A DNA stretch of 64,000 bases. Origin: Atriophallophorus winterbourni. Lineage: Eukaryota > Platyhelminthes > Trematoda > Plagiorchiida > Microphallidae. The first letter of the stretch is position 1. Every line of letters starts with the position of its first letter. Made by a program: the position numbers and the translations under genes. Shown here one piece after another: positions 1 to 64,000 of this stretch. The DNA is taken from assembly GCA_013407085.1 (NCBI GenBank), contig JACCGJ010019703.1, forward strand, positions 39,343 through 103,342. Direction: 5' to 3'. The notes beneath the pieces were generated by a model, which saw only the letters and a list, made by a program, of their open reading frames with translations, was not told where the DNA came from and searched no databases.

Positions 1-262
1 TGGTCAACACGATCGAATGCTTTTGAAATATCCAAGTAGCACGCGTGTATTGCTTGTCCTTTATCTACCGATTTTGTCCAATCATCTAGCGTTACCAGTA
101 AATTAGACAAACAGGAATAATTTTGTCTGAATCCATGCTGGTTCCTCGAAAGCAACTGATTATTCTCGAAGTGTTTCATTAGATCGTCAACAATGAGTCG
201 CTCAAGTAATTTTGAAATCACTGGTAACAGAGTAACGGGTCGGTAATTGGAAACATCTGTGA
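1..262 (-). pseudogene. CR1-clade reverse transcriptase fragment, cut by window edge
   Basis: Read on the minus strand, one open frame runs from about 262 to the edge with no stop. It shows the non-LTR RT order: NYRPVTLLPVISK (fingers), QHGFRQNYSCLSNLL, then LDISKAFDRVD, which carries the first catalytic aspartate (motif A). The same order occurs in the two larger CR1 copies here (3350-3600 plus; 38400-38150 minus). Upstream of 262 the match stops, so the 5' side is truncated or decayed. The YADD-type motif lies outside the window. CR1 rather than Jockey is inferred from the companion copies. Confidence 0.85.
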
Positions 263-967
263 GTACAATTACTAGGCTTACATAATTTACACAGCTTAAT
301 TTGAGAAGATGATAAGGTTTTCGAGTGGATTTTCTCACCGGAAATAGTTAATGGATTCCACAGATATTATTATAATGAAAATGAAAAAAATAATGTTGAG
401 AGTATATGTTTAATATAAGCAGCGTAAATGTAATCGGTGAATTTGTATCACGTACGGAATTCGAGCAGCCCGAAGTGTAATTTACTGGGTGTTGATGAAG
501 TCACAAACAACCAATTTTTGAATCTTCGAATTTCTCTGGTATATTGAGTGATCTATAAAAACTTCTCAATTACATCATCAAAGAGGTTTAAAGGTGCTAG
601 AATAGGATAAAAAGTAGCCGTCTTGAGACCCTAATTCACGGCTTTCCATAATGCCATTCTTCATTCATACCGTGAAGCTTGATGCACCAGAGGCGTTCAT
701 GATAATTTATATAGACAATCTACAATTGACTATTTTAGGAGATCGATAGATTTATCCCAGTTATCCATGGCAGGAAACAGCCTGTTGAGCGGTTGATTGT
801 GAAACATTCGAGCATTTCAACATCGTGCTTCGTACTAAGAACCATCTCTAACTGTGCTTTTCGAGGATAATATTGTTTAGTTTTTTCCATAGCCGAGGCT
901 CAGTGAAATGGAAATTAAAAATATAATTTAATCTTCAAAGTAAAGTGTTGCTCATATTCCACGAATT

Positions 968-1012
968 TACACTCCACTACCGGTTCCTGTCTAATTGCCT
1001 TCATCAGGCGGA
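968..1012 (-). ncRNA. Degenerate hammerhead ribozyme, family 2
   Basis: Minus strand: stem I strand CTCCGC directly precedes the core CTGATGA. The site ACCGGTA is followed by GTGGAG, which pairs with CTCCGC over 6 bp including one G-U. The expected GAAA is reduced to GAA by a one-base loss, and stem II is disrupted, so this copy is probably inactive. The predicted cleavage point lies after the A of GGTA. Confidence 0.65.
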
Positions 1013-1035
1013 GACCGTGAGATTTGGTTCAGTTA

Positions 1036-1355
1036 ACCACTGGAACAGTGGATAAATGGTAAACAAAGTTATACTTGAATGCCACTGTTGCATAGGGTTC
1101 GTAAAACGAACCACAATGTTCAATTTCAGAATCACATAGTGATTCGAGGTCAAGCACAAAGGCGCTTATGGATGACCAAAGTAATGTGTTGCTCACTTCC
1201 AAATAAATTACATTCCACTACCGGTTTATGGCTGTTTGCTCTGCTTCACCACGAATCACTATGTGATTCTGTTTTTGAACATCGTGGTTCGTTGTAGGAA
1301 CCCTATGCAACAGTAGCATTCGTGTATAACCTTGTTTACCATTTATCCACTATTT
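1036..1355. repeat. Long imperfect inverted repeat (snap-back arms)
   Basis: The arm at about 1040-1155 and the arm at about 1250-1355 are reverse complements of one another over about 105-110 bp with few mismatches. About 95 bp separates them. The left arm is part of the hammerhead unit. The right arm is an inverted copy joined directly to the hammerhead at 1220, and unit 2 begins just after it. Inverted partial repeats are known in Penelope-like elements. The second tandem unit, ending at 5428, lacks the inverted arm. Confidence 0.8.
1207..1247 (-). ncRNA. Broken hammerhead ribozyme, family 2
   Basis: Minus strand: the stem II region GCAAACAGCC and the ACCGGTAGTGG 3' half remain. The 5' core CTGATGA is replaced where the inverted arm joins, and GAAA reads TAAA. 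It is homologous to the copy at 979 and 241 bp from it, so it is the second ribozyme of a tandem pair. It cannot be active as it stands. Confidence 0.6.
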
Positions 1356-1404
1356 CAAGGAAAATAATGTTAAGAGTATATGTTTAATATAAGAAGCGTA
1401 GGCG

Positions 1405-1815
1405 GGATCAAACAGCACCAAGGAGTATTATTTTGCTTGACGTTCCAGAAAATTCGGGCTCCACAACGGGCTTCGAAAACAAAGAGCAGGACCGTAAACA
1501 ATGGTAATTTATAGCCGAAAATATCGGCTCCCAAAATTCTGTCGTTGTCGACACATACAGAATACCTCGTTCGAAGAACTATGACGGGAAAGGGGCAAAT
1601 CCACTTGAGGATACGTTTTTTCGAAGCAAGCTAAAAGTGAACAGAAACAGGTTACCTGAAAACGTCAGACTGTGCAACTCAAAAGCGGCTGTTGAGGTCC
1701 AACTGAAGCCTTTAATTACGCAATTATCCGAGACTGGTGCAAATTCGCCCGCGAAATTACTTCAAATTGCTTTAAAAAACGATCTCGGTCCGACGTCGAC
1801 ATCGTCGGACCAATA
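1405..1815 (+). pseudogene. CR1 ORF1 C-terminal fragment
   Basis: The frame gives SIILLDVPENSGS near the start, then VVVDTYRIPRSKN, FFRSKLKVNRNRLPENVRLC, and ends at the TAA at 1813-1815. The pattern of a short beta-like stretch followed by a conserved R-x-P-R-S block resembles ORF1 nucleic-acid-binding regions of trematode-type CR1 elements. At least one in-frame stop lies near 1503. The N-terminal half is missing, so whether this copy once had a PHD-like finger as at 41.3 kb is unknown. ORF2 follows about 18 bases later. Confidence 0.6.
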
Positions 1816-1833
1816 AATACAAATACGGACTCG

Positions 1834-2877
1834 GTGTTACATTCTGAAAACTCACTTAAGTGCATCTATACCAATGCTCAAAGTTTGTTCAACAAATTGA
1901 CTGAACTGACCGAGCTGTGCAAACGATACACGCCAGACCTCGTTGCTGTTACTAAAACCTGGTTTCAATCCTGTATGACTGAAAGTGAACTCTCAATCCC
2001 CAACATGATGCTAATACGGAACGATCGCCCAAGAAAAGGTGGCGGTGTGGCTTTATACTGTCACGAACGGCTTCAGTGCATGAAAATTCACGATCCAAAC
2101 CTTGATTTCGAAGATACCCTCTGGTGCAGTCTCACGAATGTGTCACAGGACGATTGCATTCTTGGAATCATATATCGCCCTCCAGCCTCGAATGATACTC
2201 AAAATGACAGGTTATTACAAGCGCTAAATTACGCCGGAGAGAAGCGTAGCTCACAATTACTACTCATCGGGGACTTCAATCTTCCTCATCTCTTTGCCAG
2301 ATCCGATCACCCTCTACACACATTTGATCACAAATTTCGTGAGGTGATCGACATGATTCCACTGCATAATCATGTGTTTGACTTTACTCATAGAAGAGGA
2401 TCAGAGTTGCCATCAATTTTGGATCTAATCTTTACTTCAGAGAAAACAGCAGTTGAGGGTGTTGACTACATTGCGCCCCTCGGTCGGAGTGATCATCTGG
2501 TGCTAGCCTTTGAGTTTGTTTGCAGTGCTAGACGAGTTTGTGCGTCCGCCAAACAATTCAGAAAGATCGACTACGCGGGTCTACGTGGATCGCTTGGGCT
2601 AGTAAATTGGCAAGAACTTGATCAGCACAACACCGAAACACAATGCAGTGAGCTCACGAAAATACTTCAGTCAAACATAGATCATAATTCGCGATTTGTT
2701 GATGAACGACGGGCAAGTGTCTTCCGATTTAAGCTTCGCAGTCGCACACAAAAATGGCTCGGGAAACGAAACTTTGCTTGGACTGAACACCGAAAGACCA
2801 AAACTGATGCCTCTTGGCAGCAATTTACTAAAATTAGTAACAAAGTGAATGCTATCGTCAAAGAGGATAATCAATAA
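1834..2877 (+). pseudogene. CR1 ORF2, apurinic/apyrimidinic-type endonuclease domain
   Basis: The frame opens with CIYTNAQSLFNK, the usual N-terminus of CR1 endonucleases, where the N contacts metal. It then shows LVAVTKTWF (E-to-K change in the expected TETWF metal site), RKGGGVALY, IIYRPP, LLIGDFNLP (catalytic GDFN), DLIFTSE and a terminal GRSDHLVL (catalytic SDH). It ends at TAA 2875-2877. The RT continues in the same frame, so this stop splits what was one ORF2. The endonuclease would nick target DNA to prime reverse transcription. The K in place of E would by itself be expected to abolish nicking. Confidence 0.88.
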
Positions 2878-4359
2878 TACCATCGCTCCCTGTCTTTGAA
2901 AATTGAAGAAAACCCTAAACTTCTCTATCGGATTGCCAATGCTCGGTCCAGTGTGAAACCAGGGGTGTTTCCTGTTATTTCTGAGAATGGATTAACAGTC
3001 ACAGCAAAGGAAACGGCTGATACTCTCGCTCAATTTTATGCAAATGTGTTTAGCCCTATAACGGTTAGGGCGAATGAGAATTTACTGACATCGATTGTAT
3101 CTCAACAACTGAATGATATTGAGAATAATTCAGCGATTATACGAAGACACTTGTGTGGACTGAACCCTGGGAAATCTCCTGGAGCCGATGAAATAACACC
3201 AGCACTACTAGAATCCTGTGACCAGCAGCTGTGTGAACCACTATGCCAATTGTTCCAACATTCCCTAACCGAAGGAGTGTTGCCAACAGAGTGGAAGACA
3301 GGGGTAATTTCACCAATTTATAAGGGTGGTAGCCGTTTAGATCCCGCGAACTACCGTCCTGTCACCCTACTCCCCGTGATATCCAAAGTTATGGAGCGCA
3401 TAGTGACGGAAAATATAGTTCATCACTTAGAATCACGAAATATACCATTTGTCGCCCAGCATGTGTTTCGTAAAGCTCGCTCAGGCTTGGCAGACTTGCT
3501 GACGGTATTAAACGATTGGGCCCAAACGGTTGAAGCAGGAAACAGTATGCACGCGTGCTATCTGGATATGTTGAATGCTTTCGACAGAGTTGATCACTTC
3601 CTGTTGCTACAAGAGCTGAAACAGATTGGTATTGACGGGCAGGTACTCGTATGGTTCGAAAGCTACCTCTATGGGCGCAAGGCAACCGTTCGAGTTAACG
3701 GGGTACAATCACGAGCCATTAATACCTCCAGTGGTGTGCCGCAAGGTTCCGTTCTCGGTCCAGTGCTTTTCTCAGTTTACATCAATGATTTACCTGAGAC
3801 GCTCTCGTGCAAGGAAGTTCTTTTTGCGGATGATGTTAAACTTTGGATGCGAATAAAATCAATTGCAGACTGCGTAAAACTGCAAAGTGATTTAGATGCA
3901 CTACACGAATGGTCAGTTAGAAATAAACTGCCGTTCAATTTTCAAAAATGCAAGTTACTGCAAATCGGTAAGCCCTTTCAGTACGAATATCACTTTGGGC
4001 AAACGATTTTGAGCTGGACCGAATCAGAGAAGGATCTTGGAGTCTGGATATGTGGCAGCCTAAAGAACAGCGTGCATTGTGAGGTCATTTACAAGCGTGC
4101 TTCAAAGCTTCTAGGTATGCTTCGACGGATCTTCAGAACCTTTACGCCTGTAACGTTGCCAAGCATCATGGAGACCTACTTAATTCCCACAATGGAACAT
4201 GCATCGCAAGCATGGACTCCGTGGATGAAAAAAGATATATTCTTGCTTGACAGGATATATCATCGTGCAACTAAACTCGTGCGCGTTTTTCGAGACCTCA
4301 CATACGAGGAAAGGTTGAAAAAGCTAGATCTCCCCACTCCCCTTCAACGTAGACATTGA
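2878..4359 (+). pseudogene. CR1 ORF2, reverse transcriptase domain
   Basis: Same frame as the endonuclease. Visible blocks: LNPGKSPGADEITP (RT0/finger region), NYRPVTLLPVISKVMERI, YLDMLNAFDRVDH (motif A, catalytic D), SGVPQGSVLGPVLFSVYINDLP (motif B), EVLFADDVKLW (motif C, catalytic DD), EKDLGVWI and AWTPWMKKDI. A TGA at 4357-4359 stops the frame, but homologous residues continue to about 4495. The usual C-terminal block (N-C-R-R-x-F-F ... FK..LDKYL) is missing by deletion. The RT core itself looks intact. The protein would act on its own RNA at the nicked target. Confidence 0.92.
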
Positions 4360-5428
4360 AGTGACGTTATAATTACTTACAAGATATTGAATACTCCAGA
4401 TCATCCACTCAAACATTTGTTCAAATACCGTGAATCAGGAATTACACGTAGCCACTCAGCGCCACTACAAATTCCCCATTCCCGTACTAATTATTTGTTA
4501 CTAAACGATTTGACGATGCCTGTGTATTGACTCAGGGTGAGAATATTACTTGACTCCAGTGACATCGTATAATTGTTTATTTATACTTCTTATTAAACGC
4601 ATATTTACTATGATATGGTAATTGCGAAGCTATGTTCTTTTTGTGACCATAAATTCTTGAATCTTGAATTTTGTAATCAGTGAATTTTGATCACGTACCA
4701 AATTCGAGCAGCCCGAAGTGTAATTTACTGGGTGTTGATGAAGTCACAAACAACCAACTTTTGAATCTTCGAATTTCTCTGGTATATTGGGTGATCTATA
4801 AAAATTTCTCAATTACATCATCGAAGAGGTTTAAAGGTGCTAGAATAGGATAAAAAAGTAGCCGTCTTGAGACCCTAATTCACGGCTTTCCATAATGCCA
4901 TTCTTCATTCATACCGTGAAGCTTGATGCACCAGAGGCGTTCATGATAACTTATATAGACAATCTACAATTGACTATTTCGGGAGATCGATAGATTTATC
5001 CCAGTTATCCATGGCAGGAAACAGCCTGTTGAGCGGTTGACTATGAAACATTTGAGCATTTTAACATCGTGCTTCGTACCAAGAACCATCTCTAACTGTG
5101 CATTTCAAGGATAATATTGTTTAGTTTTTTCATATTCGAGGCTCAGTAAAATGAAAATGAAAAATATAATTTAATCTTCAAAGTAATGTGGCTGTTTTCC
5201 TTCCTCAGGCGGAGACCGTGAGATTTGGTTCAGTTTACCATTGAAACAGTGGATAAATGGTTAACAAGGTTATACTTGAATGCCTCTGATGTATAGGTTT
5301 CATACAACGAACCACGATGTTGGAACACAGAATCACATAGTGATTCGTGGTCAAGCACTAAAGGCACTTGTGGATGACCAAATTAATGTGTTGCTCTCAT
5401 CCCCGAAATTGCACTCCACTACCGGTTT

Positions 5429-5744
5429 GTGACAAAACTTTCGAAATTAGGTGTTTGTGCGAAATTAATCTGTGCCAACTTTGCCACTTGGAAGCAAAAT
5501 TTAACTAAGAATTTATTTTTGAATGAATTTGTTCGTTGGTATACGTGACGTGCAACTGCCTTAATTTTCCGAGCAAATGCTATTCCGAAAAATATTATTG
5601 GGTCAATACGATAAACCCAGTTCATTATTAAACCACATACTTTGGTAATTGAAAAAGATTAATAAGGCAAAAATTAAAAATTGGGAGATTATATTTGACA
5701 CAATAATAAGTTCAAATTAACACTGGCGTCATAAGATTAATCAA
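5429..5744. other. No recognised feature
   Basis: AT-rich stretch between the end of the hammerhead unit and the next one. Short minus-strand frames are open but show no known domain. Confidence 0.5.
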
Positions 5745-5990
5745 ACCTGAAAAGATAATCAATCTTCAATTTATTTTCCTCCTACATAATCCCACCCGCA
5801 TCCATAACAATGTGTTGTGATACACTTGCATGGAAAACAATTGTTATACATGCGATTTGTTATGCAATTTTCCCTCTAAACAACATATTCATTTGCATGC
5901 AATTCCGTCACACCCCACGACCGGTTTCGTATTGTCTGCACTCATCAGCTAGGGGCAGTAAGATCAGGATCCGCATGCGCTCCTTGTTTT
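5745..5990 (-). repeat. Family 1 hammerhead unit
   Basis: This unit carries the family 1 landmarks: a GCATGCAAAT box at about 5890-5900 downstream of the ribozyme, the ribozyme itself at 5911-5956, and an upstream TCTTACTG and CGCATGCG block (5956-5980 on the plus strand). The rest of the unit has diverged. Confidence 0.7.
5911..5956 (-). ncRNA. Hammerhead ribozyme, best-preserved family 1 copy
   Basis: Minus strand: core CTGATGA (5948-5942), stem II GTGC...ATAC with an AGACA-containing loop, GAAA (5928-5925), the palindromic stem III ACCGGT (5925-5920) and C17 at 5919. Cleavage is predicted between 5919 and 5918. Stem I pairs CCCCTA upstream with TGGGG downstream, but the first pair is a G-G mismatch. 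All catalytic-core residues are present. A 3-bp palindromic stem III has no loop, so such ribozymes are expected to work best as dimers, as known for Penelope-type hammerheads. Activity is untested. Confidence 0.8.
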
Positions 5991-6508
5991 CCTATTCCCT
6001 CTGTTTTAGAGTTTAAATCATTGGAATTTGAAAGTCTCACGTTGAGAAAACTATTTGTGCATATTTCAAGTGTAACGGATGATTATTTGTTTAGATCAAT
6101 AGAGGCTAAATCTTCTGAACGTTTGTTACCTTGATTGCATTCATGTCGCAATAATAATCGATGCAATTCTAACCACGTCATTTCTCTTTTAACTTGTGGA
6201 TTGCGTAATAATACATTCCAGGGTTAATTGTTCCCAATGATACTCATACTCAGCCGAATAGTACGCAATAAAAGACAACAGTATTTAGTTAAGGCTTTGT
6301 TTACTTAGATGACCAGGAATAAAACACACGCTTAACCTTCATCGGAAAACGAGATAACACAAAAATCTATTCAGCGTGTCTGCGCCGTTAATCACCGTGA
6401 TTTGATCTGTTAAACCTTGTCAAATATTATAATAATGGTCTAAACCAAGTGACGCTAGATTTATTGTTCAATACTGGCGATCGTTTTACGTGTAATAAAA
6501 AGCAAGTA
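5991..6508. other. No recognised feature
   Basis: Unique-looking sequence between the hammerhead unit and the LTR element. No open frame with a domain is visible. The last bases (AGTA) may form a 4-bp target duplication with GGTA after 9080, with one mismatch. Confidence 0.5.
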
Positions 6509-6686
6509 TGTAACACCGCTTGTTTTGCCTCATCAAAACATTGACCTCGACTAATTAACTTCCGTTCGTTCGTGCGTGCATCGAAACGCTCTGTACACGT
6601 TTTGGCTACCGCGATAAACCTTCCATCTCCTGTGCCTTTTCATCAACGTTCTTGGGGACATTATTGTAGTAACCTGGTCTACTACA
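6509..6686 (+). repeat. 5' LTR (178 bp)
   Basis: Begins TGTAACACCGC and ends GGTCTACTACA. It aligns along its whole length with 8903-9080, with about ten differences. It contains the CATCAAAACATTGACC and TTCCGTTCGTTCGTGCGTG blocks shared by both copies. Confidence 0.9.
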
Positions 6687-6689
6687 AAT

Positions 6690-6707
6690 TGGTGAGCCCG
6701 ACGTGAT
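6690..6707 (+). other. Primer-binding site matching tRNA-Trp
   Basis: TGGTGAGCCCGACGTGAT lies three bases after the 5' LTR. It is complementary to the 3' end of eukaryotic tRNA-Trp (…ATCACGTCGGGGTCACCA) with one mismatch. tRNA-Trp priming is characteristic of the CsRn1 group of Ty3 elements. Confidence 0.85.
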
Positions 6708-6982
6708 GCACGAATCCTTCGTGTACTACTATTGGTAAGCCCAATATCCACGCAAAATTCGAGATTTTGTTAAGGTAAGTCTTTTCCCGATTTACATCGG
6801 CGTTATTTCAGGATAATTTTTTACCTATTTTAACACGTTTTACATCAAATCGTTATATGCATCGCATAACTAGACTTGTGGATCAATTCACAAGTCGGGT
6901 TAGAACACAACCTACAGGGCAGACAGTTTACTTTGTATATTGCTTGTAAGCCCCTCGTACATCAATCAACGGATCGTCGGGT

Positions 6983-7420
6983 ATGTACTCTCCTAGAGAG
7001 ACTATGCACCAGGATTTTGTCAGTCATTTTACGACTGACATACGATATATCTTAGGTGCCACATTTCCTATCCTCACAACGTGTGTGATAGACTGGCCAC
7101 TCTCCTTCGAACTCAGCGAAATCGCTGCAGTGCAAGCTACCGATGCCGACATCGCACAGCTTTGGGACGCCTATTATTTCATCACACCTCTCCCCTTGCC
7201 CGATGGCTTGGGCATTATCCTTTGCGATCTATCGCAAAGCGCTTTCCGACTACTTACCCTGTCTGCTTTTAGACGGCGTATTAGTCACACCATACGCAAT
7301 CTTTCCCATCCTGACATTCGTGCTTGTGTTATGTTTCATACGGGAAAATTTGTATGGTCGAAAGCCAGTGGGTACACGCAGCATGACACTGTCATGGCAC
7401 CTACGCTATTTGGGATAATA
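6983..7420 (+). pseudogene. pol remnant: RNase H end to integrase N-terminus
   Basis: The plus-strand frame starts with SPRE and continues HFTTDIRYI, the junction after the Ty3 RNase H domain. It then gives IDWPLSFELSEIAAVQATD (spacer) and NLSHPDIRA, the H-x-H part of the integrase HHCC finger, followed by FVW. Several frame changes near 7180-7280 and after 7350 break it. The expected catalytic DDE core of the integrase does not follow. The similar Ty3 fragment at 63.3 kb has the same SPREIRHLDYISQ junction. No functional protein can be made. Confidence 0.75.
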
Positions 7421-7599
7421 ACCGCTTGTACATCAAGTATATACCCACAATCCGCCATCTCCACAGTGAGTATGCGCCCGGAACGAGGGGTATTTAACAC
7501 GTTATTATCGCTTGGTAAATCCCGTGCATCTTTTTGTACCTCATCACTATAACTCGGTCGTGGCCAAAAATCCGTGCACCAGAGAGATTTTTCTTCTAA
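7421..7599. other. LTR element interior, start of a dispersed internal duplication
   Basis: From about 7525 to 7680 the sequence resembles 8208-8370. The two share GTACCTCAT, CTCGGTCGTGGCC and GTGCACCAG/ATGCACCAG landmarks. This indicates an internal segmental duplication in the element. No protein domain is visible. Confidence 0.5.
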
Positions 7600-7945
7600 C
7601 TTCTCAGGCACACATGCACCTCCAGCTTTGGAAAACGTGGCACGCGCCACCCCCGGATCACCGAAGCTTGTCGCCATCCTATCCAGTAACATGAAATACA
7701 CGCATCCTTCGTGTATCCCCTCGGTACGCATGTACCTCCCGCTGTGGAAATCGTGGCACGCGGCACCCCGGGATCACCGACGCTTGTCGCCATCCTGCCC
7801 GGGTAACCTGGAATGCATGCATCCTTCGTGTATCCCCTCGGTACGCGTGCACCTCCCGCAGTGGAAACCGTGGCACGCGCCACACCCGGATCGCCGACAC
7901 CTGTCGCCATCCTCCCGGTAGCCCCTACCATCAGCACACGCCGCA
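7600..7945 (+). repeat. 117-bp tandem repeat, about 2.9 copies
   Basis: Copies start at about 7607, 7724 and 7841. Each contains ACCTCCCGC, GTGGCACGCG, CCGGATC and CTTGTCGCCATCCT. 117 is a multiple of three, and one frame reads through all copies as a 39-residue repeat rich in P, H and R (THPSCIPSVR in each). It is much richer in GC than the flanks. The unit may derive from a gag-like or low-complexity coding part of the element. Function unknown. Confidence 0.85.
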
Positions 7946-7959
7946 CAACACGGGCGCTC

Positions 7960-8185
7960 TCCCAAGAGGGTCGTCATTGACCGTGTCGGCAAGCATGACA
8001 CTGTCTCAATCGACAGAGTCAAGCCGCTTTCAGGGACGAGGAAGTTATCCCAAATGACCCAACGCCAACCCCGGCACCACTGGTCATTACCCCTCCTGTA
8101 CTTACAGCTAACCCAGAGCCGGCCACTACAGGAATCAAACGTGCCAAACGGCAACCCGTTCGATTCGCTGATTTTGTTGTAAATA
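7960..8185 (+). pseudogene. pol C-terminal remnant
   Basis: The plus-strand frame gives GKHDTVSIDRVKP, the end of the integrase C-terminal (GPY/F-like) region of Ty3 elements. It is followed by a proline-rich tail and KRAKRQPVRFADF, the basic motif seen at the pol end in this group, then a stop. Frame breaks lie between these blocks. It sits where the end of pol belongs, before the 3' LTR. Confidence 0.65.
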
Positions 8186-8889
8186 GTTAATACTTTCATA
8201 TCGTTGGCATACACGCGTGCATTATTTCGTACCTCATTTCAATCACTCGGTCGTGGCCCTAAACCCATGCACCAGGGAGTTTTCTTTTTCTTCCCTCAGG
8301 TACGCACCCACCCACCGCTGATGCCACCGAATCGCGCACCCTTCCTGGTCCACCTACGCTTGCCTCCAACGCACCCGGTAGCCCTAACCACCAACACGAG
8401 CACAATTGTTCCAACACGCCTGCCATGTCACACAAGGTCCTTACCAGCCCAGATTGACACGTTAACCGATTCTCCTGGCGCGGCCGTTTATCATCCTTCG
8501 GGACACAGGAAATTCTGAGCAGGGACTGTGTTTTCGAAGCTTCTGGTTTTTGTTGTCAAGCATACGAATGCGCCTGTTTCTGCTCAAATTAAGTTCATGC
8601 TAAGACCACGCCAAACGGCAAAATCCCGCTAGCAGCTGTTCACTCCGTGTGAAGCGGCTCGGCATTACGTTCACTCACATGTGAGACGCTACTTGGCTTA
8701 GTCCTGATCGGTTCACCATACATCCTACTCTCGAAACACCGAAGATCTACCCACGCAGACCGAGCGCCCTGGCTGACTTCTATGTGACTGTTTGCTGAGA
8801 GACTACGTTCCTACCTGGGGTAACCTGACACCCGCATGCCCCACGCTATTGGCAACTCCCGATTAGAAGTCTTCGCTGACCAGACTTCT
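8186..8889. other. LTR element 3' untranslated interior
   Basis: The first part (8208-8370) duplicates 7525-7680. The remainder up to the PPT shows no domain. A short plus-strand proline-rich frame at 8204-8518 is not recognised. Confidence 0.5.
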
Positions 8890-8902
8890 TGGAGAGGGGC
8901 TG
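8890..8902 (+). other. Polypurine tract
   Basis: GGAGAGGGGC lies directly before the 3' LTR, the expected place and composition for the plus-strand primer. Confidence 0.75.
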
Positions 8903-9080
8903 TGTAAAACCGCTTGTTTTGCCTCATCAAAACATTGACCTTGATTAATTAACTTCCGTTCGTTCGTGCGTGCATCGAAACGCTCTGTACACTTTTTGGC
9001 TACAGCGATAAACTTTTCATCTCCTGTGCCTTTTCTCCAACGTTCTTGGGGACATTATTGTAGTAATCTGGTCTACTACA
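8903..9080 (+). repeat. 3' LTR (178 bp)
   Basis: Begins TGTAAAACCGC and ends GGTCTACTACA, the same length as the 5' LTR. The following GGTA may be the target duplication paired with AGTA before the 5' LTR (one mismatch). Confidence 0.9.
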
Positions 9081-9330
9081 GGTATCCAAATTTTAAAAAA
9101 AATATTTACATTGTTGACAAGCCACTAATTTTATTTATCAGTCTTAGGTAGTTAATAAATAGATGAAATAACATAATGAATCATTTCGAAAATATTGGCT
9201 TAACCATTAAAATAACTTCTACACATATCGAACAGCTGCTAAGTGATTTATCGATGTGTGCTAATCACGAACTTTCAAATGATATGCATAACACCAATCT
9301 CTGACACAACACAAGAGCTGGAAGCGAATA

Positions 9331-9670
9331 AGATACCGACAACGCCAAGTTGGAAATACCCCACTCCAATCAGAACTGCCGCAGGTATTTTTATTCTGTG
9401 CGTATTTGTTTCGCTCGGAATTCCCTGCCAGCCAATTTGGTAAGCCCAAACACTTTTCTATATTTAAATTAAAACTAGACGATTTCCTGAGAGTCAATCC
9501 AAATTATGCCCCGAACTATTTATAATCTATCATTACCAGAATTATTTTGATTTTAAAACTTTTCTACACATACATACACATATACACTTGTACCTATAGT
9601 TCAACTGCATGGCTATTGTAAAGTAATTTCTTTTTAAACCATAAAATCTTGAATCTTGAATCTTGAACTC
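9331..9670 (+). mobile_element. 5'-truncated CR1 3' end nested in the LTR element
   Basis: It encodes scraps of the CR1 C-terminus across two frames (RTAAG/FILCVFVSLGIPCQ and LDDFLRVNPNYAP), then a 3' UTR with the TTGTAAAGTAATT and AACCATAAAATC blocks. It ends in three TTGAATC-type repeats at 9648-9668. The flanks rejoin the host LTR repeat exactly. Confidence 0.8.
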
Positions 9671-9796
9671 ATAATATTTCGGGTTACGGAAGAACTGTAT
9701 TAAATCGATTTAAGGAGCATAATCCTGAAAACATGATGAGACGGAAAACGTCAGCTGCGATTGAAGGATATGTAATACGTCAATGTCCGGCTTGGA

Positions 9797-9914
9797 TTTT
9801 GCCGGTTGGCACAATATAGAATGACAGAAATCAAATCGAATTGACAATCGGGAGAGACACGTTTGAGGATCAGTGTTGTCGTTGTTTGGTTTGCCTATAT
9901 GTAATAGGTATGTG
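9797..9914 (+). repeat. LTR 5' part, TGTACCGGTT family (continues at 13957)
   Basis: Starts at the diverged GCCGGTTGGCAC box. The collinear copy at 25160 has a TATATAAG box 20-30 bp before the position where the RTE cut this copy. The remainder (AATAAACGC block onward) lies at 13957-14205. Confidence 0.65.
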
Positions 9915-10671
9915 GTTCCAAGGTTGTCACGGCCGGTTTTTGGAGATAAGCTCCCAATTCCAAAAATGCTCCAATGGCCTGCGTCTCATATAGCCTCTGA
10001 CAACCAGGTCCAGCTCCTGGCCCGCACGCGTGGTCCTGTGTGACCCGGCAGAACTGCTTCTACTGACAGGAGAAAGGGCGAAGGCGGCTGACTGGCGCCT
10101 CAAAACCAGCAATCTTCGGGCAGGTGGAGCTCGTTAGTCCATGGAGGCGGCCCACCTATGGGAAGGAAAACCCCTATCTCAAGCCTCCACTGCCTTGTGG
10201 CTACATCCATTCATGGAAAAGGCTTCAGGAGTCAACCTCGAGGAAAAATCCGGAGCCGGAATCCCGTTAGGCAGTCCGAAGTTTATTCAACTTCGTCCTG
10301 CCAGCTCCTGCGACGGCATCGTTGTCCAAACGTATCAGCCTTGCTGTTCCTTTGGTTCCAGTGGTGCCGTGGAGGGGGAGCACTTGCTGCATGGGCAACA
10401 GCTAGTTCTCCATATTGAACTGCCCTGGCGTACATCACAACGCACCAATGGAGAGGACACTCCATTCCGCTTTTAAGGAAAATAACACGGGAAGCGGCAG
10501 ATACCGGTTAAAATCTATGGTTCGACTGGCGTAGAGCTAAGCGCCTGGGGCTGCTTTTGACAGTGGGAGAGACTTCCAGGTCTCATTGGACGGCTACCGT
10601 TCGCCTCAAGCTGGGCAGCCCCCAGTCAATAAGGTGCCGTTTCGCCACGGTCTGCTATCCTCATTGGGTGC

Positions 10672-11496
10672 ATGGGGATTAGGAATCAACCGACAAGCAG
10701 ACTGTATTTTTCCGCACCAGCGAATCGAAATACCAAACAACAAATGTCAGTTCTGAAACTTGGAACATTGAACGACCGGTCCATGCTTCCAGGATTTCTT
10801 GACGACGTCTCAAATATCAGAGGCGTTAGAAAGTCCGCCGTGATTAACAACGAGCTAAAGAAGCTGAATGTCGACGTGGCTTCCCTACAAGAGACGCGCT
10901 TACCAGACACTGGTAAGCTAACAGAAAATGATTACACATTCTTTTGGAAAGGAAGAGGTTCCGATGAGCCTCGACTGCATGGAGTTGGGTTTGCCGTGTG
11001 AAATGACATATTAAAAGCAACCAAACCGAGCAACAGAGGGAGCGAACGGATTTGGACCCTGAATCTGAGGTGCATTAATGGTACCATTACGTTGGTCAAC
11101 GTTTACGCACCGACGCTCTCTGCGACGCCTGCTGAAAAAGACGCTTTTTATCATAACCTCACAGCCGTCCTGAAAAACGTGCCATAGAAAAACTGTGTAG
11201 TGGTATTGGGTGATTTCAATGCCAGAGTTGGTGCCGATTACAAGTCTTGGCAAAACTGTCTCGAAAGGTTCGGTGTATGTAAAACCAATGAAAATGGGCA
11301 ACGCCTTTCAAAATTATGCACACAGTTCAATCTTTGTGTCAGTAACACTTTTTTTCAAACAAAACCACAGCATAAAGTCTATTGGAAGCATCCTCGCTCT
11401 AAGCATTGGCATCAGCTTGATCTTATTCTTGTTAAGCGTACTAATATAGGAAGCGTGCTCCTCACCAGATCATATCAACACAGACTGCGACACTGA
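10672..11496 (+). pseudogene. RTE endonuclease domain
   Basis: The frame gives LKLGTLNDRSM near the N-terminus, where the usual motif is a TWNV-type metal-binding N. It then gives VDVASLQETRLPD (catalytic E), FFWKGRG, GVGFAV, TLVNVYAPT, VVLGDFNARVG (GDFN motif), NGQRL and HQLDLILV. It stops at TGA 10999-11001 and TAG 11185-11187, and is frameshifted near 11470, just before the expected SDHxLV. The fold is that of AP-endonuclease-like nickases. The stops split it into three readable pieces of one frame. Confidence 0.9.
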
Positions 11497-11499
11497 TCA

Positions 11500-12165
11500 T
11501 TCACTGGTCTGTGCGAAACTGAAGCTCCCACACACGAGATTTCACCGCACCAAATTGTCTACTAAGCCTAGGGTAGACGTCAATCGCATGTGCGAACCTA
11601 ATCTAACTGAGAGATTCGCAAAAGCCTTCACGGACGAGTTCATCAAGACAACCCCACTTGAATCTGCTTCAGAAAACTGGGAATTGATAAAAACTGCATA
11701 TGCCGAGTCACATTTTCCACTTTCGGTCCGAAGAAAGTTCGAACGAGCGACTGGTTCGATGCAAACGCTTCTGAGATGACTGCTGTGCTGGATGAGAAAC
11801 GCTCAGCATTCTTGAGGTTCAAAGGTATGCCAACAGATGAAAACTTACGTCTTCTAAGAGCAGCTAGAAATAGGGTTTAACAGACTGCAAGGCGTTGTGC
11901 AAAGGACTATTGGACTGAAGTTAGCCTCAATATCCAAAAAGCTGCGGATAGCGGCAATTTTCACGGTATGTATGATGGGATCAAGAGAGCCATTGGCCCA
12001 AACAAACTTAAAACGGCTCCCAATAAGTATTTACCTGGCAAGCCGATTGTCGACAAAACTCAACAGACGGAAAGATGGGTAGAGCACTTCTCCTCCCTCT
12101 TCTCTAGGGACAGTACGGTCCTTCCGCATGCACTTGAAAATGTCGAACGGTTGCCGACCATTGAA
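11500..12165 (+). pseudogene. RTE linker between endonuclease and RT
   Basis: Fragments in two frames: KLSTKPRVDVNRM and FTDEFIK near 11555-11690, ENWELIKTAYAES near 11680, then GMYDGIKRAIGPNK, VDKTQQTERWVEHFSSLF and VLPHALENVERLP near 11960-12160. This is the conserved region before the RT fingers in RTE elements. It contains two frameshifts and a TAG at 12166-12168. Confidence 0.8.
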
Positions 12166-12168
12166 TAG

Positions 12169-13890
12169 CTAGATACCCCTCCTACCCTTGATGAGCTCAA
12201 TAAGGCAATCGACCGCTTAGCGAATGGGAAGGCCCCTGGTGACGACGGAATTCCACCTGAGTTCATCAAATGCTGTAGAGCAGCCTTATTACAGCCTCTT
12301 CACCATTTGCTTGTTCAGTGCTGGCAGGAGGGGGGTGTCCCACAAGAGATGCGAGAAACAAAGATCATCACGCTATTCAAGAATAAGGGTGACAGAGGCG
12401 ACTGCAACAATTACAGAGGAATCTCCCTTCTGAATGTTGTAGGCAAATTGTTTGCTAGAGTCTTACAGATCCGGCTGCAAGTTTTAGCTGATAGAATTTA
12501 CTCCGAATCTCAATGTGGCTTCCGCAAGGGAAGATCAACCGTTGACATGATCTTCTCCCTGAGACAACTTCAAGATAAGTGTCGGGAACAGCGTATGCCA
12601 TTATACGCTGTTTTTATTGATTTAACTAAGGCATTCGACTACGTCAGCAGGAAGGGTCTTTTCAAAATGCTTGATCTGATAGGCTGCCCCCCAAGGCTGC
12701 TGAGACTCGTTAATTCGTTCCACTCAGGCATGAATGGCTCAGTCCATTTTAACGGTTGCAGTTCAGAAGCATTTGAAATTCGCCGAGGCGTCAAACAAGG
12801 GTGTGTTTTTGCTCCCACGCTGTTCGACATTTTCTTTGCTCTGCTTCTGAAGCACGCTTTTAAGACGAGAACAGAAGGCATTTACATACACACGCGAAGT
12901 GACGGCAAGCTTTTCAACCTGAACCGGTTGAAAGCACAAACCAAAGTACGGGATGTGATAATCCGTGACCTGTTGTTTGCCGACGATGCAGCCTTTATTG
13001 CTCACTCTCTAATGGACTGTTTTTCGTCGGCATGCAAAGACTTTGGTCTAACAATCAGCATGAGCAAGACCAAAGTCCTTGGTCAAGGGAATGTATCGCC
13101 ACCAATCATCACTGTTGAAAACTGTCAGCTCGAACCAGTACATCATTTCACATATCTTGGTTCAACCATTGCGAATAACCTCTCGCTAGACACGGAGATT
13201 GATAAGCGGATTGGCAGAGCAGCTGTCATTTTGTCCCGATTGAACTCTCGTGTTTGGGGTAACCGCAAGCTGACTGTAAAGACAAAGATGATGGTATACA
13301 GCGCGTGCGTACTAAATGCTTTACTATACGGCAGTGAAACCTGGGCCACCCACGCAAGACACGAACGGAAGCTGAATGCTTTCCATCTACGAAGCATCCG
13401 TCGTATCTTGAACATATCGTGGATGGACAGAGTGACTAACGCTGAAGTGCTTTCAAAAGCTGGTCTACAGAGCATGTTCACCCTATTACGTCAGCGCCGC
13501 CTGCGGTGGCTTGGTCATGTCTATAGAATGGAAAATGGTCGTATTCCGAAAGATCTACTCTACGGTGAGTTGCAATTAGGAAGTCGACCATTGGGCAGAC
13601 CGCACTTGCGGTACAAAGATGTTTGCAAAAGAGATATGAAAGCTCTTGACATTGACCCCGCAAGCTGGGAAGAACTTGCTCTTGACCGCTCACTTTGGAG
13701 GCATTGTGTAAAGCGTCGACTGCAAGCCGGGGAGGAGCAAATACAGCTCCTGGCTGCTGAACGCAGATCACGCCGCCGGCGTGCAACTGATGCAATACAA
13801 CAGAGTTCTGACTATCGTTGCAAGCGCTGTGGGAGAGATTGTTCCTCCCGAATCGCACTGTTTAGTCATTCAAAATGTTGCAAAACATGA
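12169..13890 (+). CDS. RTE reverse transcriptase and C-terminal zinc-finger region
   Basis: One uninterrupted frame of about 573 codons to TGA 13888-13890. Blocks in order: GKAPGDDGIPPEF, NNYRGISLLNVVGK, QCGFRKGRSTVDMIFSLRQL, FIDLTKAFDYV (motif A), RRGVKQGCVFAPTLF (motif B), LLFADDAAF (motif C, DD), FTYLGSTI and GSETWATHARHERKLNAFH. These are followed by the conserved GHVYRM region and GRPHLRYKDVCKRD. The end carries CKRCGRDCSSRIALFSH-S-K-C, a CxxC…H…C finger. All catalytic residues are present. The intact frame suggests fairly recent activity, though the upstream endonuclease is broken. The first ATG at 12307 is not a natural start. Confidence 0.93.
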   Translation, partial: LDTPPTLDELNKAIDRLANGKAPGDDGIPPEFIKCCRAALLQPLHHLLVQCWQEGGVPQEMRETKIITLFKNKGDRGDCNNYRGISLLNVVGKLFARVLQIRLQVLADRIYSESQCGFRKGRSTVDMIFSLRQLQDKCREQRMPLYAVFIDLTKAFDYVSRKGLFKMLDLIGCPPRLLRLVNSFHSGMNGSVHFNGCSSEAFEIRRGVKQGCVFAPTLFDIFFALLLKHAFKTRTEGIYIHTRSDGKLFNLNRLKAQTKVRDVIIRDLLFADDAAFIAHSLMDCFSSACKDFGLTISMSKTKVLGQGNVSPPIITVENCQLEPVHHFTYLGSTIANNLSLDTEIDKRIGRAAVILSRLNSRVWGNRKLTVKTKMMVYSACVLNALLYGSETWATHARHERKLNAFHLRSIRRILNISWMDRVTNAEVLSKAGLQSMFTLLRQRRLRWLGHVYRMENGRIPKDLLYGELQLGSRPLGRPHLRYKDVCKRDMKALDIDPASWEELALDRSLWRHCVKRRLQAGEEQIQLLAAERRSRRRRATDAIQQSSDYRCKRCGRDCSSRIALFSHSKCCKT

Positions 13891-14205
13891 AATTCATGCG
13901 ATGTGATGTACATCAATGTTCGACATCGACCGACGGAGGCCAACAACAACAACAGCAATAGGTATGTGTTTCGTTATGTGTCTTGTGCGTAATAAACGCA
14001 TTTGACTCACGAGCTTTTCTCTTGTGTTGTGGGATTCGTGGGTCAACGAGATTAGAATTGGATAGGTTAACATCAGAGATACAATCGATCTGCGTGTGTG
14101 CAACGCGGAAAGGTAACGTGGTTATTGTTGGACCAATGAAACGGAAATGTGATTATTGACCAGATGTTTGCCAGCTTCCAATTGTTGACCTGAAATGACT
14201 TGACG

Positions 14206-14879
14206 AAATTATTACCCACTTCTCAACACACCCGCTTTAATACGAGTGCACAACAATGAAGGCAACTATCAGCTATGACACCAAAAATTAGCCATCGATA
14301 TTAGCCTCAATATCTGAAAAAGAGAATATTACATTTCTATCAACAAGCGCAAATTTAAAATCCAAATCAGAAGTTGTTTGTTTCGTTTTGATGCTTCGTT
14401 TATTGACTCGCACGGATGTACATCACGATTGCACATTCATTACATGTTTCTTAAACAATTACACGACTAGACCATTAGATTGCGCAGAAGCAAACTTTCA
14501 GTATGTTTTAAAGCCATTAACAGTTCTCGGTCAGCCACGTTTGTGAAGAACCCACGTGATTTACGTTTAGCAGTTAAGAGCGAAATCGTAGTTCTAATTT
14601 CATAGACATTTTGCAAACGTCTCTCTGTAGCCGAAGTACAACGACCCTAATAGTATAGTTGTTGATTTAAACACCACGGAGTTGATCATCACAAACGGAA
14701 GCGTTCTCGATTCCATGTTGTAAGGGATGGAGGATTTCGTCACGTTAAACGAGGCCAGGTCGCGTGCCCTCTTTAAACTTATATTACGTCGTTCACACAG
14801 GCTTTGAGGACACAGTCCAACGTGAAGCTTGTTACCCTGCGATTCCTAACCAATTATCGATTGTGACAGGATTTGCCCA
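14206..14879. other. No recognised feature
   Basis: AT-rich DNA. A degraded LTR-like stretch may continue near 14390-14430, but I cannot align it with confidence. Confidence 0.4.
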
Positions 14880-15015
14880 TCGCCCATTTCGAACAAAACA
14901 CACACCTATCTTGTATTTGCAAATATAGTTATTACAACATTGCCCTTAACATATCTGTACAGGTTGTCACTTTGATGTGATTTGTCAATCGATTCCCAAC
15001 CAACCGGTTCATTCA
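14880..15015 (-). repeat. Fragment of the TGTACCGGTT LTR family
   Basis: TGTACAGGTTGTCACTTTGA, TTTGTCAATCGATTCC and CCAACCGGTTCA match, in order, 47112-47167 and 25095-25160. It is a short, diverged minus-orientation piece of the LTR start. Confidence 0.6.
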
Positions 15016-15834
15016 AAAACCACTAATGTTTGGCCATCCAAGAGCTCGTTATTAGCACTCGACGGTGATGCACTATACATATCCACTATAATATTCTATA
15101 ATTTGTGTAGGGGCTTTTGTGAGAGGGTAAATGTGCTCTGTCGCGTCATTTTTGCACGAAATGTTTAAGTTGCGTGGGATGTATATGAAAGGGAAATCAC
15201 TCAGCTGTTGTCGAAGCGTAATAAATTTTTATTATTATTTTGAACATGGTGTTAGCAACAGTAAGATTGAACTGCGTGTTTCGTAATAGAAAGCGTTGTC
15301 AATTGACATTTGTTATGACTTTCTCTATCACTTGGTTCAAGTATCGTATCTTGCGCCATTTTGATATTGAATTAAACAAATCCCATTTTATTCAACAGGT
15401 GTTGTCAAAAGAGCATAAATTTACCCAACCAACTTGTAGGAGAAATGACCTTAGATTTGAAGTGGAAATCGTTTCGGATAGCAGGTCCTAAAATATTTTG
15501 TATTTCGTTTCACGAAGCAAACACAACCTGGGGTTTTGTAGGCGCGTATTTGTGAACCAGCAATTTAAGTTACAGTATTTTAATTCCGACCAAAGATAGC
15601 TCATTTCCGACCATTTCTGGTTTTGAAGAATTCATCAATTATTCCAGAGAATAGAATCCGGAAGTTTTAGTTTACTAAGTTCACAGTCAAGATTCTTGAA
15701 CATATCTTCAAGGGACAAATTAGAGTTTGCTTTGTAAAGCTGGTCCACCGAGGATGCACAAACTTCTACGATAGCGCCCCCTCTGCTTGCTCGCTCATGT
15801 GCACGAAATAGAGAATGGACGTATCTCAAAAGGT
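15016..15834. other. No recognised feature
   Basis: Short open frames only, without domains or repeats that I can identify. Confidence 0.4.
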
Positions 15835-16220
15835 CTATTTAATGTTGACTTGCAATGAGGAAGCCTACATTCGGGAAGACCACATTTGCGCTACGAATAC
15901 GTTCACAGAACAGATACGAAAGCTCTTGATATTGAACCCATGACATGGTAAGAACTTGCTCATGACCGGACACTGTAGGAAGTGTGCGAATCGTCTGGAA
16001 GCTAGAGATGAGCAAATATTGAGCCTGGCTGCGAATTATATATCTCGCCTTCAGTGTGCAACTGACGAATAGTACCTATCGCCATGATCACTGAAGGAGA
16101 GATCATTCCCCTCTAATTGCACAGATTATGCATACAAAAGCTGTGGACCATGGTACAATCATGCGATTGTGACGTACATCCACCGTCGTCATTTACCGTT
16201 TGAGGCTACTACTACTAACA
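15835..16220 (+). pseudogene. RTE 3'-end fragment, decayed
   Basis: It is homologous to 13560-13950 of the RTE: AGACCACATTTGCGCTACGA (GRPHLRY region), GATACGAAAGCTCTTGA, AAGCTAGAGATGAGCAAAT and a TACATCCACCGTCGTC 3' UTR. It ends in CTACTACTACTAAC, a trinucleotide-type tail. Many stops and frame shifts. 5'-truncated. Confidence 0.8.
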
Positions 16221-16940
16221 TCATGGGTTATTAAAACAGCTGGCACTAATTTACGTGCTGAGTTACTTGTATTATTGCTGTATGAGGAGTATTGGATATA
16301 GATCTTCGTGCCACTGAAATTTATTTAATATGTTATTTGTTTACATAAACGTTTGCAAAACCAGGAAACTAATCGAGTTGTAACCTTTTGGAAATGATAC
16401 TATACACTCAAATTAAACTTAAAATAACTTAGTGAAAAGAGAGGTGCTCTATCCCATCGATTCTGTTACGCAACGTTATAATATGCATAATGTAAGCGGA
16501 AACATTACCATTTGCCGAATAATAATATACTTCAATTTGCTACATCCCTTTCACGAACTAAGGAAAATAGCTTAAATGTGTTGCGGGGAATAATAACTGC
16601 AATTACTTCGAAAAGTCAGGTTTTAGAACAAGTCTTATCCTCAAAGCGGATGCCAAAATCTTGGAAAGTGCACCTGACTCGGTAAATACAGACATCATAA
16701 AATAAAAAAACTCGGGCCAAGTAAACACAGTTTTCAAAACTAAATGCATTGATTATAAAATCACGAATGACTATTCGCACTGATTTTTTTTAAATACTTT
16801 TGCCTCCTCTCGACTATTTCTCGATAGAAATTAACGCTGGTTTCCTAGAGACGTTACTCCTTTTAGCATGTTATTCTAAATGCTATTCGGTTTTATCTCT
16901 TTATAAATAAAAACATACATCTCGTTTCCATTTACAGTGA
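16221..16940. other. No recognised feature
   Basis: AT-rich. Nothing recognised on either strand. Confidence 0.4.
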
Positions 16941-17100
16941 GCCTTGAAACAGTGGAAATTTATACCTCTGGGTCAATGTTGAATAGGGCTCCTACAAAGT
17001 TTCACGATGATCAGATACAGAATCATAAAGTGAATCCTAGTTAAGTGCTCAAAGCGCTTTGAAATAACCAATAACTTACGGTGGTGGTCACATCAACATT
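16941..17100 (-). repeat. Family 2 hammerhead-unit fragment without its ribozyme
   Basis: GAAACAGTGGA, AATAGGGCTCCTAC, CAGAATCATAAAGTGA, TAAGTGCTCAAAG and ACCAATAA follow the order of 1036-1190 and 5235-5395. The ribozyme end is missing. Confidence 0.6.
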
Positions 17101-18809
17101 TTCGCATTTGAAAATGATAAGCTGTTATATATCGACGCATTGCGAGTTTCGGTTTTCATTCTAATTTTATTAAAAACTTATCCCCAAAACAAAAAAGCAA
17201 TTGGAAATACAAGGCCGAATGAAATTGCTAGATTGCATTGCGAAAAGTCTTTATTGAACAGCTATTACACCTTCGAAGGTTTCTTCGATTTGCCCAATCC
17301 TTTGATTTCTGTAATTAAAGATTAATTCTGGTTGTTACAGGGTTCCTCAAATGAAATGATTTTAGTGTTGATACTAAATAAATGAATTACTAAATTTTAT
17401 TAAATCTGGGAGCATCGGAATTAGATGAAATTTTGTTTTGGACTCAAAGAAGAAAAATCTGAATTAGCCGTTCAATTTATTTATACTTCCATAACATCGC
17501 AATAAATGTATCTCAATTCTGAAGATGTTGAAAATAAGTTGAGCAGCATCTGAACTGCTGATTCCTTTGTCTTTCTACTGAAACGATTGTTCACCTTCAC
17601 GTTACGATAACCCTATTATCCATATTCATAAATGAAAGAGTCACCACAATATTTTCCAATTGCGTTCTATAATTTATACTTAATTAATACGTAGTTCTAA
17701 TGGCATAATTTTCAATTGCTTTGTATTTCAAGAGACAAATGTTTTCCGTCATTTACTAAGACGAATTTTCTTGATATTTCACAAATATATTCTTGAATAA
17801 TGACAATTCTAATTGTTACTGCGTATTAAAATGCAATGTGTAATACACCATATAGTTTCAAATTTCTAATACAATTTAGTATCTGACTACAAGATCAACG
17901 AAAGCTCATCAACAGGTTACCTATAGCATTTTTATGTAACGTCCGCAGAATGATTTCCCAATAAAGATCGGTCAGATAAGATAAAAGATAAGGATAACAA
18001 TAATAGATCCCCGTTAAGTGGTTCTAATGAGGCGTCAATTTTTGGGTTGAAATCATGTCTTGAAAAAAGAACACTTTATGCACGTCCAACATCTACTGCT
18101 CCTTAGTTTATCTCCATGATTTACATCTCCTCGCACCACTAGATACGACATTACATTCTACTTCTGTAGACAATAACACAATAGGCAACTGATACAGGAT
18201 AAATCAAATGGCGTCAATGGATCACCGCCCGGTTTACTTTAGATGTGGGAGAGATATTTAGATATTGTTGAACGAATACCGCCCAGCAAATACTGAAAAA
18301 ACCCACTTATTAAGGAACCGTGTAGCAGCGTTATGTTGCAATTATTGGATGCACGTAGATTAAGTAACAGCTAATAAGCGAGCAATGTGGTTGCCTTGCA
18401 GGTGGTTTGGTAAGCAGCGCGGACATGATCAAATCTCATTCTTAAAAGATTACATTCCTTCAACCTACATTCTTGAAAGCTGTCCGATTGAAACACCTTA
18501 GTACTCGATCTATCTTCGTTTAACTATTGTGAACAACCGCTTAATTAACGCCAGTTTAATAAGCTGTTACAGAATAATTGTAATATTATCATGCGTCCCC
18601 CGCGTCTCTGACAACCTCAACTGCGCAATAAATGCTTTACACTATTACAAAGAAGCTGCACCATTCATGTGAGAAACGGGCGGAAGCTAAATACGCTCCA
18701 TTTACGAATGAACTATCGCATCACACATCATACCAAATACAGGAGTGCATTCTAAAAGATGGTCTAAAGATTATATTCACCCTAATAAAACCATACCATT
18801 TACGGTGGC
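17101..18809. other. No recognised feature
   Basis: AT-rich single-copy-looking DNA. No domain, repeat or RNA gene seen. Confidence 0.4.
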
Positions 18810-19075
18810 TGAAAAACTTGTAAGAAACTGAAAATGGTCAAATTTCGGACCTCCTATATGAAGAGTCAAATTCTCTCTTCAAATTTCAGTAGGCCGCAAT
18901 TGAAGAAGTACACACATGCGAAATATATACATGAAGCCTCTTGACATTAAACCTACGAATTAGGAATTTGATCCTAACCGTTCAAGTTGAAGGCATAGTT
19001 TTGAGCGTCAACTTCAAATTTGAGAGGAAATGAAACAGCTCAAAGCGTAGATCAGACTTGCAACTTTTAACTTTC
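18810..19075 (+). pseudogene. RTE C-terminal fragment, strongly decayed
   Basis: ENGQISDLLYEE corresponds to ENGRIPKDLLYGE of the RTE at 13.53 kb. Further weak matches follow the order SLLTLNL and AERRS-like KRRSD. Frames are broken throughout. Orientation plus. Confidence 0.6.
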
Positions 19076-19139
19076 ATAAACATGGAATGTGAAAACATTA
19101 TACGCTTGCGTTTTTCATCTATGGTCAACACTTACAGAA

Positions 19140-19542
19140 TAACAACATCATCCCTTAAAACATTTATTCGAATACCGTGATTCACGTCATACACGCAGCC
19201 ACTCAGCGACACTGCAAATTCCCCACTCCCGTATCAGCTGTCGCCGATATTTTTATTGTGTACGTGTCTGTTTCCTTTGGAATTCCCTACCCGAAACTCT
19301 TGTCATCTCTCCCAGCATCGGAACGTTTATTCGAAATTTGGATACTTATTTGTTGCATAACGATTTGACGACACCTGCGTATTGACTCATGGTAACTATA
19401 CAACTTGACTATACTTGACATTACATGTTTATTTTATACCTATTTCCTGAATGTAAATTTACTATGATATGGTAATTGTGAAGCTATGTGCTCTTTGTGA
19501 CCATAAATTCTTGAATCTTGAATCTTGAATCTTGAATCTAGT
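19140..19542 (+). mobile_element. CR1 3' end, 5'-truncated
   Basis: The block from CATCATCCCTTAAAACATTT through CAAATTCCCCACTCCCGTA matches 4395-4495. It encodes scraps of the CR1 C-terminus. It continues into the 3' UTR (GACACCTGCGTATTGACTCA; ACTATGATATGGTAATTG) and ends with four TTGAATC-type repeats at 19510-19540. It keeps the C-terminal sequence that the 1.4-4.7 kb copy has lost. Confidence 0.85.
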
Positions 19543-20257
19543 TTCTTCTTCTAATTTAATTAATTGGAAAAAATAGGACCTACGTAGACACGTTTTGAAA
19601 CAACGTTTGCAATTGTACATTCATTTCTCGATACGGAACTAAGAATTTCTAGTATATATATGCTTTTATTGCTAAACATTTGAAATTATCATGCGTCCGC
19701 AATTTATTGAACAAATTTTATTCCATATATTTAAATAGGATCTTTTCTAGCAGCTTTTGACAAGAATGCAAAATACATAATTGTATATTCACATGAAAGA
19801 AAGTTTGTTTTACTCACTGAATTTTGCTAAAAACTTTGCTGAATTTGAGTTGTGTGCGAAACAATATTAACAAAATGATTAACAGAATGAAAACGATCAT
19901 GTTTCTTATCTTGGAAAAAGAAAAACAAAGACTGTACATACTTATCATTATACAATAAGATACATTCAATATCTACTTTATCTGATTGAACTACGGGCCC
20001 ATTTTGACTGCTGAACGCAAATCATATGCACTTAATAGATCTACAACAGTAAATCATTATTATATGATCGTGAAGAATAGGTATGCAAAACGCTTTGGTG
20101 CAAGACATTATTTTACACATTAGAAGTACAGCTATATTTTACATCAAATTCTGCAATACAACAAAAGCTATTATTTCATTAATAAATACTCAAAAGAAGG
20201 AATTTTTTGTGCAAAATTCATCCATCTGCAAATAGCGATTAACTGTGTGCCACTATA
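19543..20257. other. No recognised feature
   Basis: AT-rich, no domain or repeat identified. Confidence 0.4.
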
Positions 20258-21132
20258 TTCAATTCAATTCAATTCAATTTTAATGGTCTAAAAAGCATAT
20301 AGCTTTACAAAAAAACCACCGAATAATATGACAACAACGAATAATATAACAAGCAGAAATGGGATTAGATTGCTTACTGAGCAGTTCAAGAATCAAGTAA
20401 ATATCCAAAGAGCAGAAATTGTTTTCGATTGGTGGGATAACAAATGCAGTTGTTTTGTGTTAAGATGTATAGTTTTCTTCGATGCACGGGTTTGGGGTCA
20501 AATAGGAATCAAGGCTTCTTTTGAAAGTTTGCTGGTTTGGTGTGTTTACAACATTATCTGGTAGATTGTTCCAAGTAAAACAAACTCGCACGGCAAAAAA
20601 TGTCGCCTGCAGTTGAGTCTCGAGTGAGGGACAGTTAGAGTAAATGTGTGAGCTCTTGTATTATGCGAGCTCCGTAGATTCAATAAGCATTGTAGAGGGT
20701 GATTTTTGGTATTCAAAATATTGTAAACCAGAATCAAATCCCCACGGAGACGACGACGTGGATAATCAAATAAATTTAGCGTTTTGATTCGCTCATTGTA
20801 GGGTTTCCGGCTGAGTCCAGTGACAAGTTTGGTAGTTCGATGATATATTCGTTGCAAAGTCGCAACATCATTTTAAGCCATGGCGACCATGCTTGAACCG
20901 CATATTCCCTCGTTGGCCTGATGTCCGTATTTATAATACAGGGAATTGTCTGTTTTAAGAAACTACCGAAAATTCTCTTAAGGAGTGACAATTTCTGTGA
21001 TGTTTTGCGTAGACGTAGTTGAAGTGGCTCGACATCCCTAGGGTGTTGCTTATTAACACACCCAAGTCCCTTTGTTCCATGGTCCACGAGAGGCTGTGTG
21101 TTCCAAGAAAATACTGGTAGTGAATTTTTCAC
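20258..21132 (-). mobile_element. CR1 3' end with RT C-terminus, 5'-truncated
   Basis: On the minus strand: AVQAWSPWLK, NEYIIELPNLSLDSAGNP and IYHRTTKLVTGLS, RRRLRGDLILVYNIL, then PHSRLNCRRHF and a 3' UTR. It ends at 20258-20280 in a (TTGAA)n microsatellite. This is the region after the RT palm. Frameshifts are present, and two overlapping frames cover it. The junction near 21132 is the 5' truncation. Confidence 0.88.
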
Positions 21133-23157
21133 TACCAGTTCCTACTGTGGATCACATCATCACATCATATATATATCACTTAATATGTATATATTCATTA
21201 ATTATATTTTTCACTAAAAAATAACAAGATGACAGATTCCTGACATTCAACTCACAACGTTTCTTTTCAGCTTTATCTGTGATGAGATTTTGTTTAATCA
21301 CTTTTAAAAATTGAATATGAATAAATTTAATAATCTTGCACATTTGATTAACTTACCTTGCTCTTTTTTCGTTTTATCCGCTGCAACATATTGTTCGCAT
21401 AATCCATATGGTTACGTAAGTTACATTTGAGTTAATAAAAACTGTACGCATGCATATTGTTTAAGCTTAAACTTGCAAATTATTCATTAGCAAGCAGTAT
21501 TTTGACGTTTATAGGCGGACATGTACGTATTATTAGCACGACGTGGAATTCTTTAAAAAGATTAAATTAATTTCGGCTTTATGATTAGGTAATACGTCGA
21601 TATTTTTGTCTGTAGTTCACATATTTTGCGAGGTCAAAATGCGTATCGATCATAGCGTTTATTATCTAGTCGAGTGGTATGCATAGAACACTACGTTAAA
21701 CTTCTTCTACCTCATACAAAATGTTTAGATCCCACAAAAATAGCAATCGGTCAAGATTTGCTGTGCCCGAAAAGATTAACGCGAATGCTTATATGTTTTC
21801 GGTGAATAGCGTTGACTCAGAGGAAACTGAACGCTAATTGTCGCTTGTAATTGGATTGTCTGGCGATTCCGCGCGAAAGATTTAAACTTGAACATTCACC
21901 AAGTTAAATGCGGGGCATGTGAGCAACAGTTTATTCAAACACAACTTTAATTTATCTCACTGGTGTGAGATATATTCAACTATTTTAATCTAGATTATTC
22001 CTTAAAATTTGCATTATAATCACATTCCTGTTTTCGATATTTTTAATAGACCATCAATAGGCAAATTACTCAACTTACAATATCTCTTCTCACCCTCTTA
22101 AAGCAGAATGGTATACGGTTTCGTAAGAAATGATTAGGCAAATCTTGATGTAGTTTATAAATAGTCGGTTAAAAAACATGTTCTGGTTGCCAGGAAAAAG
22201 AATATCATTTCTATATTACATGGAAAATAACCCAACTACACTTTTGCGTCTAAAATCGAAAATATGTTGACTATAGTTAACCAATCGGTTTAATCAAAAA
22301 TGTATATTTGTTTGTAATTACATTTCTCACCCATCTCTCCTATGTTTTAAACGCTTAAATTTTTACTCGGTTTAATGTTTGTCGATAATTCTTGATAGAA
22401 AACGAGCTTGTATTTTTAAAATAAGTGAACTGTCACAATATGTTCGATGCGTTTTATTTAAATCTATATTAAAAAACATTGCATATAGGGATTTTGTCTG
22501 TTTTACAATTTTAACTAGTTTCATAGTTTTTCGCGCTTGATATGTTGAAAAATCATCAAATTTTATTTTTATATTAATGACAACTTTTTACATTACGACA
22601 TTTCCTGTTCTGTCATTATCATTGATATGTTCCAAATTAATTTAACTAAAATGAAAGTTGCAACTGACGTGGAATTATGCAGGTAGACCACCAAGAATGT
22701 TGCAAATATCTGAGGCATTTACCTAACATGCTCGAATGAGATTGAAACACCCATATAATTTAAACACAGGAACAAATATAATATACACAAACAAAATATA
22801 GTCTTGACACGGTCTTCAGTGAAAAGTATGATATAATTTTACAAATACTTAATTTTTTGAAATTTAACGTACCTTCTGTTGCACCGACTGTTGTAATTAC
22901 ATAAGCGGATGATATGATATATATTGTAACAATCAAATGGCTTGTGTTTAGATGAATCAACATATGACAACAATTTCTAGTCCACAACGAAATATTAATT
23001 GGTTACTTTTGACTATCTCACATCGTTTGAACTTCAATTATTCAAGGATCTAGAGATTTACTGTTAACAATTAAAAATTTTCCATTACCCTGGAAATCTC
23101 TTATGGATGAAAATCTAAAGCTATTAGTATATAACTAATAGAGTGAAACAAATGACA
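21133..23157. other. No recognised feature
   Basis: About 2 kb of very AT-rich DNA without recognisable coding or repeat structure. Confidence 0.4.
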
Positions 23158-23446
23158 CTTGCACAAAGGAGACTACGAGGCGATTTTATCTTTGCATGCA
23201 AAGTCATTACTACTGTTTCCCCCATACCGAATAAATTATCAGACCTTTGAACTTCCAACTGCATCCGTGGACATGATCGCAAATTGGAAGATTCACACAC
23301 CAAACGAAACTACCACAGGTATATTTATTCTTTGAGAATGTGTTTTGTTAGAATTCTCTTCCTGTAGATTTGGTAAACTCAAACAATTTAGCTTTCTTCA
23401 AAGCAGAACTTGACGACTACATGTGCGCTAATTCTGATTTCGATTC

Positions 23447-23486
<40 letters not shown>

Positions 23487-23545
23487 TATGTGGGTGTCGT
23501 AAAGTTAATTGCTTTTTGAATCATCTACATGTTTTCGTTCATGCT
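23158..23545 (+). mobile_element. CR1 3' end, strongly decayed
   Basis: The frame RRLRGDFIFACKVI matches the CR1 post-RT region, and GCAGAACTTGACGACTA matches the terminal LDDFL block. A TA microsatellite has expanded inside the 3' UTR at 23451-23483. Confidence 0.65.
23451..23483. repeat. (TA)n microsatellite
   Basis: About 16 TA units inside a CR1 3' UTR. Confidence 0.95.
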
Positions 23546-24799
23546 TGATAAAGAGATTGTTAACGACAGATCCCTTGTTATTGTGAACGCTTGCTATTTG
23601 CGATTGCAATGCATGCAAATGAGCGTTCACGTTCGTTTATTGTTTCCTCAAGATCTTACTTTGTTACGCCCCTAGTGTGGAAATCCTTGAATTATTTCAT
23701 TTGGCAATATGATTCGACTCTCCCAATAAGCTTGAACTATTACCGGGATATAAATAAATACCTGTCGTGGAAAGTCCTATTTGTCAATCATTAAAAAATA
23801 TGTGAAGTCCATTAACAAGCATCCTGTATTTCGTAAGTGACTTTTTGAATGGCGTGACGATGAAGTTGTGAAAAGCCTTAACGACGAGTACTAGTCTGGA
23901 GCTTTCGGGTGACACTCAGAACACCACTTTCCGCTGCAACACTAAAGCCCAAAGATACCAATATCATATTAAGAGATCAGCACAACAAATATAATTGAAG
24001 TTGTACGTTGTAAGTGCATTCTTTCCTAATCGCAATATAGAGTCTCAGTTATTAATGTTGTATTTGTTTATAATGCATCAAACTACCAATATATTAGAAT
24101 GCAACTTAACTGACAGATTCTAAGCGATCACGACTTAGTAGTACGCGTGTTTCTAATGGACGATTCACAATCTGACCTATATTGCAACATCGAAATCCCA
24201 GGTCAGATAGTTTCAAAAAGCTTATTCAGATGCTCATATTTGTTACCTCCTAATTGAGCAATTCTGCACAGGCATTTGATCGTTTTTGCATGAATAATGG
24301 TCGTGTAACAAAACAAAACAAAGTGTGAAACTCATTAGGATTTGAATATTCCATATTATAATTTCTATTATAGTTAACAATTGATGAATGCAAATTCGCT
24401 AACTTACAAGTTGCTGGACCCATAGCTATGATAATATCAAGAGTCAACCTTGATTCAAGTCTAAGAAATCCTATTGTGACTAAAGATCATTTTATTTAAC
24501 AAAAGCAATTTGACACACGATGTTCGATTCAGATTCGAAGAATGCATGAATACATTGCTCATATTTTCGAACGTATATTTACTACTTTTGTTTAGGTAAT
24601 TTTAAAGGCAATTTTAAATCTCGCTGAAAATTGTCTTACTGGCTCAAAGCGCCGATTGATGAAAAAATGGCTGCCTCTGCTACTACCTCATAAGAATTCC
24701 CAAACAAGATAACGCCCTAATATTTTATACAAGATATGACCATCACTGTATAATTCATTAACCACCCATATTGCAGCGAGCGGTTGGTTGCGGAGAGAT
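23546..24799. other. No recognised feature
   Basis: A GCATGCAAATGAGC box at 23611-23624 is also found next to hammerheads, but no ribozyme accompanies it. Confidence 0.4.
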
Positions 24800-25430
24800 G
24801 CGAAGATTGATTGCGTTAGGTCATTTCATGTCAACGTGCCAAAGCTAGCGAATATGTGGTCAATTGTTAAATATTAATCCAACAATACCAACGAAATCCT
24901 CGCGTTGCAGGCACGTACATCGATTGTGTTTTGATTCATCACTAAGATTAACCTATACAAATGCTAATCGCGTTAATCCACGAATCCCACAACACATGAG
25001 AGGCAAATTGGTCGAAGGCGTTTATTACGCACAACACAAATAATGAAACACGGCTTATCTTATATAGACAAACAAACAATCACAACAATGATCCTCAACA
25101 TGTAAGTAGCGGTTGCCACTTCGATCTTATTTGTCAGTCGATTTCGTGCCAACCGGTACACTTTAAGCCCTCGCTACGCATGGCTCGTTTGTCTATATTA
25201 AGGAATTGCATATCGTTCGATTGCTGCTGACGTTGTCCATCTTTTCATATTTTTTGTAGATTTTGTCGCTCAAACCGTTCGAATGCAATGAATCAGAAAC
25301 ACGAAATATTACTAGTTTGAAAATGTCGCTGTAGAACATTTCTGCGCTTCTAGCTCTGTTGCTATGTCGGATGGCAGAGTGCTGCATATCATTCGAAGGC
25401 TTGTGATTAGCGCTCATCGCCATTACACCG
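24800..25430 (-). mobile_element. TGTACCGGTT-family LTR remnant with 3' internal piece
   Basis: Minus strand: the internal piece (25430-25161; GCTAATCACAAGCC, AATGATATGCAGCA, GACAACGTCAGCAGC) leads to a purine-rich GCGAGGGCTTAAAG. Then comes the LTR start TGTACCGGTTGGCAC at 25160. Inside the LTR are TATATAAG (about 25060) and GCGTAATAAACGCC (about 25020), as expected of a promoter and a poly-A signal. It matches 47480-46840 and the split copy at 9247-14205. No coding sequence. The exact lower end is uncertain. Confidence 0.75.
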
Positions 25431-25689
25431 AAAACCATCGCAGTATGATTTTGTGATACATTAGTCACTACCGATCGTATTAATGTGCATACCACATAAA
25501 AAATGCAATGGCGTGTGACTAAATTTCATAAACGAAAATACACCACTGTAATCGTGAATCAATAAAACGAAACAGTAGGTTACAATCTCACCAGCGGTAG
25601 CACCGAATTGTGACACTGAAAAGTTTATACAAAGCGGTGATGGCTGATAGCATTGGGTGAATGCAAAACAATGTGATAGCTAATTAGTA

Positions 25690-25925
25690 ATTCACAGCAA
25701 AATACCGTTCTACTAGTTGCGCTTGTACGCCACTGTTGGATAAGATTCGTACGAACAACCTGTTCAATCCCATAGGCACACACTCATGTAGACGGAGGTT
25801 AAACCTATGACTATGAACAAAAAGCTCATCTGCATGCATCTCCAACACACAACCACCCCACGACCGGTTTTGTGCTGCTTGCACTCATCAGGTTGGGACA
25901 GTAAGACCAGCATCTGCTTGCGTTA
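25690..25925 (-). repeat. Family 1 hammerhead unit, complete
   Basis: Same order as the array at 42.1-42.6 kb: CTTGTACGCCACTGTTGGAT, ACGAACAACCTGTTCAAT, ACTCATGTAGAC, AAGCTCATCTGCATGCATCT, then the ribozyme. Unit length is about 235 bp. Non-coding. Confidence 0.8.
25853..25898 (-). ncRNA. Hammerhead ribozyme with one core mutation
   Basis: Minus strand: CTGATGA, stem II GTGC-AAGCA-GCAC (four perfect pairs), palindromic ACCGGT, C17, then GTGGGG. The first G of GAAA is A (AAAA), a change at the invariant G12. Strong loss of activity is expected from hammerhead biochemistry. Confidence 0.75.
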
Positions 25926-26089
25926 AACTGTATACAAATGATATACAATGCAATAAACACACATAAACACACAAACATTCCATGTTACAATCTCACTTGC
26001 AGAGGCACCGGTTTGTGAACCTAAAAATAATATGCAAAGAATGAGTGAATGAGAAATAAATCTCATAAATGATAAGAAATTTTCAGCAA

Positions 26090-26256
26090 GATTAATGTAT
26101 AGATTAATATAAATATATCTAGTTGATCGATCCATAAGTAGATTCATAGATAGGTAAAAGATCAGATCGAGATAGAAATAGCAAGATAGAAAAAATAGAG
26201 AGGAATGTAAAAATAAATAAATCAACGAGAAGGCATATGTAGAGATTGAAAGATAC

Positions 26257-26351
<95 letters not shown>
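26090..26351. repeat. (GATA)n microsatellite with decayed flank
   Basis: About 24 perfect GATA units at 26255-26351, preceded by a GATA-like, interrupted stretch from about 26090. It abuts the hammerhead unit that starts at 26352. The minus-strand translation is a run of IYLS and is not a gene. Confidence 0.95.
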
Positions 26352-26352
<1 letters not shown>

Positions 26353-26480
26353 CACTGTTTACCATTCTTTTACTGTTTCAAACGCATGCGAATCCTGATC
26401 CCACTGTGCCTACCTGATGTGTGCAAACAGCACGAAACCGGTCGTGGGGTGTGTGATGGAGATGCATGCAAATGTGCTTT
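26352..26480 (+). repeat. Family 1 hammerhead unit, partial
   Basis: Starts with CTGTTTACCATTCTTTTACT right after the GATA array, then CGCATGCGAATCCTGATC, the ribozyme, and GATGCATGCAAATG. Opposite orientation to the unit at 25690. Confidence 0.8.
26405..26451 (+). ncRNA. Hammerhead ribozyme with A9-to-T change
   Basis: Core reads CTGATGT (26414-26420) instead of CTGATGA. Stem II GTGC/GCAC is perfect, GAAA (26434-26437), ACCGGT (26437-26442), C17 at 26443. Stem I pairs CCTAC with GTGGG. Position A9 takes part in the catalytic core, so activity is probably lost. Otherwise this is the closest copy to the family consensus. Confidence 0.8.
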
Positions 26481-27488
26481 TTTTATTGAGCATATATTTT
26501 AAAATCATGCTAAGAATATCATGGAAAAGTCACTAGAATATTTAACCTAAAATTTATTTCACATGTCAAGGGTCGACGGGAATGATTTTGATGCTCCAAC
26601 ATAGAATTGTGAAAATAGCTTTTTCCGAATTATATTGAATCACGATTCTAAATTGATCATATGCAGCAGTGATAGATCCCTGTCTTATCTTATTTTTAAC
26701 CATTTAAATGATGTTAATACTGCGCTTTTTCGCGATCTATGTATCAGAATATCTGTAGAACTCGAAAAATGTTTCAACTGAATTATTCGCTACAGTAATA
26801 TCGGGCACTCACGGGCAACCAGTTTCGACTGTTCTAAAAATGTTTTTCAACAATGTATTTATTGTAAAATATTTATTTAGCTTGCTTGTAATCTTGTTAT
26901 TCACTGGTTGAATTACTTAAAATATTAATGTGAAATATCAGCTGTTATGTATTGAAGAAATAAGCACAAATCCTGGATGATGATTATTACTTATATGAAT
27001 TTCCTGTCCTTCAACGTTTTCACTAGTTTGCAATAAATGAAAAGAAGGTGCTAATTATTTCAAACATGTTTCTGCATTCAGCGCAATTTTGATTTTAGAA
27101 AGATGATTCAGAAGGTTAGAAGTTTTAAGGCAGAGTCCTCAGGCTGTTATATTATATTTGTTTTTGGTGTAATACCGGAGATCCTACAGTTGATTTCAAT
27201 TTATTTCGAAGTTGATCATCAAGTAAAAACGCTAAAATTTATCTCGTGAAACATTTGAATAATCCGACACATGAACATAAAAGTATATTCATTACTGAGA
27301 ATTCGATTCTTAAGTTTCTTACATGGTGACGTTATGTTTAAGTAGAATCATACCGATTGTGATTCATCTTACCTTTTTCAAGATCAATCAAACCTGCAAT
27401 GAGTTTAGTTGTGTATAAAAATTGATAACGTGTAATACCTAATATTTAAATTGTTTGGAACTTGAAATTTATTAATGGTTTAATGTCA
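26481..27488. other. No recognised feature
   Basis: AT-rich, no domain or repeat identified. Confidence 0.4.
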
Positions 27489-27731
27489 TTAATCAAATGT
27501 GTGTACGGATGTGCAATCGTGCAGTACTTTGTGCTGTGCGGCTAACACCGTGCTGTATTGATTGGCCAGACGTAGTGGACTGCAAGCTGAAACACGCTGG
27601 AGTCTCACTAACATTTCCTCTTCTTCTTCCTCATATCTGTCTAGGTCCGGGCAACCTGACAGTATGTTAGCCCACGTGCAGTTTCTGACTGTGCGGCACT
27701 TTGCATGGATCAGGCTTGTGCATACATACAT
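27489..27731 (-). CDS. Unrecognised short open frame with an acidic run
   Basis: Eighty codons on the minus strand, in a patch visibly richer in GC than its surroundings. The centre has DRYEEEEEE, coded by a run of TCTTCTTCC-type triplets on the plus strand. Before it lie CRTVRNCTWANILSGCP and after it RLQRVSACSPLRLANQYS. No domain is recognised. It could be an exon or retroelement relic, or simply chance openness around a purine tract. No promoter or splice evidence. I would not call it a gene without expression data. Confidence 0.2.
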   Translation of the reverse strand: MYVCTSLIHAKCRTVRNCTWANILSGCPDLDRYEEEEEEMLVRLQRVSACSPLRLANQYSTVLAAQHKVLHDCTSVHTFD

Positions 27732-27910
27732 AATGATTAAATGTTTGCAATTTTGAATATTTAAGTATACATAAATTCCGTGGTATGAATGTTTGGTTGC
27801 TTGTATTATTTTTTACCATTGGCGTTATTAACGGCAATATTATTTTCGCCATCTTATGAGCTCAGCCCTACTCAGAATTATGGCAGAAATCGTAGAAATG
27901 AACTACAACA

Positions 27911-27985
27911 CAAATGAGTGCAAACAGCACGAAACCGGTCGTGGGGTGTGAATGACGGAAAAGCATGCAAATGAATATTTTGTTA
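27911..27985 (+). ncRNA. Hammerhead ribozyme, 5' half lost
   Basis: The 3' part is perfect: GAGTGCAAACAGCAC (stem II), GAAA, ACCGGT, C17, GTGGGGTGTG and a downstream GCATGCAAATG box. The core start reads CAAATGA instead of CTGATGA, and the upstream stem I strand is missing. The boundary inside the core suggests truncation there. Confidence 0.75.
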
Positions 27986-29745
27986 CAACACATATCGTTT
28001 CACGGGATTTGCGAATAAATGTAACCACTTAATAAAAAACATTCTCAAAAATGTTTAGGTTATTTTTTTAAATGTTTATTTCCGATTTGTCTCTAGATGA
28101 CATATTGCTCGGTATAAAATATACATTACATTTTTGTGTCTGATAAACAGATTGTAAATCAACCCTGATGGGGTTGGTTTTGTTATTAACGATTTTCAAT
28201 AAGTCCTCATGGTATACATCATTCAATTTCACAACGTGAGCTTGGCGTATAATGTGCAGAAAAATTGTATTGCAACCTTGAATTGCAAACTTAATTTTAC
28301 ATGGTTGGTACGAATCGAACACTAGAGATATAACAAAAATGCATTTTATTCTAATTTCCGTCTCCAATATCTTGCAAACGTCTTATGATTGTTTTTTCTC
28401 ATGTACAGTATGACGAGAGGTTGCGTAACCAAAAGCCGATGGACTTGAATGAACTCTCAAATTCGCATGAATTAATTTCTCATTACACGTCCTGTTTTTT
28501 GCATTATATGTTCAACAATTATGGACAGTTCGTTCAGATCCGCATGCAGTGAAACCGCGGATAACATATACGCAACGCTTTGTTTTAGTCCCTACTGTTA
28601 CATAAGGCTGATAGGTCCAAACTGCGTAATCACATACACAGACCCTTGGTTTATACACATTTACATGTATTGTTTTGGTAAACCTTTATCAAATGTTACG
28701 CTTTGGTACACGGCAAATCGTAATTATACTTTGGGTTGAAAAACAAATTGGGAAAATGTTTTAATTTATTTGTTTACAAGCAATTGAACAATATATGGCT
28801 TATAAAATTTGTGCTTCGGTAAATTCCTTATTATTAGAGGATATTAATCCAGAGCTTTATATGTTTTCAATTAGCTGTATTTAGCGGTATGGTACATGCC
28901 AAATATACAAATTCCTTCCGATTTTCTCTTGTTGAGTTACTTGAATAAAAGAAACAAAATAAGACGAAGTGCTGCTTTCTGAATAAACGTTTTGTTGTTC
29001 AAACGCATATTTGTGCTTGCAAAACTAAACTCAGAATATCATATGTAAATATTTACCACAATGATATTTGTCTATGGAAAGGTATTTCCACGGTTGACCT
29101 TTGCGTCATTTTAGTAATCATTGCTTAATTTCGGAAAATCAATCTCGTGTAATTCTGAATAATATTGGATAAAAGGCCTAATATAAGCCAAATGAATTTT
29201 CATTAATTTAGGATTATATTGCAAATTTCTCATATCCACTTAGCGTCCTGTGTAAATTCAAAAATCACGGTGAACCTATAACACGTGTGCCTAGGTGTCC
29301 CTTTGATATATTAAATAATTCTATCTACTATACTCCAACAAATACTTACCAGATTTTACCATTTGTTTTACTGAAAGTTTAATGAAAACTTGCTGGAATT
29401 TTACTTTATGACTAGCTGTCCAGCACAATCTAGCATGAAGCTTGATAAGAAAATACATGATACTATTCGAATTTTAAATACAATACTGGTGCAATGTCAT
29501 GGCTTCGTTCAAACGATATCATTTTTTATTGAAAGTTGCCATCGCATGATATTTTCTAGTTAAAATCAAATTTTATATTTGCGAGAAATAGGTTTGCGGA
29601 AGTGAAAATCGACACAAGTTTGCAGTGTAAAAATTAATCGGCCACTTAGCGCGTTTGTACTCTGCAAACGTGTTCTACGCCCCTGCTGTTTAAAGCATTA
29701 TATGCTCTTATCTGTGTGCAACGTAATATTTTTTATTGCATTCGA

Positions 29746-29778
<33 letters not shown>

Positions 29779-30334
29779 TATATATATAATTGTGAGCAGC
29801 AACTTTCATTCATTCAAGTTTGAACTTGCAGATTTGTCTGTGTATGAGTGTTTCTTTTTATGAATCATAAAATCAACCATTTTTACGGAAAAGGAATGAA
29901 AACATCGCAGTACACAGAAGACCACACGGGTTGCTGTCGGTATCATGGAGGCATGCTGAATCGAATGTTAGATATGATTCATTTCCAAAAAAATCCGCCG
30001 ACCAAAATGATTTTCAAATACTCGTTTTTCATAGCAACTATGATTAAAATTCACAGTTATCTATAATTTGATGAATTTTCATAGATATCAGAGTCCATAT
30101 AGTCTACTAATATTTTACTATACTATGATCTCAACAAATGAAGGCAAACTCCGGTAGAAGCTATGTTGGAACTGTGTTAGCAACAAACACTATCTTTATC
30201 TCTCTGATAAATTCTGAATAATTAACAAGTCAGCTTCTATGCCTAAAAACGATAATATACAAGGGATAAATTATCAATCATGATTGAAATGACGATTAAC
30301 GTCAGTGTCTGGCAGCACGTACAACAGAGTTTTC
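27986..30334. other. No recognised gene; AT-rich
   Basis: Holds a (TA)n microsatellite at 29746-29789. No domain or element recognised elsewhere. Confidence 0.4.
29746..29789. repeat. (TA)n microsatellite
   Basis: About 20 TA units with small interruptions. Confidence 0.9.
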
Positions 30335-30375
30335 AATACGGATCCTGATCGTACTGTCTCATTTGATGACTATAA
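30335..30375 (+). ncRNA. 5' half of a family 1 hammerhead unit
   Basis: ACGGATCCTGATCGTACTGT followed by CTCATTTGATGACTA corresponds to the block upstream of the ribozyme and to a CTGATGA core with a T for C. The 3' half is absent. Confidence 0.5.
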
Positions 30376-30549
30376 AAAAATATATAAACTATCCGGTTTT
30401 TGTGTACGAAATTTGGTATTATTCCATTGATTAACCTGAGCCATGTGTTTTTGAACGTGATTCAGTAGGTTGTTATGAAAATCATGCTCAACAGTAGCTC
30501 AAAATTTCAAAGATATTTAACATTTGTCCGTTGTTTCCAAACGGATATT

Positions 30550-30640
30550 GATCGTAAAGTAGCTACCAGATAATTGCAAACAGTACGAAACCAATCGTAA
30601 TTTGTGAGGATCGGAAGGAAATGCAAGCAAATACGGATGT
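30550..30640 (+). ncRNA. Decayed family 1 hammerhead
   Basis: GATCGTAAAGTAGCTACC, then CAGATAATTGCAAACAGTAC, GAAACCAATCGT and AATGCAAGCAAAT keep the order of the family. The ACCGGT stem is mutated to ACCAAT, and the CTGATGA core is damaged, so it is inactive. Confidence 0.65.
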
Positions 30641-30654
30641 TTTGTTTGGTATCG

Positions 30655-32560
30655 GAGTAACCGCTTCTACTAAACGTAAAAGGAGCGAAGGCTGCTGACT
30701 GGCGCCAAAATCGAGTTTGTTTCGGGCACGTACAGCTCGTAATACAGTGAAAGCAATTTTTCTAACCATAGTAAATTCCTTATCTCTTCGCATTAGGGAC
30801 ACAGGAAAAAATAAATATGATTTAGGAGTGAACTTTTTGGAAAAATCCAGGGAAGAATTGCCGCTAGGCGGTACGAACTTGCATTAAACTTCAACGTAGC
30901 AAACTCTGCGAGGTCATCGTTGTCCAAATTTATTAGCCAAGCATTTACTTTGGTAGAATAACCAAGCAGCAGCGAAAGCGAATCAATTTGAAATAACAAA
31001 CCGAAGTGCACTACTGGCATCATTACGTTGGTCAACATTTTTGCACAGACGCTCTCTGCGATACCTGATGAATAAGAAGCTTCTCATCGTATCCCCACAG
31101 CATTGCTTCAAATCATGCCTGTGAAAAATGTTTTAGTGTTATTAGGCGATTTCACTGCCAGTGTTTGTGCAGTTTACAAGTCGTGGCCAAACCGTTTCGG
31201 AAAGTTCGGAGAAGTTGGAACCACTTAAAATGGACAAAGCCATTTAGAACTATGTACACGGTTCAGTCTTTGTGTTAGTAACACTTTCTGTCAAATAAAC
31301 ACACAGCATTAATTCTTCTAGAATCATCCTAGCCCTACTCATTGGCATCAGCTTGATCTTTTTCTTTTTGGGCGTATCAATATAGGAAGCGTAATTCTCA
31401 CCAGAACATATCAAATCGCAGGCTGCTACATTCACCATTAGCTGGTTTGCGCGATTCTGATCTTTCACGAGGGTAGATGTTTTCGCGCCAAATCGATTCC
31501 TAAGCTCCTATGTACAAACTTAGTTTCGCTTTGCGATTTGAACAATCATTTAAAAACGAGCTCAACGAAACAACTATACCTAAATAAGCCTCTTAAAACA
31601 TGGCATTATTTGGAATCTTCATGCTCCGAGTCGCTTTTTCTACTTTTGTTCTTCTGGAAGCTCGAAAAAGATTCTGATTTTTTAATCCAAAACTTCTGTG
31701 ATTAATAAGGTCTTGTATGAGAAGCGCTAATTGTTCTTGAAATTCAAATAAATGACAAAAATGGAAAGTTGAAAATAGGGTACTGACGATTGCTTGGCGA
31801 TGAACTAATGTCTAGTGCATTGAAATTAGCACCTGCCATCATAAACTTTGGATTCTGTTAATTTTTCCCGATATTTTTTGAAGAAACCAAGATAGCCATT
31901 TTCTCAAGCATATCTGAACAGCTATCATTGTGTCGTTTAACTGGTAACCCGATTGTCGAAAAAAACTCCTGTGGACGGAAATATAGGTTAAGCTTTCATC
32001 CTCTTTTTACTCAAAGGACAGCACGGTTTAAGCCCATGCACTTGGAACAACTAGATACTCCTTTACACCTGTTAAGCTCATTAGAGTAATCGACCTCTTA
32101 GCGTGTGTAAAGATCCCTTTTATGACGATTGTATTCCGCCTGAGCTCATCAACTATTTGAGAACAGTTATATTGCAGCCACTTCGTGCATTTTAGTGCCA
32201 GCTGTAGGAGGACATTCAACAATAGATGCATGGCACCTATATCGTCAATCATTTTAAGAATAAGGGTGACAAAGCGGACTGCAACAATTACTGAGGAATC
32301 TCTCTTTCGAATGTTATTGTTGTTTGCTAAATGTTTATAGTTGCAACTACTGGAATAAGCGTGGAAGTGTTTACTCAGCAACTCAATATGATTTTATCAG
32401 AGCAAGATCAACCGTTGACATAATCTCCTTCCTGAGACAACTTCGAAAACATTTTCGGGAACAGCGTAGGTCATCATACGTTGATATTAATGGTTCAACT
32501 GTGACATTTGAATACTTCAGCAAACAGGGTTTCCATCAAAAGGCTTTATCTTGGAAGCTA
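30655..32560 (+). pseudogene. RTE remnant (5' UTR to RT motif A), strongly decayed
   Basis: Collinear with the RTE at 10.05-12.64 kb. Matches include GGCTGCTGACTGGCGC (5' UTR), CATTACGTTGGTCAACATTT, GTGTTATTAGGCGATTTCAC (GDF region of the endonuclease), CATTGGCATCAGCTTGATCT, GGGTGACAAAG-GGACTGCAACAATTAC and CTTCCTGAGACAACTTCG, ending near motif A. Frames are broken throughout, and the 3' part is missing. It is much older than the copy at 9.9 kb. Confidence 0.8.
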
Positions 32561-33679
32561 AACTCCCAGATTGTTTAAAATCGTATTTTTCTCTGATGTC
32601 TGGCATGATCAGGTAAAGTTCATCCCGAGGAGGTTGGTAAAATAATAAAAATGCATTTAATAACTTACATTTTTCAATTTTTGCAGGATGTTTTCCTTCC
32701 AAACAAAGAGGTAAAGCTTTACGCTGGATCAATCTTATCAATGATCATAAAATGAATATCTAGATAGCTAATTGGCATATGTGCTTAATAACTCAATGAA
32801 CAATGAGTATGCACATAAACAGAGTGAAAGTATATATTCTATAATATGTGAAATCGAAAACATATCGGATCAACTTCACGTGATATATTTTAATAACGTG
32901 AAAAAATTGGATTCTATTTTTTAATTCTCCTAATTTGCATACTTAGTTTGCCTGAATGAAATTCGTAGGAATTGAAGAGCACGTTCGATAACCATATTCT
33001 CTGCGGACTTTTGTAACATTTTCTTTCAGGAAAGTGCGTATCATTGAGGATTACACTTTAGAGCATTCCGGATTCGTTGTTTGATTATTTTGACGCTAGA
33101 CTTAATGAGGTATGTATTTTTTCGTGTCGTGAGAACGCTTACTTTGCTGCACACAGATTTTGCCCTAGCGCTCATATTTATCATGATCGTAACATATTGA
33201 TTTTTCAAAGTCAGACAGGCACTAATTATCCGATGTCCGACCCGCAACCGTGAACCAATTAAATTACAAAAGCTTTATGCGTAATTGGTAAGATAGTTGC
33301 ATATTTCATGAACTTAGTTGAGGGCACCAACTTGACATCGTCACCATCATTAAAACTAGGTTGCAACTCTATATAATTGTTAGAGCACAGTTGATCCCAA
33401 AATGATTCTACATCTTAATGATGATGCCCTTCAATACTATCAACAACGATTCCAATGCATGAAGACATATGCTTTAAACATTGAATTAGTGGATTGCATT
33501 TTCTGTGAACTTGAATGCAAACAAAACCATGCTTAAAAAATGCTTTATGATCCAGCCTAGTCTGATGTTAAAAACAACAGTTAATTAAAGGTCATGAACT
33601 GTGCCAAAGAAATGCGATGCTCATAATTATTGGTTTGGGGTGAATTCACTCTTAGCCATCCCTTCGCTATGTAAGACCC
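32561..33679. other. No recognised feature
   Basis: AT-rich. Nothing recognised. Confidence 0.4.
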
Positions 33680-33755
33680 TGTGGTATACGCGCTTGATCA
33701 TAAATTCGTCCAACTAATCGACATGGATTGCTGCATAATCATGGTTCAGGCGGTT
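33680..33755 (+). pseudogene. CR1 endonuclease fragment
   Basis: TTGATCATAAATTCGTCCAA, CTAATCGACATG and GCATAATCATG match 2323-2370 of the CR1 endonuclease (DHKF-x-x-x-IDM-x-x-x-HNH region). Only this short block is recognisable. Confidence 0.55.
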
Positions 33756-35735
33756 GTTCACGGATATCCCACACTCCAAAATTGCAAGTAATCTGTTTTC
33801 AAGACTTCCCCAGATGACGGAGTATACTCTTTATAAGAATATAAACTCGATGGTTACATTGCCGACACAAACTGATAATTATATTCACATCATGATTTAT
33901 TGCAAAGATGATTGAATTTTGAAGCATAAATCTTGAATAATGAATTCATGATCTTTAATCTTTTCGAAAGAGCCAAGGGTAATGTGTAATTCAGGGTACA
34001 TTTTCTCTTTGTTCGGATATACCATTGATTTCGGGAGAGAGGCTGTACAAAGCGTTTAGGTTTGTCGCGAAGCGCTGGTGAACGTTAGAAATAGCGTCAC
34101 CTGCCGTCACGACGCCGAAACTCAATGCACATTAGAGCTAGTGAATTCCATATTACGCTTCGTGTTAAACTTTAAAAAATAATTGATCACCAAACAATGT
34201 TTGCAATATTTCAACATGAAAACTTAAGGAAAGATGCTTTAGAGCTATAATTTTGCAGATTTCGAATCAAATTGAAAATCTTAAGTAATCTTAATCTTAT
34301 GGATATAAAAAATGTTGCTAATACGGAATACATATAAGTTAAAACTATGTTGCTATTTTGGATTGGTAACACGCGAGTCAGCTTTATACCAGGAGTGCTC
34401 ACAGTACATTCTGTGAATTGATTAACCGCGACTATAAGGTAAAAACCGATGTTCTAGCTCATATTTTATGGAAAAGTCTTCAGTCCAAATGCAACAGCAT
34501 CGACTGAATAAATATTGACATTGATGAAACAGCCGAGTGTCATTTATTTTAATTCACGAATTAAATTTTCATAGTGAACCTCAAAATGTACCTGGGAAAG
34601 AAAGGAGTCATAGCTTCGTTGATGGAATACTACGATAACAGTTTTGAGCACAATATTGTATATTGCCTATTTGTAGTTGTCGGTCCAAAAAATTGGGTTC
34701 TGGTCCTTTATCTCCAACAAATTACCATCGTTCTATCAAAATTCCAGCATCAATATAAATCTATAGAGCATAGTTAATAAAAATATTGTTCATCGAACGG
34801 TTTATGCTAAATCCTGGGATTTTATTAAATTGTAAAAAACCTGCACCCAAATGATCAACGAAGAATTTAGCACACGCGAAGCCTTCCGTCAAGTTGCTAA
34901 CTGGGAACTAGTACAGTAACGTTAACAGGAGAACATCAACGGTTTAAACTTTCCTCTCTGTGCAAACACGAAGTATATTCATGTGTTATCGAGGACATAA
35001 GTGGTGTCCCGCCATATTCTGAGCTGCCAACGGGACTTTTCAATGTGTACATCTACGACATAACACAAATTTCTACCAAAATGATTCCGGTTGCATACAC
35101 GATCAAGATCTGGAGCCGGAAAAATGCGTACTAGTTGAAGCATGCACTTCAGAAAAGTTCGATGAAAAATATACAATCATATAACATTTGAAAAATGTAT
35201 AAAAACCGCAAGCCCTTGTAATGCATATTTCGGCATACCATTTTCAGCAGCATAAGGCCCGAATTATTGGATACTTTGTATTCATCTCAATGAACAGCAT
35301 GCATTTGAGGTCGTTATAAACGCACCTCTTGGTTACTATTTGTGCTGCAAATATTTCTCGAAACATTTTTAAAAAGTCCATACTTCTAAAAATGGACTGC
35401 GTGTGTCAAAACGGATTTGTTACTCCATTTTAGAATATTATTTTGGGCAGACGGTAAAATTTGGTAGGAATAAAAACTGCTGGGAACGAGCAACTTAAAA
35501 TGTATATAGGTTTCCCATTCACATGTAAACGAACGGTTAGATTTCAAAACATCATCCGTGATTCACAAGTGCATCACAAGTTTCTTATGACGATTTTTAT
35601 TGAGTTCTGCTTCTGCTTCGCCATTTTTTAACGAAATGTGATTCCATATATTAAATCATGTTTTATCATGATAAAGATAATTTTTCAAATATATCCAATA
35701 TTTATTAATTCATATAATATTGAGAAGAATCCATC
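33756..35735. other. No recognised feature
   Basis: AT-rich. A weak CR1-tail-like TCTTGAAT near 33930 is too short to call. Confidence 0.4.
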
Positions 35736-35850
35736 AATTTATTTGTATTGTGGTGCTCACATCCCCATCCCTTACACAACACCACCGATTTCTAGCTGTT
35801 TTCCGTCATCAGGTGAAAACAGTAAGATCAGGTTCAGTGAGCGTTGAATC
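35736..35850 (-). ncRNA. Hammerhead ribozyme, family 2-like, with changed cleavage site
   Basis: Minus strand: AACCTGATCTTACTGTTTTC, core CTGATGA (35812-35806), a weakened stem II, GAAA, ATCGGT (one wobble from ACCGGT), then G at position 17. G at the cleavage site is not tolerated by hammerheads, so this copy is expected to be inactive although its 5' core is intact. Confidence 0.65.
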
Positions 35851-36064
35851 CATCAATTGTTTCTCATTTCAATGAATAGAGTATATTTTATTACATTTAT
35901 TGACCAAACAAATATAAAATAATTCAATAGATTAACTAACCTTTTCTGATATCTTTCATTCGCTTTCGATATTCTGTTTTTAGAACAGCACAATGACATT
36001 TATTAATCTAGACTATGTTTGAAACATTAATAATACGAGCATTCCAGATTTAAATATAGAATGC

Positions 36065-36268
36065 GAATAAACAAGTTGAACTTGCATGCCACTGTTGGAT
36101 AATGTTAGTACGGCCAACCTGTTCAATCACATGAGCCCACACTCTTGGAGACAGTGTTTAAAACCATGACCTTGAAGGACAAAGCTGATTTACACGCATT
36201 TCACATCACACCTACACACCCAAATACCGTTTCCGTGCTGTTTGCACCCATTACACATACACACGTGC
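36065..36268 (-). repeat. Family 1 hammerhead unit with decayed ribozyme
   Basis: GCATGCCACTGTTGGATAA, CCAACCTGTTCAATCACATG, CCCACACTCTTGGAGACAG and ACGCATTTCACATCACACC follow the unit order seen at 25.7 and 42.1-42.6 kb. In the ribozyme (36211-36262, minus) stem II GTGC...GCAC is kept, but CTGATGA reads TAATGG and GAAAC is shifted by an extra G. Confidence 0.7.
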
Positions 36269-36279
36269 GAGGCAACATT

Positions 36280-37000
36280 CAATTGTTTCTAGCTCACCAG
36301 CATTGGATCAAGTTATCCAGGAATTGAATAATTTGCGTAATGAAATTGAGACACAGCACGGCAATTCTTCTGATTAAATATTTAGAACTCGAAATGTACT
36401 CATTTTTAACCCAGCGGAACCATTCATTAATGAATCCAAGTCTTTCAGAGATTTTGATCGCATTTGTATTACCGACAATATCCGAAAGGTGGGTATGAAT
36501 CCTTCTACTTCCACAGTGCGAATCCTTCGTGTAGGAAGATGGAAGATGGGTAAAGTTCCTTGGCCAACCTTCGTTAAACTCAAATACCAGGCGGATCAAG
36601 ATGCATTCCTGTCTACGGCTAAGCATATTGCAAAATCAGCCCTAGATAAACTTCAAATCAAGTCGAAAAACTCTCCGTCCCGGAGTAGGCAAATTCTTAT
36701 CCGATTCGAATGGGAGAAACGTAGCAGTAGGAATACCTGCCGTTCGTAAACTTGGCGTAGCGGAAAACGCTATTCAGTCACAGATGAACATATCGAACAC
36801 ACTCCGTCACGAGTCTTGCTGTCTGGCCCAGAAGACGCTCATTAACTTAGCGCCAATGACGATGAGAGCCGAGCAGATGTTTCCCGTATTTGCTCCTCTA
36901 CGATGGATGCGGTCTCAATTATCAGACAACGGTGCAAGAAACTGCGGAATCTGATGCTCCTGGTCTCAGTAGCACTCCAACGAACGAGGAAATCCCTCGT
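36280..37000 (+). pseudogene. ORF1 fragment of another non-LTR element
   Basis: The plus-strand frame shows a short heptad-like start (VIQELNNLRNEIE), then RNVLIFNPAEP, FDRICITDN, VRILRVGRWKMGKVPWPTFV and STAKHIAKS. This is the coiled-coil plus RRM-like layout of non-LTR ORF1 proteins (the R-x-G-R block followed by P-x-x-V-x-L). It has a stop near 36376, and the 3' part decays after 36750. It differs from the PHD-type ORF1 at 41.3 kb, so it belongs to a second family. The minus-strand CR1 ends at about 37005, so that CR1 may have inserted into this element. Confidence 0.6.
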
Positions 37001-37105
37001 GTATTTCAAAGTTCAAAGTTGTAATGGTCTAAAAAGCATTTAGCTTAACAATAACCATATGATGAGTTATGAGTTATATACAATAAAAAAGAAGAACTGG
37101 GGAAC

Positions 37106-37795
37106 TCATGTAGTGTAAATCGTATCAAAATTTGGGTTTTCTCTCAAGTATTTGTCCAAATTAGCTTTAAAAATATCCAGGTTGGCTGAGTATATAACAA
37201 TGGAGGGGAGAGTGTTCCATGTGAAGCTTACACGTACAGCATACGAATATCTTCGACAGTTCAGTCTTGAATTGGAAATAAGCACTGTAAGTTCATGATT
37301 CCGACTAGCATGGGGTGGCGAGCGTCTGAAAGGTTTGGACAAGGGATGGTTAGGGAAGTGCATAATGTTGTACATTAGTATGAGGTCACCTCTTTGTCGA
37401 CGACAGCGAAAGTCTAAAAGATTGAGAATCCTCAAACGTTCTTCATATGGCTTAGCAGCTAGTCCGGGTACAAGCTTTGTGGTTCGGTGGTAAATACGCT
37501 GCAGAAGATTGATTTCTTTCTGAATCCAGGGTGACCAAGCCTGAACAGCGTACTCCATCGCTGGTCTCAGATAGGTGTTCAAGATACGGGGTACTGACTG
37601 ATTCGAGAATCTGCCAAAACGTCGTTTCAATAACGCCAATACTTGTGACGCCTGCATGTATACCGCTTTGCACTGCAGTGAAGTATTCAGTCTTGAACTG
37701 GTCCAAACACCCAAATCCTTCTCTTCAGTTGTCCAGACGAGTTGGTGGGACCCCAGAGTGTAGTTGTAATTCACGGTCTTTCCAATGTTTAACAC
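37106..37795 (-). pseudogene. CR1 ORF2 C-terminal region after the RT
   Basis: One open frame of 229 codons: EEKDLGVWTSS, QASQVLALLKRRFG, YLRPAMEYAVQAWSPW, IYHRTTKLVPGLAAKPYEER, RRQRGDLILMYNIM, LNCRRYSYAVRVSFTWNTLP and the terminal FKANLDKYLRENPNFD. This is the full conserved CR1 C-terminus, which the other copies here keep only in part. It serves as the reference for the tails at 9.3, 19.1, 20.5 and 50.9 kb. Confidence 0.9.
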
Positions 37796-37873
37796 CTAGC
37801 ACTTTTAGAAGTTGAAGGGTAATTTGTTTCTCAGAGACCAATCGTGCAAGTTGTTTAGATCCTTCTGCAAAAT

Positions 37874-38455
37874 TTAACAGTCGTCATTTGTACGTTTGCT
37901 TCTCCAAAGCTTGATATCGTCTGCAAATAACATAACCTTGCATTTAACACGCTCGGGAATGTCATTTGCGTAGATCAGAAGCAAAATCGGTCCGATGACC
38001 GAACCCTGGGGCACTCGGCTCGTAATTTTAAATGATTTCGATAAGGCGCCGTCAACGCTGACTTGGGCACTCCTGTAGCGTAAATAGTTTTCTAGCCAAG
38101 CAAGAAGTTTTCCTGTTATCCCGTGCAAATCAAGATTCTGGATTAAAACACTATGATTGACGCAGTCGAAAGCCTTTGACATGTCTAAAAAGCATGCATG
38201 GATGGAGTAACTATTGTCCACACATTCACTCCAGTCGTTTAAGGTGAGCAAGAGATTAGATAGACATGAGTGATATTTCCTGAAACCGTGCTGTTCAGTC
38301 GCAAGCAGTCTATTGGTTTCGGGGTGATTGGCGATTTTTTCCGCTACTAAACTCTTTAACAATTTAGAAATTACTGGTAACAACGTAACTGGTCTATAGT
38401 TCGCAGCGTCTAAACGATTCCCGCCCTTGTAGATTGGTGTGATGATACCAGATTT
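37874..38455 (-). pseudogene. CR1 ORF2 reverse transcriptase core
   Basis: Minus-strand frame: LDAANYRPVTLLPVISKLLKS, TEQHGFRKYHSCLSNLL, ACFLDMSKAFDCVNH (motif A, D present), SRVPQGSVIGPILLLIYANDIP (motif B) and VMLFADDIKLW (motif C, DD present). The core is continuous. The preceding linker (38947-38459) carries RLFRLNATKLPGADGIIPSI but needs frame changes to join. All RT catalytic residues remain, although the ORF is broken on both sides. Confidence 0.92.
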
Positions 38456-39211
38456 CCATTACGCGGGAACGATACTATTTTCGAGCGAAGTTTGGAATAA
38501 CGTGCTGAGTGGACCGCACAATGAAGATGCACATTGTTTAAGGATAGAAGGAATGATCCCATCTGCTCCTGGTAACTTTGTGGCATTCAAACGAAAAAGT
38601 CTAAGCATGACACGCTCATTGTTTATTGAGATTTCGTTTAATATTTCATCGGAAAACCCGATCGAATGCGGCGTAAGATGCACTTATTCCTTGGGACTAA
38701 AAACTTTGCAGTAGTAGCCTGCAAGAACTTCGGCAGCCTCGGACGCAGTCGTAGTTAGACCATGGGGTGTGCGTAGTGCTGAGATTCCTGGCTTAATTTT
38801 TGATGTGGTGTTAACAATCTGGTACAGGACTTTGGGGTTCCGCTCCATTATGGTCAGTAGTCTTGCTTGTTGAGACTGCTTGTCCTCGTTGATAAGAGAG
38901 GTGACCTTGTTCCTCAACAGACGATATGTTTCCCAATTATATGGCATCGGATTCTGGACATAGTTTCTTCATGCATTGTTGCGTATCTTAATCCATTTCC
39001 TTGTGCGGCTTGTCAATGTGAAGGTAAATCGTTTTTTTCGTTGTCTTTGGCACAGATCTGGAATGTAGTTTTATTTCATCACACAGCTTTTCTATGAAGT
39101 TTACCCAAGAACGATGCACGTCCGCGGTGTCTGGTTTCCAGTCAGAAATCGTTCAAAGAGCATTGTGAAGAATTCCAATATCCAGTTGTAGTTTTGTTTT
39201 GTTGATGTCAT

Positions 39212-40071
39212 TCATTCTTTCGGCTTGACAAACATAATCGAATAAGAGGACCAGTTGGTCGCTAGAACCCAATAGAGTTTCGTATCCGAGATTTTCGACG
39301 ACGTCTTCTCACTCGTTAGTATTAGATCCAGGACGGATAGCATGTTACGTTCTCTATATCTAGTGTTATCAAATACGTGGTTATAAAAAGGAATATCGAA
39401 GATCAGTTCTTGAAACGCATCGTCGAGCGAATTCGTTGAAAGAGCGTTTCCCTTCATCAAGTTTGGAAGTTTGAAATCTCCGATAACTAGGAATGCCGTT
39501 TGAAATCTGGCAGTCAGAAGTCGAATTCTCTGGAGTTGTTCAAAATTGTGCGCGTCACTTGCGCTTGGAACCCGATAAATCACGTCATCAATGCAGTCCT
39601 CTGCAGTTGTCAGCTTAATTGAGCACCACAGAGTATCGCGTACACGTAGGTCAATATCGTCAATTAATCTGCATGATAACTGTTGGTTGAAGTAAAGTGC
39701 TACGCCACCGCCGCGTCCCGTACGGTCTTGGCGGAGAAGAGGCATTTCTTTCAATGCCAATTCATTGTCTGATAAATGAGGTTCAAACCATGTTTCGGCA
39801 ATTGCAACTAAGTCCGGTGAGTGCTGTATATATATACAGTATCAAGCTCCTGTATTTTGTTTCTCGGACACTGCGCGTTCGTATAGAGGCACTTTATGTT
39901 TTTTTGGGTTAACAATGATGGACAATGTGGAAGACTAGTTTTAGTTCCAGGTTGTGATATGTTTGGCAAAGATTGAGGGTTGGTATGCATAAATTTAATC
40001 CGGTTCACAGTGTACAGCTGAGGCGTTGAAGTCGCTTCTACTTTTCCGACTCGGCGTGAGTCGGAGGTCAT
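39212..40071 (-). pseudogene. CR1 ORF2 N-terminus and endonuclease domain
   Basis: Begins MTSDSRRVGKVEA and then IKCLYTNAQCPRNKIQELD (metal-binding N), and after a frame break RGGGVALYFNQQL, DTLWCSI, VIYRVPSASD, FLVIGDFKLPNL (GDFN with N changed to K) and VLDLILTSE. The SDHxxL motif has decayed to ATNWSS. Two catalytic blocks are thus damaged. Same domain as at 1834-2877, about as old. Confidence 0.85.
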
Positions 40072-41390
40072 AGTAATGGATTCGCTGAACCAGAATTGGT
40101 CGGCTGCTCCACGTTTTTTGTCTCAGGTGCATTTGATTGACTTGGTAGCGAAGTCATTTCAGGAACAATACTGTTCGTGCTTTTTATGTCGTATACAGCC
40201 CGAATATGAATTTCAGGAGGTGCAAATTTTCGGCATTGATACCACGCATCGTGTATTCTATCCTTCATCTCATCTGTGCGGAATGATATTTTGAGATGAG
40301 GAGGCTGATGCGTTTCTTTTTTCGGTATAAGGTGCATTACATGTGTTATTATTACGTCCTTTAAATCTAGGATCTCTTGTAAAAATCTCCATTCGCTGCA
40401 ATCGTGTTGAGGCCGTTTGCTGGATTCTACTTCATTCGAAATCGGTACACCATGAACTAAAACAGCTCTGCGATTCATAGCCTCCTTTGCTAGTTCCGGA
40501 TTATTTCGACGAATTTGCCGTTCTTCCCACGGAACGTCCGGAAATATTCACACAGCCGATTTGTTTACCACTAAGAGAGATGAAGCGAGCAACATATTTT
40601 TGGGTGTGTTCGCACGAGGTGAGTTCGGGGATCCAAACAATCGCGTCAGCGACTCAGGTGAGGCAGTGATGTCTAAGCTTCTGCAAAGGTCATTCCATTG
40701 ATTCGTGTCATCTGCTTCGCGTTGCTTTAGCGATGGCGAAGTTGATTCTACGAGATTACTACAAATTACCGTTAGATGTTCAATGTTTGTCTTTTGGGGG
40801 GTTTTAGTGTTCAAAATCTTCGGTCTAAGCTTATGCACATCCTTCGATAATTCAGCACTATCATTCACGTGACTACAGGTCTGATTCGCACACTCATCGG
40901 TCGTACCGAGCTGTTGGAAGGGACTTAGGTCGATTTCTGGAGAAATCAGCGTTTCCGTAGTAGCTAGCGCTTCCTTGTAAGACTTGCGGTTAATGTGGTT
41001 AGGGATTGCGTTTAGAACTGGTTTCAGCGCTTTCTGACACGCAAATGTTTGAAAAGCCTCTAACGTATTATCAAGCCGTTTAAGGTTCGGCTCTACAGCG
41101 ATGGTGCGTCTTTCCATAATTGAATCAGAGTTTTCGACTCTTGATAAATCACTATTTACATTCAATATGCATGGATTACATATATAGCAAATGCCTGGTA
41201 ATTTTCCATTATTAAATAGAGTCACAGATTCGGGTGATACATACTTTTCACAGTTCGCATGAATGGCAATTGAACACAAGTAACATTTAACTTGACATTT
41301 AACTTGACAAATTTTGCACTTTTTACAAGCCTCGTCGTCAGGTCCGTTTAAGGTCACGTCAGGTCCGTTTAAGGTCACGTTGTCGGTCAT
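40068..41390 (-). pseudogene. CR1 ORF1 with PHD-like zinc finger
   Basis: Starts at ATG 41390. After a duplicated 7-residue block (VTLNGPD twice, from a 21-bp tandem repeat) comes CKKCKICQVKCQVKC, then a second cysteine/histidine set (CYLCSIAIHANCEKYV and GICYICNPC). This is a PHD/treble-clef-like finger, as known for CR1 ORF1. The middle is polar and low in structure. A frameshift between 40548 and 40478 leads to a C-terminal part with MNRRAVLVHGVP, DVIITHVMHLIPKK and LKISFRTDEMKDRI, an RRM-like block. The protein would bind element RNA. ORF2 begins at its end with a short overlap. Confidence 0.7.
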
Positions 41391-41570
41391 TGTTACAATT
41401 TCACGAGACCGAGTCGATACACTGGGCGAAGCGGTCGATTATCGATCGGTGTCTCTCGGTGGAGAGCAAGAACGAGTGGATGCGATGCAGAGCAATACAA
41501 TTGACAGTAAAATGGCGTACACTTTTACACAAAGGCTGTTTTGTGAGATTTGATACGATAGTGTTGAAAT

Positions 41571-41904
41571 AACTGTCAGTAAATACCAAATAGCGAGATC
41601 TTCCTGATGGTATCCGAGTTGTTGCGTTATTCTGAATTGGAAGCAATATTGCACGCGTATGTATTGTTGGTTAGAAACTGGAAAATTTTGATTTTTCACG
41701 TTTCTCCGACTTGAAAATAGTATATTCCAAATGAGGAAGTTCAGACGAGTTCAATGATATCAGAACCGTCTAGATCCGTCAATAGAGCGAGCAATAAGAT
41801 CCAAAAGTATGCGAGCACAAATTTGTACGTCGCACCGTAGCCTGCTGCACCCACTGCAACTGAGATCCAAGCAGGCTTAGTTTCAGAAGAACTAATAACA
41901 AACG
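41571..41904. other. No recognised feature
   Basis: Short interval between two CR1 copies. Nothing recognised. Confidence 0.4.
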
Positions 41905-42102
41905 CCCCGTTTGAGATTCAACAATTTATGTTCACGAAAAGCACATAGCTTCACAATTACCATATCCTAGTAATTATTTGTTCAGGAAAAAGGTATGAAA
42001 CAAGCATGTACTGTTAAGCATAGTCCAGTTGAATACTTACCATGAGTCAATACGCAGGTGTCGTTAAATCGTTATTCAACAAATAAGTATCCAAATTTCC
42101 AT
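41905..42102 (-). mobile_element. CR1 3' UTR tail, strongly 5'-truncated
   Basis: The reverse complement of this stretch matches 19320-19500: TGGATACTTATTTGTTG, AACGATTT-ACGACACCTG and CGTATTGACTCATGGTAAGT. It ends in a decayed TTGAATC repeat at about 41908. Only the UTR remains. Confidence 0.8.
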
Positions 42103-42155
42103 CACACTCAAATACACCGGTTTCGTGCTGTTTACACTATTTCGGTAGGGATGCA
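42103..42155 (-). ncRNA. Hammerhead, array copy 1 (3' half intact)
   Basis: GTGTAAACAGCAC, GAAA and ACCGGT are present on the minus strand. The core CTGATGA reads CCGAAATA, and position 17 is G. Confidence 0.65.
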
Positions 42156-42332
42156 GGATCAGGATACGCATGCGTTTGAAAAAGTGTAAGAATGGTAAAC
42201 AACTTGAGCTGGTATATCACTGATGGATGAGGTTAGTACGACTAACCTGTTCAACCACATGGGCCCACATTCATGTAGATAGGATTCAAACCAATTATCA
42301 TGAACGAAAGCTCATGTGCACGCATTTCCATC

Positions 42333-42385
42333 ACACACAATTCATGACCGGAATCTTGCTGCTGCACTCATCATATAGGGACAGT
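42333..42385 (-). ncRNA. Hammerhead, array copy 2
   Basis: Minus strand: CCCTAT then ATGATGA (C3 changed to A) and a stem II with changed bases. GAAAC is altered to GATTC and ACCGGT to TCCGGT. Confidence 0.65.
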
Positions 42386-42517
42386 AGTATCAGGATTCGC
42401 ATGCGCTTAAAACTGTAAAAGAAAGGTGAACATGTTGCGCTTGTATGCCACTCTTGGGTAAGGTTGGTACAACCAACCTGTTCAATCACATGAACACACA
42501 CTTATGTTGATAGTGTG

Positions 42518-42562
42518 TGAACACAACCATCGGTTTCCTGCTGTTTGCACTAATCCAGTAGG
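42518..42562 (-). ncRNA. Hammerhead, array copy 3
   Basis: Minus strand: CTGTCCCTA, then CTGGATTA in place of CTGATGA, GTGCAAACAGCAG and GAAACCGATGG. Core and cleavage site are both damaged. Confidence 0.6.
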
Positions 42563-42600
42563 GACAGTAGACTTAGAATACGCATGCTGGAAAACGGGGA

Positions 42601-44089
42601 GATTATGGTTGACTGGCGCTTTGAACACCGTTATTTCTAATTGTCTTCGTGAGAACCGCTAAATGACCTTATCTGCTGAATACCTATTACGAAAACAACT
42701 TGCAAATCATCATTATCGAAATACTACTGCTGTAGCAATGAGCGTTGCGAAATGTTTTGGTACTTGGTAATCGGGCTCTATGGTAAATTAAAACGCAGTG
42801 GAGCATGATATCTTCACGCGCTTGCTATGTTCATCCGTGTACAATATTTAACAAATGTCAAACACAATTATTTCGAATAATATTGATGCACTTTGGATAT
42901 TTTGCCGTCCTATTTATCAAAAATAGCTAAAAATTATCTTTGTTTTGCGCATGTATGTGCTAGCTTCTCTTATCTATAAGTTTGACTTCATTCACATTTT
43001 AGAATTTTTTTATGACATGCAATTGTAAAGTTTCAGATAGTATTTTTGGAAACAAATTTTTACTGAGAGAGCTAATGTGAAATGTAAAACTATACACCTA
43101 ACTTGTTAAGAAAGTTCATTGAATGATATTGTTGTAACTTTTTATGGATAGGATATTATACATTCTCATTAATTATAGGATGCTTTACCATATGTTCTCT
43201 ATCAGCTATCCTTAATATTTTGAGAATGAGGGAGGTAATATAAAATACTTGAATTACGATATCATGCGAACCTCTGTGAAAATAGATTAAGGTTTTCAGA
43301 ACAGTATACAACATACCGGTAAAAATGTTTTGTTGAACTATATGAAAAATGTTAAAACTTATGAATTGACAAATTTTTTATGGTATTGATGTTTTTCTAT
43401 ATTATATTGCATTGAATTGAGCTTACTTATATTTCCTACATCTATCCATTTGTATTAAAATTTGTGAAGAAAAATGTTGAAAAGCAGTTAGTGATTTGCT
43501 AATTATTTCCATAAAAGTTAAGTCTAGTGCCATCAACATAATGTCTAGTGCAATCACTTAATGTTTACATGAATTTTCTGGTTTATTTGTGCAGAAGAAA
43601 ATATTTGAATTATTATTGTATAAGGTGAATCATTAGGAGCACAAATCAAAAATAGATAATATCGTCAGGATCGTCACTAATAAATTGCGAATAAAAATAG
43701 AATCTAAATTTCTTTCGCATTTCGAAATCGATTCTATGATAAATATTTTGGTGAGTTTCCATAGATTCGCCTGTATTGATGGTAACAAACGTTGTGTTGA
43801 AATTACTTTTTTGATTTCAAAATAGTGAATTAAAATTTCGTAGTTTAAAAGAATATATAATTTTCTTGGCAGATGTTAACTTTCATTTCAGTAATATGAA
43901 ACGTATCGCACTCGTACACTTACTGCAACATGAAATCGCATTTCATAAATTTGTTCAAAATAACAAATTATATTAGAAAATTCACGGTTAGGTAAAAACA
44001 CACTAGGCAATTATGGAAGGTTTTAGGAAAACATTGTGGCCACGACAATATGCGCAGGTGGTGAAACACATTGGCATAATAACTTTCAC
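42601..44089. other. No recognised feature
   Basis: AT-rich. Nothing recognised. Confidence 0.4.
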
Positions 44090-44660
44090 ATGACCCCAAG
44101 ACGATTACGCAGAATTTGGTATATCTGAAAATGATGTTCATAGAAGGCTCTGTGTGTTAAAAGTAAAAAAGCTCATTTCCCAGACGAAGAAACTCCAATG
44201 GCACTAAAGGTATGTGCACATGGATTGTCAAACCAATAGCTTACAATTTCGAAGGTTATCCTTCAGCTGGTCCCCATTACAAATGATTGGGAATTTGTTA
44301 GGATTACACTGGTCAGCAGGGAAAACTGCAGGCTCTTCGGTTTTAGAAAACTAGCTGCGCTTCCACAGCCGCCTTAAATTTTTACCATGATATTCGCGGT
44401 TGACATATTCATTGAGTTTGCAGTACCAAGAACTAATCTGCAAATCTGCTTGTTGCTGATTTAGATGAAATTACTACCTGGGTAGAAGATTGAGGTTTTT
44501 CTTTAAATCCCAAAACTTGTGTGCACTAATCTGCTTATTGAAACTCCTGAAGCAATTTGCGCTAATCACAATTTATCTATATTTATGTCCACAAAACTGA
44601 CTAGAGGGATATACATCAAGTATCTAGGCGTCATCATTTCGACATTCTTACTTAGTCCCA
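44090..44660 (+). pseudogene. Non-LTR reverse transcriptase fragment, strongly decayed
   Basis: Translated pieces across frames: ISENDVHRRLCVLKVKK (the helix before the RT fingers), GLSNQ/SKPIAY-like residues, then LLADLDEITTWVED-GFSLNPKTC and KYLGVIIST, the block after motif C. The stretch holding motifs A to C is largely missing. The wording differs from both CR1 and RTE copies here, so it may be a third clade. Confidence 0.5.
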
Positions 44661-45939
44661 TCATTTTATTACTTTACTTACAAATGTTCGTAGACTTTAT
44701 TTTTGCTTTTTTTCTTCTTTCTTTTGGCGATAGTCTATGCTAATTTTGCAGTACATATTCTCTTGTATTTTATCTTATATTCTATACTATTCACTTGCGA
44801 TTTCTCCGCATTTCTTTCAAAAGACTTTTGTTACTCAGACGTTGCATCCGGATAATTTCACGTGCAAGCTCTATTAATTATATATGAAAAATATCATGAA
44901 ACAAAATATTTTCTCGTGCGATCGGTTTATAAATACTATTCTCGATGATAATTTCTATCCTTGCGTAAATATATCCTTAAAAGATAATCTTCCTTAAAAA
45001 CTCGTGCAAAACACATAAAATGCCAACTAGAACGTCATCATATCGCAGGTCATTTATCCCATTTGCGTCACGATAACATTGCTAAACTTAACTGTTTATT
45101 AAACATTTGCAATTTAATTTATCTGGTTGATATCATGTGTAAATTTTCTGCGAATATTTTTCTGTTATGTGTAACCTGTCGAATATTCATTGTGTTTATG
45201 ACACTGGTCTGAAGGGGAAATTTCAAAAAATTTCGAATAAATCCGTTTCTTTCAAACATCTCAAATTGTTTCATTTCTAAGGAAACAAAGAATATAGCTC
45301 AGAAATGTATAATAAATTTAGCTTATGCTTTTGAAACTATTTTTAGTTAAAAGCGTTGTTGCTTAATTACATTATTACCCGACATTCAAAACAAAATGTA
45401 ACAAACTCACGATTTCCATATGCGACTAATTATAAGAAAGTAGCGTTAAGGATTTTAAAAAGTATAAAATGCAAATTAATGTGACCACTTTGATGCAATC
45501 AAAACTTAAAATACTGCGTTTGGATTTACTTTGACATTCGTTAGATATTAAAGACACATTGTTTATGGGGTCTGTGTTATGCGAAATAGATTTTCTGCTA
45601 GATTCTAGTATAATATCTAGTAAGTAGATATTCTATGTTCAATGATACAAGCTAAATAATCTCTTTGTTTTGTTGACGAGCAGCCAAATGTTAGCCTCAT
45701 TTGATACAGTATAAAATGTTAGTACATTTCTATCGCGTATTATAAACCAAGTATATATCTTGGAGATAGACGGATGAATGCTAAGCGACAAATAGAAATT
45801 ACCCCAAAAACAAACACATTCAGAAATCCACTATGTTTAAACATGTGTGCCTTAGATGAAGCTAAACTTACAAAAGGCAAATTGAATTTCATAAAGTAAA
45901 TCTCATAAAGAGTATCTGAATATTGATGCTGAAAAAATT
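44661..45939. other. No recognised feature
   Basis: AT-rich. Nothing recognised. Confidence 0.4.
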
Positions 45940-46000
45940 GCACAAATTCATGACCGGTTTTTGTGCTGTCCGCAGACATCTGCTTTTTGCGCTACATTCA
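45940..46000 (-). ncRNA. Hammerhead 3' half, decayed
   Basis: Minus strand: GACAGCAC, AAAA for GAAA, ACCGGT, C17 and a stem I strand ATGAATTTGTG like array copy 2. The CTGATGA core has become CAGATGT. Confidence 0.55.
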
Positions 46001-46159
46001 AGATCCACATCTATGAAGTCATTGACTAATTGGTTAATTAAAGTGTAATGTTCAAGCAATTCTTATACAAGTTTAGTTTGACCAAACTTTAAATCACGTG
46101 TAGGTGATGAAACATTTAAAATAAAAAATAATCGATTTGACGTTTTTCAATTAGTTATC

Positions 46160-46439
46160 ATTGTGTCGGAAAATATGCAACCATCCGCATCCCGCTCTCA
46201 GATTTCAATTCTTTTCAAAGTTTAGTTTTTTCATCAAAACGCAATATTCTACTCGTAAATGTACTCAAATTAAAAGATATAATAGATTTTGCACTACTTC
46301 ATCAATACTGATTAAGCGAATCAAAACGGCTTAAATTCAACTCACAATTCGTTTCCAATCCTGAAAGTTGAAATGGCTGGTAAATCACTTTACACGTTAT
46401 TAAAGCTTAAACCTAGATAAGCATATTTTCCGACACAAT
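46160..46439. mobile_element. MITE candidate with 19-bp perfect terminal inverted repeats
   Basis: ATTGTGTCGGAAAATATGC at 46160-46178 is exactly inverted at 46421-46439. The interior of about 240 bp is non-coding and AT-rich. No convincing target-site duplication flanks it, so the family is unknown. Confidence 0.55.
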
Positions 46440-46839
46440 AAACAACAGGATTCGCTTCAAAGAATCGTCGGCAGTTTTTTCGCAAAATGAAAGAGATTGA
46501 ATAAACATATTCATAATTATTTCAATTCATCCAATGGAGAAACTATACAGATTTAATGGAGTTTACTTTTGTTTAAACGTGGGTTACATTGTGCTCGTTT
46601 TGATTGACAGATTTGGATATTTGATTTGTTGAAGAAAAGAGAGGTTTCCACTGACAGAGCGCACCCAACTCAGAAAATGTCTAATTTGTTTGGATTTGCG
46701 AAAGTATTCGTATTTTAAGATATTTGTTTTCGATGTTTATATGATAACCATTTAAAAAATTGATGGAGAACGCCGAAAGCTATTGAACAAATTTAACGAT
46801 GGAGGTTAGAGAGAATGATGTCGCCAGGAAAGTGATGCC
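46440..46839. other. No recognised feature
   Basis: AT-rich. Nothing recognised. Confidence 0.4.
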
Positions 46840-47480
46840 ACATGGAAAGTGGCAAACAACTGAACACATATCATATTTTAGGGTCATCAGCTCTGCAATA
46901 ACCACGTTGTCACCGTGCGCGCATGCAAACCGATTGTGTCTCGATTCATCGCTGAGGTGTACCTGTTCAACGATAATCGCATTCACCTAAAAGCTCACAA
47001 AACAAGAGAATCCGCATTTTCAATGGCGTTTATTGCGCACAAGACAAATGACGAAACACATGCTCATATTTTATAAGCAAAACACAATCAAACGGTTATC
47101 CTCAACATGTTTGTACCGGTTGTCACTTGGATCTGATTTGTCAGTCGATTTCGTGCCAACCGGTACACTTCAAGCCCACGCCACACAGGGCTCGTTAGAC
47201 CTACATTAACGAAATTTATATCTTTCGAATGTGGTTGATGTTGTTCTTCTTCTCATACTTACGAAGATGTTGACCCTCGTATCATTCGAATGAAATCAAT
47301 CTGGAACCCAAATATTACAACATCGGAATTGTCGCCGTATAAATTTTCGGCACTTCTTGCTCTTGTGTTATGTTTGATGGTAGAGTTATGCATATCATTT
47401 AGAAGATGATGATTAGCGCACATTGCTAATGTACTTTACACTTTGCACTTTCAAACTGGTTCCATGAAATTTAATGACGT
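46840..47480 (-). mobile_element. TGTACCGGTT-family LTR remnant with 3' internal piece
   Basis: Minus strand: internal landmarks (GCTAATCATCATCT, AATGATATGCATAAC) at 47420-47180, GGGCTTGAAG, then LTR start TGTACCGGTTGGCAC at 47167. A TATAAAATATG promoter-like box (about 47075) and GCGCAATAAACGCC (about 47030) follow. Collinear with 25430-24800. No coding sequence. Confidence 0.75.
47112..47167. repeat. 56-bp hairpin at the LTR start
   Basis: TGTACCGGTTGTCAC at 47112 and GTGCCAACCGGTACA ending at 47167 are inverted repeats (14 of 15 pairs) around a 26-base loop. The partner arm is also traceable at 14951-15010 and, weakly, at 25098-25160. Confidence 0.75.
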
Positions 47481-47756
47481 GATGATTACTCGAATGAAAA
47501 TGATATACACGATTTCCCTGGGCAAAACAAAAGGCAAGCGAAACAGAGAAGCAAATGACATTTTTGTGTTACGAGAATATGGGCGAATGACTTATTCTTG
47601 ATCGTATGCGCAGTAAACGCTTTTGCCAAATGTTCTGTTAGATTTGAATGAAAAATTGAATGCAGTAGGGTTAAATTAGCCATTCTAAATTCTGTGTATT
47701 CGGCATCTTATTTCTCCACATGTAACAATTCGTCGAGTTTTGCATTTCCAATGATC
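47481..47756. other. No recognised feature
   Basis: AT-rich. Nothing recognised. Confidence 0.35.
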
Positions 47757-48340
47757 CTCACTCTCTTTCTGGATATCTCGTTAATGAAGGGATCAGCGTC
47801 TTTATACATTCACACGCCAACATATAAACGCCGTTCATTAAAGGAACTTTTTTAAATAAAGAATAGTATCCGGGAGAGAAATTAGTATGAATTTGGCTAA
47901 AGCATTTTATAAGTACGATTTTTGATTTTGAACATGGACAACATAGCCTTTTCTTGCCTACATGAATTGAAAAATCTAGTCCGAGCACACGTTTTGATCG
48001 GTCGAAAATATCTTCTGTTGCGAGCCTTGTGTTCAAAAATGGGCTGGCCGTTGTTAGAGAAATTCACCATTAGTGTGCTATAAAATCCTCCAACTACACA
48101 CCACAACTGGCACTTGTCCGTTTGTCGTCTTCATTTGGAGTAAAATTAATCCTACTTAGTCTTGAATCGGTGGAAATCTGTAAACAGAGTTAGACTTAAA
48201 GACGGCTTCAACGTTTGACTTTGTTTTACCAGTATTCCACTGTTGCACAGCTTATTAAAACTAACTTCAGAGACTCTAACTAATGATAGCAACCAGCCGA
48301 AACCACTTGTTATGTGCAAGTACGGAGATGTGAGCATCAC
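47757..48340 (-). pseudogene. Unrecognised coding-like remnant
   Basis: Two overlapping minus-strand frames look protein-like and would join by one frameshift near 48030: VNFSNNGQPIFEH in one and RVLGLDFSIHVGKKRLCCPCSKSK, then INEISRKRE-like residues in the other. Codon composition is richer in C and G than in the flanks. I do not recognise a family. It could be a transposase piece, a Penelope-related piece (Penelope RT and hammerhead traces lie within 1.5 kb) or an old host exon. Confidence 0.3.
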
Positions 48341-48589
48341 GATTCTATAATTGATTCAGTTCACGAAGCGCACTTAAGTGAGTATCCGGTTGTTTCTGGA
48401 AACAAAGAATTTAACAAATCAATGATAAAAGCTGTTGATTGCTTATTCAAAAAGCATCAAACTCAGTGTCTAAACGGCGATTAGAATTTTTTAATTCATT
48501 TTTAACATAGTTTCCGGAATAAACTGCCGGCGTCTTGGCCACACAGACGAATCGTACAGTGGAAAACCGAAAGCACAAGATCTACAAAA

Positions 48590-48670
48590 TCCATATTTTC
48601 CATCGCACACACAAAAGAATGGTTTCGTATTGTTTGCACTCAACATTTAGGGGAAATACGATGTTATCGG
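48590..48670 (-). ncRNA. Decayed hammerhead unit
   Basis: Minus strand: GAGTGCAAACAATAC, GAAAC and CATTC in place of CGGTC, followed by TGTGTGCGATGGAAAA. The core CTGATGA has decayed to ATGTTGA. Inactive. Confidence 0.5.
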
Positions 48671-49049
48671 CAAAGTTATACATTTTCTTGATAAGATTTC
48701 CTCGGATGATTCTGATAATTATAGTAACAATACGCGATGTTCAATTCTGAATTGTCCGAACGACCCACAAGTGCGAATACCGTATTGTAATTGTAAAAAG
48801 CATGATTCAGTCTTAGCTGGCGATGAAAGTTTACAATAATTCCTATTATTAAATACATCATAGAGAAGATATGAGTGCACCTAAATGAAGATTCGCAAGA
48901 ATTATTGGGTAACTGAAAATAGAGATACATCATGAATAACTATAATTATTATTTCTAGGTATTTACCTAGTGCTAACTACAATTTTAGTCACTAACCTCA
49001 ATTCATCTTTTATATAACTTAACTATCCGCAAGCTCAGTTTTAAACGGC

Positions 49050-49307
49050 TCACAGAACAAAAGTACGGAAGTCATTCCTAGACGACAAATGGTCGAGAGA
49101 ATGGCATACCAACACACATGAGATAGATAGGCACTTCTCATGGTTGTTGAAACTATTAGTTGGCACTAATGACTCATTTAATTTGAATTCGCTCGATTTT
49201 GCAGCATGTGTAAGAACCATAACAGCTCAAGACGATATGCCTTTGATGAGTTTTAACGTGGGCGCTTTGTTAACCAATGTTGATACGATTAATCTAGTAA
49301 GATATAT
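49050..49307 (+). pseudogene. Penelope-like reverse transcriptase fragment
   Basis: Plus-strand frame: LLKLLVGTNDSF, NLNSLDFAACVRTI and MSFNVGALLTNV, then NLVRYIV. The SFDVxxLFTNVP motif with the preceding NSxDF block is characteristic of the Penelope RT (motif A, with D changed to N here). The fragment ends where the minus-strand RTE begins. Only about 80 residues remain. The catalytic D is lost. Confidence 0.65.
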
Positions 49308-51665
49308 TGTTGTTAGCCTCCTTCGGTCGAGGTCGACCACGGATGTACATCAAAATCGAATGAATTTTCATATTTTACAGCTTTTTGAATGACTAAACAG
49401 TCCGATTCGGGAGGAAAATCTCTCCCGCAGCGCTTGCAACGATGGTGAGAAGTCGGTTTCAGGGCGTCAGCTACACGCTGGCGGCGTGATCTGCGTTCAG
49501 CAGCCAAGAGCTGTATATGCTCCTCCCCAGCTTGCAGACGATACTTTAAACAATGCCTCCAAATTGATCGGTCAAGAGCAAGTGCTTCCCTGCTCGCGGG
49601 GTCAATGCCAAGAGCTTTCATATCTCTTTTGCAAACGTCTTTGTACCGCAAGTGTGGTCTGCCCAATGGTAGACTTCCTAATTGCAACTCACCATAGAGT
49701 AGTTCTTTCGGAATACAACAATTTTTCATTCTATAGACATGACCAAGCCACACAGGCGGCGCTGACGTAACAGGTTAAACATGCTCTGTAGACCAGCTTT
49801 GGAAAGCACTTCAGCGTTAGTCACTCTGTCCATCCACGATATGTTCATGATATGACGGATTCTTCGTAGATGGAAAGCATTCGGCTTTCGTTCGTGTCTT
49901 GCGTTTGTGGTCCAGGTTTCACTGCCGTACAGTAAAGCATTTAGTACGCACGCGCTTTACACCATCATCTTTGACTTTACAGTCAACTTGCGGTTACCCC
50001 AAACACGAGAGTTCAATAGGGACAAAATGACAGCTGCTCTGTTATTCCGCTTATCAATCTCCATGTCTATCGAGAGGTTATCCGTAATGGTTGAGCTAAG
50101 ATATGGGAAATGATGTACTGGTTCAAACTGACAGTTTCCAACAGCGATGATTGGAGGTGATACAGTCCCTTGAACAAGGATTTCGGTCTTGCTCATGCTG
50201 ATTGTTAGACCAAAGTCTTTGCATGCCGACGAAAAACAGTCCATTAGCGACTGTAGGTTCTCTTGGGAGTGAGCAGCAAAGGCAAACAACAAGTCACGGA
50301 TTATCACATCCCGTACATCGGTTCGTGCTCTCAACCATCACTTCGTATTCAAACGCCTTCTGTCCTCGTCCCAAAAGCGTGCTTCAGAAGCAGAGCAAAG
50401 AAAATGGCGAACAGCGTAAGAGCAAGAATACACCCTTGTTTGACGCCTCGGCAAACCTTAAAGACTTTTCAACTGCAACCGGTCAAATACACTTAGCCTA
50501 TTATGCCTGAGTTTAACGAAATAACGAGTTTGAGCAGCCTTGGGGGGTAGCCTATCAGATCAAGCATTTTAAAAAGACCCTCCCTGCTGACGTAGTCGAT
50601 AAAAACCGCGTATAAAGGCATACGCTGTTCCTGACACTTTTTTTGAAGTTGTCTCAGAGAGAAGATCATGTCAACCCTTGATCTTTCCTTGAGGAAGCCA
50701 CATCGGGATTCGGAGTAAATTCTATTAGCTAAAACTTGCAGCCGGATCTGTAAGACTTTAGCAAACAATTTGCCTACAACATTCAAAAGGGAGATTTCTC
50801 TGTAATTGTTGCAATCGCCTCTGTCACGTGGTGATCTTTGTGTATCGCATCTCTTGTGGGACACACAACTCCTGCCAGCACTTAACCTCTTTGATTTTCG
50901 TGCCGTCGTCTCAGGGGTGACTTGATCCGGCTTTTCAATATTCTGCATACAGCGGATCACCCACTTGAACACCTGTTTCATCGGCAAGAAGCACGTGGTA
51001 GCAGATCGCATGGATACAAGTTAATTATTCCACACTCCAGATCAAATTGTCGAAGGTTTTTCTTTGCTGTCAGAGTCTGTTTTCTATGGAACTCACTGCC
51101 CCCCACATATCATTTGCGCAACAAGCCTGAACATGTTCAAGGCTGAACTTGACAAGTATATGTTGACTAAACCCAACCTTGCACCTGAATACACGTGCTG
51201 ACTTTCCTTGTGTATAAAACATTTGTGTTGTTTTTATGAATTCCCTATATTTTCAATCTGTGGTTACTGTAAAGTATTTACTTTTTGGACCATTAAAACT
51301 TTGAATAACTTTGAATAGAAGTGTTTGTAATAATGCTGTTCTACAGTATTAAATGAGCTCAGGTGGAATTCCGTCGTCACCAGGAGCCCTCCGATTCGCT
51401 AAGCGGTGGATTGCGCTATTGAGCTCATCAAAGGTAGGGGGAGTATCTAGATATTTAGTGGTCGGTAACCGCTCGATATTTTCAAGTGCATGCCGTAGAA
51501 CCGTACTGTCCCTGGAGTAGAGAGAGGAGAAGTGCTCTACCCATCTTTCCATTTGTTAAGTTTTGTCGACAATCGGGTTACCAGATACGTTTGTTTTGGC
51601 CAATGGCTCTCTTGATCCCATCATACATACCGTGAAAATTTCCGGTATGCGCAGCTTTTAGGATA
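49308..51665 (-). mobile_element. RTE copy, 5'-truncated, carrying a nested CR1
   Basis: Minus strand, collinear with 11940-13930 of the complete RTE: C-terminal finger (CKRCGRDFPPES, 49430), GHVYRM region (49750), motif C region (about 50300, with a deletion of the FADD block), motif B region (50440), motif A (50600, damaged), QCGFRKGR-like CGFLKERSRVDM (50690) and NNYREISLLNVVGK (50800). After the CR1 insertion come PPTFDELNSAIHRLA (51410) and TERWVEHFSSL (51540). It starts inside the linker. Frameshifts are present in several places, but identity to the full copy is high. Confidence 0.9.
50890..51320 (+). mobile_element. CR1 3' end nested in the RTE
   Basis: Plus strand: GDLIRLFNIL, HPLEHLFHRQEARGS, PHSRSNCRRFFFAVRVCFLW and NSLPPT. 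A shifted frame continues LKAELDKYMLTKPNL, followed by a short 3' UTR and a CTTTGAATA-type tail near 51297-51318. It splits the RTE between its NNYR block and its linker. It must be younger than that RTE copy. Confidence 0.88.
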
Positions 51666-52409
51666 GGGTTTACATTATGGAAAACGTTTAGTGTACACGT
51701 TACGAAAACGAAATAATTCTGGCGTTATGTTGATTAAATATTTGTCACAATAAAACATGAGATGAGAGGTGTTCTTTGATATCTTTAAATACTTAAGCCG
51801 TCGAATCAAATTTAATAAATAAACAGGATCTCGAGCAAATACGTTTTCCTTTTCGGCTACATATCAAGAATATCCTGTGGTAAAATCCTATTTTCTACAG
51901 GTAACCAGTCGACGAAGATGTTAGACATTTATACAGATCCATAGCTTATTTTAATTTCAAAAATGAACAAATATTTTAAGATGATTTAGCAATAAAACGT
52001 GCTTATCGACAAAGAAGCCGATTACGCTTGGAACAAGGTTATTCTGTTTTTTAAACCACTAAGTTAAACTTCTAAAATAATCAACACCGGAAACATAATA
52101 ATTGACCGCCTACGGTATGCATGTCGTTTTGTAGAGGAGACGTTTGGAGAGATAAGTAGAATTTCAAGTATTGATATAGGTAGTATTATCAAGATCAGAA
52201 TTCGGAATTCGGCATTCTACTCCTCTGTTCGTATGAGATAAGTTGAAACAGTATGAAAACGGGCCAAGATTTTGTGCAGATTCCAATAACTATACATGCA
52301 TCATGGGTTATCCTACACAAATCCTGAAATCATCTCCAACAAACGGTTTGAGCTTTTTTACAAATCAGGTGTGGACAGCACGCTTAAGGACAATTAGAGA
52401 AAATTCTAT
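51666..52409. other. No recognised feature
   Basis: AT-rich. Nothing recognised. Confidence 0.4.
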
Positions 52410-52500
52410 TCAAAGCTCACTGAACCTGATCTTACTGTCTCGACCTGACGATGGCAAACAGCCTGAAACCGGTAGTGGTGTTTAAGGGATGGGGATATGA
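52410..52500 (+). ncRNA. Hammerhead ribozyme, family 2, core intact
   Basis: Plus strand: upstream AACCTGATCTTACTGTC as in family 1, core CTGACGA (52445-52451; position 7 is free in hammerheads), stem II TGGC-AAACA-GCCT with a T-T mismatch at its base and three good pairs, GAAA (52465-52468), ACCGGT (52468-52473) and A17 at 52474, so GTA is the cleavage triplet. Stem I pairs CGAC with GTGG poorly. The invariant core residues are all present. Weak stem I and the 10.1-11.1 mismatch are the doubts. Confidence 0.75.
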
Positions 52501-53624
52501 GCACCACAATATTTTGGTCGATTCAATGATGTTCAGTTGAATGTATGAAAACAATATGATGTTTTAAACTGACCTTTAAATACAATTCTTTCGACTGTGG
52601 AATATAGATTTAAGTTAGCTTCATTAAAGCTAAATTTTCCTTTATAAATAATATTAAAACTTGAAAGTCGTTTATTATAAATGCTTACTTCTTGTATTTA
52701 TATCCGGATTTGGCATATAATTCGCAACTAGATAGGGTTGTATTTTAAGAGTTAGTTGATTAATCGTTATGGAGGAAAATGAAATATGCATATTTTAAAT
52801 TCATTATTAGGAAAGAGGTAATACATGGAGAATTTATGTAGAGTGATTACTGTACAATCATGATGACGGTCACATAATGATGAAAAATTGTGAGTAATAC
52901 TAATATGTTCAATTAGTTTATTGTTTAACTTAATAATATCGGGAGGAAGCAGAGAATAGCGGAACTAATAGAAATAAACTGTATAAAAGAATTTCTGTCA
53001 AGGGCAAACTCATCAATGTCTTACTGTTTTTCGGTAAATCGTTGATATCTGCGTGCAGATGCAAGATGTTATTATTGTTATGAATACAACAAAACATACA
53101 AAAATTTAATATTCAAAAAAATCTTTTGTTTGAATTTTTAGTTCAGCAGTATTATTATTTAGATAATATTTATGTTCAAATAAACGAGGTTCTTTACATC
53201 AGAAAATAAACTATTTGCTCTCAAACGCATAGTTATTAATGACCTATTCTCATTGAATCGGTTTCTATACAGCTCCTCTCGGAGTCATGAATCGTCTTGT
53301 CATGACACTCGATCATGTTCAATATTGAAAACATAAGAAAAGATCACACACAGCAGTTTCATATTTATAACTTCACCATCTTATTACTAACGAACAGAGT
53401 TAGTTTTCTGATCAAAAATCAACTCTCGAATATGGTAAATGATAATGTGCTAACTCTGTTCTTCCTTGTTATTCGATGAATTTAAATGAATTCTCAATTT
53501 TAATATGTTATCTACAATATTTAATACGGCGTGAAAATATATATCAGAGATTATTTCTATAATTGTGTGAATCTCCTTGAATTAATCGCATAAATATGGA
53601 TCGCTAAAGAAAATATTCAATAAA
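52501..53624. other. No recognised feature
   Basis: AT-rich. Nothing recognised. Confidence 0.4.
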
Positions 53625-53790
53625 TTGTTTCCATGGAAAATTCGATATATGGAATCCATCATAGTTGATTCAGAGGAAAAGTTCTTCGAAATTAATAACC
53701 TGATGTTTACAGCAAAACACGGATTTAGGGAAGAACGGATATGTCGAATCAGCGATCAACCCCGATCTTATAAAATAGAATTCTGTGTCA
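53625..53790 (+). pseudogene. Possible CR1 RT fragment
   Basis: MESIIVDSEEKFFEINNLMF followed by AKHGFREERICRISD resembles MERIVTENIVHHLESRN...QHVFRKARS of the CR1 at 3390-3490. About 50 residues, no motif A. A chance match is possible. Confidence 0.4.
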
Positions 53791-56700
53791 ACATTCAGTC
53801 TGACTCAGGAACTACTGCGCTTTTTTCACCTGCTGCTAATGAAGCTTATGATAATTAGGCCTCCTCAAAATGACTCATGGTTCGTCTAATGCTAGCACGT
53901 TTTGGAAGCTCATTTCAATTTGGATACGTTCTCGTGTAGATTTTGTCTTACGTAACATGAGTTTGGTGGAAGAAAATACATTCAAATGTTTAAATATACG
54001 TAGCGCAAATTCGTAATCTTTATCGTCAGTCTTTCGAAAATTTAATCGAAACGATTCTGCAATTTCCAAACCAACAGTCAGCCAAATACAAAAACAAAAG
54101 TAGAAAATATGAAAATTAATCATTCAAGCAATGGTTCTTCCGCTCAGCAATGAATAATCTGTTATTCATTAATCGATAAAATGGAAAGGAGACACGGGTA
54201 AACTGATAAAATGATCAAATTTTATTGGCTCGTAACACTCTCCTTTCCGATCGATCAATAAACAGCATATTTGGTACGAATTCTATTCTATTGTGAACAA
54301 GTGGCAAATTATTAAGGGTTTTAATTTAGCAAACGTATTTAGGGATAAAAACTAGCAATGCAATTGATACGCATTTGTTACTTATAACTAATGTGACTGT
54401 ATTGAATGCGATTACGAATTACATTAATAAAATTTTTATAACTTTAAGGAATGTTTTCATTTTAAAATGTATATTTGAAGTGTGAATCGAACATACCATT
54501 TCCAATTGCTTGAATTAGTTTTTAGTTTGTTGAAAGAAAGAATTATTTTAATGGTAATCACTTTAAATAATTTAATTTTTCATAATGAATTAGTGATATG
54601 ATTTAATATTATGTTGTCGCGAATTACATTACCAACATTTTATTATTAATTGCCGAACATTCGAGAATATAAAATCGTGAATCATTTTACGAAATTGTAA
54701 TAGATTTTCTGTTGAAATTCCATTAAACAAAAAGAACTTCCAAGCAATGAATTGTTATGAGAGCCTAAATCATGTTTATTAAAGAGCGGGTTCGGAATTT
54801 TACCAGATACACCAATTATTTGAAGAGTCCTGTTGCACAATAGTTGCTCAAAAGTGACAAGTTTTTGGTATTATGCGGACTAAGCAACAAGGTTATATGT
54901 TCTCATACGCATTGTCGATAGATCTTTTCAATGGCATAAGCAAACAGCTACACGAGGTGAATTACAATGTCATGGTGAATATTTGTGTGCGACAATCATC
55001 TGAAAATTAACTTCGGCATAAAATTAGTTTCATATGTACAATTGCGGTGACTTACATGTCACAACTTGGATCAGTTCTGAAATTATTTATAAATTCCAAG
55101 TTCATCGATACATTATTATCCCTTACAATTTCAATTTACTTACCCTCGAGATACTCTAAATAATTTAAAGAAATAGTTAATTGCTTAGTGTATTGGCAGT
55201 ATAAAAATGCGATTTTCGTCGAAATTTGAGTAACACACAAGTATTGCTCATGGGTAACAATCGAAAACTTTTGGATACATGATTTCAAACAATATGGCTT
55301 AAGGCGAATTTAAGTAAATAATTATGGATTATGAAGGGAACATAAGAAAGATGAAATTCAACATTTGGATTGTCAAGTGTCTCTGGTAAATCAAAGCTTA
55401 AATATCTGACCAATGCGTACAGAAAAGAGAAATTATTCATTAAATTAAGTCGGACATTGTCATTTTGCAAATCATACATTCGTGACATCTATGACTTATC
55501 CAGATTAAACAATTTTGCTCACGCAAAATAAAATGAAAGGGACTATGAATCAACAAATAAATTGGAATATTTTTGATGGAAATAAAACTCAATTAATATG
55601 ACCTGGTTTGTTTTTTTTCTTGCAAATATACGATTAAATTGTTGAATTCAAGATTTTTTGCATGATTATATATAGGTGATGTGCAATGGCAGTGAACAGC
55701 ATCGCGCTAATTCTGTTAGAAACGGAAGTGTTCTTAATTTTTTTTAATTTTTTCACTACTAAATTCGAAATACTTTATCTGAGAATTGTGATAGAAATAA
55801 ATCAATTTATATACAGAAGTTTTCAACCATTTATATTTGCAACTGAATATTCATTAATGTTCTGGGTTAAATCAACAGATTTTGTATTTTTACATCTGGA
55901 ATTTAATCATTGCCAGGATATATGCTAGGCTTAGTCATTTTACTTAACGGTTAGTATTTTCCTAGATGATAATTCTCAAAGTAATTTACATTCACTAGAT
56001 GAAACGATGCTCTGCGTGATTGCATATCTTCGAAATAATAAATAATTCATAATTTGTACAATAAAGTTCAACATATTCTACAGAATGAGCTTTTATCACT
56101 CTAATTGGAGGACTGATTATTTTCGCAACAAAGAAATGGCGACATTTCTTCAAATTGGCAAGAAATCTAATTCTAATTTAATCACACTTATTCGCATTAG
56201 TGAATATTGTAATATGTTTCCCTATGGTTTTAAACAAAGAAATATCAAATAAAAAATTGAATTCATTGATTATGGCAAACAATAAGAAGTAATGATCAAT
56301 TGCTGACCCAATTCCGACCTCAAATCCCCGTTCGCGAGATTCGATAGACAAATCAAGCATAAAATACGACCGTAACGCATGCTTCCGTTTTGCTGCAGTC
56401 TGCAAACATTTTATATGCATCGAAACGTTCTTCATAATCCAATGAGCATTTACCTAAAATTGAGCCAGTTAAGTAGTTCGAACACAATTCGACGAAAATG
56501 ATTCAAGGATGGTCAAAATCGATTTATCAATGACAAACTGGTTAAATTTCCGAAGAATTGTGGGCAAAATATTGAACAATTGGGTATTCGCAGTTTATTA
56601 AAAGTGAAAACTTAGTTCTCGATTTTCACTACAAAATTTGTAAAAAATAATAATTGTAATCGCGGAAGAGACTGATGAGAATGTTGTAGCCGATAATAGA

Positions 56701-56980
56701 TAAAATTTTAGCTATGCTTGCACCGAAATTCATTCACTCAAACATTCACTAGTACACGCATACATACAATGACTTGAGTCATTCACACATTCTCGTTTGA
56801 ATATTCATCCTAATTTTTTCTTGGTCAAAATTTTGTTTAACGTGGAACAAATTTGCAAAATAAAAGATTCGCTCGAAATGATTTGAGGTTTACCGTTCAA
56901 TGCTCGATGAATACCTGACGAACAATTCGGTGTGTGACTTTCCCTATTAACTCTAGGAAGATTTTGCATTTTATTCCATA
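53791..56980. other. No recognised feature
   Basis: About 3.2 kb of AT-rich DNA. A minus-strand frame at 53875-54123 is open but shows no domain. Near 56380 there is a weak GCATGC/GTTTTGCTGC resemblance to a hammerhead unit, too poor to call. Confidence 0.4.
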
Positions 56981-56982
56981 TA

Positions 56983-57065
56983 CACTCAAATCTCAGTACT
57001 ATGCCACCCGTTGGGATCGAGCAAGAGTGGCATAGTAGCGAGAGTGGCATAGTAACGAGGTTTTG
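56983..57065. repeat. pogo left terminus with subterminal repeats
   Basis: Terminal inverted repeat, followed by GAGTGGCATAGTAGCGAG and GAGTGGCATAGTAACGAG in tandem at about 57025-57060. Probable transposase binding sites. Confidence 0.8.
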
Positions 57066-57190
57066 TAAAAACGGCTTTATTTTCTCAAGTCATCATTTAT
57101 TTGCTCAATCGATCAGTCCAAAGCTCTCAGAAATCGTCGGCTGACGCATCTTCTTTCGTCGGATCTCGTTCATCTCGTTGTCTAGGCCGA

Positions 57191-57744
57191 TCACACGCTT
57201 GCATCAGTCTCGTCCAGGTTGAAAACTTCGTCTGCAGAGAACTGCCTGAGTAAGGGCCGGAGAACCTGCTGCTGCCAATTAATAAGGGATTGGGAATCCA
57301 CCGCTCCAGCTTCGCCCTGCACTGTCTTGAACGTGTCGCCATTGCGCTTCTGAAGCTGTCTAACCAACCGTCGCTCGCCATGAAGTCTGGGATGTGCATC
57401 AGCTCGGCCAGTTTTATCGCCTTCTCCTTGATCAGATCGCCACTGACAGGCAGATTCAGTCCTCTTGCATGCTTCAGCCACATCAGCACTCCCTCCTCAA
57501 GCTTCGGGTCTTGAGGCTGCGTCAGCTTTATGCGCTTCGATGGAACTCCAGCTTTGATTGCAGCTTCAATTGCATCCTTCTTTCTGAGAATGCCCTTCAC
57601 GGTGGTTCTCTTAACTTCGACGCCCCATTTCTTGCCAATCTCCCTCGCCAACTTGGACTGATTCGGCTCCTTCTTCGCAGCATCGATGATCTCGAGCTTC
57701 TCCTTCAGCGTAAAGTCGGTTCGCTTGCGTTTCTGAGCTGACAT
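57191..57744 (-). pseudogene. pogo-type transposase, N-terminal half
   Basis: From ATG 57744: MSAQKRKRTDFTLKEKLEII begins a CENP-B-N/Psq helix-turn-helix (residues 5-55; AREIGKKWGVEVKRTTVKGIL). A linker with SKRIKLTQPQ follows, then a Tc5/CENP-B-type second DNA-binding domain (about 70-140; LEEGVLMWLKHARGLNLPVS, KEKAIKLAELM, ASDGWLDSF). A frameshift near 57340 moves to RNGDTFKTVQGEAG and EVFNLDETDASV, where DET is the first catalytic aspartate. The other two acidic residues are deleted, so the protein could bind the ends but not cut. Confidence 0.9.
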
Positions 57745-57977
57745 TATGGACTGAATAGTTTGAAAAATAACGATGTCACTGTTGTGAGTGTCTGTTTGTG
57801 CGCGCGCTTTCGTGGGTCTAGCTATCAATACTTAAAGCTAGAGTAGGAAAGAGGCTTGTCGTTGTGCTGAGGTGATTGGCTTGTTGTAGCTGGCGTCAGG
57901 GAGAAACATCGCGTGTTTGACCTTGAAACCGGCTGACTATATGCGTAAAATGCGCAAAAATGCACTTTTAAATAATC

Positions 57978-58105
57978 ACAGAATAGTGGTATAGTAACGA
58001 GAGTAGGGAGTGGCATAGTAAATTTATTTTGTCGGGACCGAGCAAAAGTGGCATAGTAGCGAGGGTGGCATAGTAACGAGGTGGCATAGTACCGAGATTT
58101 GAGTG
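57978..58105. repeat. pogo right terminus with subterminal repeats
   Basis: At least five copies of GTGGCATAGTA-like motifs, three of them back to back before the terminal GAGATTTGAGTG. Asymmetric with the left end, which has fewer copies. Confidence 0.8.
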
Positions 58106-58107
58106 TA

Positions 58108-58434
58108 CTTCGTCGTCATTTGTTTTATTGCCTATTTTACCATCAGATATTCTGAAATCTGAGTATTTGTTTATTTTGAATGAATTATGATTGGTTATAT
58201 TAAAAACGAAAACGGGGAATTATAGAAATACTAATACACATTTAGGTTTGAACTCAGTTCTCGAATACTGCCTATTTCGACTGACTTACCCAAGTGAAAC
58301 GTTTTATAATCCAATGCAATTGTTTGTTGTGAAGTAAACTATATCTTTGAGAAACTAAAATCTTTATGATGGCTTCACTTAACATTCGAGATGTAAACAT
58401 GTATTTTTTTGCATGAGGATTTGCCGAAGCTTGT
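58108..58434. other. No recognised feature
   Basis: AT-rich. Nothing recognised. Confidence 0.4.
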
Positions 58435-58590
58435 TTATTAACTCATGGTAAGTATTCAGCTGGGCTATACGTGACATTACATGATTATGTGTTATATCAT
58501 TCTCAGAAACGAATATTTACTACGCTATTGTAATTGCGACACCATGTGCTTTAAATCACCAGAAAATTACGGAATCTTGAATCCTAAACC
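58435..58590 (+). mobile_element. CR1 3' UTR tail, strongly 5'-truncated
   Basis: TTAACTCATGGTAAGTATTC, GACATTACATG, GAATATTTACTACG-TAT and GTGCTTTAAATCACCA follow the CR1 3' UTR order at 19380-19500. It ends near AATCTTGAATCCT at 58571. Confidence 0.75.
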
Positions 58591-58742
58591 ATTTTCTGTC
58601 GAATCGCGTTTTACGGGAGTAAACGTTCTACGAGTTACTAAGTCGTTTCGTGAATTTTGACGGTTTAGTGACCTATGAATGCGCCTTAAATTTACGTTGA
58701 GTAAGTGATGATTAGTTCAACGAAATTCACCACAATTTCAGT

Positions 58743-59310
58743 GCTTCGGCAAATTCTGAATTGCCTCTACTTATATGGTAGTTTGAGTTATTTCTTCCAT
58801 AAAGTTGCCTGAAAATGCAATGAATTTTTATTAAAATGTTTCATCTTTGTGTGTATGGATCAATATTGGGTGTTATTGTAATTAATAACTTTTACTAATT
58901 CTCCAAAAGAAATGAATAGAAAAATGAATATAAATTCATCAAAGCTTCTTATTTCTGAAATTGAAAATTACAGGAACATTTATTAAATAAGAAGTAACAG
59001 TAATCAGCTTAATTTTGAGGAGCGTTGTTGCAATTGCTTGGGCATATTCTGAATTGCCTCTACTTATATGGTAGTTTGAGTTATTTCTTCCATAAAGTTG
59101 CCTGAAAATGCAATAAATTTTTTTAAAATGTTTCATCTTTGTGTATATAGATCAATATTGGGTGTTATTGTAATTAATAACTTTTACTAATTCTCCAAAA
59201 GAAATGAATAGAAAAATGAATATAAATTCATAAAGCTTCTTATGGAATTGAAAATTACAGGAACATTTATTAAATAAGTAATCAGCCTAATTTTGAGGAC
59301 CGTTGTTACA
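58743..59310. repeat. 293-bp direct tandem duplication
   Basis: 58743-59035 is repeated at 59036-59310 with few substitutions and short indels. For example, TGAATTGCCTCTACTTATAT recurs after 293 bp. Non-coding and AT-rich. High identity implies a recent duplication. Confidence 0.95.
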
Positions 59311-59593
59311 ATAAAAAAATTAAAGCGAGAAAAAAACTGTGAATAATCGCTCGAGAATGTAGAATGTAAAATGGTCAACATCATTTCGAGGTTCGAGTAA
59401 ATGATTGGGTGGAGGATTTTCAGTGAGAATAATTTTAATGTCATTTAGAAGTTCACTCCGTTCGACTCGTTTCGTAAGATTAAGTAATTTTACATTGGAC
59501 ATTCTCTCTTAAATCAACTTAGAAGCTTGAGGATAAATCTTCTCAGTGAGTTAAATATCAATCCGATCTTATTCTATATTCCATAAGAGGATG

Positions 59594-59667
59594 AATATAT
59601 ATATAATCTATATATATATATATATATATTATATCTATATATAATATATCTATATATCTATATATAT

Positions 59668-59705
<38 letters not shown>

Positions 59706-59706
59706 A
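59594..59706. repeat. (TA)n-rich microsatellite
   Basis: TA runs interrupted by ATCTA and TTATA variants. Confidence 0.95.
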
Positions 59707-60199
59707 TGAATAGTTATATTCAAGTTTCTTTATCCGAAACACTTCTCTAATTAAGTTTTTTCAAAATCTCGAGCTGAACAATTTTTGCTACCAAGCTCTG
59801 ATGCTCCAGGTGACCTTAAGTTCTTCTGTGTCTCTCGTCTAGCAAAAAATCAAGGCCAGCAGTTATCAGGTCAACTAAATGTGATTCACCGTGTACCGGA
59901 GTAAGCCAGTCGAGAAAGTTGTTTTCGACGCAGAAGCGCTCAACTTTTGTGCCAGCTATACAAATCATTTAGTACTGCTGAAACTCATATACGACAGTAA
60001 AAATTCACGGGCACATCAGAATCAAATTCAAAGCAGTAATTAATTTTCTGAAATTATGAGAATACTCTAGGTATTGTTCCTAAATTTTGATTACAGGCTT
60101 TGTTGGAAATTAATTTTGATACGTATTCCTATATGATAATTAAGACTAACACCAAAGCATAACTTTACTAAGAAATATTTTCCTCATCATATTACAGAA
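59707..60199. other. No recognised feature
   Basis: Nothing recognised. Confidence 0.4.
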
Positions 60200-60720
60200 A
60201 AATAAGTTTGTGGAACCCTCCAAACTAAATCAGGTTCAAACTTATGAGCTAATCTTGTGCTGGCACCACAAAACTCTTCAATCATATTAGCACACACTCG
60301 CAGATCAGATAAGCCAATTGGTTTCAAACAAAAATCTCTATTTGATTTCAGTTTCACCACACGCCCGATTATCGGTTTCTTTCTGTTTTCATTCATCAAA
60401 CATAGACATTATATTCAGAATCCACATGCCTTGAAACGATGGAGTAACGGTGATACAACAGCTAGTGAGCGCAGCCTTTAACCCTTTGTCTACTGATGGT
60501 AACTCTATTTACCACCTCAAACAAGCAGTCGATTGCTCAGTAGCTCACGTCGGTACCTTCAGTCAACATCGGAGTGCACTTGTTAGGCGGCGTCTGACAT
60601 CTGATCCATAATAATTAATCATATGTTTCATTTATGCCATAATTAAGCAGAATAACACAAAAATATCATAATATAGTATATCCAATTACCGTAGACAAAG
60701 GGTTAAATCGAACAAGTTCA
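60200..60720 (-). repeat. Decayed family 1 hammerhead unit containing a MITE
   Basis: CTTCAATCATATTAGCACAC, CTCGCAGATCAGAT and TTGGTTTCAAAC follow the unit order. A decayed ribozyme lies at 60358-60412 (minus strand GATGAATGAAAACAG, GAAACCGATAAT) and TTGAAACGATGGAGTAACGG lies beyond it. The unit is then broken at 60478 by the MITE. Confidence 0.55.
60482..60702. mobile_element. piggyBac-type MITE, 221 bp
   Basis: Terminal repeats CCCTTTGTCTAC and GTAGACAAAGGG are perfect. They are flanked on both sides by TTAA (60478-60481 and 60703-60706). TTAA target sites and CCC ends are the signature of piggyBac elements. The interior is non-coding. Confidence 0.9.
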
Positions 60721-60957
60721 AAATTTATTTTTTCATACACTTTAATATTTTGAGTTACCAAGGAGCCTTTTGTTTTTAAAAACCTCTACCATGTTTATAT
60801 GAGACGGACAATATTTCGTGCCCTGCTCGCATCAAATGCCAGTCAAATTTTATATTTTCTGCTACAGGGATTGTACTGCACTGGTCGGAGGAAATTCAAA
60901 TGAACATGACTATAAAAATTATGAAAAGAAGGTTTGCAATAAATAGGTTAGAGCAGG

Positions 60958-61006
60958 GTTCTGGTAACGTTTCGCTTCTGAACACAGAAGCTTCGTCAGT
61001 CCAAGG
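60958..61006 (-). ncRNA. Hammerhead ribozyme, family 3 (Penelope arm, left)
   Basis: Minus strand: core CTGACGA (60999-60993), a long stem II GCTTCTG/CAGAAGC with loop TGTT (seven perfect pairs), GAAA (60973-60970), palindromic ACGT and H17 T at 60966. Stem I pairs TTGG with CCAG-type sequence after one A-A mismatch. An extra A sits between the core and stem II. Core residues are intact. Confidence 0.75.
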
Positions 61007-61179
61007 ATGTCGGTACGAACAGGGTTCAGTTTTACATGACCTTTTCTTCCTGAGTTATCTAATATAGACAGGCGAGATCAAGACAATTGATCACACCCTT
61101 ACATGCTGTGTCAATCCTAAATTTTTTAGTTTTTCTGTGCAGGTGCCATCACCGTCTGCTGACCCACTGCTTACGTAAT

Positions 61180-61610
61180 GAATGTGCACATTCGGTATAT
61201 CACGTTAATCCTTATCCACTTCAGAACCAAACGCCAGATTTTTATACATCTGCCCCAACCACCATGTTTACCGCATTCGACTTTGTTATTCCAAGTGACT
61301 CAGCGTGCAGTCTTTCCCTAAAGGATTTCACACCCCGTTTTATCACCTATAAGTTATCAAGATCCACGCTGTAACCCGTGTCTTGCAAGTGTTCAAGTAG
61401 GTCATAATAGCGAATCAGTGACTGATATTAAGTTGCCCCAGTGCAAATTTCTCTAGACGTTCGCCCAATGTAAACACCCGGGCAACCGTTGGACTTGATT
61501 GTGTAGATGCAGTTGTTTGCTCAACCCAAAGGAGTCTTATCTTTGAAATGCGGTGGATTCTACCTCTCTTATATGTTACTTCAATACGTGGATTACGTAA
61601 ACAGTAGGTC
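61180..61610 (-). pseudogene. Penelope-type GIY-YIG endonuclease remnant
   Basis: Minus strand, 61515-61455: NCIYTIKSNGCPGVYIGRTS, matching the Penelope form of the GIY-YIG motif (IY-x-I, then C, then YIG-x-T-x-R). A stop follows at about 61430. The same line continues with YYDLLEHLQDTG and, after frame changes, VIKRGVKSFRERLHAESLGI at about 61340-61280, the position of the conserved R and E of this fold. CLRNPRIEV at about 61590 precedes it. Stops and shifts make it non-functional. Confidence 0.65.
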
Positions 61611-61767
61611 AGCGAACGCTGTTTGCACCTGCACAAAATAAACTATTTTGGCATTAACGCAGCATGTTGGGGTGTTATCAACGGGCTTGATCTCGCCGGT
61701 TAATATTAGATAAATCGGGATTGGTTAAGAAAAGGTCATTTAAACCTGAACCCTGTTCGTATTGACA

Positions 61768-61818
61768 CTCTTGGTCTAGTAAAGCATTTGTGTTCAGAAT
61801 CGAAACGTTGACAAACAC
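61768..61818 (+). ncRNA. Hammerhead ribozyme, family 3 (Penelope arm, right), decayed
   Basis: Plus strand: TTGGT, CTAGTAA in place of CTGANGA, AGCATTTG-TGTT-CAGAATC as a mismatched stem II, GAAACGTTGAC. Position 1.1 is T here, which supports TTGGT/ACCA as the ancestral stem I. Inactive. Confidence 0.65.
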
Positions 61819-61836
61819 CCTGCTCTAACCAATTCA

Positions 61837-62474
61837 TTGCAAACTTTGTTTTCTTGATTATTGATTCCCGATAGGTCTGTGGTATATTTGTGCATGATGA
61901 AATTTCGTCAAATTTCATTATGACGCTTTATTCCGCTGGAGGATGAATCTGAAGCTGTGTTGGATTTTAATGTGACTTATAATTTCAAATTTTCCCATAA
62001 AACGTTAACATATTTTCGTAGAGGTTTACCTTTATTTCCACGGTTGACATGGTAATTCACACAAGTTAATATACTTGTTATTCTTTTAACAATATTAAAT
62101 ATGCACCACTGTCGCAAATAAACTATTACGTAAATAGCAATTCTATTCCTGCAGACTTCATCAAATGGCTATCATAGATAAAATTTTCATCTGTTCATAC
62201 GAAGGAAAATAGAACTTCAAGAAGTAGATAGACAGCAGCTAGTAACCAGAAATACTTGTGCGATTTAATATTGAAATACAATGTACTGCTCTTAGGCGAA
62301 AAGCGATTAGAGATCGTGGCGCTACTATTGCCATATTGGGACATGTAAGTAGAAACGTCGAGTTTTTATTGGTTGTGGTTTGCAATTTTTGGTTGATTTA
62401 TTTTGGTTCTTAGGTTTATTTAAAAGATGTTCTCTGAAGAAATTTATTTTTCATTATAATATGTGCATCGTTCA
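61837..62474. other. No recognised feature
   Basis: AT-rich. Nothing recognised. Confidence 0.4.
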
Positions 62475-62640
62475 AATTTTGGTCGATATCAATTTCGACC
62501 TATCCACACATCAATCAAAAATTGGTCGAAATTATTCGTGCAGTCAATGCAAAACTATCATGTTCATGTAGACCAAAAAATTCACTCATCTACAATACAC
62601 TCTAAAATTGAGCGGCGGTGGGCCAATACTTGATTGAAAA
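62475..62640 (+). repeat. 165-bp direct repeat, copy 1
   Basis: From ATTTTGGTCGATATCAATTT to GTGGGCCAATAC. A second copy, about 93% identical, lies at 63079-63240. It contains a GGTCGA...TCGACC hairpin near its start. Non-coding. Confidence 0.9.
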
Positions 62641-62749
62641 TTAGAATGCATACGGAAAACTCCGAGTAAGATTCAGTCGCATGTAATCTCTATCGAATGT
62701 TAGCATAGAGAGAACAAAATGTTCCAGACCTGCTTACCACATATTGTGG

Positions 62750-62835
62750 GGTGCAAAATGCATTATCGATGAGTGCTAATCACGGGCTTTCGAATGACAT
62801 GCAGAATTCTACCCTCCGACACCACACAACAGCAG
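62750..62835 (+). repeat. Internal fragment of the TGTACCGGTT LTR family
   Basis: GAGTGCTAATCACGGGCTTT, CGAATGACATGCAGAATTCT and ACACAACAGCAGGAA match 9250-9320 and the reverse complement of 25350-25425. The match then stops. Confidence 0.65.
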
Positions 62836-62879
62836 GAAACGCCGAAAAGGCAGTCGACGACAATGCGAACACGTAACAT

Positions 62880-63420
62880 TTAGGATTTCTGGAAGTTTGC
62901 ATTTGGACAGCTTGAGCGACAGCATATTTGTAAATATGAGACGACCGATGCCTCCAATTCGGCTGTGGGAGCTGTTTTACAACAACACCATACGAACACA
63001 GTCCGTCCATTGTCATTTTTTCGCAAAAGCTCAATCCGGCACAAACATGCTACAGCACATTTGGCTGTGAATTACTTGCGAATTTTGGTCGATATCAATT
63101 TCAACCTATCCACACATCCATAGAAAATTGGTCGAAATTATTCGTGCAGTCAATGCAAAAGTATCATGTACATGTCAACCGAAAAATTCACTCATCTACA
63201 ATGCACTCTAAAATTGAGCGGCTGTGGGCCAATACGGCATTTCCGTCACCTGCTAGAAAGTCGTGACTTCAACATTTTTACGGATCACAAACCACTAACG
63301 CTTGTTCTACATTCTCAACTCGATCGTCATTCGCCGCGCGAGATTCGACACTTAGATTACATTTCTCAATACTCTACTCTACATGATTTGAAGCAATGGT
63401 TATACAGTGACGATGCTTTT
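62880..63420 (+). pseudogene. Ty3-type RNase H fragment with an insertion
   Basis: Plus strand: TTDASNSAVGAVLQQH (start of the RNase H domain, catalytic D in TDAS), RPLSFFRKS, then an insertion at about 63076-63235. After it come IRHFRHLLESRDFNIFTDHK (TDHKPL, catalytic D) and HSPREIRHLDYISQYSTL, the domain end. The piece matches the pol region deleted in the LTR element at 6.5-9.1 kb and shares its SPRE junction, so it is probably from the same CsRn1 group. RT and integrase are absent. Confidence 0.85.
63079..63240 (+). repeat. 165-bp direct repeat, copy 2, inside RNase H
   Basis: Same sequence as 62475-62640. It interrupts the RNase H frame between LAVNYL and the IRHFRHLL block. No inverted ends or clear target duplication are seen. 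Confidence 0.85.
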
Positions 63421-63619
63421 GGACTCGTGATTTTCACTGTCGTAGATACTTTTAGAATACCCAGATCCTCCAACTACACAGGCAATGGGTCCAGTCCTCT
63501 GAAAATCACTTTCTCCTAACGACTTAATGGCTATGCTATGAACACCGACTGGAATCTAACGCTCAATACTTCAACCCGAGTGAGATAAGGTTGCCCAAGC
63601 GTGTTCCCTCACTGAAACC
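63421..63619. other. No recognised feature
   Basis: The open frame from RNase H runs on to 63519 without known residues. It may be decayed pol spacer. Confidence 0.35.
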
Positions 63620-64000
63620 AGCGAACATTCGCAACCACAGCATTTGATTGCAATCTTGTTCTTGACAGTTCAATGTTACCCCAAAAAACGAAAAGGGTCC
63701 GGCTCATCGCGAGTCGGACCAATAGCTACAGTACACGATTCGACATTGGGTAAGACAAATACGATCAGGTGCATATATACAAATGCTCAGTGTTTAACTA
63801 ACAAATTAGCTGAACTATGCGAGCTTTGTGATAGACTTTCACCGATTTGGTTGCAGTTACAGAGACTTGGTTCCAGCCCTGCATTACTGATGCTGAGCTT
63901 TTGATTCCGAAAATGTCACTACTCCGTCGCGATCGCGATCGAAGATCCGGTGGTGGAGTCGCAGTCTACTATCACGAACGTTTAGCCCAGTGTAACGTCA
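63620..64000 (+). pseudogene. CR1 ORF2 start (endonuclease), cut by window edge
   Basis: A basic stretch with KKRKGSGSSRVGP (ORF1/ORF2 junction region, compare SRRVGK at 40.05 kb) leads to IRCIYTNAQCLTNKLAELCE, the CR1 endonuclease start. One missing base near 63843 shifts the frame to DLVAVTETWFQP (the metal-binding TETW intact here), RSGGGVAVYYHERLAQC and on to the edge. Apart from the shift it is well preserved. It may be longer and younger than the 1.4 kb copy. Confidence 0.88.

Follow-up and report, generated by a model that had tools for sequence, protein, structure and literature searches.

At positions 5911..5956 of the window (the whole 64-kb stretch of DNA analysed), the minus strand reads like a hammerhead ribozyme. 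The question raised by this locus is which kind of element carries such a sequence and how its copies came to be scattered. Very probably, the hammerhead belongs to an old family of metazoan non-LTR retrozymes, non-coding retroelements of about 180-240 nt whose transcript is predicted to fold into a type I hammerhead. Duplications, copies cut short inside the ribozyme, a 5′ inversion, and a single LINE fusion in this family appear to record how the insertions were made.

Read on the minus strand from 5948 to 5919, the given hammerhead consists of CTGATGA, a 13-nt stem-loop, GAAACCGGT, and C. It comprises CUGAUGA (5948-5942), stem II with its loop (5941-5929), GAAA (5928-5925), the helix III sequence ACCGGU (5925-5920), and C17 (5919). 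Every base of the type I core (C3 U4 G5 A6 N7 G8 A9, G12 A13 A14 A15.1, U16.1 H17) is present, in agreement with the first-pass annotation, which had reported a complete core in hammerhead order; by that order, the predicted cut falls at 5919/5918, where it had been placed. Flanking stem I strands had also been described. These are paired as inner helix I in the family consensus, but in the given copy stem I is open at the core, with G.G at 2.1/1.1. Its stem II is weak, with 3/4 pairs. A published curation rule drops matches that are mispaired at 1.1/2.1, 10.1/11.1, or 15.1/16.1, and its rejects are mainly mutant hammerheads within repeated elements (PMC3088659, excerpts). The given copy would fail this strict filter through the G.G beside the core and is, judged by its sequence, a decayed member of the family.

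Iterated nhmmer detected 20 stretches of the family in the window at E<0.05. A covariance model built from 14 copies, which match it by construction, gave 19 matches below an E value of 0.01 and 21 below 1. The mutated family is real, although the thirteen scattered copies counted earlier have to be replaced by the 20 stretches of nhmmer or the 19 of the covariance model. Seventeen of the 20 stretches were aligned, without 30339, 5191, and 52337, which look broken within the ribozyme; an alignment of 14 copies also omits 27912, 36216, and 1210, which have no 5′ box. The commonest bases of the 17-copy alignment, CCCTAC CTGATGA GTGC AAACA GCAC GAAACCGGT C GTGGGG, form a canonical type I hammerhead in which all fixed core bases are in the majority. 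Most other positions are majorities too; the pluralities are 2.1 C and 17 C (8/17 each) and 1.5 G (7/17). Every stem position of the consensus is paired, those adjoining the core in stems I, II, and III included. Inner helix I has six pairs (one U-G) and stem II four (GUGC-AAACA-GCAC), while helix III is minimal, with one A-U pair closing the palindrome CCGG (A-CCGG-U). A consensus that keeps every core base and pairs in all inner stems bears out the reading of a type I hammerhead within a repeat family.

All 11 fixed core bases occur together in three of the 17 copies (5974, 52420, 35837). Two of these have H17 as well; the third carries G17, which the published rule disallows (PMC3088659, excerpts). 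None of the 17 passes the strict filter. A core base is changed in 14, G17 excludes another, and the two that remain are mispaired beside the core, with G.G at 1.1/2.1 in the given copy and U.U at 10.1/11.1 in 52420. Judged by these changes, the copies in the window are dead or nearly so. The highest-scoring copy (26381..26473, plus, 97.4 bits) has a perfect stem II, GUGC/GCAC, and A9 changed to U. An AGAT microsatellite lies just upstream, at 26243-26351, and similarity to the unit seems to begin at its end. About one full unit with a hammerhead is found at 25707..25948 (minus; G12 changed to A). The subfamily B copy at 52412..52505 (plus) has a complete core, A17, and U.U at the base of stem II. 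Decayed copies were found with the covariance model at 60341..60432 (minus), 48247..48338 (plus, with subfamily B-like boxes), 48588..48679 (minus), and 45925..46015 (minus), and a faint further copy at 27157..27255 (minus) with an E value of 0.0034. One copy with an internal deletion (5156..5241, minus) belongs to the second of two duplicated arms that flank a LINE.

Outside inner stem I sit the GCATGC boxes, which can pair mutually as an outer helix I; in the given copy they are located at 5973..5978 (5′ box, minus) and 5895..5900 (3′ box, the partner strand, minus). The same boxes had been ascribed to all copies. Exact GCATGC on both sides is present in just two copies of the 14-copy alignment. 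Inspection by eye revealed boxes GCTCAC/GTGAGC with pairing kept in 35774(-), GCTCAC/ATGAGC with 5/6 pairs in 52420(+), and GCTTAT/GTGAGC with 6/6 pairs, wobbles included, in 48258(+). On the evidence of these alignments, the boxes form the opposite strands of an outer helix I and differ between subfamilies, which makes the extended helix I an instance of covariation. One pair of the box helix is AU in five copies and UA in four, another AU in four and GC in four. Over the 14 copies, a 24-pair structure, drawn from these same related, decayed, and not independent copies, is paired in 68.9% of its cells, compared with 29.5-42.0% when partners are slid by one to three columns. Column shuffles were modestly exceeded: 19 of 500 reached the observed percentage of pairs, 28 of 500 the covariation score, and nine of 500 the number of cells changed on both sides. 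They revealed no excess in pairs changed on both sides (368/500 as high) or in pair types (436/500). Support for covariation in the boxes and helices is good but not overwhelming, because the shuffles were exceeded only modestly, the structure was drawn from the same copies, and the copies are not independent. The first-pass annotation had named lack of covariation and of intact cores as what would count against a ribozyme; on the sequence side, the core is kept in the consensus and the helices vary on both sides, with the modest shuffle control just given. On folding five single copies, only 26384-26470 folded clearly better than its shuffles (z -2.5), the other four giving z values from -1.25 to +0.89. 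The best fold of 26384-26470 contains the outer helix and lacks the exact hammerhead inner fold. The family has a 5-nt loop II (AAACA) and, within helix I, an internal loop, the candidate partners for the loop 1-loop 2 tertiary contact expected of a metazoan non-LTR retrozyme.

Units are arranged in tandem at three places. Between predicted cleavage sites, the three hammerheads at 42100..42640 (minus) are 182 and 231 nt apart, and the two at 947..1241 (minus), of which the upstream one breaks off near stem II, 241 nt. A decayed pair at 30331..30630 (plus), of which the first member has a covariance-model E value of 0.16, gives a distance of 198 nt. The GC content of these four monomers is 0.34-0.43, and units of 182-241 nt would be too short for a long ORF. 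Outside the ribozyme, the unit contains a hairpin, GGTTNGT/ACNAACC, the middle pair of which is CG in two of eight units, AU, GC, and GU in one each, and unpaired or gapped in three. RNAalifold assigns this hairpin a weak energy of -2.5 kcal/mol, its covariation term being unfavourable, and finds no further consensus structure in the unit.

Unit size, tandem layout, GC content, and duplications where present agree with the metazoan non-LTR retrozymes, so that the repeat seems to be a new family within this established kind of element and not a new kind. For a repeat family with a type I hammerhead, the analogues named in the first-pass annotation (Penelope-like elements, schistosome Sm-alpha repeats, and retrozymes) were the right neighbourhood. 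Sm-alpha repeats are repeated DNA with hammerheads, proposed to be mobile, to which the family can be likened by description. The annotation had left the family unplaced; its anatomy puts it among the metazoan non-LTR retrozymes (PMC7229834, excerpts). The units of animal retrozymes are about 170-400 nt long and low in GC (Cervera and de la Pena 2020, PMC7229834, excerpts). As in those elements, a type I hammerhead is present in small tandem non-coding units, of 182-241 nt here, GC is below 50%, and the duplications, where present, exceed the 4 bp of plant LTR retrozymes; unlike in those elements, most copies here are single, truncated, and decayed (PMC7229834, excerpts). The helix III of one pair and a palindromic tetraloop, A-CCGG-U, is shared with HHR_Amex1 and HHR_Amex2 of newt and axolotl, and the U.U at the stem II base of copy 52445 has its counterpart in HHR_Amex2, but the units there are 330-350 nt long and very numerous (PMC7229834, excerpts). 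By description, the schistosome W-elements are also similar, being repeated DNA, in some families with hammerheads, and proposed to be mobile (PMC8490949, excerpts). An exact-pattern search in viral contigs and prokaryote genomes, which are non-animal collections, gave no relative of the family, as expected for an animal repeat. An origin from a tRNA-derived SINE was considered and rejected, ARAGORN finding no tRNA in the window.

In the proposed cycle, tandem transcripts would be self-cleaved to monomers. This would probably take place in dimers, since two copies of ACCGGU are complementary to each other and a lone helix III is very short. Cleavage of this kind has its published precedent in the axolotl (PMC7229834, excerpts), and by analogy the newt-like helix III of the family may need dimers. 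A host ligase would close the monomers into circles, and the reverse transcriptase of another element would copy a circle or multimer and insert the product, giving single, truncated, and tandem copies. LINEs and Penelope-like elements have been named as possible helpers, the latter as a strong candidate (PMC7229834, excerpts).

Penelope-like elements offer another origin as well: the hammerheads might be remnants of their terminal repeats (pseudo-LTRs), which carry minimal type I hammerheads. Those hammerheads occur in tandem and may cut as dimers (PMC7761336, excerpts), and the minimal helix III of the family consensus would fit. The likeness to the hammerheads of Penelope-like elements and Terminons extends to type I, minimal helix III, and the dimer model (PMC7761336, excerpts), but helix I and loop II are complete here and the ORFs scanned show no Penelope gene nearby. 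The minimal Penelope variants are described without helix III or loop-loop contacts (PMC7761336, excerpts), whereas the short, non-coding units here possess loop II, an outer helix I, and an internal loop within helix I. Among the 19 ORFs scanned, out of 61 ORFs of at least 95 aa in the 64-kb window, no Penelope-like gene was seen and no GIY-YIG domain was found. The same scan of 19 of 61 ORFs gave three reverse transcriptase regions, two beside APE-type endonuclease ORFs and a third in an ORF with RVT_1 alone. The region at 2878-4359 lies between the hammerhead-bearing repeats, beside an APE-type endonuclease ORF and antisense to the hammerhead pieces. An origin from Penelope terminal repeats is unlikely on these grounds.

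The breaks and joints of the copies suggest, as far as sequence can tell, insertion by a reverse transcriptase, as in the retrozyme reading. A 117-nt insertion is proposed around the given hammerhead (5878..5994, minus), flanked by 8-bp direct repeats AGAGGGAA at 6002-5995 and 5877-5870; by eye, no match to the unit is seen in the 16 nt that separate the 5′ box from the proposed duplication. A hammerhead-only insertion of 106 nt at 35740..35845 (minus), with boxes GCTCAC/GTGAGC, is flanked by 13-bp duplications AATTGATGGATTC at 35846-35858 and 35727-35739; it carries G17, and therefore no cleavage is expected. The insertion at 27913..27983 (plus) is 5′-truncated, starting inside CUGAUGA, between 9-bp duplications TACAACACA at 27904-27912 and 27984-27992. 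Duplications of 13, 9, and 8 bp were thus seen at three of nine loci, and random flank pairs match as long at frequencies of 0.0008, 0.0066, and 0.018, the flank windows of this control having been chosen after the duplications had been seen. The best flank match at the remaining six loci is 4-6 bp, which is chance level; two of the six lie inside arrays, where none is expected. A search of 12 sets of flanks for direct repeats gave, beyond these three, best matches of 5-7 bp, and no convincing repeat around the LINE fusion.

A further unit (36067..36252, minus) is 5′-truncated inside the hammerhead. Copies that start within the ribozyme are those at 27913, about 36253, and 1241, and these starts fall within a few bases of one another, between about A6 and 10.1, which would fit a preferred stopping point of the reverse transcriptase. 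An inverted unit piece of 116 nt (1242..1357, plus) is joined to the truncated end of copy 1210-1241. This 5′ inversion shows the pattern known in LINEs as twin priming. By eye, five copies seem to end about 16 nt past the 3′ box (5909, 27912, 35774, 52420, 969), of which only 5909, 27912, and 35774 are backed by a duplication, and other copies continue past the 3′ box into the unit. No copy that could be placed by eye begins or ends at the cleavage site, and ends away from that site fit a circular or uncleaved template.

Spread by DNA recombination, as a plain satellite or segmental duplication with the ribozyme as passive cargo, would account for the three tandem places and for the copies carried by a large duplication (429-1160, 4672-5361). 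It would not account for copies dispersed on both strands, some with duplications and truncation, or for arrays of only two or three hammerheads, and we regard it as very unlikely. Still less credit is given to a miniature inverted-repeat DNA transposon, the boxes of which would be short inverted arms that happen to surround a hammerhead-like sequence. The 106- and 117-nt elements do carry inverted arms close to their ends and lie between direct repeats, but the duplications vary in length (13, 9, and 8 bp), one copy without the 5′ arm still has a duplication, about 16 nt extend beyond the 3′ arm, tandem units and 5′ inversion occur, and the arms enclose stems I and II, which in the consensus make up a canonical ribozyme.

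The strength of the hammerhead signal was assessed with a family-blind descriptor (full core, at least 4/6 stem I pairs, at least 3/4 stem II pairs, and the second helix III pair). It matched twice in the 64-kb window, at 5948(-) and 52445(+), both family members, whereas 400 first-order Markov resamplings of the window gave 17 with one match and none with two. With one core mismatch allowed, eight sites were found, compared with 12 resamplings that averaged 1.2 sites and reached at most 3. Four of the eight are in the family (5948, 25891, 26414, 52445), and the other four are somewhat above the resampling level. Rfam gave no match within the window at curated cut-offs. Below the gathering score of 34, the type I model RF00163 matched 5913-5954(-) with 23.0 bits and 26408-26449(+) with 22.2 bits. 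These are the only type I listings in the window at E values up to 10, and both are family members; their E values are 0.48 and 0.89 over 4227 families, or about 1e-4 and 2e-4 by simple division for one family. A chance resemblance, with which the sub-threshold Rfam matches would agree, is barely credible given two full-core descriptor matches that both fall in the family, a number reached in 0/400 resampled windows, and pairing far above the controls with slid partners.

As to the enzyme that may have moved the retrozyme family, TGGAAAT closes the array at 42.1-42.6 kb, and a LINE 3′ end follows on the same strand (41914..42099, minus). This LINE piece is joined to the array's 3′ end in the same orientation, with GAAAT common to both at the joint, and is related to 19333-19518, 4494-4664, and 58405-58486. 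A template jump would produce this joint, as would a later DNA deletion with microhomology. The joint, a single one, suggests that a LINE enzyme is able to move the family. In a tentative model, possible although somewhat doubtful, LINE enzymes would move animal retrozymes by starting on LINE RNA, jumping at a few shared bases to circular or multimeric ribozyme RNA, and running round it to give tandem copies (41914-42640); starting just downstream of the ribozyme and stopping just past it would give the insertions of about 106-117 nt. If this is true, such near-hammerhead-only insertions would be among the smallest retrotransposed units known to us. In LINE-made chimeric retrogenes, another RNA is joined to a LINE copy by a template jump in the course of reverse transcription (PMC2104539, excerpts); the partner here would be a tandem ribozyme RNA, and the window holds one case. 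The LINE fusion and the hammerhead-only insertions are features for which the excerpts of PMC7229834 hold no description.

Several other elements are present in the window. The direct repeats 429-1160 and 4672-5361 (pieces 95, 96, and 86% alike) flank a CR1-like LINE with ORFs at 1696-2877 and 2878-4359. The hammerhead pieces found in each arm run antisense to this LINE, the tail of which, TTGAATCTTGAAT, ends about at the start of the second arm. Two long inverted LINE copies lie at 12032-13840 and 49417-51587 (pieces 86-92% alike), with a reverse transcriptase ORF at 12169-13890. Named relatives of its protein among the best 120 listed include lancelet (Branchiostoma), oyster (Crassostrea), and crab (Eriocheir), and those of the second LINE protein, also among the best 120 listed, include Paragonimus, tapeworms, birds, and turtles. 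A 117-bp tandem repeat (7613-7918, 2.6 copies) overlaps several ORFs; the one scanned ORF beside it, at 6950-7552, has no Pfam match. A Pogo/Tigger transposase fragment with CENP-B and Tc5 DNA-binding domains is located at 57127-57831 (minus), and the named relatives of the transposase among the 48 listed include damselfly, amphipod, and tunicate. The named relatives of the three proteins do not agree on one group, and the transposons as a whole indicate an animal host. At 63124-63519 (plus) lies a reverse-transcriptase RNase H fragment (PF17917), perhaps the remnant of an LTR element.
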